The notes below the pieces were generated by a model. It was not told the DNA's origin, did no database searches, and worked only from the letters and a program-made list of their open reading frames with translations. This document shows, one piece after another, positions 1 through 32,196 of a DNA stretch of 32,196 bases (within the stretch, counting starts at the first letter, position 1; each line of letters starts with the position of its first letter). Origin of the DNA: Anaerolineae bacterium (GTDB taxonomy: Bacteria; Chloroflexota; Anaerolineae; Aggregatilineales; J027); the NCBI GenBank assembly GCA_019913005.1, contig JAIOHL010000114.1, positions 1-32,196 on the forward strand, given 5' to 3'. Made by a program: the position numbers and the translations under genes.

Positions 1-1678
1 GATAGGGCAGCACCATGACCGACACCACGCCGGGCACATTGGGACGGCGCTGTTGAGGGCGGAATTTTGGCAGGACTTCTACCCGCCCCAAGCGAACCCC
101 CGGTGTATCCGCCGCCAGTTGGCGATAATCCTCAACGGTGATCGCGCGGTCACGATGCCGAAAAATAGCCGGAATCCGCAATTCCGCCTGCGCGATGGTC
201 TCCGCCATTTCGCCGCCGTCGGTGGGTGCCATCTGCTGCACCTTGAGTTTGGGCACGGCCACGTTTGGCAACGTCGCTTGGGCGGTAATTTCGGTCAGGC
301 TGCCGGGGGGCAGATTACCCTCAATCCCGCCGCCAGCCCGCATGAAGGCGACCCTCACCCGTGCGCCAGTGACTGGCACTCGCCCGCGCAGACCATCGCC
401 AAAGGTGATGGTGACTGCTTCGGGGTCAAGCCGAAAAACCGCGTCGTCCCGTCCGGCAAGGGCTAAATCGGGCACGGCCTGCCATTTCACATAACCTTGA
501 TTGACTTCCTCCACTTCGATTTCGAGCGAGTTCGGGTCTACTGAGCCAGCCCGCAACGACATGACCTGACCGGATGCGCCATCGCTTTGCCCGACCACCC
601 GTCCGCTAATCGTTTGGCGCTGGTCAATTTCAACGGCGTTGATGCCTATCCAGCTTAGGGACAAGCTCGGTACTTGTTCATTAGGCCGCACACGGGTAGG
701 CCGCAAGCGCACCCACGCCACCAAGCGATCTGCTTTGTCAGCGGCGTCCAAGCGCGGTGGTTGGTCGCCGACCCCGGCCTGAAAATTGCGTCGGACATCG
801 TTCGAGGGGGCCGCGATAAATTCGGCGGCGGGCAGCGCCAAACGAATCACCCCTCGCTTGGTCAATTTGTCGGTGTTGTCTTCAATCACGTCCAATGTGA
901 AGTAGTCAGGCCGCCCCAATGTGTCAACCCCGGTGATTTCCCACGTATGCGCGATGCCCCCACGTTTGCCAATATCCTCAAACGAATCCGGCAGGCGGAT
1001 GGTTGGGACAATGCCGATGTTGAGCAATTGCTGACCACCAGTGGGATTCGCGCCGAGGGCCTCCTTGACCGCTCCAACCAATTCCTTTTTGGGGGCTAAT
1101 AGGGCCAACCATAGGCTGCGGTCAACCGTCTGGCTGACAATCTCAAAACCGTTGGGTTCCATCGCCCCACCGGGAAAGGCCGTCGCGGTGACGTAGGGAC
1201 GGGCTTGGGAGAGGCCATAGATCGAGCGCAAACCCGTAATGACTTCGCGGAGGTCTTGTTCTTCATCATCCGTCAGGCCACGTTTGTAATAGACCTCGGC
1301 GGTAATGGGCAGCACGGTCAGCTCTTGCAGCGTTTCAAAATGAACAGGCTTCGTTAGGGTCGCCAGTGGACGGATGCTGGTGGCACTGGTCGTCGTGTCA
1401 CTATCATATTGGACGCTGACCACCCCCCGGGCCGGAATCGCCGGACGCAGGGGAATCCCCAACAACCGCAAGAACGCTAATCGCTGGCGCTCTGGAATCA
1501 GATTGGCCCGATACAATAAGGTGTCTGCCAACCATGCAAAAAGCTCAATCAGGGTTCGCCCGGGGTCGCCATCACGCGGGTTTGTCCAATCCGGCGTATG
1601 GGCCGGAATACGTGCAATCAGTTCGTCCACAAGGTCTTGATAACTACGGTCATCCAGCGCAGGGGGGATAAATGGCAT
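1..1678 (-). CDS. Baseplate J/gp47-like assembly protein of an eCIS (3' end cut by window edge)
   Basis: The frame is open from an ATG at 1678 to the left edge, giving about 559 residues with no stop. The start reads MPFIPPALDDRSYQDLVDEL, followed within 50 residues by DGDPGRTLIELFAWLADTLLYR. This opening is typical of putative baseplate assembly proteins of the Afp11/gpJ (T4 gp6-like) family, which build the wedge ring around the hub of contractile injection systems. A later ITFGDGLRGRVPVTGARV stretch and a GIEGNLPPGSL motif are classic baseplate-J signatures, and the visible end (RDRAITVEDYRQLAADTPGV) is the conserved C-terminal J segment. It follows the gp25-like gene by three bases, so it is probably the next gene of the same transcript. 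A second J-like protein (Afp12) would be expected to the left. The family call is strong; the total length is unknown. Confidence 0.93.
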   Translation of the reverse strand, partial: MPFIPPALDDRSYQDLVDELIARIPAHTPDWTNPRDGDPGRTLIELFAWLADTLLYRANLIPERQRLAFLRLLGIPLRPAIPARGVVSVQYDSDTTTSATSIRPLATLTKPVHFETLQELTVLPITAEVYYKRGLTDDEEQDLREVITGLRSIYGLSQARPYVTATAFPGGAMEPNGFEIVSQTVDRSLWLALLAPKKELVGAVKEALGANPTGGQQLLNIGIVPTIRLPDSFEDIGKRGGIAHTWEITGVDTLGRPDYFTLDVIEDNTDKLTKRGVIRLALPAAEFIAAPSNDVRRNFQAGVGDQPPRLDAADKADRLVAWVRLRPTRVRPNEQVPSLSLSWIGINAVEIDQRQTISGRVVGQSDGASGQVMSLRAGSVDPNSLEIEVEEVNQGYVKWQAVPDLALAGRDDAVFRLDPEAVTITFGDGLRGRVPVTGARVRVAFMRAGGGIEGNLPPGSLTEITAQATLPNVAVPKLKVQQMAPTDGGEMAETIAQAELRIPAIFRHRDRAITVEDYRQLAADTPGVRLGRVEVLPKFRPQQRRPNVPGVVSVMVLPY

Positions 1679-1681
1679 GGC

Positions 1682-2077
1682 TTATCGCTCCAATTCCAAT
1701 GTCAGCGCCACTTGCTGAGGAGCACCCGTGCGCCGCAGCCGATAAGCGATTTCGATTTGGATACGCGATGGCTCGTCCGGCAGTTCTTCCACATCCACGC
1801 GATCAAGGATGATACGCCCTTCCCATCGTTCCAGCGCGGCAAGAATGGTATCGCGGATGCGGGTGCGCGTGGTCAGGGTATTGGGTTCGTGCAAAAAATC
1901 CGCCAGCCCTGCGCCAAATTCGGGTTTCATTAATTGCTCACCCGGACGGGTACGCAAAATAATTTCGATGGATTGACGCACGCTGTTTTCCAGCATCGGA
2001 TACTTTAATTCACCGTTGGCATCGGGGAAGACCCATAGAGGCCAACCCACAAGTGGTTTGTCAGGTCGCGTCGTCAT
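1682..2077 (-). CDS. gp25-like baseplate wedge protein
   Basis: This 131-residue protein begins MTTRPDKPLVGWPLWVFPD. The central part (SVRQSIEIILRTRPGEQLMKPEFG, then LADFLHEPN) is the hallmark of the T4 gp25/phage W family (Afp9), which forms the inner baseplate core and nucleates sheath assembly; the E-R/P-G-E-x-x-x-x-P-x-F-G pattern is the conserved lysozyme-like core. I chose the ATG at 2077 rather than one 17 codons upstream because it overlaps the stop of the preceding gene by four bases (ATGA), a common translational coupling arrangement, and has a GGTGG motif just ahead. It lies between the 509-residue gene and baseplate J, the usual gp25-then-J order in eCIS loci. Confidence 0.92.
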   Translation of the reverse strand: MTTRPDKPLVGWPLWVFPDANGELKYPMLENSVRQSIEIILRTRPGEQLMKPEFGAGLADFLHEPNTLTTRTRIRDTILAALERWEGRIILDRVDVEELPDEPSRIQIEIAYRLRRTGAPQQVALTLELER

Positions 2078-3603
2078 GCCGGTTCCACCTTCGGATAGGG
2101 AATACAAATCTTGACGAACAACATCCATTGGAAAATTAAGTTAAGGATCAAAATGAACATAAACAGCAGCATAAAAGCAACGATAAACACAATCACAAGA
2201 CTGAGACTGCATATCCAACCAACACCGAGGGTTGGGCCAGAGGACGGTTTTTTCTTGTCCAACAGCCCATCCAACTGACCAAGCAGATTGAACATTTCCT
2301 CTGGCATATTGAAGGCGACGTTGGGTTTAAGCCCTTCCAAAAAACCGGGGGTAAATGGATTGGGCACATCAATCATGACGGGTGGGCCTTCACCGGATTC
2401 ATACCATGCCGCGATGCTGAACGGCTCACTGTAGGCGCTCCAAATCAGGTCGGGGGGGCACTCATCATCGTGACGAACGCGCACAAAGGCCCGCACCGCA
2501 TACAGCCGTCCCCGTTCATCAAAGCGCCCGAAATTGGGTTGGATGCTTTCTAAGCGCGTCGCCCATGCCTGATATAATAAATTGGCAAATCGTTCAGCCA
2601 GTCCCGATTCAATGGCAGGCCAAGAGACGGGCATTTCAAACCGGATGTCGCTTCTTTTCTCAATCAATGCCCCAATCGCCATCTCCAAAAACAGTAAAGC
2701 GGAATAATGCGTTCCATCCGTCAATTCAACTTCCAGCGCCATAATCGCCTCAGCGAGTTCCTGCGATACCGAACTGGTGCCGAACAGATCATAGGTAATA
2801 TAAAGTTCGAGCAGGATGGAGATAAACCCGTGCAGATTGGCGTCGTTCGCGTCGTATTGGGTAATCGTGTACCCACCCAATGGCAGCGAACGCACATCGC
2901 CTTCACGTAAATAGGGCGGGATGGGTGGCCCAAAATCTTTAAGGGCGGGGTCGCTCGGCGGCAAGGTGCCATATTCGGAACTCGTGACATCCACCATGCC
3001 AAATAACAGAGTGCGTTCGGCGGACTCACAAACCGCCGGGGGCAGCACAAACAGCGGCGCGACCTGTTCACTAAAGCCGGCAGAGGCAGGTCGAATCAAG
3101 GCATACCGTGCATCCAGTTCGGGGTGTCCGAGGGTCAATACCGGGCGGCGCAATGGGTCGGGGTCAAGTTCTTCTTCCAGACTATTCTGAAAACCAACCC
3201 ATCCTTTGATGGCATTCGCGCCTTTGCCGGATGTCCGCCAGCCCTCATAATAACCGGGGATGGGTTGGCCTTTGTCAACCCCCAAGCGGCGCACCACCAA
3301 GCCCGCACTCTCAATCTTTGAGGGGTCTACACGCGGCTGGCCGAATGAGCCGTACAAGTCACAGACAGCCTCTAAGAGGGCGACATTATAGACACGCTGC
3401 ATGGGCAGCATCAGCTTGAGATACCCGTTTTTGTCGCGCCGCCTCGCCACCCCGCCCTCAACTGATGCCAGACCGGGCGTGCCAGCGCGTAACTGGTCAA
3501 ACAGCGCCTCCACAAAGTCGGGGTCGGTGCGTTCAATCAACGTTGGTGCGAGTATTGCCGTATTGGAGCGTGCCCCGCGTAAAATAACCGGATGGTCTAC
3601 CAT
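2074..3603 (-). CDS. eCIS baseplate-region protein of unknown function with a hydrophobic C-terminal tail
   Basis: I do not recognise a named family in this 509-residue protein. Residues 1 to about 455 are mixed polar sequence without signal peptide; a serine/proline/glycine linker (KKKPSSGPTLGVG) follows, and residues 463-497 are an almost unbroken hydrophobic run (bases about 2113-2217) ending in a short tail with a Lys, a Cys and prolines. One long membrane helix or a tight helical hairpin would fit, with the large N-terminal part in the cytoplasm. It overlaps the spike gene by seven bases and the gp25 gene by four, so it is cotranscribed with core baseplate genes. Inference: it may link the baseplate to a membrane. 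Membrane-bound systems are known (thylakoid-anchored CIS in cyanobacteria, the CisA membrane protein of Streptomyces CIS), but I cannot show homology to their anchors. Confidence 0.8.
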   Translation of the reverse strand: MVDHPVILRGARSNTAILAPTLIERTDPDFVEALFDQLRAGTPGLASVEGGVARRRDKNGYLKLMLPMQRVYNVALLEAVCDLYGSFGQPRVDPSKIESAGLVVRRLGVDKGQPIPGYYEGWRTSGKGANAIKGWVGFQNSLEEELDPDPLRRPVLTLGHPELDARYALIRPASAGFSEQVAPLFVLPPAVCESAERTLLFGMVDVTSSEYGTLPPSDPALKDFGPPIPPYLREGDVRSLPLGGYTITQYDANDANLHGFISILLELYITYDLFGTSSVSQELAEAIMALEVELTDGTHYSALLFLEMAIGALIEKRSDIRFEMPVSWPAIESGLAERFANLLYQAWATRLESIQPNFGRFDERGRLYAVRAFVRVRHDDECPPDLIWSAYSEPFSIAAWYESGEGPPVMIDVPNPFTPGFLEGLKPNVAFNMPEEMFNLLGQLDGLLDKKKPSSGPTLGVGWICSLSLVIVFIVAFMLLFMFILILNLIFQWMLFVKICIPYPKVEPA

Positions 3604-4295
3604 AGATTTCCTGCCCCCGGTGTATAGGTCTTGCCGGAAACAAGGTCAGCAATGAGCGTGGTGCATTTTACAGTGTTGGAAAAAGTGGCGGTGGCGGCGT
3701 TGACCGTGACATTTGGCGCGGTGACGGTCATGCCGGACGGCGCATTGACGGTAACACTGGCGGAGGTTGTAATCGTGACCCCGCCTGAATCGAGCGTAAT
3801 GGATGTGCCGGTGATTTTGAGTTCAATTTTGCCCGACCCAGAGGCATCCAATGTGGCGCTGACCAGTTGCTGCGGGGTGCTAAGAATAATTTTTTCCGTC
3901 CCCTGCCCCTCCTCCACAATCGCCACACGAGTGCCGTTTTTCCCTTTGAACGCCCAGCGATCTACGCGATTGCCGCCAATTTGTTCGGATGGACGATCAC
4001 GCCCGTTCCAAAAACTACCGACGACTACCGGGAAACGTGCATCCCCATTAACAAAACTCACCAGCACTTCGTCATCTACATTGGGGATGAAAAACGCGCC
4101 CATGTTTGGCCCCGCAAATGGCACCGCGACCCGCGCCCACATCGGCCCATCATGCCCATCAATCCCGTCGGCATTCAGCAGGCGCACCTGCACCCGCCCA
4201 AGATTCTGGTCATCTTCAACGGATTCGACCAACGCCAGATAACAGGCATTCAGCACGCCTTCGCGGGGTCGTTCAAAAATCGCATCCCTGTCCAT
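3597..4295 (-). CDS. gp5/VgrG-like spike protein (OB-fold plus beta-helix)
   Basis: This 232-residue protein starts MDRDAIFERPREGVLNACYL. Residues about 15-100 form the OB-fold typical of gpV/gp5 and VgrG (ALVESVEDDQNLGRVQVRLL, then GPMWARVAVPFAGPNMGAFF and DDEVLVSFVNGD, and PVVVGSFWNG). From about residue 140 the sequence turns into short Thr/Val/Ser-rich strands (SITLDSGGVTITTSASVTVN) as expected for a trimeric beta-helix needle; no lysozyme domain is present. It would cap the inner tube and puncture the target membrane. The ATG at 4295 has AAGGG upstream and lies 14 bases after the hub stop, so I prefer it to an ATG 13 codons earlier inside the hub gene. In Afp, hub and spike are fused (Afp8); here they are two adjacent genes. 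Confidence 0.9.
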   Translation of the reverse strand: MDRDAIFERPREGVLNACYLALVESVEDDQNLGRVQVRLLNADGIDGHDGPMWARVAVPFAGPNMGAFFIPNVDDEVLVSFVNGDARFPVVVGSFWNGRDRPSEQIGGNRVDRWAFKGKNGTRVAIVEEGQGTEKIILSTPQQLVSATLDASGSGKIELKITGTSITLDSGGVTITTSASVTVNAPSGMTVTAPNVTVNAATATFSNTVKCTTLIADLVSGKTYTPGAGNLW

Positions 4296-4309
4296 CCACG
4301 TTTGTCCCT

Positions 4310-5395
4310 TCAACCGCGTCCTAAAAAGGCACACTCTGCCTCAAAATCCGTTTTATAGCCGTGCTCCAAATCGAAGCGATGGCAAACCCGCACCACATAA
4401 TAGGTGTTGTCAAATCGCCCACCCAAGCCAGACAAGGTGACATGTGTTCCCACACGCAGGGCGGGATTGCCCTCAGCGGTGGCTTCCACACAAACAAATC
4501 GCCGTGCCCGTTCATCAAACGCTGCGTCCGCCAATGCCCGCGCCTCCGTTTGGTTGTTCAGCCCTAGATGGCTGATATGATGCGAACGGCTCTGTAATGC
4601 GGTCTGCCCCAAAACATCCGCACCCTTGCGCCCCTGCCCCGGCCCCGGATTCGCTCCGGTGCTGCTGACACTAATCGTGCTACCTTGTGCGGCGTCCCAT
4701 CCGGTGAGGGTCACAGCGGTGACTTGATGGGCAAGGTCAGCCATCACCCGGACGGATTGCAATTCATTGGGCAAAGCAAGTTCCAATGTGCCGCGCCGGA
4801 CATCCTTGCGGGCCGAAACGTGCAACTCATCCCCCACGATTTGCAGATCGGCGTCATAGCGGGCCAATAATCGCCGCAAAAACGCCAAGCCGCTTTCATT
4901 AATTTGGGCCTGTGTGCCGACATTCTGGCTCAGGCCATCTATCGTTGGCGTCAGGTGAAGCGTATCGGCGATATCCCGCACAATAAAATCAAGCGTTTTG
5001 TTTTCATAAACTTTGGTGCGGCGCGTCAGCCGACCCGTCAAAAGGGCATCCTCCGCCATTACCTGCAAAGTGGGTGGAGCAGTGCTGCTAAATGCCGCCT
5101 CTAGCCCGGTAATCATCCCCCGGAAAATCTCATTTGGGCCGGTTTCATCGCCCGCATAGACTTTGATCTGAGCGCCCAAACGCAAAATGCGGTCATTCTC
5201 GAAAGCATAGTTCCCCATACCTTGAGTATCGCTGGCAAGGTTGCTGATCCGCATTTCCAATGTCGAGAAACCACCTTCGGCCTCGTTCATTTCCAGCATT
5301 TCCATCTGTTCACTGACCATCGGATAAGCCTGTTGGTCAATTTGCACGGTGGGCCGGGCAGTATAGATGGCTTCGCGTGTCGGTGCGTCTGTCAT
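4310..5395 (-). CDS. gp27-like hub protein (phage late control D family)
   Basis: This 361-residue protein matches the gpD/gp27 pattern: an N-terminal segment (YTARPTVQIDQQAYPMVSEQ) that sets out the first barrel, then FRGMITGLEAAFSSTAPPTL, the conserved LDFIVRDIADTLHL stretch and SGLAFLRRLLARYDADLQIV at about 165-190, and a C-terminal barrel ending in YYVVRVCHRFDLEHGYKTDF. These are standard features of the trimeric hub joining tube and spike. The spike gene follows by 14 bases. A Gly/Pro-rich linker (TGANPGPGQGRKGADV) separates the two barrels. The length is normal for a stand-alone hub; the spike half seen in fused Afp8 proteins is encoded separately next door. Confidence 0.9.
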   Translation of the reverse strand: MTDAPTREAIYTARPTVQIDQQAYPMVSEQMEMLEMNEAEGGFSTLEMRISNLASDTQGMGNYAFENDRILRLGAQIKVYAGDETGPNEIFRGMITGLEAAFSSTAPPTLQVMAEDALLTGRLTRRTKVYENKTLDFIVRDIADTLHLTPTIDGLSQNVGTQAQINESGLAFLRRLLARYDADLQIVGDELHVSARKDVRRGTLELALPNELQSVRVMADLAHQVTAVTLTGWDAAQGSTISVSSTGANPGPGQGRKGADVLGQTALQSRSHHISHLGLNNQTEARALADAAFDERARRFVCVEATAEGNPALRVGTHVTLSGLGGRFDNTYYVVRVCHRFDLEHGYKTDFEAECAFLGRG

Positions 5396-5408
5396 CAGGA
5401 TTCCCTTC

Positions 5409-5573
5409 CTAATCAGCCTTTAAACGCGCCTGTCGTTTGTGAGCGCGGCGCATCTCGCGCAAAATCTCACGCGGTTTGCGCTCGGTTGGCTGGGGTGGCG
5501 TGGGTGCTTCGGGTTGCGATGGCGAACGCGGTGATTCCACCTCGGCTCGGACTTCATTTATTTGAACGGACAT
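5409..5573 (-). CDS. Small eCIS-associated protein, DUF5908-like
   Basis: A 54-residue protein beginning MSVQINEVRAEVE, then a Pro/Ser/Glu linker and a strongly basic helix (REILREMRRAHKRQARLKAD). A GGAGGG ribosome binding site eight bases ahead overlaps the end of the upstream gene. Short proteins with a first strand of the type M-x-I-x-I-x-E-L-x-I/V and a basic or acidic tail lie between the Afp7-like and hub genes of many eCIS loci and are classed as DUF5908; length, position and opening fit that family. Its role is unknown; a small structural plug or assembly factor between tube and hub is a guess. Confidence 0.72.
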   Translation of the reverse strand: MSVQINEVRAEVESPRSPSQPEAPTPPQPTERKPREILREMRRAHKRQARLKAD

Positions 5574-5578
5574 CCCCG

Positions 5579-6976
5579 TCACCCTCCTCGAAAGCGAATG
5601 CGTGCTTGGGCACTCGCGCTAAACTGGACATCGGCACTGCCACTGGCTCGGACATCCACCTGCCCCGCGACGTTATAGGTCGCACTGCTGCCATAGCTAT
5701 AACTTTCGGTCTTGGTCTGAAGCAGGCCGCTGGTATTCAACTGCACACTTTGCTGCGTCACTTGGGTATGAAGTCCGGCAAACGCACCAAAGGTCGCTGG
5801 GATATGGGCTGAGGCGCTGCTGCCAAAGGTCGGAGTAAAATAGGCCGCTGCCGCATAACTCCCGCCAGCGCTGGCCTTAAATGACGACCCCGCACTCGCG
5901 CCAAACCTTGCGGCTGCACCCGCCGAAAATCCAGCACCTCCTCCTGCTGCGAAACCTGCCCCCGCACTCGCCCCAAAGCCTGCTGATACTCTGGTACTCG
6001 TGCCAAACCCTGCGGCTGCACCCGCCGAAAATCCAGCGCCTGCTCCAGCGGAAAATCCCGCCGATGCCCCAGCACCTGCCCCAAAACTGGCGGATGCGCC
6101 CGCGCCAAACCCGGCACTTGCACTCGCGCCAAGTCCTGCCGATGCCCCTGCTGCCGCGCCGAAAGCTGCACCCGCACTTGCGCCAAACCCTGCCGATGCG
6201 CCCGCGCTGATACCAGCACTGGCCCCCAATGACGCCCCAGCACTCAGTCCGATGCCAGCCGAAATGCCTGCACTGGCCCCCAATGCGGCGGATGCACCAA
6301 CGGCTGCCCCGGCTGAGGCAAACGCGGTGGGCGGGCCAAGTGGAATATCAGACGGAACGCTGACCGGGCCATCGGGAAATCGCATAGATTCAAGCGCATT
6401 TGCCAACGCTAACAGCCGCCCCGCCGTTGGGTCACCTGCGTTCGTCGCCACACCGGTAGTGCTTTGGGCGCCGGGGACTTCGACTGCCTCGTTAGACGGG
6501 CCTTGCGCATCTTGACCCTGCGCCGCAAAAACCACATCTTGTGTCGAAAGGGTGAGGTTAATCTTGGAGCGCAACGGCATCCCATTGGGGGCAAAAAAGT
6601 CCAATGTCTCTTTAAATTGCTCTACAATGCCCTTAAAACTATAAGTTCCCCACCAAAATTCGACGACGGGTGGCACTTGGCGGCTGTTGCGGCGCTGGCC
6701 CTGCGGCATGGGCCGTAACATGCGGGCAATCTTAACGGTATGAGTACGTACATCCTCGGTGCTAGAGGTATAAGTCGTGTCAAAATATAGTTCCATCGTC
6801 AGTTTGGCGGTGCTGCTGCTGACGAATTGGCGTCGCGGATTATTTCGATCAGAATCCAAACGATTAACAATCTGATATTCCAACGAGGCCGGATTGAAAT
6901 GCACATCAAACTGCTGACCCTGATTTGGGCCACTCGTGATTTTGAAGTATGCTTTGGTGACGGTGATCTCGCTCAT
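5579..6976 (-). CDS. Afp7-like CIS tube/baseplate protein with a long Gly-Ala-Ser repeat tail
   Basis: Residues 1-150 match the N-terminal domain of Afp7/gp53-like CIS tube proteins: KAYFKITSGPNQGQQFDVHF with FNPASLEYQI, LTMELYFDTTYT, PVVEFWWGTYSFKGIVEQF and LRSKINLTLS. This domain joins tube to baseplate. Relatives usually continue with a LysM domain and end near 200-250 residues. Here the LysM position (about 180-210, GRLLALANALESMRFPDGPV) is short and poorly preserved, and is followed at 218-376 by about 160 residues almost wholly of Gly, Ala, Ser and Phe (GASAGF-like units), then a 90-residue Ser/Gln/Tyr-rich end. The last codons lie just ahead of the DUF5908-like gene. The tail could be a fibrous or flexible extension on the baseplate. 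Confidence 0.88.
   Translation of the reverse strand: MSEITVTKAYFKITSGPNQGQQFDVHFNPASLEYQIVNRLDSDRNNPRRQFVSSSTAKLTMELYFDTTYTSSTEDVRTHTVKIARMLRPMPQGQRRNSRQVPPVVEFWWGTYSFKGIVEQFKETLDFFAPNGMPLRSKINLTLSTQDVVFAAQGQDAQGPSNEAVEVPGAQSTTGVATNAGDPTAGRLLALANALESMRFPDGPVSVPSDIPLGPPTAFASAGAAVGASAALGASAGISAGIGLSAGASLGASAGISAGASAGFGASAGAAFGAAAGASAGLGASASAGFGAGASASFGAGAGASAGFSAGAGAGFSAGAAAGFGTSTRVSAGFGASAGAGFAAGGGAGFSAGAAARFGASAGSSFKASAGGSYAAAAYFTPTFGSSASAHIPATFGAFAGLHTQVTQQSVQLNTSGLLQTKTESYSYGSSATYNVAGQVDVRASGSADVQFSASAQARIRFRGG
5849..6325 (-). repeat. Degenerate tandem repeat encoding a Gly-Ala-Ser-Phe tract
   Basis: The stretch encodes residues about 218-376 of the Afp7-like protein. The units are variants of GASAG and GFGAG/GFSAG. 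At DNA level longer near-copies are visible: the block around 5905-5945 (CTTGCGGCTGCACCCGCCG, AAAATCCAGC) recurs at about 6009-6048. The phase is kept throughout, so the expansion was compatible with translation. Because the repeat is rich in GCN and GGN codons, the opposite strand also stays open for long distances; those reverse frames are artefacts. Confidence 0.85.
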
Positions 6977-6998
6977 GGTGGCTCAGTCTCCCCAGTGA

Positions 6999-7505
6999 CT
7001 AACGCGGCTGCAATCGTTCCAATGGGTTGGTTGGATACAGCCCTTCGTGGGCCAAATGCAGTTCTTCAATGCCGACTTCAAAATTGCTGGCGTTGAGATC
7101 TGCCATCTTAAATTTGATGGGCAGGGCACGCACCAATTTCCACGCGAGCTTGCCGGTGCCGTCTTCGCTAAACAGGGTAATTTTGGCGTCCAACCGATAG
7201 GCCAAAGCGCCGCTCGTACTGCCATCGTTGACCCTCTGAAACCAGCCCCACAGATCACTAGGAGGGATGATGCCTCGTTTTAGAATGACCGTCGCAAACG
7301 TAACCGGGCCAGCACGCTGCACCGCCCCATAATTACGCCCGCCTTCCTTAATCACCTTTGGCTCCATCGTCGCTTCCAGGCCAGTACATTCGGTGAAGCT
7401 ACCTTCGCAAATCGAGGTCGGACTGGCGACGGCCTGACTGCCCAATAGATGGACATAGAATTCGGCGTGAAAGCGAAAAATATGGAGCGGTGCAAGGTCG
7501 GTCAT
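6999..7505 (-). CDS. eCIS inner tube protein (gp19-like), second copy
   Basis: This 168-residue protein has the gp19/Hcp-like tube fold signatures: FHAEFYVHLLG at the start, FTECTGLEATMEPKVIKEGG (the conserved C/S-G-L-x-x-x-x-E-x-x-x-x-x-E-G-G region), VTFATVILKRGIIPPSDLWGWF, and the final EVGIEELHLAHEGL. Rings of this family stack into the tube that carries cargo. Its ATG at 7505 overlaps the stop of the second sheath gene by four bases. With the tube at 9192-9653 it makes two tube genes; in Afp, Afp1 forms the shaft and Afp5 is the adaptor near the baseplate. Its place next to the Afp7-like gene suggests the Afp5-like adaptor role. Confidence 0.9.
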   Translation of the reverse strand: MTDLAPLHIFRFHAEFYVHLLGSQAVASPTSICEGSFTECTGLEATMEPKVIKEGGRNYGAVQRAGPVTFATVILKRGIIPPSDLWGWFQRVNDGSTSGALAYRLDAKITLFSEDGTGKLAWKLVRALPIKFKMADLNASNFEVGIEELHLAHEGLYPTNPLERLQPR

Positions 7506-9169
7506 GATGCCCCTCCGGACTGAAGTGAGACCCGCCCACCTTCGTTCATCGCCAGCAAAATCGTAATGGTTTCAATCGGGGCGGCGGCGTTGAAGATGAC
7601 CTGCACAATCACCCGCCCATTATCAATATCATTTTGGGTCATGGTGGTGCGGTCACAGCGTACATCAAAGGCCTCAGCAGCAGATGGCCCACGCAGCGCC
7701 CCTAATTCCAACAAATCGAACAACAGGCTTTCCATGCGATCTTTAAGACTGGCCCACAGACGCTGACCAGATGGCTCGAACACCGATTCTTCGCCGATGC
7801 GCCGGGCCGCCCGCACGATGACCGACACCAGCCGATTCACTGCCGCCGAGCGATAGATTTCATCCAAGCTGGTTGTCACATCCGAAAGCAGCGCCAAACC
7901 CTGTGGCGTTGGCCCAAACAGCGACACCCGTTCCATCAAACTGTGTGAAGTGCGGGCGAGTGGGTGGTCAAGATAGGGGCGGTGCATTTGCCCGCGACTT
8001 AATTCGGGATACACCCCACCAATTTCGGATGGCTGTTGTTGGGCCGCGCTACGGAAAGCCCCGCGTACCATTGTATTGCGAGCCAATATCCCGACCAGCA
8101 CCGCGTCAGGGGGTTCAAGTCCTTCGGGAAGCCGTTCCGCCAAACGTGTTTGCAGCCACGGAAAACCTAGTTGCACAAAAGCACTGGCAATCCCTTGCAG
8201 GCCATTATCGAGCCGGCTGCTCAATGGCGAGTCTGCCCTTTTGACCAAGTACCCCATCAAATCGGTATCCGGCGCTAAGGTATGTGGGACAGATAAGGCG
8301 CTCGGCGCTGACGGCACTTCCCACAATTGGGGTAATGGCAGCGCGGCGACCAACTGCACTTCTCGCAGATGGCGTTTGAGCAAGTCCCCCACCAAATGAA
8401 CCGCCCGTGCCCAATCCGCATAACCAGCTTCATCGCAGCGCGGTGCAGGCAAAATCTTGGCGGGGTCATCGTCCGGCACGACATCCGGCTCATCGTCAGA
8501 ACATTCGCTGAATTGTTCGGGAATCTCAAAAACGGGTGCTGGCGGCGACATCACACTGAAATGATCCACCCCGACCAGTTCCGGTAGGTCTGGCAGGCAC
8601 ACAAATGAGACATCTGGCAGGCCATACAAATGCCCAATGCCCCACCAGCTTTGCCGATCTACCGGATTGATTTCCAGCAGGCTAGGATAACCCGGCAGCA
8701 GTTGGGCCAGTTGGTTCATGCGACTGGCACGCTCCGTTCCATACGGTAGCGGATCACCCACCCGCACTACATAACATTTGCGTCCACCCTGTGCAAAAAA
8801 CGAACGCACTGCCGCCCCCAGATAGGTTACAGGAGGAGTTTGCTGTCCGGTCTGAACCGTTGAGCGGTTCTCCCATTCAAACAGAAAGTCAAACACATCC
8901 CATGAATCTATCGGAATTGGCAGGTCACGTAGCTCGTTCAATGGGGGGTGCGGTCTCTCGCTGGGCTTGGGTGGGATCAGCCAACCGTTGCGATCTAGCC
9001 ACTCAATAATGGCAGGTGGGATGTCCATCTGCTCACCCTTGATTTGACGGCGGCGCACCAGTCCGATGAAACAAGCAATATCGGCCCGGTTGGGGCTGCT
9101 TGCCACGGGGGGCACATAATGCCGAAAATCCAAACCAGTCGTCAGCGTCATCGCCAAAAATCCCACCAT
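7502..9169 (-). CDS. Second, divergent contractile sheath protein
   Basis: This 555-residue protein keeps the conserved sheath C-terminus: SVFEPSGQRLWASLKDRMES, then FDVRCDRTTMTQNDIDNGRV, which matches the other sheath of this locus at equivalent positions. GAAVRSFFAQGGRKCYVVRV at about 115-135 is the conserved N-terminal half signature. It lacks the usual P-G-V-Y-V-x-E opening and instead starts MTLTTGLDFRHYVPP with an inserted 60-residue segment; an acidic patch (ECSDDEPDVVPDDDP) lies near 220. Multiple sheath paralogues are normal in eCIS (Afp2, 3 and 4); a divergent one may form the layer next to the baseplate. The start is uncertain: an ATG at 9151 is also possible. Confidence 0.88.
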   Translation of the reverse strand: MVGFLAMTLTTGLDFRHYVPPVASSPNRADIACFIGLVRRRQIKGEQMDIPPAIIEWLDRNGWLIPPKPSERPHPPLNELRDLPIPIDSWDVFDFLFEWENRSTVQTGQQTPPVTYLGAAVRSFFAQGGRKCYVVRVGDPLPYGTERASRMNQLAQLLPGYPSLLEINPVDRQSWWGIGHLYGLPDVSFVCLPDLPELVGVDHFSVMSPPAPVFEIPEQFSECSDDEPDVVPDDDPAKILPAPRCDEAGYADWARAVHLVGDLLKRHLREVQLVAALPLPQLWEVPSAPSALSVPHTLAPDTDLMGYLVKRADSPLSSRLDNGLQGIASAFVQLGFPWLQTRLAERLPEGLEPPDAVLVGILARNTMVRGAFRSAAQQQPSEIGGVYPELSRGQMHRPYLDHPLARTSHSLMERVSLFGPTPQGLALLSDVTTSLDEIYRSAAVNRLVSVIVRAARRIGEESVFEPSGQRLWASLKDRMESLLFDLLELGALRGPSAAEAFDVRCDRTTMTQNDIDNGRVIVQVIFNAAAPIETITILLAMNEGGRVSLQSGGAS

Positions 9170-9191
9170 ATCCCATTCACGTTACGGGTGA

Positions 9192-9653
9192 TTAGGCCGA
9201 GGGCGAGTCCATCAGGATTAACCCCTCTGCCGAGAGTACGATTTCTTCCATGGCTACATCTCCACCGCCTTTGGCTGCCAGCGTCGGCCCGGTATATTTC
9301 ATCGGGATGACCTGTTGCAATTGCCACGATTGGACGGGTGTGCCGCTTTCATCCAACAGGGTAATTACCACTGTGCGTTTGACCGTCGCCCCGCGTGTGC
9401 CAGATGGCGAACGGGATTGTTGAACCCATGCCCAAAAATCGCGTGAATTCACGATGCCGCGTTTGAGGGTGACATCCCCCACCGTGTGCATCCCCGGAAT
9501 TTTGCGAACGTGATTTTCGCGCTCGTTGCCTTCTCGATATTCCGAAAGTTTAAGCTCAGTTGTTAGGCCACTGACATCGGAAAAGCCACCGACATCCTGC
9601 CCGTCCATTTTCACTACAAAATTAAACGCACCATAGGGGTCTACACGCGGCAT
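9192..9653 (-). CDS. eCIS inner tube protein (gp19-like), main copy
   Basis: At 153 residues this is the canonical tube size. It begins MPRVDPYGAFNFVVKMDGQD, followed by GGFSDVSGLTTELKLSEYRE, VTLKRGIVNSRDFWAWVQQ and, at the end, AMEEIVLSAEGLIL, all diagnostic of Afp1/Pvc1-type tube proteins. GGAGGG sits nine bases ahead of the ATG, and the gene follows the large sheath by 21 bases, so sheath and tube are made from the same message. It is likely the major tube subunit; the copy at 6999-7505 is more divergent. Confidence 0.93.
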   Translation of the reverse strand: MPRVDPYGAFNFVVKMDGQDVGGFSDVSGLTTELKLSEYREGNERENHVRKIPGMHTVGDVTLKRGIVNSRDFWAWVQQSRSPSGTRGATVKRTVVITLLDESGTPVQSWQLQQVIPMKYTGPTLAAKGGGDVAMEEIVLSAEGLILMDSPSA

Positions 9654-9674
9654 GTTGCTTGCCCTCCTCTAACT

Positions 9675-12020
9675 TTAGCTTCTTGCATCCGCCGTCTTTT
9701 GCCCGATACGGAAAATGACAAATTCGGCGGGTTTTATGATGGCGACCCCCACGAGGCAAATCAGACGCCCGTTGTCGAGGTCATTTTGGGTCATGGTGCT
9801 GCGGTCACACCGGACAAAAAAGGCTTCTTTTTCGTTATTGCCCAAGAGCGCACCGGACACCCATTCGTTATATAAAAAGGCTGAGACGGTATCGGTGATG
9901 TTTGACCACAGGCGCGGGCCATTTGGCTCAAACACAGCCCACTGCATCCCCCGGTCAATCGAATATTCCAGATAGTTCATATAGCGCCGATCACTGACAT
10001 ATTTAAATTCGGGGTCGGAACTAATCAACCGTGCGCCCCAAACCCGATAGCCCCGCCCAGATAACAGGCGCAGGCAGTTGATACCGAGCGGGTTAAGGAC
10101 TTCTTGCTGGGCAAAGTTAACATCCCGCTCAAACCGCAAAGCACTGCGCACCACCTCGTTCGCCGGAGCTTTATGCACCCCACGCTGAATGTCATTGCGG
10201 GCATAAATCCCGCACACATAACCAGAGGGGGGCAAGACCAATTCACGCGGGATACGGTCATCACCGGGGCGGGCCAATGGATTGGAGACGATCACCCAAG
10301 GATAATAAAGCGCGGCATATTTAGAATCAATCTGGCTGCGCTGAGTACGCACCTCGCCCAGACTTTGACCGGGCTGCGAATCCAGCACTGCGATGCGATA
10401 GGCCCGGCGCGTTTCGGCATGGGTAATGAGTGCCCCTTGTATCCCTTGTGCATCGCTGTAGGAGGAAGCACCCGGCCCAGCGACAATGGCAATATCTTCG
10501 AGTTTTTGGAGTTCTTCCAACGCCGCTTCATAGGCCGCTTGGGTTGGCTCAAGGCCATCACTCCCACTGGACAGCGTAATACTTCGGCTGCTGGTTGCCC
10601 CAAAAAAGGCCGCTTGCAGTTCAAACGGGCTGACGCCAGTGCCCAGTTGTAGGAAGAAGGGGTTTTCAAGCGCATCCGTCCGGCGGGTGGGATGCTCGGT
10701 CAAAACCGTGCCAATATAGCGCGGGTGGCTTGGTGCAAAGCCCATACCCTCATAGGTAATGGTTTTGCCGTCAGCATCTACCGCAATCGCCGTAATGGTC
10801 AAGAGGGCCGCTTGGGTCGTAGCGGTTAATGACGCCATGTTCAGGGGTGCATTCGCCGCGTCCGCCCAACCACCTGTGCCTTTCACATAATAGGTCAGCG
10901 TATCACCCGCCGCGCCACTCACTGGCCCTGCCGCCAACCCCAAAACATTTCGCACTGTAGCATCGGGCGTATCCCGCACTGCTAATGTCGCCGCTGTGCC
11001 TGTGGCGGTGGTAGACAAAACCAAACGGCCCGTCGTCGCATCAAGGGCTGCTTGTGCCGGAATTGTTGCTGCCAGCAGCAGTGCATTGATTTCATCGGCG
11101 GTCACGGCTGCCAGACTGCCCACATTGTTATTGGCAGGATTTAGCGTTCCTGCCCCGGCTGGGAACATGGAGGCGGCAGGATTCGCATTCACACTAATGC
11201 TGGAGCGTGTCCCCGCCGTGTCGCTGCCAATGATAAGTTGATTGGTATTGCTCAACGTCGCATAGCCGCCGCGCAGTCGAGCATTCAGCGCCCCGACAAA
11301 TTGGGCACGGGTCAACGTCCCCGCAGCGAGGGTGACGGTTTGTGCCGCGCCATCAATCGTCACGGTCAAGGTCGTGGCTTGGGCGAGATTGACATCGTCA
11401 GGTAATGGGTCGGCGGCGGTGACTTGAGCATGTTCGCCGCGAAACGTGATTGTCCCATCCGTGCCGTTGACGGTCAAAGCCAACTGCGCCCCATCGGTGA
11501 GGCCAAAAGGCGCCATACCTCCGACGAGACGGGCGGTGGTGGCGGGATTCGCTCCTCCCACACGTATCATTGACCCCACTCTGGCGTTGTCCATGCCGCG
11601 CTGCGTGGTCAGGGCTGATACTTCAATCAGCGTAATCGCGCCGTTGCCGCCAGAGCCGGGGAAACGGGCCACAAAACGCACCTGCTCGGTGGCATCGGCA
11701 GTAGCGACCAATTGGGGTGAAACAGCCGTCGCGTTGCCGCTGGCAAGGAACACCCGCGACACGTATAGGCGTGACCCCCCTTCGGTAAAAAAGGCCCGCA
11801 CCGCATGGGCAAGGTAATTCGTCCCAAAACTCAGATCTTCCAATCCACCGTACACCTGCTCAAAATCGCTCAGGCTGGTGATGAGTTCAGGGGTCTCTCC
11901 AAAGGGGCCTGTGCGAGTCGGCCCAACAAAACCTGCCGTGCTCGTGCCCACCCCCTCGATGGATTTAGAGCGAAAGCTGGTTTCTTCGACATACACGCCC
12001 GGGGCTAAATATTCTGGCAT
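9675..12020 (-). CDS. Large contractile tail sheath protein
   Basis: This 781-residue sheath protein opens MPEYLAPGVYVEETSFRSKS and has HAVRAFFTEGGSRLYVSRVF at about 85-107, both diagnostic of tail sheath proteins. The conserved end includes WAVFEPNGPRLWSNI and FFVRCDRSTMTQNDLDNGRL, with a typical sheath extension at the C-terminus. AAAGG precedes the ATG. Afp2- and Pvc2-type sheaths are roughly 350-500 residues; the extra length is between about 110 and 480, a Thr/Ala/Val-rich region with beta-sandwich character (TTLTVTIDGAAQTVTLAAG). In sheath proteins such insertions project outward from the tube. It is the first sheath of two and probably builds the contractile trunk. Confidence 0.95.
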   Translation of the reverse strand: MPEYLAPGVYVEETSFRSKSIEGVGTSTAGFVGPTRTGPFGETPELITSLSDFEQVYGGLEDLSFGTNYLAHAVRAFFTEGGSRLYVSRVFLASGNATAVSPQLVATADATEQVRFVARFPGSGGNGAITLIEVSALTTQRGMDNARVGSMIRVGGANPATTARLVGGMAPFGLTDGAQLALTVNGTDGTITFRGEHAQVTAADPLPDDVNLAQATTLTVTIDGAAQTVTLAAGTLTRAQFVGALNARLRGGYATLSNTNQLIIGSDTAGTRSSISVNANPAASMFPAGAGTLNPANNNVGSLAAVTADEINALLLAATIPAQAALDATTGRLVLSTTATGTAATLAVRDTPDATVRNVLGLAAGPVSGAAGDTLTYYVKGTGGWADAANAPLNMASLTATTQAALLTITAIAVDADGKTITYEGMGFAPSHPRYIGTVLTEHPTRRTDALENPFFLQLGTGVSPFELQAAFFGATSSRSITLSSGSDGLEPTQAAYEAALEELQKLEDIAIVAGPGASSYSDAQGIQGALITHAETRRAYRIAVLDSQPGQSLGEVRTQRSQIDSKYAALYYPWVIVSNPLARPGDDRIPRELVLPPSGYVCGIYARNDIQRGVHKAPANEVVRSALRFERDVNFAQQEVLNPLGINCLRLLSGRGYRVWGARLISSDPEFKYVSDRRYMNYLEYSIDRGMQWAVFEPNGPRLWSNITDTVSAFLYNEWVSGALLGNNEKEAFFVRCDRSTMTQNDLDNGRLICLVGVAIIKPAEFVIFRIGQKTADARS

Positions 12021-12048
12021 TACAAAATCCTTTCACTCTCCAACAAGT

Positions 12049-12789
12049 TCATGGGATCGTCAGTGTAATCGTTTGAATCCGTCCGGAGGCCAATTGCACA
12101 TTTTGACTGGCGCTTGGACTCCGTGTTTCTAAGCTGTCTGGGTTTGGCAGGCCCGTCGCGGCGGGGTCAAACATAACTTGCACCCGCGCTTCTACCTGAA
12201 ATGTCACTACTTCATCGGTTTCTTCATCCCCCCACAGCGTCACCGGAATCCCCTCGATTCCAATAAGGGCTTCGCCGCGCTCATCCGTCATGCCGCGCCC
12301 CAAAACACCCGCCGGGCTTACTCGCTCAACCCGAACTAATGCTCCACCAACTCCCTGCCCACCGCGTTGCACACTTGCCCGAATGACGGCCCAACGTGAA
12401 CCGACTTGGGCGATGGGCGACGGAAACAGGCGCACATCTATGGGCAAAAAGATCGAGTCTGGGGCAGTCGGATTGATATTCCGAGGCAGCCGAATCGCAA
12501 ATTGGCGCGACAGGTAATAGCCTCGGCGATCCTCAACGGTTAAAGCAAAGTTCAGACTGCCAACTGCCGGGGTTGAGGGTGGGGCCATAAACGCCGCCGT
12601 GTGGTTTTCCAGTCCGGGAGCGGAAGCGATTACATAGAGGCCGCTTTGATTCCGCCAGAAACGGATGTCTGCTGCTGGCCCAATGCCCGTGATCACCACC
12701 GCATCCCGCACTGGCAGATTCAGGATGGCATCCACAAAACGAACCGCCCCCAACACTCGATTGTCTACGAGTTCAATCACCCGTGTCAT
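12049..12789 (-). CDS. eCIS accessory protein with a carboxypeptidase-regulatory-like beta domain
   Basis: The 246-residue protein begins MTRVIELVDNRVLGAVRFVD. I chose the ATG at 12789, which follows the DUF4255 stop by seven bases and has AGAGG upstream; an earlier in-frame start would lie inside the DUF4255 gene. Residues about 145-185 (GVGGALVRVERVSPAGVLGR, then GMTDERGEALIGIEGIPV) resemble a carboxypeptidase regulatory-like or transthyretin-like beta-sandwich, in which an inserted domain ends with T-D-x-x-G-x. The rest is beta-rich with no membrane segment. Proteins of this kind often sit between the tail terminator and sheath genes of eCIS loci; their role in the particle is not established. 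Confidence 0.75.
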   Translation of the reverse strand: MTRVIELVDNRVLGAVRFVDAILNLPVRDAVVITGIGPAADIRFWRNQSGLYVIASAPGLENHTAAFMAPPSTPAVGSLNFALTVEDRRGYYLSRQFAIRLPRNINPTAPDSIFLPIDVRLFPSPIAQVGSRWAVIRASVQRGGQGVGGALVRVERVSPAGVLGRGMTDERGEALIGIEGIPVTLWGDEETDEVVTFQVEARVQVMFDPAATGLPNPDSLETRSPSASQNVQLASGRIQTITLTIP

Positions 12790-12796
12790 ACGGCCT

Positions 12797-13405
12797 CTAC
12801 GCTTCCTCCCCAAATTGATAAAGGGTCGGGTCGTGGGCCATATAGGTATACCGTGTGGCGACCACTGGGCGACTTTCGGGCGGCGGGTCAACATCAATCC
12901 GCACGACTCGCGCTACATACGACACACTCAGATGGTAGGGTGGGTCAAGCGCATCCCAAATTCGCATCAAATCTTCGGTACTCATTTCCGCCAAAATCAC
13001 TTGAACTTGGTCTTCAATATCCCAATTGGCCTCTGGTGAAAGGGCCGAGCGATCTAATACCGGAAACATGTAGAGTTGACGCATGGCCCATGCCATAATA
13101 AGCTGCTCAGTTAAAGCTGAGTCCGCCCAAACAGTCATCAGATAATGCAAATCAACCGATAGGGGAATATCATTCGGGTTGGGTGTGCGCTGACGGCTGG
13201 TATGGCGCATATGCTCATTGACCATCACACGATACAAATAGAGGGATAGGGTTGTGCCGATATTATTACCAAGTGACGCCATTTCGCCGCTCGAAAGCAG
13301 CCGAAATTCACAGGCTTGAGAATTGCGTAGATCGTCGGGATAGGTATTTCGCAAAAAATTGATAATTGAATTCCCGACAGAATAAATAGATTGCAGGTTG
13401 CCCAT
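12797..13405 (-). CDS. DUF4255 (Pvc16/Afp16 N-terminal-like) tail terminator protein
   Basis: The 202-residue protein matches the DUF4255 pattern: a helical start (SIYSVGNSIINFLRNTYP), VNEHMRHTSRQR, and LSVDLHYLMTVWADSALTEQ, followed by LIMAWAMRQLYMFPVL, then SVSYVARVVRIDV and a C-terminal strand. DUF4255 is the N-terminal domain of Afp16/Pvc16, which caps the tube and sheath at the distal end and controls termination. It is the first structural gene after the regulators, a common position. The next gene starts eight bases after its stop. Confidence 0.92.
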   Translation of the reverse strand: MGNLQSIYSVGNSIINFLRNTYPDDLRNSQACEFRLLSSGEMASLGNNIGTTLSLYLYRVMVNEHMRHTSRQRTPNPNDIPLSVDLHYLMTVWADSALTEQLIMAWAMRQLYMFPVLDRSALSPEANWDIEDQVQVILAEMSTEDLMRIWDALDPPYHLSVSYVARVVRIDVDPPPESRPVVATRYTYMAHDPTLYQFGEEA

Positions 13406-13412
13406 GTGATGA

Positions 13413-13826
13413 TTAACTCACAGCGTCTAATTTTGCCAAGATGCGTATCCACTGCGTCAGGGCTTGCCCCGTTTGGAGCTTGATCCGTTTTTGGTGTAGC
13501 CCTAGCCAGTAAAGCGTCGCCTCATCATTTTGAAAGGCACAAACGATTATTTTTAAGAAAGGCTGTTCATTCAAAAGATGGCTGCATATGCTCGGCGGCT
13601 TATCCACCGCTTGTTCCGTCCCTAGGATGACCACGTCCGCTTCTTTGGCGGCCACCAGCAAATTGATTGAACCATGTACGGTGTGATGCACCACCATATC
13701 AGCCTGTGTACCGATATAGTGTTTTATCAGTTCCAGCCACATTTCTGGCATATCAGCAATCACAACCCGTATGATCGTGTGCCTGCCTTCTATGGGTGGC
13801 TCAATATCCATTGTTGCATCTTCCAT
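13413..13826 (-). CDS. Degenerate response-regulator receiver protein without output domain
   Basis: The 137-residue protein has a CheY-like layout: a first strand IIRVVIADMPEMW with one Asp of the usual acidic pair, an EADVVILGTEQ third strand in which the phospho-accepting Asp is Gly (residue 69), and a FLKIIVCAFQNDEATLYWL stretch that replaces the switch Ser/Thr region. There is no DNA-binding domain. Without the key Asp it cannot be phosphorylated in the normal way, so it may act as a protein-protein partner, for instance for the LuxR-type regulator upstream. It is the first gene of the eCIS block. An internal ATG at 13811, with GGAAGA ahead, is an equally good start. Confidence 0.7.
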   Translation of the reverse strand: MEDATMDIEPPIEGRHTIIRVVIADMPEMWLELIKHYIGTQADMVVHHTVHGSINLLVAAKEADVVILGTEQAVDKPPSICSHLLNEQPFLKIIVCAFQNDEATLYWLGLHQKRIKLQTGQALTQWIRILAKLDAVS

Positions 13827-13930
13827 CTACATAATCGTTGTTTATTAAGAATAGAATGTATTGAGTGGGTATCACGACTGTCCAGAGATATAAACGGGGG
13901 ACAAGAAAATATGTAGATCGAAAAACAGCG

Positions 13931-13952
13931 AGGATACAAAAAGGATACAAAA
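13931..13952 (-). promoter_or_regulatory. Two exact tandem copies of an 11-base motif ahead of the eCIS operon
   Basis: On the plus strand AGGATACAAAA occurs twice head to tail (13931-13941 and 13942-13952), followed by a third partial copy (AGG). The 11-base spacing equals about one helical turn, so the two copies would face the same side of the DNA. They lie about 110 bases upstream of the first eCIS gene. Regulatory function is inferred. Confidence 0.45.
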
Positions 13953-13999
13953 AGGTTCTATATCGGAGGTAGTTTTGACAAACTCTAACTGATGCAAAC

Positions 14000-14013
14000 T
14001 AGGGTCAACCCTA
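14000..14013. promoter_or_regulatory. Candidate operator: inverted repeat TAGGGT, CA, ACCCTA
   Basis: A six-base perfect inverted repeat with a two-base centre sits between the LuxR-type regulator gene and the first eCIS gene. Such short dyads are the usual size of sites bound by NarL/FixJ-type LuxR regulators, and one is encoded next door. A weak TATAGA box on the minus strand lies about 40 bases downstream (complement of 13957-13962). There is no T-run, so a terminator is less likely. Confidence 0.4.
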
Positions 14014-14067
14014 ATTTTGTCCGTCAATAAGCCAAGTTTTTAGGCTATCGTGTTTGCCAAAAAATCC

Positions 14068-14793
14068 CTACAGTGCTTGGAAATCACTCGGCATGTAGCG
14101 CCCATCACGCTCATTCATCCACCCCTGTTCATGGGCAAAACGGGCGGCTTCCCAGCGATGCCCTACCTGCAACTTTTTCAGAATATTGTGAACATGCTGC
14201 TTCACCGTGCGAACTTCTATCACCAGCAGCGCCGCAATTTCTTTGTTGCTATAACCCCGTCCAACACAACGCAGCACTTCAAATTCGCGGGCTGTCAGCG
14301 GCATATGTACCATCAGCCGAGGTTGGGCCAATGGGCCATATAATTGGGCCAATCGTTTAAATAGCAGCGCCGTTACTTCCGGTGAACACTGGGCTACCCC
14401 CGCTTGGGCCTGCTGAATAACCAGCGCCACTTCCGCAGGTGACGCCCCTTGCAGCACATACCCATGCGCCCCGGCTTCAATACATTCCAAAATAAGTTTC
14501 ACGTTGTTCACCATCTCTAGCAGCACCACACGAGCGGGCGAATCAAGTAGGTAACAGAATCGCACCCATTCCAAACATGCCTCTCGCCCCATGCCGTTAT
14601 CCAGCAAGACGATGTGGCTAGGAGGGTTCAAAAAACTGTCTTTTTCGGCAACGGTTTCTGAATAAGTACCCACGAGTTGAAGCGCGACATACGGTGAAAG
14701 GAGCGTGAGCAGTCCTTCACGCAGCAGTTGGCTGTTACTAACAAAGCTCACCGGAATTGGGTTGGTCTGAGATTTAGGATCGTAAAGTTTCAT
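14068..14793 (-). CDS. Atypical NarL/FixJ-type response regulator with LuxR helix-turn-helix
   Basis: The 241-residue protein has a receiver domain (residues about 12-130) and a LuxR-type HTH (165-211: [20 protein letters not shown], then [20 protein letters not shown]). The phospho-acceptor is kept (IVLLDNGM, Asp 65), but the acidic pair of strand 1 is replaced (VSFVSN) and the switch Lys is Gln (GYVLQGASP), so signalling by ordinary phosphotransfer is doubtful. No histidine kinase is nearby. It lies upstream of and in the same direction as the eCIS operon, so it is the obvious candidate activator or repressor. AGGAG lies 13 bases before the ATG. A promoter-like pair is listed separately. 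Confidence 0.88.
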
Positions 14794-14860
14794 AGAATTT
14801 GTCCAACTCCTTCCTTTTTGAGTTTAGCCTATTGAAAATATGAATTTTGTAAATTGACTA

Positions 14861-14890
14861 ATTGTAAGCCAAGTTTGATTTTGATTTCAA
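14861..14890 (-). promoter_or_regulatory. Candidate sigma-70-type promoter of the LuxR-type regulator gene
   Basis: On the minus strand TTGAAA (complement of 14885-14890) and TACAAT (complement of 14861-14866) are 18 bases apart; each matches the consensus at five of six positions. The start would fall near 14853, leaving about 60 bases of leader before the ATG at 14793. Surrounding DNA is AT-rich. The call rests on sequence resemblance only. Confidence 0.45.
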
Positions 14891-15219
14891 CTACCCAAAG
14901 GTTATGCGCATAGCCTTAATGCTTGTCCGGTCATTCCGTTGAGGGCGACTTGGCCTCTTAACAGCAGAAGGCCAATTACTACCATCTGGCGGTCTTTATC
15001 GCGGCCCTGTTCAATTACCAACCTATGGCTTTGTATGTTACCTATCGTCTCTCGCAATCAAAACTTGATTAACAAGATAAATGGAACTGATTGAGGAAAT
15101 GTCACACTGAAGAAGAAACCGCCCAAAATCTTGTATAAAGCAGCATGAAGCCGATGTCACCAATATCTTGGTACAACACGCTGCCAAACTGCCGACAGTA
15201 AAGACATAACCATTACCCG
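14891..15219. other. Intergenic region between eCIS locus and mobilisation module
   Basis: No convincing gene. Three plus-strand frames are open for short stretches around 14950-15070 (one reads NYYHLAVFIAALFNYQP), which might be a remnant of a lost gene, but no family is recognisable. The region marks the junction between the eCIS part and the mobile-element part; I find no direct repeat or integration site in it. Confidence 0.4.
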
Positions 15220-15834
15220 TCACAATTCAGGGTTAACCGCCTGAAGTCCATATTCCTGCTGCCAGTCCAGTCCAATCTTGAGCTTTAACGCCTGTGTCAA
15301 CTCATCGTTGGCAATCTCGTCCAGTAGCGCCAGATGCCCCCGGCTGCGATAATTCTTAAAGGGCTGCCTGCCTTCCAACTCATCCCGCGCCATGCCCGGC
15401 AAAATCACATGAGTATGAGTGTGTGGGCGTCCGTCTTGTGTTTGTGCCTCATGTACCACATACGAATACGGCGCAGTGCAGCCGCGCTCGGCATAGTACC
15501 GCTCGATAATATTCTCCGTCAGCGATTGGATAAATGGGCGGCGTTCCTTTTCGGGGATCAGCGCCATCAAGTCGGGTTCAGGGCTGATAACATACGACCA
15601 CGCCAGAACCTCTTGGCTCTGAAGGTTGGCGCAGTTTTTGAGGATTTCCTTGTAATGCAGTCCTAATCCCCGATCCGTCCAGCGTTCCTGCCTGCCCTCC
15701 GGGATGTAATCTTGGCGGTCATTGCGGTATTGCAGATAACGCAGAATACTGCGTAAGCCCTTGGTGCCATGTCCCTTCGCTTTCCGCTTGGGGTCAATAT
15801 AGCGCAGGTTGGCAATAATCATCGTGCGGCTCAT
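15220..15834 (-). CDS. Small HUH-type relaxase / mobilisation nuclease domain protein
   Basis: At 204 residues it holds a histidine motif HTHTHVILPG near residue 140, following YSYVVHEAQTQDGRP, which fits the H-x-D/H-x-H metal-binding motif III of HUH relaxases such as MobA/MobL types. LAWSYVISPEPDLMALIPEK ahead of it resembles the strand and helix before motif III. A catalytic Tyr candidate is among the N-terminal Tyr residues (LRYIDPKRK, or ILRYLQYRND). Relaxases nick oriT and pilot single-stranded DNA in conjugation. It is much shorter than full relaxases and lacks any helicase or primase part. Its ATG overlaps the coiled-coil gene (ATGA). A rolling-circle replication protein is an alternative. 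Confidence 0.65.
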   Translation of the reverse strand: MSRTMIIANLRYIDPKRKAKGHGTKGLRSILRYLQYRNDRQDYIPEGRQERWTDRGLGLHYKEILKNCANLQSQEVLAWSYVISPEPDLMALIPEKERRPFIQSLTENIIERYYAERGCTAPYSYVVHEAQTQDGRPHTHTHVILPGMARDELEGRQPFKNYRSRGHLALLDEIANDELTQALKLKIGLDWQQEYGLQAVNPEL

Positions 15835-16142
15835 TTTTCATCCCCCTGCCCCAAAATCTGCGCCAACATGGAACGCCCTTCCCCACTTTGCGCCAGCCGC
15901 AGCGTATGTTCAAGCAGAGTCTGGGTGGAGACGGATTTTTGCGGTAACGGTTTGCCATTTTGGGTTGCTTGTTGCTCCACCCCACGTACATGCCCGACCA
16001 GAATCGAATACACCAGCAGCGACAATTGCAGATGGGTTTGTTGCAGCGACATCACCCGTTGTTCCATCGTGTTGAGTTGGGTTTGCAGCGTCTCGACATG
16101 TTTTTGAAATGTCTTGACTTGATGAGCCTTGCTGCCTAACAC
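15831..16142 (-). CDS. Coiled-coil mobilisation accessory protein
   Basis: This 103-residue protein is mostly helical with heptad-like spacing (VKTFQKHVETLQTQLNTMEQ, then RVMSLQQTHLQLSLLV). I infer a coiled coil over residues 5-50. It starts at a GTG directly after the stop of the ribbon-helix-helix gene and its end overlaps the relaxase start by four bases, so the three form one translationally linked unit. Position and form fit a MobC-like or relaxosome accessory protein; no family signature is visible. Confidence 0.6.
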   Translation of the reverse strand: MLGSKAHQVKTFQKHVETLQTQLNTMEQRVMSLQQTHLQLSLLVYSILVGHVRGVEQQATQNGKPLPQKSVSTQTLLEHTLRLAQSGEGRSMLAQILGQGDEK

Positions 16143-16301
16143 CTAAGTCTCTTGGTCGAGATAACAGCGCAGAGCGTCCCGGATGAGTTCAGCCCGTGTA
16201 TACCCCCGTTCATGGGTAGCAAGCACTTGCTCAAGGCGTTTATCCAATTCGGGGGTAAGCCAAAATTGAGCACGCACGGTCTTTTTGTGAAGTGTAGACA
16301 T
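16143..16301 (-). CDS. Ribbon-helix-helix (CopG/Arc-type) DNA-binding protein
   Basis: The 52-residue protein reads MSTLHKKTVRAQFWLTPELD at the start, then a strand, a first helix (KRLEQVLATHE), a turn (RGYTRAELI) and a second helix (RDALRCYLD). This is the CopG/MetJ/Arc fold: dimers insert a beta ribbon in the major groove. AAGGA lies six bases ahead of the ATG. It is upstream of and touching the coiled-coil and relaxase genes, so it probably binds oriT or represses the mobilisation operon. An ATG two codons upstream is possible but too near the ribosome binding site. Confidence 0.78.
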   Translation of the reverse strand: MSTLHKKTVRAQFWLTPELDKRLEQVLATHERGYTRAELIRDALRCYLDQET

Positions 16302-16377
16302 CGCCATTCCTTGCAACAGCTAGGGCATCCTTTTTGGAAGTGTAGCGAGGTCGTTTGTTAGATCGGGGCAAATCTTG

Positions 16378-16733
16378 GCGGCGTGGAAAAAAGCCGCAGG
16401 CGTGTTAGCGTGTCTCTCTCATGAGGCGTCGGAAAAGCGGCTGAGACGCTCAAGCGGCGTGCAGGCGCGGAAACAGCTTTGCGCCTCCCTAGAACATCGT
16501 ATCCGCGAGGTGGCAGGGCGACCAGCGTATGGGACTTAAAAAGAGGCGCGGACTACAAGGCCGGGCCTGCACCCTCGCACGTCAGTGCGAGCCAGCGGTT
16601 TAGCTGGCGGGCTTTCGTCATGGACTGCGGGGGTGTGCGTCGGAACGACTCGACACCCCTCAGAGTCATGGCGACCCCAACGGGGGCAAAGCCCGATCAC
16701 CTGACGGTGATGAGGGCTGCGGCAAGGCAGCCC
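16378..16733. ncRNA. GC-rich block of consecutive hairpins: candidate structured RNA or origin of transfer
   Basis: The 546 bases between the ribbon-helix-helix gene and the membrane protein gene hold no convincing ORF but many perfect stems: GCGGC/GCCGC (16378-16397), GCGTC/GACGC (16426-16449), AGGCGC/GCGCCT (16463-16486), CTCGCAC/GTGCGAG with loop GTCA (16574-16591), GCCAGC/GCTGGC (16591-16608), GGGGTGT/ACACCCC enclosing GTCG/CGAC (16630-16659), ATCACC/GGTGAT with loop TGAC inside AGCCC/GGGCT (16690-16718), and GGGCTGC/GCAGCCC (16714-16733). The last two share GGGCT and exclude each other. I do not recognise a known RNA class. An oriT fits the adjacent relaxase; a long structured RNA upstream of a membrane protein fits the plus strand. 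Confidence 0.5.
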
Positions 16734-16847
16734 ATCCAATCAGACCACCCACCGCCCATCTTTGCCATGACTGCCAAGATTTGCAGCACCTCCCGAATGT
16801 GCATGGGTACAGTCCCGCCATCGCTTCAAAATAAAGGAGGCATTTGC

Positions 16848-17228
16848 ATGAAACCGCCCTCACAGAAAAATACCCGCCCGGCTCACCCCCGCTCAAAAAA
16901 ACGCTGGGGTGGGACGCACCTGCCCATTTTTATCCTTGTGGCAATCGGGATTTGTCTGCTGCTTGCCCTACCCTTTTTATTGGGAGTAGACCTCAATGGG
17001 CGGTCAAAAACCGAACCCTCGGCGCTCCCACCATCCAATCCCGTGACATCGCCCGTATCCAACAACCCCCTACCCTCGCTAGACACGATAGGCACACCCG
17101 ACCCAACCACTTTTCATCAAGAAACGCTGGCAGCGATTCATACTCAGCAAGCCAATGATGCGGTTTTGGTAGCCACCCAACTGCGCCAACAAGCCCTCGA
17201 CGCCACCGCGACTGTCCGAACCCAATAG
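16848..17228 (+). CDS. Small single-pass membrane protein of unknown function
   Basis: A strong ribosome binding site (AAAGGAGG, 16833-16840) lies seven bases before the ATG, which decides this start although the frame is open further upstream. The 126-residue protein has a basic N-terminus (MKPPSQKNTRPAHPRSKKRW), one transmembrane segment at about 25-46 (LPIFILVAIGICLLLALPFL), a Pro/Ser-rich linker, and a Gln/Ala/Thr-rich C-terminal helix. Positive-inside charge suggests an N-in, C-out topology. It is the only plus-strand gene in this stretch, ends at a strong terminator, and follows the hairpin block. I cannot assign a function. Confidence 0.7.
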   Translation: MKPPSQKNTRPAHPRSKKRWGGTHLPIFILVAIGICLLLALPFLLGVDLNGRSKTEPSALPPSNPVTSPVSNNPLPSLDTIGTPDPTTFHQETLAAIHTQQANDAVLVATQLRQQALDATATVRTQ

Positions 17229-17234
17229 CCTTCC

Positions 17235-17292
17235 GCAAAAAAAGACGGGGCCAGCCGTGACCATTTAATCAGCAATATCACGGCTTTTTTCA
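17235..17292 (+). repeat. Copy 1 of a 58/59-base terminator repeat flanking the ABC-MarR cassette
   Basis: Begins GCAAAAAAAGACGGGG and ends with CACGGCTTTTTTCA. It differs from copy 2 at 19763-19821 by three substitutions and one missing G. About 12 further bases on the left side, including the stop codon of the membrane protein gene, also resemble copy 2 less perfectly. The two copies are in the same orientation and enclose the three-gene exporter/regulator cassette. Confidence 0.9.
17253..17290 (+). terminator. Rho-independent terminator between membrane protein and ABC permease
   Basis: Stem AGCCGTGA (17253-17260) and TCACGGCT (17278-17285) followed by six T. A run of seven A upstream means the hairpin also ends in T on the opposite strand, so it can serve the convergent ABC genes as well. 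Confidence 0.85.
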
Positions 17293-17351
17293 GTATTCTA
17301 TAGCTTGATGGGTGCTTAAATGACGACGAGGGCTATTTTATCCCGGCTTGT

Positions 17352-18143
17352 TTAGCGGTTACGTTCCTCGCGTACAAAAAGGAGGGTTCCCGAAATGAGA
17401 AATAATCCAAACATCCCCATCATCACGACAGCGTTCAGTAGCGGCTTTGCCAATACAATGCGTGAGAAGTCCTCAGTACCCTGATAAAAAACACCCCGCG
17501 TCAAATCCACTGCATAACGCATGGGGGAGATCACCGCAAGTGCATTAATGAAGCGCGGTTGGTTGTCGAAAGGGGTAAACACACCTGCCAAAAAATACTG
17601 GGGCAGGATAAGAAAGGGGAAAATTTGGTCAGCGACCCGACGACTGGACAGTTTGGGCAGGATGAGCATCCCGAAAGACCCACCCAGCAAGCAAGCCATA
17701 AACCCGACTGGAATTAGGCTAAGTCCCTGTGAGATAGAAATGTCCGAGTCGGAAATGAGGGCAATCACAATTCCAAATGCCAGCAGCCCTATGCCTTGAG
17801 TCATTGCCACCAGCGATTCGCCGAGGATTTTGCCGACGATGATGGCATACCGCGAGACGGGTGAGACAAAAATCTCTTGGCTGAAATCGTTGTCCCGATC
17901 ATCCAGTAAAGAGATAATGCCCAACATGGCCGATTGGAACAGTGTCTGAGTATAAACGCCTGTAAACACAAAGAGTTTAAAGTCATAACCCATCGCTTGC
18001 CCGATGCTGGCATCAAGGCTTTCTCCCAAGAAGAGAATGATTACGAAGGGAAAAATGAACGACGCAACGATGCGTGGGCGATCCCGCATAAACTTCAGCA
18101 GATCACGATAGGCGATAGTCAGAATAGTGTTTAGATTACTCAT
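17352..18143 (-). CDS. ABC-2 type transporter permease (DrrB-like)
   Basis: The 263-residue protein begins MSNLNTILTIAYRDLLKFMR and has about six hydrophobic segments, among them IVASFIFPFVIILFLGES, FVFTGVYTQTLFQSAMLGI, LVAMTQGIGLLAFGIVIAL, SLIPVGFMACLLGGSFGML, FPFLILPQYFLAGVFTPF and a last one near the C-terminus. SGGT-like loops and the LPQYFLAGVFTPFDNQP sequence are typical of DrrB/ABC-2 efflux permeases that export drugs or lipids. I chose the ATG at 18143, which overlaps the ATPase stop by eight bases, over one 12 codons upstream. It pairs with the ATPase next door and lies in a cassette controlled by MarR. Confidence 0.92.
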   Translation of the reverse strand: MSNLNTILTIAYRDLLKFMRDRPRIVASFIFPFVIILFLGESLDASIGQAMGYDFKLFVFTGVYTQTLFQSAMLGIISLLDDRDNDFSQEIFVSPVSRYAIIVGKILGESLVAMTQGIGLLAFGIVIALISDSDISISQGLSLIPVGFMACLLGGSFGMLILPKLSSRRVADQIFPFLILPQYFLAGVFTPFDNQPRFINALAVISPMRYAVDLTRGVFYQGTEDFSRIVLAKPLLNAVVMMGMFGLFLISGTLLFVREERNR

Positions 18144-19077
18144 TGGCCGCTCCCACAATAGAAAGATAAGCGTCTTCAAGCGTTGGAATATACGTTTTCA
18201 CAAGCGACAGCGGGGTTTTGATGCGCTGGATAATCTGGTGGGCATTTTGGTTGGCAAGGGAGATTTTGAACTTGGGGGTTTCCTCAAACGGAAGGTTGGC
18301 TTGTTTCAATTCAGCACGTAACCCTTCCCGATCCGCCGCATCAACAAGTAAATAGGCTTGGGCAGCCAACTGGGTTCTGATCGCATCCGGTGTACCATAG
18401 GCCGCAACCTTGCCATGATTGATGATACAGATCATGTCGGACTGTTCGGCTTCTTCAAGGTAATGCGTGGTTAGGAAGACGGTCATCCCGTTGCCATTCC
18501 GTACCGTCGTCAGATATTCCCACAAATTGCGCCGACTGGCCGGGTCGAGGCCAATGGTAGGTTCATCTAGGAAAAGCACTTTGGGAGTATGGATGAGGCT
18601 GCGGATAATTTCCAGTTTACGCTTCATACCACCCGAAAACTGCTTGACTGGTCTGAATATATCGCCACCCAAACCGATGATGTCGGCCAGTCGTATCACC
18701 TCTTGGCGATAGGCTTCGGGCATGGAAGCATACGTCGGGCGAAACGAATACAACCCATATAACGTGGCATGAAGCCGGATATTTTCTTCGGCGGTCAGGT
18801 TAAGATCGAGACTGGGATTCTGAAAAATGATCCCCACCTCACGTCGCACTTGGCTCGCTTGAGTGGCGACATCAAGCCCGAGAATAGAGGCGCGGCCTGA
18901 GGTCGGTGTCAGGGTCGTCGTAAGAATCGAGACGAGGGTTGTTTTGCCTGCCCCATTTGGCCCCAACAACGCAAATAGCTGACCCGGTTCTACCGTAAAT
19001 GACACATCATCAACGGCATTACGCTCGCTTTGTTTATAACGCTTGACGAGATGTTGAACTTCAATACTCGGTGGCAT
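18136..19077 (-). CDS. ABC transporter ATP-binding protein (DrrA-like)
   Basis: This 313-residue ATPase shows every ABC motif: Walker A LLGPNGAGKTTL at about 38-49, Q-loop IIFQNPSLD, signature KQFSGGMKRKLEI, Walker B VLFLDEPTIGLDPASR, and the switch His in LTTHYLEEAE. The C-terminal 90 residues form the small domain typical of DrrA-type drug exporter ATPases. It is the first of two overlapping genes and is preceded by an inverted repeat operator. Predicted role: to power export of a hydrophobic compound together with the permease. The substrate is unknown. Confidence 0.95.
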   Translation of the reverse strand: MPPSIEVQHLVKRYKQSERNAVDDVSFTVEPGQLFALLGPNGAGKTTLVSILTTTLTPTSGRASILGLDVATQASQVRREVGIIFQNPSLDLNLTAEENIRLHATLYGLYSFRPTYASMPEAYRQEVIRLADIIGLGGDIFRPVKQFSGGMKRKLEIIRSLIHTPKVLFLDEPTIGLDPASRRNLWEYLTTVRNGNGMTVFLTTHYLEEAEQSDMICIINHGKVAAYGTPDAIRTQLAAQAYLLVDAADREGLRAELKQANLPFEETPKFKISLANQNAHQIIQRIKTPLSLVKTYIPTLEDAYLSIVGAANE

Positions 19078-19120
19078 ATGCTACCTCTCATAGGCTGAAT
19101 TTTGACACTAGAGCTTGCCC

Positions 19121-19137
19121 TATACAATAGTTGTATA
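19121..19137. promoter_or_regulatory. Operator-like dyad TATACAA, TAG, TTGTATA upstream of the ABC genes
   Basis: A perfect seven-base inverted repeat with a three-base centre lies 44 bases ahead of the ATPase ATG, between it and the MarR gene. The half-site TTGTATA recurs in the MarR promoter (19650-19679). Shared half-sites suggest that the MarR protein binds both places. Confidence 0.6.
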
Positions 19138-19175
19138 TTCGAACTGTATCCGCAAAAAAACTGGCTGCATTTGTC

Positions 19176-19634
19176 TCAGCAGCACCGAGTGAGCACCTCC
19201 CGGACTAATCCCGTGATGCGTTCGAGCGAACGAAGGATGAGATGGCGCTCCTCTTCTTGAAGTCCGGCCTCCACTTGTCTGAAAAAATCTTGCAGTGCGT
19301 TCTCCAAAGTGGCGCGTACTTCTCGACCTTGACTCGTCAAGCCAACCAGTACAATGCGCCGATCCTCGGCATCTGGTTTGCGCCGCACCAGTTCTTTTTC
19401 GACTAACTGATCCACCATACGGGTCATGGTACTTTTAGCCAGTTCCATCGTTTCACTCAGGTCATTCATGCTCAAATAGCCTTTTTCCGGCAATGACAAG
19501 AGTGTATAACCCTGAGCAGGGGTGACACCATTCATCGTTGAGCAGACTTGATCACAGATTTCATAGGCACGGACAAGCTGAACAAGCTGGCGCTGCAATA
19601 GGGTCGCAAAAACACTGGTTTCATTTTGACTCAT
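19176..19634 (-). CDS. MarR-family transcriptional regulator
   Basis: The 152-residue protein starts MSQNETSVFATLLQRQLVQL. The winged-helix region is evident: GYTLLSLPEKGYLSMNDLSE, then TMELAKSTMTRMVDQLVEKE (recognition helix) and LVRRKPDAEDRRIVLVGLTS (the D-x-R-x wing with DRR). Two Cys residues near the N-terminus (EICDQVCSTM) and two at the very end could sense oxidants, which is speculative. I chose the ATG at 19634 because the longer frame begins inside the operator. It lies upstream of the exporter in the same direction; MarR proteins usually repress themselves and a neighbouring efflux pump until a ligand binds. Confidence 0.93.
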   Translation of the reverse strand: MSQNETSVFATLLQRQLVQLVRAYEICDQVCSTMNGVTPAQGYTLLSLPEKGYLSMNDLSETMELAKSTMTRMVDQLVEKELVRRKPDAEDRRIVLVGLTSQGREVRATLENALQDFFRQVEAGLQEEERHLILRSLERITGLVREVLTRCC

Positions 19635-19649
19635 GATGGGTATCCTAAT

Positions 19650-19679
19650 TTGTATACGAAAAATGATTGTAGTATACAA
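19650..19679. promoter_or_regulatory. Paired TTGTATAC / GTATACAA half-sites in the MarR promoter
   Basis: TTGTATAC (19650-19657) and GTATACAA (19672-19679) face each other with 14 bases between, just upstream of the MarR ATG. The core matches the dyad before the ABC genes, so autoregulation is likely. Inference from sequence similarity. Confidence 0.55.
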
Positions 19680-19762
19680 CTAAATATCTGTCAAATGATT
19701 AGGAGAGTGGAGCAACGCGGACTGTCACTTTACCCCATCTGCTCTTCATCCAGTAGGCTTCG

Positions 19763-19821
19763 GCAAAAAAAGACGGGGTCAGCCGTGACCATTCCATCAG
19801 CAATAGTCACGGCTTTTTTCA
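19763..19821 (+). repeat. Copy 2 of the 58/59-base terminator repeat flanking the ABC-MarR cassette
   Basis: Same sense as copy 1 (17235-17292), with one extra G and three substitutions. Its right end (TCA) is the stop codon, on the minus strand, of the PP-loop protein gene, and the homology stops there exactly. The hairpin (19781-19789 with 19806-19814) has a nine-base stem flanked by a seven-A run on one side and six T on the other, so it can terminate transcription on both strands; here it serves the minus-strand gene. Confidence 0.9.
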
Positions 19822-20676
19822 ACGATGGACAGCCAGTCGCTGTTGATGGCTTCGCACGGCCTCGAGCGTAGCAGCAGGCAGAAGCTCAGGCCGTAGATCA
19901 CTTAACCACCAACCTTTTTTGAAGCTGTAACCCGTCACGGCCTCAATCCGGCACAATTCCTGATACGTCGCCGGATTATGGATGGCCCCGTTGAGCAAGT
20001 CATTAGTATTTGCCAGCACACAGCACGCACAAGACAAACGCCTGTTGCCGAAATTATAAGCCGGGTGACGTATCCCGCCATGCGACTGGATACACGACCA
20101 GACTTGAGATTCCGTCCAAGCGTGAATAGGCAGCCAATTCAGCACTCGCCGTCCTTGTGAAGTGCAATCCTCTCGAATCGTCACGGTTGGTCGCCGTGCC
20201 CGTGCCTGACTTTCGCCTGCCCGCAAACCCATTGCACAAATCACCGCGCCAGTCGGAAACGTGTGGCGAATCCAACGTGAAATGGGGCCGCGTTTCAAAT
20301 CTGAGGTGCAGTAGCGTGCGGCGGCACTCGGCCAACAGGGGCGAGTTTTGTCCTTTTCCCAACGCTGCCAGATGCGATCAATCAAATCCCCATCCAACCA
20401 ACGCACGACATGCAGTTCAACTCCTTTGTGCTTAGCGAGGCCCTCGACGTAATCGCCCGTCATGTGCCAATCGGCCCGCCCCAAGTCCGCATGAACCATC
20501 TTGACTGGCCCACACCACCCCTCGGTTAGTCGCTGATCCAATAACCAATGGCTCATGGCATCGCTGTCCTTGCCGCCCGAAACACTCAAAACAAGCGCCG
20601 CACCCTGACGTAGTAACGCAAGCGGATCGGGAGCAGGGTTTTCATCCAGCGGGAATAACGGCAGTTGGTCAGCCAT
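19819..20676 (-). CDS. PP-loop ATPase, PAPS-reductase/DndC-like
   Basis: The 285-residue protein carries the PP-loop SVSGGKDSDAMSHWLL (31-46) that binds ATP in N-type pyrophosphatases and PAPS reductases, then VKMVHADLGRADWHMTGDYV, PSAAARYCTSDLKRGPI and a GLRAGESQARA motif, all typical of phosphoadenylyl-sulfate reductase-like proteins of phages and plasmids. Cysteines at 114, 123, 216, 218 and 219 (CACC) could hold an iron-sulfur cluster, as in DndC. No other dnd genes are nearby, so a phosphorothioation role is not supported. It overlaps the upstream small gene by eight bases. Substrate unknown; a base or tRNA-modifying function is possible. Confidence 0.8.
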   Translation of the reverse strand: MADQLPLFPLDENPAPDPLALLRQGAALVLSVSGGKDSDAMSHWLLDQRLTEGWCGPVKMVHADLGRADWHMTGDYVEGLAKHKGVELHVVRWLDGDLIDRIWQRWEKDKTRPCWPSAAARYCTSDLKRGPISRWIRHTFPTGAVICAMGLRAGESQARARRPTVTIREDCTSQGRRVLNWLPIHAWTESQVWSCIQSHGGIRHPAYNFGNRRLSCACCVLANTNDLLNGAIHNPATYQELCRIEAVTGYSFKKGWWLSDLRPELLPAATLEAVRSHQQRLAVHR

Positions 20677-20914
20677 CAGCGGCTACCGCTTGAAACCAGA
20701 TACCGCTGAAACGCTGCATTTCCCCATTATCTAGAAAACGCACATACACGGTGTGAATCCCAATGCTATAGCGATAATCCGGGCTGTCGGTCAGCGGATA
20801 AGCCATCACGATACAGCGGCGGCGAGGATTTACGGTAAGTAATCCCACGATATGGCCCACTGCACCTAAGCGCGGCAGCTTTGAGCCGTGTACATTCCCA
20901 CGCGGCGTGAGCAT
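20669..20914 (-). CDS. Small protein of unknown function upstream of the PP-loop gene
   Basis: An 81-residue protein starting MLTPRGNVHGSKLPRLGAVG, basic at first and beta-rich later (YSIGIHTVYVRFLDNGEMQR). A strong AGGAGG lies five bases ahead of the ATG, so I treat it as a real gene despite its overlap with the last 48 codons of the helicase frame. Its end overlaps the PP-loop gene by eight bases. I recognise no family. Confidence 0.65.
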   Translation of the reverse strand: MLTPRGNVHGSKLPRLGAVGHIVGLLTVNPRRRCIVMAYPLTDSPDYRYSIGIHTVYVRFLDNGEMQRFSGIWFQAVAADG

Positions 20915-22430
20915 AGACACCTCCTATTGACTTGGGTACGGCGATTTCTTCAAACTGCGGCAGGGCCTTACCCAAATCGCCTAATGAGAAAAAGATAGCA
21001 TGATCGAGCAATTCCGCCACCAGCAGCGGCGAAATCCCCGGCGCTTCTTCATAGGGCCGCTCATACGTCGTTGTTCCGGTATACACACCCGATGCGCTAT
21101 CATAGGTGGGCCGTTCTTCAATGACCTGCTCGCGTACCCCCATATCCGACACCCAGCGCGATTCGGCCCGACCCCGCTGTTTGCTGTTTTCCTCTTGGAT
21201 GACCTGAAATTTCCGGCTACCGTGCGTTTTGCGATTCAGCCGACTCGCCCCACCCCAGTTGTAACGCTGACGGATACGGGGATTGAGCGCATATTCGAGA
21301 TTAAAGATCGAGGAGGCCCGTCCATTAAACGGCGTCCCGGTCATCGCCAGCACTTTTTGCGATAGCCCCGCCAAGCGATTAAACGCCTCGCCGTTGCCTG
21401 TGTCGCCATGCTGCGCTTCATGGACTTCATCCCAAATCAGCAAATACACCCGATGAGGATAACAGCGTTTGAGATACTCATCCAATCGATAGCGCGGGTT
21501 TTTGCTCGGATATTTTTGACCGGGGGCAGGCTGTGAACCCCGATCCCGTGTTTCTTGCCATAAGGGGGTTTGGCAGTTTTCGCAAACCCGTTTGCCGCTG
21601 GTCAGCCAACTTTCAGTGGCCGGTGAACACACCCCTTTACGCTCCTGCATAACCAAAGTGCCGCAGTGGGGACACAGGGGGATCCGCTGGCGTTGAATCC
21701 GTTGATGGGGTTCATAACCTTCCGGGGTTGGTTCATCCCGTCGCCATAGAGCCACCCCTTTTTGCCGCCAGACAATCGCCGTATCCCGACCTGTGCCAAG
21801 TTTCGTCATATCCCGCTTCATCAGGCCGATTTTGGCAATACCCGGCCCTAAACGACTGGCCTTCGACATGAACGATTTAACCTCCTCATGCCGGTCTAGG
21901 CGCTGGATGTACACCTGTGGGCTGATGCTGTGCAGTTCGCGTTTCCATTTTTCGACCAGATGCGGCGGGGCCACAATAAGGATGACCTGATCGTCAGCCA
22001 TTTGTCCCTGCATGGCCTCGACCACTTGGGAAGCAAGGGCTATTGCGGCGGTGCCCCCCATCGCGGTCTTGCCTGTGCCCATTTGACCCACCAGCAGCAG
22101 ACTATCGCGGCTTTGAAAGGCCCGTGTCACCGCACCTATCACATGTTTCTGGGCGGTATACAGCGGATACTTGCCCTTAAGCCGAATCCGATCCAGAAAA
22201 CCTTTGAGGCCGTGAAAATCCCAGCGATACATCGGCTTAAAGCGCTGATTGAGATAGCTGGCGAGGGCCTGTTTGTTGGCCGTGATAAACCCCAGCAAGG
22301 CTTCATCCCCCTGCTTTTCGATCACCTCCCCTGCCTCACTGAGCAGGGTTAAGGTGGTGGTCGGTTTGAGGCGCACCGTTGTTTTGGTGATGCTGTGGTC
22401 GGGGTCACTCGGTGAAGTCTCCACTTCCAC
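20766..22430 (-). pseudogene. DEAD/DEAH (SNF2-like) helicase lacking its C-terminal helicase domain
   Basis: The frame starts at a GTG and gives 554 residues. The N-terminal RecA-like domain is complete: Q-motif region YTAQKHVIGAV, Walker A GQMGTGKT (115-122), motif Ia IVAPPHLVEKWKREL, a zinc-binding insertion (CPHCG at 253 and CENCQ at 283), Walker B-type WDEVHEAQHG (333-342) and motif III AMTGTPFNGR. After ALPQFEEIAVP (about 489-499) the expected second domain with motifs IV to VI is absent. The remaining 54 residues are low-quality sequence that runs into the next gene's ribosome binding site and coding region. I infer a deletion near 20930 that removed the C-terminal half. Confidence 0.8.
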
Positions 22431-22451
22431 TTTGGCAATCTGCTCAACGGG

Positions 22452-23359
22452 TTAGGTTTTGCCCCGTATCGCCACCCGTCCATGCGCCTCGGTTTCGATG
22501 ACCGCCCCATTCGCTACCCCTGCCGCCAGCACCAGTGCCATATGACCCGGACGGGGCGGCACAGGCGGTTCGATGTCTTGGGCCGAGGGGGGCACACTCA
22601 GCAGACTTTGAAAGCCGTTCGTTTTCCATGCTCCCTGCTCCATGACCAGCCGCAAGCCTTGTGCTTCGTCCACCACATCAGGCGCAAAGACGAACTTGCG
22701 TTTGGGGTCGGGTGATGGCGGTACACGATAAAGTGGCTCTGGTTGAACCGTCAATAAACGGGGTTGGGCCTTACCAGCCAGAATATGTTCATACAACGCG
22801 GCGGGGTCGGCGGGCTGACCCTTGATAGCCACGACCACCACTTGGTCATATTCACCGAGGTGTTTGCCCGGCAAGGCCCACACGTCCACCCGGCGACTGT
22901 GTTTGGCAAGGAACGCGGCGGCTTCTTCGGTGATGTGATGTTGATACGCGCACCATAACACAATCCCACCTTCCTGCGCCCATTTCCAGACATGCCGCAG
23001 ATAGGCAAACTCCACGCGCTTGCTATTTTTGGCGGTCTTGTCATGGTCATAGGGGGGATTGGCCCACACGATGCCAAAGGCTTCGTTCGAGGCCATCAGA
23101 CGTTCGACATCACAGCGCACGGCTTGTTTGTGGCCAAAACGTTCGATACAGGCGGCGGCCCGTTCGCCATCCAGTTCATTGGCATAGGGCGTGACATTCC
23201 ATGCGTGGGCAGCGGCTTCCAAAAAGACCCCTTCCCCGGCAAAGGGATCAAGCAAACGGGTTGGGGAAGTCGCGGGGCGACGAGCGACAAAATCGCGGGG
23301 TGGTGATGGGTATCTATGGGCAGATAGCCCATGATGGCTTTGGATTCGGCACGGGCCAT
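22452..23359 (-). pseudogene. DUF6094-type DNA methyltransferase with a frameshift near its N-terminus
   Basis: The start (ATG at 23359, AGGAGG nine bases ahead) encodes MARAESKAIMGYLPIDTHHH, then PAILSLVAP, and then moves out of frame. The next frame continues TSPTRLLDPFAGEGVFLEAA, motif I of N6-adenine methyltransferases, and IVWANPPYDHD, motif IV (NPPY). The two parts join if one base is restored in the CCCC run (complement of 23274-23277). The longer reading alone would have to begin at a TTG inside motif I, which is not plausible. The rest matches methyltransferases of the DUF6094 kind found in mobile elements. The helicase gene starts 22 bases after its stop. Sequencing error cannot be excluded. 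Confidence 0.78.
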
Positions 23360-23372
23360 TGGTTGCCTATCC
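23335..23372 (-). repeat. Duplicated methyltransferase start, copy A
   Basis: On the minus strand: GAGGATAGGCAACC, then ATGGCCCGTGCCGAA. It resembles copy B at 24385-24428. This is the working start of the methyltransferase gene. Confidence 0.6.
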
Positions 23373-23445
23373 TCCTTTCAAGAAAAGATATTGGTGTATG
23401 ATGCTAACGGGAACAAGACATTGATAGAAAGAGCAATGGTTGACG

Positions 23446-24378
23446 ATGACTTCCGATGAACAATTGAAAAAACATATACTTGATTTGAAGGATGCAAATT
23501 TAGAGGTGCGGCTTGAGGCAGTGCGAGCATTACGTGACTTAAAAGACGACCGGGCCATTCCGCCACTGATTGAGGCACTTGATTATCAGGGGCCGTTTTA
23601 TGAATTCGAAGAAATACGCGACGCCCTTCTATCATTTGGCAATCTTGCAGTTCAGGCGCTAATTGAGGTCTTAAACGCGAGAACGCTTGACGCTCACTGG
23701 CCTTTTATTGTGCAAGTGCTTGGGTATTCGGGGAATCCTGCCGCTATTCCAATTCTCATCGCCACACTTGAGGACAAAGACGAAGACACCGCAAAAATGG
23801 CTGCCATTTCCTTCAGGGGAATAGGATCAGAAGCCGTCGAATCCCTTCTTATAAAACTCAATCACCCTAATGAGCAAATCAAAATTAGGGTCATCATGGC
23901 GCTTGGGGAAATCACTGATGACCGCATTATCGAACCTTTGATGCAGCAACTAGATAATCAAAAGCTACGTCCAGATGCGGCGCGGGCATTGGGGAATTAT
24001 GCGCGAGATGATGTGATAGAAAAACTCGTGTTCCTTCTACAAGATACAAATCCGAATGTGCGTTTCGGTGCCGTGATTTCTCTCGGTGCAATCCGAGCAA
24101 CGAGCGCCATTGACGCATTAGTGGTATTGGTAAGTGATCCGGATGAAAGTGTCCGGATAAATGCCATCAGCGTACTAGGACGATTAGGTGATGCCAAAGT
24201 CTTAAGTTCCCTTATAGGTGCATTACAAGACCCCATCACAAGAGGCCTTGCGGTGGAGGCCTTGGGGAACATTGGGGAGAAAAGCGCCTTGCCTCACATC
24301 ATAGCCCTACGGGAGAGTGCAGATTTATGGCTAGCCGCCCGCATTAATGAGGCCATCGCAAAATTAGAGCAAAGATAG
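23446..24378 (+). CDS. HEAT-repeat protein
   Basis: This 310-residue protein consists almost wholly of HEAT/PBS-lyase-type repeats of about 30 residues, such as LEVRLEAVRALRDLKDDRAI, then PPLIEALDY, with helices ending A-L-G-x-I-x-D-x-x-A/I-x-x-L. At least eight units are visible (for example NPNVRFGAVISLGAIRATSA and ESVRINAISVLGRLGDAKVL). Such solenoids bind proteins and, in the phycobilin lyase-like subclass, small ligands. I chose the ATG at 23446 over the TTG two codons before. It is on the opposite strand from its neighbours and visibly more AT-rich. A TATGAT box lies at 23397-23402. Function unknown. Confidence 0.87.
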   Translation: MTSDEQLKKHILDLKDANLEVRLEAVRALRDLKDDRAIPPLIEALDYQGPFYEFEEIRDALLSFGNLAVQALIEVLNARTLDAHWPFIVQVLGYSGNPAAIPILIATLEDKDEDTAKMAAISFRGIGSEAVESLLIKLNHPNEQIKIRVIMALGEITDDRIIEPLMQQLDNQKLRPDAARALGNYARDDVIEKLVFLLQDTNPNVRFGAVISLGAIRATSAIDALVVLVSDPDESVRINAISVLGRLGDAKVLSSLIGALQDPITRGLAVEALGNIGEKSALPHIIALRESADLWLAARINEAIAKLEQR

Positions 24379-24384
24379 GCATCA

Positions 24385-24428
24385 TCATTGCTGTTTGACT
24401 TCGGCGCGGGCCATTGGGTTATCCTCAT
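24385..24428 (-). repeat. Duplicated methyltransferase start, copy B (remnant)
   Basis: On the minus strand: GAGGATAACCCA, then ATGGCCCGCGCCGAAGTCAA, reading MARAEVKQQ and a stop. This matches the first seven codons of the methyltransferase at 23359 (MARAESK). It lies immediately beyond the HEAT gene, so the HEAT gene is bracketed by two copies of the methyltransferase start. Confidence 0.6.
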
Positions 24429-24477
24429 ATCATATACAATAGAGGTGAGTAATGAATGAAAAGAAGGCCCATGAATC

Positions 24478-24707
24478 ATGGATGCGATTGAACGTGAGAT
24501 TTTGGAGAAGTTTTACCAACTACAACCCCTGCCAAACAGCGGGTACTAACAATGATGGAACAAGTGGCGGCGTCCGAACTTGAACGGACAGAAGAAACAA
24601 GTTTTGACTTCGCCGCATGGTCACAGGAGGTCGAAGCCTTGCGCGAACAAATGCCTCGTATAGATGGGGTGGGTTTGCTGCGGGACATCCGCGATGGCGT
24701 AGAATGA
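24478..24707 (+). pseudogene. Small antitoxin-like gene broken by a frameshift
   Basis: The first 20 codons (MDAIEREILEKFYQLQPLP) and a second frame (KQRVLTMMEQ, then VAASELERTEETSFDFAAW, and a last part ending in VGLLRDIRDGVE) join into one 75-residue protein if a single base is added near 24534. The form, with an N-terminal L-P-P/K-x-x-x-V-L helix, a F-D-x-x-A-W middle and an I-R-D/E end, is that of small antitoxin-like proteins often found with a PIN-domain toxin. No toxin follows. A TACAAT box lies upstream at 24434-24439. Confidence 0.55.
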
Positions 24708-24822
24708 CCGCTTCAAATGGGGGTCAAATCAACTAAAGTTGGATTCCGAAAAATTCTCCGGCAAATTGTTGCGTGGATTAACAGGCGGGTGTAAGATAGA
24801 TAGTCAGATTGGTAAACAGAAA

Positions 24823-24844
24823 GCCCCCTTCTTGTTCGGGGGGC
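24823..24844 (-). terminator. Hairpin, weak candidate terminator
   Basis: GCCCCC (24823-24828) pairs with GGGGGC (24839-24844). On the minus strand it is followed by CTTTCTGTTT, which is T-rich but interrupted. It lies downstream of the minus-strand genes that end at 25249. Confidence 0.3.
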
Positions 24845-25152
24845 GGGACAAGTTCTAGTTTACCACAAACAACCAATTGTCAGTAGTCCAATTTGTCCGG
24901 TTTCAGGTTGGGCCTCTGGCAATCCTCATGGTCATTCAAGCCGGAGTGGCTGTGGGGAGGTTATTATATCGCTCGCCGTAACGCGGTTGGAGAAGGAAGG
25001 CCCTATGGAACCAAAAGGCCGCCATGCCCTTGTCTGTTTTGTTATGCCATAACCTTGTTGCAGAGGCTATGGATTCCAACATACATAACAGACGCAACGG
25101 AGGGCGGCGACCTAATGAAGCCGATTAACGGTTGTTTGATATTCTTCCGTAG

Positions 25153-25198
25153 ACACAAATATACAGCCTAACGCCATTTGGTGCTAGGCTACTTGTGT
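25153..25198 (-). terminator. Long imperfect hairpin after the minus-strand gene group
   Basis: ACACAA/TTGTGT (25153-25158 with 25193-25198) enclose AGCCTA/TAGGCT (25165-25170 with 25185-25190) and an inner CGCCA/TGGTG stem. On the minus strand a T/A-rich stretch follows the inner stem. A terminator for the genes ending at 25249 is the simplest reading. Confidence 0.35.
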
Positions 25199-25248
25199 TT
25201 CTTGGCAAGATGGGGATAACCCGCTGATTTGAAAACCCCATCCCAATG

Positions 25249-25491
25249 CTAACGGTGGGCTTGGAGCAAATCGAGATATTCCTGCGGCATCAAGCGTTTG
25301 GGGAGTTCGGAATCCGGATCAAGTGCGGCGCGAAAACCCAGATCAATCATGCAGCGCAACACCACATGATATTGGCGCACGATTTCCTCCGCCTGAGGTT
25401 GATCCTTATGTCCACGCCACAATGCCGCACGAGCGCTGAGTTCTTTTTCAAGCGTTGTAAGCAAGGGATCGGATGTCATTTGGATACTCAC
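25249..25491 (-). CDS. Small protein of unknown function
   Basis: An 80-residue, mostly helical protein (TLEKELSARAALWRGHKDQP, later LPKRLMPQEYLDLLQAHR). It begins at a GTG that overlaps the stop of the 34-codon frame upstream (GTGA), or at an ATG four codons later (25479). It is the last gene of a minus-strand group starting at 27478. No family recognised. Confidence 0.5.
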   Translation of the reverse strand: MSIQMTSDPLLTTLEKELSARAALWRGHKDQPQAEEIVRQYHVVLRCMIDLGFRAALDPDSELPKRLMPQEYLDLLQAHR

Positions 25492-25592
25492 TTCTCGGCA
25501 TAAAGATCAGACTGGGCCGCAATCTTGGTTTTGAATTTCTCAAGCGTCATCGCGTTTTCACGAATTTCTGCTAGGGCTGCATCATGCCTCAT
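25488..25592 (-). CDS. Possible 34-residue protein
   Basis: The frame reads MRHDAALAEIRENAMTLEKF, then KTKIAAQSDLYAEK. It fills the gap between two genes, ends in a GTGA overlap with the next one, and has the amphipathic character of a real helix. There is no clear ribosome binding site, so it could also be chance. Confidence 0.35.
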   Translation of the reverse strand: MRHDAALAEIRENAMTLEKFKTKIAAQSDLYAEK

Positions 25593-25605
25593 TGTAACAT
25601 AAGGG

Positions 25606-27138
25606 CTAGACACCCGTGATGGATTCCATCGGCAGCATGATAGCCCTCTGCTCCAAACCGCCCGTAATCAAGCGCGTCCAAGCATCGGCATCCAGATCAA
25701 TCGTCCACAGGTCAATCGCCCCACCAGTGCGAGTTTTCCGCACCAGCATGGCAACTTGACCCGCCTCCCATAAATAGCTGACCCACGCATCAAACACCGG
25801 AACTTTGACCAGTTCATGCACATGGTGTTTCAGCTTGGTCTGCTCATCGGGCGTATGAAACATGAACGTGGTAGATTTGCCGCCATAATTGGGCGCAACC
25901 ACCCATTCATGCGCCAAAATGCAGGACGTGAACTTGGCTTCGGGGATGTGTTGCATAAAGTCGGTATACATGCCCGTTTGATTCTCGCCTGCGGTCAATT
26001 CGATGGCTGGCCCATCCCACTGCACCAGATTAACGATGTCACCTTTGGACAGTTTGGCGCGAATCGCTTCGACAGCCATGCGCGGGCCACCCATATTCAG
26101 GTAAACCAACACTCCCTCATGTACCGCATACCCAAAACAATAGACATGCCCCGTGACACTGCCCGTCAATTCACCCACATACTGCTGCCCGATGGGGATA
26201 AGGCCCTTGTGTGGAACAGCCGTGCCCGATGGCTTGAACTGGCGGTGTTTGATGGTTTCAAGGGCTTGTTCCACCTGTTCATTTTTGGGAGGGGCTAGCG
26301 GTGGCGTATCCATCACTTCAAGTGGCGTGGCAGGCATATTTTGACGGGCCGTCCACAGTGGATTGATTGCTGGGCCGGGCGGTTCTTTTTTGAGGGGCAA
26401 ACCCAGAATCGCGGCGGCTTCTTCAAGGCTACACGGGTCATCCGAGATTTGAATCGTTGGTGGGGGCAGATTTTGAGGAATTGGCTTTGACTCATTGGTA
26501 GCGGGTGTGGCAAGCTGTTGAATGGCGGATGGGAGTTCCCACCCCACCCAATACCATGCTTTGCGGCGTCCGCTGAATTTAGCCCCCTGCCCTTTGAGCA
26601 ATTCGCGGTGGGGATAGGTGTCGCCAGTGATCCACCACCATGCGGGTTTATTGGGGTCATGCTGGCTGCGTTCGATGCTGATGCTCGATACAGCGGCTGT
26701 TTTTTCTTGGGTGGTCGGCGATGTGACCAGCAACCCCGCCGGATTAAAACTCGGCCCGCTGCGCCCCGCGATCTCACTGTATGCCCCCTGCCGATCATTC
26801 GGAAATTCCCACCACTGCTCCGCCTGCCAGCGATACGTGGCCGGACGCAATCGGCGGCGGGTAATCGCTTCGACCTGCGCCAGTTGAGGTGCGGTAATTT
26901 TCAGCACCAGATAGCCGTACCGCACCGTGACAGGCATGTCGAGTTGGATATACCGATAGGCGGCTTGAGGTGAGGAAACATCGTGGGCCTGCGTGCCATA
27001 GACAGTTAATAAGACCTCGGCGGTGGCGTCAGTATACCCCATTTTGTAAGCCGATACCTGCTGATGGGTACGAGGATCAACCACCCGATGGGAACCATAG
27101 GTGTGCAGCGCGATAATGGCTTCATTTTCGGCGGCCAT
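25606..27138 (-). CDS. Large mobile-element protein of unknown function
   Basis: The 510-residue protein begins MAAENEAIIALHTYGSHRVV. One recognisable patch at about 168-205 (GDTYPHRELLKGQGAKFSGR, then RKAWYWVGWELP) resembles the G-x-T-Y-P-x-R-x-x-L-K-x-x-G-x-x-F/W-x-x-x-x-K-x-W-Y motif seen in replication- or recombination-related proteins of phages and plasmids. A long proline-rich linker (about 212-300) separates it from a C-terminal half with no signature (FAYAVHEG-like beta strands, GDIVNLVQWDGPAIEL). It overlaps the upstream gene by 17 bases. Soluble, no membrane segment. Function not assigned. Confidence 0.75.
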   Translation of the reverse strand: MAAENEAIIALHTYGSHRVVDPRTHQQVSAYKMGYTDATAEVLLTVYGTQAHDVSSPQAAYRYIQLDMPVTVRYGYLVLKITAPQLAQVEAITRRRLRPATYRWQAEQWWEFPNDRQGAYSEIAGRSGPSFNPAGLLVTSPTTQEKTAAVSSISIERSQHDPNKPAWWWITGDTYPHRELLKGQGAKFSGRRKAWYWVGWELPSAIQQLATPATNESKPIPQNLPPPTIQISDDPCSLEEAAAILGLPLKKEPPGPAINPLWTARQNMPATPLEVMDTPPLAPPKNEQVEQALETIKHRQFKPSGTAVPHKGLIPIGQQYVGELTGSVTGHVYCFGYAVHEGVLVYLNMGGPRMAVEAIRAKLSKGDIVNLVQWDGPAIELTAGENQTGMYTDFMQHIPEAKFTSCILAHEWVVAPNYGGKSTTFMFHTPDEQTKLKHHVHELVKVPVFDAWVSYLWEAGQVAMLVRKTRTGGAIDLWTIDLDADAWTRLITGGLEQRAIMLPMESITGV

Positions 27139-27478
27139 CTTGCTCCCTCTTATCCTTTTGCCACGTCATTGCCTGCCGCCAGTAAAGATAAAGCAGCGAG
27201 ATGGTGTAATGACGGGTGCGGCGCTCCCATCGCCAGATCACATGTCCCGACTGTCCTTGCAAACGGCGGGTTTCTTCATCGGCGATTTGCAATAACCATT
27301 TGTCTTTGTACCAGCGCGGTTGGCGCAAAACCGCCCACCCCATGCAGAATCGCAGAAAGGCGCGGCGTTCGCGTGGATGCAGCAGACGCAAGTCTATGAC
27401 AAGGCCGTTTTCATGGGGTTCAAGGCGGGCAAAACGGCGTGCGGCTACCGCGTGCAATAGCCTGAGTTCGCGGCCCAT
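27122..27478 (-). CDS. Small basic protein of unknown function
   Basis: A 118-residue protein very rich in Arg, Lys and Trp (WRWERRTRHYTISLLYLYWR, then QAMTWQKDKREQDGRRK), possibly binding nucleic acid. A strong AAGGAGGGAGG precedes the ATG. It is the first gene of a minus-strand group and is divergent from the gene at 27560. The middle part reads RRAFLRFCMGWAVLRQPRWY. No family recognised. Confidence 0.65.
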   Translation of the reverse strand: MGRELRLLHAVAARRFARLEPHENGLVIDLRLLHPRERRAFLRFCMGWAVLRQPRWYKDKWLLQIADEETRRLQGQSGHVIWRWERRTRHYTISLLYLYWRQAMTWQKDKREQDGRRK

Positions 27479-27559
27479 ACCTCCCTCCTTTCGTGGTATA
27501 TGGATCGCAGGGATATGAAATTCGGATTACAATATAGGGAGTGGATAGAAAGGAATGTT

Positions 27560-27817
27560 ATGGCAATCAATGCACCCGCCCATACTCCTGCTGATGAGGT
27601 GATGGATTTCTTGCTTTCGGGTCCTACACCTGAACAAGTCCTTGCCATGCGTCCTTCTGAGGCTGCCCAAGAACGGATGCGCTATCTGTTGGATGGCAAT
27701 CGGAACAACACGCTAAATGACGCGGAACGGGCTGAATTAGAAGCCTATTCGCAATTAGAGCATTTTATCCGTCGGCTCAAAGTGCGGGCGCGTGAAAAAC
27801 TAGCGAGTGAGGCATGA
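27560..27817 (+). CDS. Small partner protein of the HNH nuclease gene
   Basis: An 85-residue protein beginning MAINAPAHTPADEVMDFLLS; AAAGGA precedes the ATG by seven bases, which favours this start over a longer one. The order P-T-P-E-Q-V-L-A-M-R-P-S, then RMRYLLDGNRNNTLNDAERA and ELEAYSQLEHFIRRLKVRAR, is that of small helical proteins often encoded directly ahead of HNH nucleases in Chloroflexota and cyanobacteria. The gene overlaps the HNH gene by four bases (ATGA). A role as antitoxin or inhibitor is a guess. A TACAAT box lies near 27529. Confidence 0.75.
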   Translation: MAINAPAHTPADEVMDFLLSGPTPEQVLAMRPSEAAQERMRYLLDGNRNNTLNDAERAELEAYSQLEHFIRRLKVRAREKLASEA

Positions 27818-28221
27818 CCTATATCTCGGAAGAATTGCGGCGAAAAGTTGCCGAACGGGCTGAGTATCGCTGTGAATACTGCCGTCTACATGTAGACAAT
27901 GCCTATTTCTCGCATGAAATTGATCACATCTACGCCGAAAAACACGGCGGTAAAACCATCGAGACCAATTTATGCCTTGCCTGTGCTGATTGCAATCGCT
28001 ATAAAAGCAGCGATTTGTGTTCGCTTGACCCTTTAACTGATGAAATTGTGGCCCTTTATCACCCTCGCCGACAAACATGGAGTGACCATTTTCGCCTCAA
28101 TGATGAGGGCATTATTGAGCCACTATCCCCCCGTGGGCGTGCTACTGGGCGTATATTGTGGTTTAACGACCCCGAAACCGTTGAAGATCGCCGCCGCTTG
28201 ATTCAACTTGGCGAGTTTTAG
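27814..28221 (+). CDS. HNH endonuclease
   Basis: The 135-residue protein has a zinc-binding and catalytic core in canonical order: CEYC (residues 20-23), HEIDHIYAEKHGG (the HxxDH of the HNH motif), and CADCNRYKSSDL with CxxCN. The C-terminal half (SDHFRLNDEGIIEPLSPRGR) is the usual DNA-contact tail of these small HNH proteins. All metal- and base-catalysis residues appear intact. It forms an operon with the small gene before it. Likely roles include restriction, homing or toxin activity; no methyltransferase is directly paired with it. Confidence 0.9.
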   Translation: MTYISEELRRKVAERAEYRCEYCRLHVDNAYFSHEIDHIYAEKHGGKTIETNLCLACADCNRYKSSDLCSLDPLTDEIVALYHPRRQTWSDHFRLNDEGIIEPLSPRGRATGRILWFNDPETVEDRRRLIQLGEF

Positions 28222-28293
28222 AGTGTTTGGTTGAGGGGTGAAAGTGATGACCTCCCCATTTTGGAGAGGCCACCACGCTGCAGAAGGGGCGAA

Positions 28294-28662
28294 CTAGAAG
28301 GGAATTTCCTCTTGGGGTTCCGCTTCTGTTTCCCCACGACGATTGGCGGAGAAATCCACTGCACTGGCGGTCAGTTCGAGCGTGACACGGGTTTCACCAC
28401 TACGGTCTTCCCATGTGCTCACCCGCAGGCGATCTGCCGTAACGACGACATAATCCCCCCTGTGGACATACTGCCCTACGACATTGCCAAGGCCATTCCA
28501 TGCCATCACCCGATACCATGTGGGTGGGCTGTCCTTGCGGCGCGAGTCATTGACCGCCACCGAAAAGGAGGTGACCTGTTGGGGTTCTTCGCGCCCATTG
28601 ACCTCGCGGGTTTCCGGATCGCTGCCGACATAACCGCCTATGACGTGCATTTCGAGGGACAT
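28294..28662 (-). CDS. ssb: Single-stranded DNA-binding protein (SSB)
   Basis: The 122-residue protein has an OB-fold of SSB type: MSLEMHVIGGYVGSDPETRE, FSVAVNDSRRKDSPPTWYRV, NVVGQYVHRGDYVVVTADRL, and a short acidic tail ending EEIPF, the partner-binding motif of bacterial SSBs. The tail is much shorter than in chromosomal SSBs, which fits plasmid or phage SSB. AAGGAG lies seven bases before the ATG at 28662, so I prefer this start to one eight codons upstream. It has its own leader with hairpins. Likely used in replication or transfer of the element. Confidence 0.93.
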   Translation of the reverse strand: MSLEMHVIGGYVGSDPETREVNGREEPQQVTSFSVAVNDSRRKDSPPTWYRVMAWNGLGNVVGQYVHRGDYVVVTADRLRVSTWEDRSGETRVTLELTASAVDFSANRRGETEAEPQEEIPF

Positions 28663-28710
28663 AGTGTTCTCCTTCTGCCCAAACACCGAACGAACCCCCG
28701 GCGATTGTTT

Positions 28711-28846
28711 TACAAATCGCTAGGTTCACCCGCCCAAGCGCGTTAGCGCTTTTCTCGCCTATTTGGAGAACAAAACGCCCTATTTAATCAATTATTATGC
28801 TATCCTTGCGCCTGAAGGGTTCTATAGGTGGGCTGAGAACCCACCT
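28711..28846 (-). promoter_or_regulatory. Hairpin-rich leader between an upstream gene and ssb
   Basis: Three inverted repeats lie in the 245 bases ahead of ssb: GCGATT/AATCGC (28711-28730), AAGCGC/GCGCTT with loop GTTA (28736-28751), and a pair that overlap: GGGTTCT/AGAACCC (28817-28842) and AGGTGGG/CCCACCT (28826-28846). The last two share CCC and cannot form together. Confidence 0.4.
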
Positions 28847-28906
28847 TTCTTCGCACATGGGGGACAACTTCAAAGGGTAAACTTGGGGTCGCTGTGTAGA
28901 GCTTTA

Positions 28907-29263
28907 TCAGGCAAGTAAGGCAAAAACGGGTGTGGCGGGTTCTTTCTCCCACCACTGTTTCATGGAGGCTTGAATGTTCTTCAGCCCCGTGACAACGGGT
29001 TTATCTGGCATCCACCACGATAACTCCCCCTGCTCATCGAGGGTGAAGATATGGGTCGTATCCCACTGTAGCAAGGTTCCGTCGTTGGTACGATAGCGCA
29101 TCGCTTGGCGCACGGTGAGCTGCAACCCTGCCCCACCCGGCGTCTGAATACTGGCAAGTTTAGCACTCAGCGGCTTTTCATCGGATACATTGACCAATTG
29201 GCAGATCAACACGAAAAATTCTGCCTCATGGGTGGCCGCCAGCAGGCGATCCAGCGATCTCAC
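28907..29263 (-). CDS. Small protein of unknown function
   Basis: A 118-residue protein beginning at a GTG with AAGGAG eight bases ahead. It reads MRSLDRLLAATHEAEFFVLI and later QWDTTHIFTLDEQGELSWWM, a mixed alpha/beta pattern without membrane segment or known motif. It lies on the same strand as ssb, about 245 bases upstream of it. No family recognised. Confidence 0.6.
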   Translation of the reverse strand: MRSLDRLLAATHEAEFFVLICQLVNVSDEKPLSAKLASIQTPGGAGLQLTVRQAMRYRTNDGTLLQWDTTHIFTLDEQGELSWWMPDKPVVTGLKNIQASMKQWWEKEPATPVFALLA

Positions 29264-29376
29264 AGTAAAACTCCTTGCCTACTCATTCCCATTGGGCGGT
29301 TTGAGGTCTTCGACGGGAAATGAGCCTTGATCCACGAGCCACTGAAATAGCGAAAAACAAAAAGATAACCGCCCAT

Positions 29377-29784
29377 TTACAAAAATTCCAAGTAACCGCT
29401 TAGATTCAGCATATCCAAATGGAGCACCGCCAATTCGAGCACGCCATCAAAACCCAACAAAATGTTATTTGCATCAGCAAACCATGCCAGTATCTCGAAT
29501 TCGTTGGTACGATTGCCAGCCTCATCCTCCAAAAATGCTGTGATATACGCTTCTACCGCCTGAAACGTTTGTTTGGCAATGCCAGCTTGCTCGATGGTAA
29601 AAGCGCCGCGCTCACTAGGACGAAAATCGAGTACATTCATGAGAAAGCTGGGTAACAAAGACACCTCAGCACCCGTATCAACGATAGCGGCTCGTTTGTC
29701 ATATCCCCCATCTTTACGCTTGATATTCAGAAAAACATCTGCCTGTCCCGGATCACGGTAAACGCGCAACGTTATCCGCGTCAT
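29377..29784 (-). CDS. Retropepsin-like aspartic protease domain protein
   Basis: The 135-residue protein contains AIVDTGAEVSLLPSFLM (residues about 33-49), the D-T-G-A plus hydrophobic follow-up of retropepsin-like aspartic proteases, and a later ADANNILLGFDGVLELAVLH that resembles the I/L-L-G-x-D partner motif of the same fold. Such single-domain proteins are dimeric proteases in other systems. It begins three bases after the stop of the DUF5678-like gene, so the two are cotranscribed. Whether it cleaves a partner or is a decayed fold is unknown. Confidence 0.78.
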   Translation of the reverse strand: MTRITLRVYRDPGQADVFLNIKRKDGGYDKRAAIVDTGAEVSLLPSFLMNVLDFRPSERGAFTIEQAGIAKQTFQAVEAYITAFLEDEAGNRTNEFEILAWFADANNILLGFDGVLELAVLHLDMLNLSGYLEFL

Positions 29785-29787
29785 AGG

Positions 29788-30102
29788 TTAGCCATTGTCC
29801 CGGGCTGGAAGCTGAATATCACTGGGGCGAACCCGGAGAAAAGGCTGCCGTTTGCGAAGTAGTTCAACAATCGGGGTAATTTCAGCATCACCCGGCGGAA
29901 GATTGCTCTCAGCGCTCTGAAGTGCTGCTTCATAGGTATCACCTACGCCAAGCACCTGCTCCTGATAAACCACAATAAAACGCTCACCATATTCTGCTAG
30001 TAGTTCCGCTTGCTGATGACGAACCCAATCATGGTCGGTGAAGATGTTGGGAGGTGTTTTTTCATCGCGTGAATAGCTCAAATGAATGCGTGAAGTTGGC
30101 AT
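29788..30102 (-). CDS. DUF5678-like small protein
   Basis: The 104-residue protein has HQQAELLAEYGERFIVVYQE, then QVLGVGDTYEAALQSAESNL, which follows the DUF5678 pattern (L-x-x-x-G-x-x-I/V-V-x-x-x-x-x-V-x-G-x-G-x-x-x-x-E-A-L). The C-terminal IVELLRKRQPFLRVRPSDIQ is common in members found next to retropepsin-like genes. AAGGAG precedes the ATG. The pair with the protease-like gene is a recurrent arrangement, so one may act on or regulate the other; this is inferred. Confidence 0.75.
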   Translation of the reverse strand: MPTSRIHLSYSRDEKTPPNIFTDHDWVRHQQAELLAEYGERFIVVYQEQVLGVGDTYEAALQSAESNLPPGDAEITPIVELLRKRQPFLRVRPSDIQLPARDNG

Positions 30103-30156
30103 CTTGGACTCCTTTTCTATCCAAATTATACAGCAACCGTCTCAATTATGACTGAT

Positions 30157-30187
30157 GGTGGAATAGAACATCTCGCCCTATTCCACC
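30157..30187 (-). terminator. Perfect 10-base hairpin after the large protein gene
   Basis: GGTGGAATAG (30157-30166) and CTATTCCACC (30178-30187) form a ten-base stem with an eleven-base loop. It lies 12 bases downstream of the minus-strand gene ending at 30199. No T-run follows on either strand, so it may protect the 3' end or act with another factor. Confidence 0.45.
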
Positions 30188-30198
30188 TACCCCATTCT

Positions 30199-31959
30199 CT
30201 AATGCACAACTACCCGCAGACTCCCATCTCTGGCAATCGCGGCTTGAATCATAAGCTGATCCCCCTCCTCCACCCGACCCGCGCTATCTCGGCTGATATA
30301 CCCAAACAGATTGCCATTGGCGGTATACGCCACCTTGCGCCCGTTTTCGTCGCGGATGATAAGTAGAAAATCTCGAAATTGAGTTTGAGTCAATTGGACA
30401 ATTTTGGTCTTGGCCCATTCCGCTTGAGACTTGGTAACATCGGTCATACTGGTCGGCAGGGATTGACCTTGCGCCGTTAACCACACCCGCAGCCAATTAA
30501 ACCACACCCCATTGATGACAATTGAACAGAGTGGCGTTTCGACCACATGCGCCGCAGGATAACGCAGTAATCCCCCCTGCTCTACTTCATCAATTTCATC
30601 CAGTAGGCCAATGGTGCGGAGGGCTTGCAGTGTCAATCGTGCAATTGGCAGTTCATCTTCGTTACCTATTTGCCATGCCGACCCATCCCGCCCTACCTGT
30701 TCACCCAAATAGCTATGGGCCAACACTGCCAGTAGAATGCCGTGCCGCTCTTCTAGGGTATACCGCGCTAAAAAGCCCATTGAGACCTCCGCTGCCTGCT
30801 CATGGGCGGCCCAATCTTCTTCCGACACCCGCCCCTGTGCCAAAATCCGATTGTATTGGCGGATAAAATCTGAGGCGATTTTCAGGGAATCGGGATGACT
30901 CATGGCATGGTCAAAAACCTCAACGGACGGCATGGTCTCACCAATTAAGCTTTCCCGTTCCATCGTAAAATCCTGAATATGGGTTTCAATAACCACCATC
31001 AAACGATCTAGCCAATGGTCAACGCTGGTCAATAAGGAGGTACGCCGACTCGTCAGGCTCAGGCGGTTTTGCAGAATGGCAGGAATCGCGGTTCGCTGTT
31101 TGACAATCTGCGCCGAAAAATCAAAGCACCACTCCCGCACGGGACTGAGATCAACCCCGGTTTTGACACTGCCATCAATGACCATTTCTAGCGGCGCGGG
31201 TGGATGAGTCGGTAGTTGATTGTAAAGCGCCTTCGCCAGCATCAGTGCATTGCAATACTGCCCCAAAACCCCCTGATTATTCTGGGCGCGTTCAAGGGTT
31301 GCCTGCATCACTTCGATGCTGTAGTTTTCCCCCTCCCCTAACCCACCTGCTGTCTGTTCATCCACCAAGTGGAGGTAATTCACGGATACGGTATCAATAC
31401 GCGGCGCAAGCAAGCGACTATCGGCAGTTGGATAAATGATCGGGTCGGTGACGGTGGCCCATGTTAGGATATGGCTGTCCGCGCTAGGTCGGAATATGAC
31501 GTACTCCCCACATTGATTGGGCGAACGCCACGCCAATAGTTTCTGTTCGCCATCATGGTCGGTAAACGGAAAAATCCAGAGGGCGTCATCTTGATCTGCC
31601 CCACCCAACACCGCCGCGATATAGTCGCACCAGTCATCGGCATTTACCCACGCCGTACCACTGGCAGGGTCTAGGCATAACTCACCGCGCCCCACGTTTC
31701 GATTGCCTACTGCATCCGTCATCACATAGTAGCGTCCACCGGGCACAGGTAGGCGAAGTTTCCCTAAAGTGGCATTCCCAAGCCGCTTGAGATGTTGATT
31801 CATCAAGCCGCGCACCATCGAACCAAACCACATCGTATGTCCGCCGCTCACAAAGTATTCATGCAAATGCCAGCGTTCAATATCCGCCAGACTGCCATCC
31901 GGGTCGAGCCGCGACATGGCCTCGCCCACCGACCCACTCTGCACGGCTTGTATAAACAA
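30199..31959 (-). CDS. Large protein, possible divergent double-psi-barrel RNA polymerase, probably 5'-truncated
   Basis: The frame is open from a TGA at 32050-32052, but the first usable start is a TTG at 31959 with no ribosome binding site; 586 residues follow. Parts recall QDE-1/RdRP- and YonO-like polymerases: LRLPVPGGRYYVMTD (about 68-82), then GELCL (an R-x-x-x-G-x-x-D...GE-like arrangement); LGGADQDDALWIF (118-130), where those enzymes have G-D-x-D-G-D; and, after YCNALMLAKALYNQLP, IDGSVKTGVD (261-270), like their V-D-x-x-K-T-G. The third Asp of the catalytic motif is Ala, and an R-S-P motif follows the Asp cluster rather than preceding it. Active-site preservation is doubtful. The N-terminus appears replaced by the recombinase gene on the other strand. 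Confidence 0.5.
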   Translation of the reverse strand: MFIQAVQSGSVGEAMSRLDPDGSLADIERWHLHEYFVSGGHTMWFGSMVRGLMNQHLKRLGNATLGKLRLPVPGGRYYVMTDAVGNRNVGRGELCLDPASGTAWVNADDWCDYIAAVLGGADQDDALWIFPFTDHDGEQKLLAWRSPNQCGEYVIFRPSADSHILTWATVTDPIIYPTADSRLLAPRIDTVSVNYLHLVDEQTAGGLGEGENYSIEVMQATLERAQNNQGVLGQYCNALMLAKALYNQLPTHPPAPLEMVIDGSVKTGVDLSPVREWCFDFSAQIVKQRTAIPAILQNRLSLTSRRTSLLTSVDHWLDRLMVVIETHIQDFTMERESLIGETMPSVEVFDHAMSHPDSLKIASDFIRQYNRILAQGRVSEEDWAAHEQAAEVSMGFLARYTLEERHGILLAVLAHSYLGEQVGRDGSAWQIGNEDELPIARLTLQALRTIGLLDEIDEVEQGGLLRYPAAHVVETPLCSIVINGVWFNWLRVWLTAQGQSLPTSMTDVTKSQAEWAKTKIVQLTQTQFRDFLLIIRDENGRKVAYTANGNLFGYISRDSAGRVEEGDQLMIQAAIARDGSLRVVVH

Positions 31960-31971
31960 CTTACCTTCTTC

Positions 31972-32196
31972 ATCGAGCGAGGCATTACGCGGCAGGCTAT
32001 CTTCAAAATATGCAGCAAGCGGGCGCTGGAAGCCAGAATCCCCGATTTCTCACCGCACGATTTCCGGCGGACGTTTGTCGGCGATATGTTGGATGCTGGG
32101 GCGGATATTGTGACGGTCAAGGATTTGGCAGGCCATGCCAGTATTCAGACAACGGCGCGGTATGATCGGCGGGGACAGGAACGGCTTCAAAATGCG
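31972..32196 (+). CDS. Tyrosine recombinase (XerC/D-like), catalytic C-terminal part, cut by window edge
   Basis: The plus-strand frame runs to the window end in phase. It reads ERGITRQAIFKICSKRALEA, then RIPDFSPHDFRRTFVGDMLD, AGADIVTVKDLAGHASIQTT and ARYDRRGQERLQNA. HDFR is the box II HxxR; LAGHASIQTTARYDRR holds the following conserved H and the nucleophilic Tyr. These residues are intact. The upstream domain and the first catalytic Arg are not visible: to the left the same DNA reads as the start of the minus-strand large protein, so the recombinase may be a fragment. Homology seems to start near 31972, but the true start is unclear. It would mark an integrase end of the element. Confidence 0.75.
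   Translation, partial: MERGITRQAIFKICSKRALEARIPDFSPHDFRRTFVGDMLDAGADIVTVKDLAGHASIQTTARYDRRGQERLQNA

What the first reader, a model, noticed from the sequence alone, without database searches (positions are those of the whole stretch)
2110..3603. Baseplate-cluster protein with a C-terminal membrane-like tail
The sequence shows a 509-residue protein, overlapping the spike and gp25 genes, whose last 47 residues include about 35 consecutive hydrophobic residues preceded by a Ser/Pro/Gly linker. Known contractile systems can be free (Afp, PVC), thylakoid-anchored (cyanobacteria) or linked to a membrane protein (CisA in Streptomyces). A tail in a cotranscribed baseplate-region gene suggests anchoring of the baseplate to the cell membrane. 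Homology to known anchors is not established.
Basis: partly seen in the sequence, partly recalled or inferred. Interest (0 to 1): 0.7.

Follow-up and report, generated by a model that had tools for sequence, protein, structure and literature searches.

The report
Injection-machine protein with conserved membrane tail
One lineage of bacterial injection machines carries, where related machines keep their needle-tip gene, an unnamed protein ending in a strongly conserved, predicted membrane-spanning helix, which may dock the machine to a membrane in a way not yet described.

Summary
Window 2074-3603 (minus strand) encodes a 509-residue protein ending in one very hydrophobic segment of about 31 residues, the only strong membrane-helix candidate among 14 window proteins tested. 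It matches no Pfam, NCBIfam, PHROGs or PADLOC family. The tail is present in 20 of 20 related loci (window included; Chloroflexota, Pseudomonadota, mislabelled 'viral' contigs) with fixed Cys-to-Cys spacing, and is the most conserved part of the protein (14 sequences). The 20 loci share one gene order (hub, spike, tail protein, gp25, J); the 12 J proteins treed form one clade. New here: beside the spike, 16 of 19 CIS loci without the protein have a PAAR or PAAR-like tip gene; none was found in the 20. Their spikes end in YTPG[AV]GN[ILV]W (18 of 20, variant in two), absent from the other 19. Best reading: a spike/baseplate component that takes the PAAR place and inserts its C-terminal helix in a membrane, probably the producer's own, as a C-tail anchor like TssL. 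Own-membrane anchoring is inferred; target-membrane insertion or cargo remain open. Membrane proteins as such are not rare in CIS loci: 10 of 18 tail-negative loci carry another, unrelated one.

The parts
2074..3603 (-). Tail protein, 509 aa, no known family
2104..2223 (-). C-terminal helix, residues 461-500, with invariant Cys465 and Cys500; predicted membrane-spanning
2224..2394 (-). Linker, residues 404-460, low model confidence, with a short helix 435-448
2395..3603 (-). Soluble part, residues 1-403, mixed alpha/beta with a beta-sandwich-like core in the model
3597..4334 (-). Spike (Phage_base_V, gpV-like), separate from the hub
   Evidence: PF04717, E 2.8e-22
3600..3626 (-). Spike C-terminal peptide YTPGAGNLW, seen only in CIS loci with the tail protein
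1682..2077 (-). gp25-like baseplate protein; start at 2077 (ATGA overlap) inferred from a homologue
   Evidence: PF04965, E 2.2e-25
2..1678 (-). Baseplate J-like protein, cut by the contig end; cluster continues on contig C356
4310..5395 (-). Hub (Phage_GPD)
   Evidence: PF05954, E 9.9e-14
5579..6976 (-). CIS_tube-family protein with long Ala/Gly/Ser-rich C-terminal part
   Evidence: PF19266, E 1.1e-21
6999..7505 (-). Second tube-like protein (gp19 family)
7502..9169 (-). Second, divergent sheath
   Evidence: Phage_sheath_1C, below cut-off
9192..9653 (-). Inner tube protein (by position and by homologues in the same order; not run against Pfam)
9675..12020 (-). Main sheath
12797..13405 (-). 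Pvc16_N cap protein
   Evidence: E 1.2e-36

Best explanation
The protein is a lineage-defining component of the spike/baseplate of one CIS clade. Its soluble N-terminal part sits at or near the tip of the spike, in place of the missing PAAR tip, probably recognising the conserved C-terminal spike peptide YTPG[AV]GN[ILV]W. Its C-terminal helix is inserted in a membrane, most likely the producer's cytoplasmic membrane, as a C-tail anchor in the manner of TssL of the T6SS, so that the assembled particle is docked tip-first and can fire through that membrane. Shown by computation: the predicted membrane helix, its conservation, the fixed gene slot, no PAAR gene found in the stretches read, and the joint occurrence with the spike peptide. 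Inferred: contact with the spike tip, membrane identity, docking and oligomer formation.
For: Strong membrane-helix prediction in 14 of 14 family members tested. AlphaFold2 gives one helix 461-500 behind a low-confidence linker in both models, with confidence about 69-77 in residues 471-490 and lower at both ends. Tail mean pairwise identity is 0.60 against 0.26 for residues 1-461 in 14 distinct sequences; among three close relatives, 3, 9 and 10 synonymous and 0 non-synonymous codon differences in 52 tail codons. Gene order hub-spike-tail protein-gp25-J in 20 of 20 loci. PAAR or PAAR-like gene next to the spike in 16 of 19 tail-negative loci, none found in 20 of 20 tail-bearing loci; of 9 checked, 6 pass Pfam's PAAR cut-off. 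Spike peptide strict in 18 of 20, variant in 2 of 20, absent in 19 of 19 tail-negative loci. J proteins of the 12 tail-bearing loci treed form one clade, 100/100. Polar positions on one helix face, and Asp488 with a basic residue at 492 in 5 of 5 loci (0 of 14 with Asn488), suggest a packed helix assembly. No PF08786 (DcrB; recalled to include the Eag chaperones) match over the cut-off in 12 of 12 genomes; one below it, in G000. In the CIS stretches held of the 20 tail-bearing loci no other core or non-core protein has a predicted membrane helix, an ABC-transporter-like flank gene in the window aside, whereas 10 of 18 tail-negative loci carry an unrelated one: as if each lineage has its own membrane partner.
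Against: No membrane location, interaction or particle data. Shared gene slot and joint occurrence do not prove contact; within one clade they could be inherited together. Tail identity exceeds what a plain anchor needs. The charge after the helix is net positive in 15 of 20 loci, which the positive-inside rule reads as C-terminus inside, not outside. 3 of 19 tail-negative loci show neither PAAR nor tail protein, so a CIS may do without both. Little sequence beyond J is held for many tail-bearing loci, so another membrane protein or a distant PAAR gene could lie there. CIS in Chloroflexota and Deinococcota cells were seen unattached (PMC12998442, section 23 read), though not known to be of this clade. 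Sco4256 homologues in other CIS, with a chaperone-like (beta) domain and a membrane region, are read by their authors as cargo (PMC10020575, section 11 read).
Confidence: 0.43

Rival explanations
1. The protein is the tip of the expelled spike, and its hydrophobic helices insert into the target cell's membrane, opening or lining the passage, as hydrophobic tail-tip parts of some phages do (recalled: phi29 gp9).
For: Same slot as PAAR tips, conserved spike peptide, sequence-specific polar face and Asp-Arg/Lys pair in the helix; charge behind the helix net positive in 15 of 20 loci.
Against: Such a helix would need shielding in the producer; no Eag-type family match over the cut-off in 12 of 12 genomes. 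The protein is three to five times the size of the PAAR genes read and has a flexible linker before the helix.
Confidence: 0.27
2. It is a cargo or effector carried on the spike, with a membrane-acting C-terminal part, perhaps a distant counterpart of the Sco4256 group of Streptomyces, Cyanobacteria and Chloroflexi class IId CIS.
For: Gene next to the spike, where spike-borne effectors often lie (recalled); the two subfamilies share only 22-26% identity with the window protein's side; Sco4256 homologues have a pilus-chaperone-like first domain and then a membrane region, and are read as putative toxin (PMC10020575, section 11); the model here also has a beta-sandwich-like core.
Against: Strict position inside the structural block in 20 of 20 loci and inheritance with the J clade; no toxin or effector family match; no effector-like third domain after the helix (3-11 residues follow the pattern). 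The membrane proteins of 10 tail-negative loci do not match this family's profile at E up to 10. Sco4256 itself could not be compared.
Confidence: 0.14
3. The tail is not in a lipid membrane: it is a buried hydrophobic helix that packs inside the particle, for example in the hub or spike base, as an assembly plug.
For: Conservation is higher than usual for a lipid-facing helix; fixed Cys-to-Cys spacing in 20 of 20.
Against: Insertion energy of -1.1 to -5.4 kcal/mol in 14 of 14 members; flexible linker before the tail in the model.
Confidence: 0.13

Closest known systems
TssL (T6SS), C-tail anchored inner-membrane subunit (PMC3426401, abstract and outline seen)
   Same: Large N-terminal soluble part and a single membrane segment at the extreme C-terminus; serves a contractile machine
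   Different: No Pfam family match at E <= 1 for the window protein; gene sits between spike and gp25; T6SS membrane partners (TssJ, TssM) were not searched for
CisA of Streptomyces CIS (PMC12237407, section 7 and passages read)
   Same: Membrane protein encoded in a CIS cluster, proposed to bring the particle to the membrane
   Different: CisA has a largely unstructured N-terminus, then the membrane helix, then a conserved periplasmic domain; here only 3-11 residues follow the tail pattern and the N-terminal part is folded in the model. Sequences not compared
Sco4256 group of class IId CIS (PMC10020575, section 11 and passages read)
   Same: CIS-associated protein with a beta-type first domain and a membrane region; reported also in Chloroflexi
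   Different: Read as putative toxin, often with a third domain; class IId systems. The downstream membrane proteins of seven tail-negative loci form one family that may be this or another group; they do not match the tail family. Sco4256 itself was not compared
Cis13 of the thylakoid-anchored CIS (PMC8894136, passages read)
   Same: C-terminal membrane helix on a baseplate-attached protein
   Different: Cis13 is a tail-fibre-like trimer; its membrane helix was reported only in filamentous cyanobacteria. This family matches no PDB chain below E 0.1 by sequence
Hbor_38620 of haloarchaeal T6SS-like CIS (PMC11566945, passages read)
   Same: Lineage-specific putative membrane anchor of a CIS
   Different: Six predicted membrane helices, gene upstream of the core cluster
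PAAR spike-tip proteins
   Same: Gene slot beside the spike
   Different: No PAAR motif; three to five times larger than the PAAR genes read here; C-terminal membrane helix

Membership tests
Contractile injection system gene cluster | Sheath, tube, hub, spike, gp25 and J proteins in one block | tested here: met
CisA | Membrane helix followed by a conserved periplasmic C-terminal domain of about 150 residues | tested here: not met
   3-11 residues follow the tail pattern in 20 of 20 loci
CisA | Sequence homology to CisA | not tested
   no CisA sequence was fetched
Sco4256 group | Sequence homology to Sco4256 | not tested
   no Sco4256 sequence was fetched; architecture known only from PMC10020575
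TssL (DotU) | Single membrane segment at the extreme C-terminus | tested here: met
   by prediction only
TssL (DotU) | DotU/TssL domain | tested here: not met
   no Pfam family for the window protein at E <= 1; no TssL family among the two weak matches of the 10 members of A2
Cis13 (tCIS) | C-terminal membrane helix | tested here: met
   by prediction
Cis13 (tCIS) | Tail-fibre-like fold and sequence | tested here: inconclusive
   no PDB sequence match below E 0.1; fold searches without significant match
PAAR tip | PAAR motif | tested here: not met
   slot-gene profiles find nothing at E <= 1 in 20 of 20 tail-bearing loci
PAAR tip | Gene beside the spike, before gp25 | tested here: met
   20 of 20 loci
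T6SS membrane-domain (prePAAR) effector | N-terminal membrane helices with an Eag chaperone | tested here: not met
   helix is C-terminal; PF08786 over cut-off in 0 of 12 genomes, below it in 1
Membrane anchor (any) | Located in the producer's membrane and needed for docking | not testable with these tools
   needs fractionation and imaging

The most novel reading that the evidence does not exclude
A CIS clade has exchanged the free PAAR needle tip for a membrane-embedded tip: the spike ends in a dedicated peptide that plugs into a bundle of tail helices held in the producer's membrane, so the machine is docked tip-first by a single protein and fires through its own membrane gate, a mode distinct from T6SS, tCIS, eCIS and CisA-dependent CIS.
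Probability: 0.3. Interest if true: 0.85.

Novelty: new variant of a known kind. Interest (0 to 1): 0.66.

Why it matters
How CIS other than T6SS meet a membrane is open: for the Chloroflexota cytoplasmic CIS it is said that close CisA homologues are absent and the mechanism may differ (PMC12998442, passages read). Here is a conserved, unnamed candidate with a short sequence signature, found in Chloroflexota and Pseudomonadota, that can be tested directly, for example with the protein of Albitalea terrae. If it replaces PAAR, it also shows that the needle tip can be exchanged for a membrane component.

Tried and rejected
Single-sequence genome scan with P0001 gave no relative; the two-sequence profile did. 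Plasmid and phage collections: no match to three family members (two against plasmids, one against phages). PDB, Pfam, PHROGs, NCBIfam and PADLOC searches: nothing usable; single members have weak matches to PHROGs (best E 0.018) and Pfam (E 0.18). Fold searches: no significant match; VIA-align best Z 5.7 and 6.6, to unrelated beta-sandwich (Ig-like) domains, within the level the tool calls common. A hairpin of two short helices was considered: best pair about -0.35 and -0.22 kcal/mol, against -5.2 for 23 residues as one helix and about -7.0 for 31. Tail on other proteins: a tail-only profile matched below E 1e-3 only the 12 genomes already known to carry the protein, of 73; two more had weak matches, E 0.035 and 0.047. 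The full profile had one weak match, E 0.018, in G435, taken as chance. A split hub and spike is not exclusive to this clade: L050, L057 and L058 also have two genes. Tail_P2_I is not exclusive either (weak match on contig C205). Membrane proteins are not exclusive: 10 of 18 tail-negative loci (L020 not scanned) carry another protein with a predicted helix below -0.5 kcal/mol among 202 non-core ORFs; seven of them are one family. Selection and dropped rows: the tail-negative loci (18 plus L020) were chosen by me from the CIS_tube places, mostly on long contigs, and are not a random sample; two of them (L057, L058) had weak CIS_tube matches. L059 and L020 are second clusters of tail-bearing genomes. 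L058 (short J) and 8 of the 20 tail-bearing loci were not in the J tree. Two near-copies (L006, L007) were dropped from the conservation count. L032 and L036 are near-copies from one genus and both counted in the 20. The tail count read 0 because of a wrong spacing in my pattern; one search is the corrected count. The PAAR-like profiles were built from the tail-negative slot genes themselves, so 16 of 19 is partly by construction; of 9 of the 16 sent to Pfam, 6 pass the PAAR cut-off, 2 match PAAR_motif or DUF4280 below it, 1 has no match. PF05488 in 12 tail-bearing genomes gave matches in 4 (3 over the cut-off), all on contigs other than that of the tail protein.

Full report
What is there. 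The gene lies on the minus strand at 2074-3603 and encodes 509 residues. It stands in a CIS block: cap (Pvc16_N), main sheath, tube, second sheath, second tube, CIS_tube protein, hub (Phage_GPD), spike (Phage_base_V), this protein, gp25 and J. It overlaps the spike gene by 7 nt and gp25 by an ATGA at 2074-2077, so it is very likely co-translated with them. The window is a whole contig that ends inside J; the rest of the cluster is on contig C356 of the same genome, with a Tail_P2_I protein. A relative in the same order lies on a contig named as a MAG of Anaerolineae, a class of Chloroflexota, so the host is most likely a Chloroflexota bacterium.

The tail. Residues 469-491 have an apparent insertion energy of -5.2 kcal/mol; the next best segment of the protein is at +2.1, and the best of the 13 other window proteins tested is +1.8 (scale parameters recalled). 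In 14 of 14 family members the tail scores between -1.1 and -5.4 and nothing else scores below +0.5. Two AlphaFold2 models (7 and 12 sequences; mean pLDDT 64.8 and 70.4; pTM 0.56 and 0.61) both make the tail one helix, 461-500, after a low-confidence linker; confidence is about 69-77 in residues 471-490 and lower at both ends.

The family. It was found in 8 of 400 genomes sampled from the phylum, the window's own included, in 2 of 61 near genomes, the window's own included, in 3 of 398 genomes of the phylum of Albitalea terrae, that genome included, and in contigs of IMG/VR that are CIS clusters in the stretch read. In the 400-genome sample 69 have a CIS_tube match. All 8 with the tail protein are among them, each with CIS_tube on the same contig within 5 kb. 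A 14-sequence profile finds no further relative at E 1e-3 in the other 61, and a tail-only profile finds the tail in no other genome of 73 at E 1e-3. The protein thus looks specific to one CIS lineage. In a J tree of 12 tail-bearing and 18 tail-negative loci, the tail-bearing ones are one clade with support 100/100, spanning Chloroflexota and Pseudomonadota. The window's own genome also holds a canonical CIS on contig C205, with a fused spike followed by gp25 and no tail protein.

Constraint on the tail. Mean pairwise identity is 0.60 in residues 462-504 and 0.26 in residues 1-461 over 14 distinct sequences; the tail is the best 43-residue window of the protein. Three close relatives differ pairwise by 3, 9 and 10 synonymous and no non-synonymous codons in the last 52. 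The spacing between the two flanking cysteines is the same in 20 of 20 loci. Cys465, Ser466, Ala476, Phe491, Trp493, Cys500 and Pro502 are invariant in 19 distinct tails. Positions 481, 485, 488, 492 and 495, where non-hydrophobic residues recur, lie 3-4 residues apart, on one face. Asp488 goes with Arg or Lys at 492 in 5 of 5 loci, Asn488 in 0 of 14; one locus has Glu488 and Ala492. By identity the five lie in two subfamilies, so the pair may have arisen more than once. This is more than a lipid anchor needs and suggests that tails pack with each other or with a partner.

The missing tip. I read 18 tail-negative CIS loci of the same phylum and the second cluster of the window's genome. In 16 of these 19 a PAAR or PAAR-like gene lies beside the spike; of nine sent to Pfam, six match PAAR_motif over the cut-off, two match PAAR_motif or DUF4280 below it, and one has no match. 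In the 20 tail-bearing loci the slot-gene profiles find nothing at E up to 1, and that slot holds the tail protein in 20 of 20. PF05488 in 12 tail-bearing genomes gives no match on the contig of the tail protein. Several of these loci are short, so a PAAR gene further off is not excluded. The spikes differ at their ends too: YTPG[AV]GN[ILV]W in 18 of 20 tail-bearing loci, a variant in the two from one genus, and none in the 19 tail-negative loci. Slot, lost tip and changed spike end go together. The simplest mechanism is that the protein has taken the PAAR position at the spike tip and ties it to a membrane.

Other membrane proteins in CIS loci. As a control I scanned same-strand ORFs around the blocks with the same scale. 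In 10 of 18 tail-negative loci (L020 not scanned) another protein has a predicted helix below -0.5 kcal/mol, among 202 non-core ORFs; seven of these proteins form one family, and none matches the tail family at E up to 10. In the 20 tail-bearing loci, 99 non-core ORFs and the core genes gave none, a transporter-like flank gene of the window aside. But little sequence beyond J is held for many of these (six loci hold at most 101 bases). So membrane proteins are common in CIS loci, and this one may be the counterpart of a different one elsewhere.

Which membrane. A C-terminal helix of this hydrophobicity, made in the cytoplasm without a known shielding chaperone (PF08786 over the cut-off in 0 of 12 genomes, one match below it), should enter the producer's own membrane, as TssL does through YidC (PMC3426401, abstract). 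That favours docking. Against it, the charge just behind the helix is net positive in 15 of 20 loci, and CIS seen in Chloroflexota and Deinococcota cells by tomography were free in the cytoplasm (PMC12998442, section 23 read; whether those CIS carry this protein was not tested). Insertion into a target membrane remains open, and so does a role as cargo, which is how Sco4256 homologues, with a chaperone-like domain and a membrane region, are read (PMC10020575, section 11 read).

Known systems. Membrane links that I saw described are CisA (PMC12237407, section 7 and passages), Cis13 and Cis12 of tCIS (PMC8894136, passages), Hbor_38620 (PMC11566945, passages) and the T6SS subunits (PMC3426401, abstract). 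None has this build and gene place together. A 2026 survey divides eCIS baseplates into Afp12 and Tail_P2_I types and likens one Tail_P2_I group to T6SS baseplates (PMC12923769, section 8 read). Six tail-bearing clusters in which I looked (L003, L012, L066 of the window's genome, L067, L073, L074) carry a Tail_P2_I-type gene, which fits a T6SS-like machine, but this was not tested further. In the searches made and the passages read I found no description of this protein; subscription papers and preprints are largely not covered.

Verdict. Own-membrane anchoring is a good but unproven inference. The added facts (lineage, PAAR loss, spike peptide, helix-face covariation) make it a stronger and more specific hypothesis than the one in the finding.

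Noticed in passing
G000:C205 (L020) 6424-19043: The same genome carries a second, canonical CIS with fused VgrG-like spike and no tail protein; its first gene has an HExxH stretch like the DUF4157 proteins (family recalled, not searched).
   Followed up: partly
L047, L051, L052, L053, L054, L059, L060: Seven tail-negative CIS loci carry a related large protein with one predicted membrane helix downstream of J; it may be the Sco4256 or another group, and was not named.
   Followed up: partly
14068-14793: A LuxR/GerE-type regulator lies beside the CIS block, as reported for 25.8% of eCIS loci (PMC8213781, passages).
   Followed up: no
5579-6976: The CIS_tube-family protein has a long Ala/Gly/Ser-rich repetitive C-terminal half; long frames are also listed in G282, G319 and G326.
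   Followed up: no
7502-9169: A second, very divergent sheath gene between the two tube genes; also in the tail-bearing loci that hold this stretch and in L050.
   Followed up: partly
L039:6882-13943: In the ACE_CHL12 cluster, beside the AAA ATPase, a 2353-residue protein with annexin repeats, a candidate cargo.
   Followed up: no
L016, L017, L018/L021, L019/L022, L067/L068, L070, L072, L073, L074: IMG/VR 'viral' contigs that are CIS gene clusters in the stretch read.
   Followed up: partly
15220-15834: A relaxase-like ORF (weak TrwC match, below cut-off) near the CIS block; helicase- and methylase-like ORFs follow (by eye), which may mark a mobile element.
   Followed up: no
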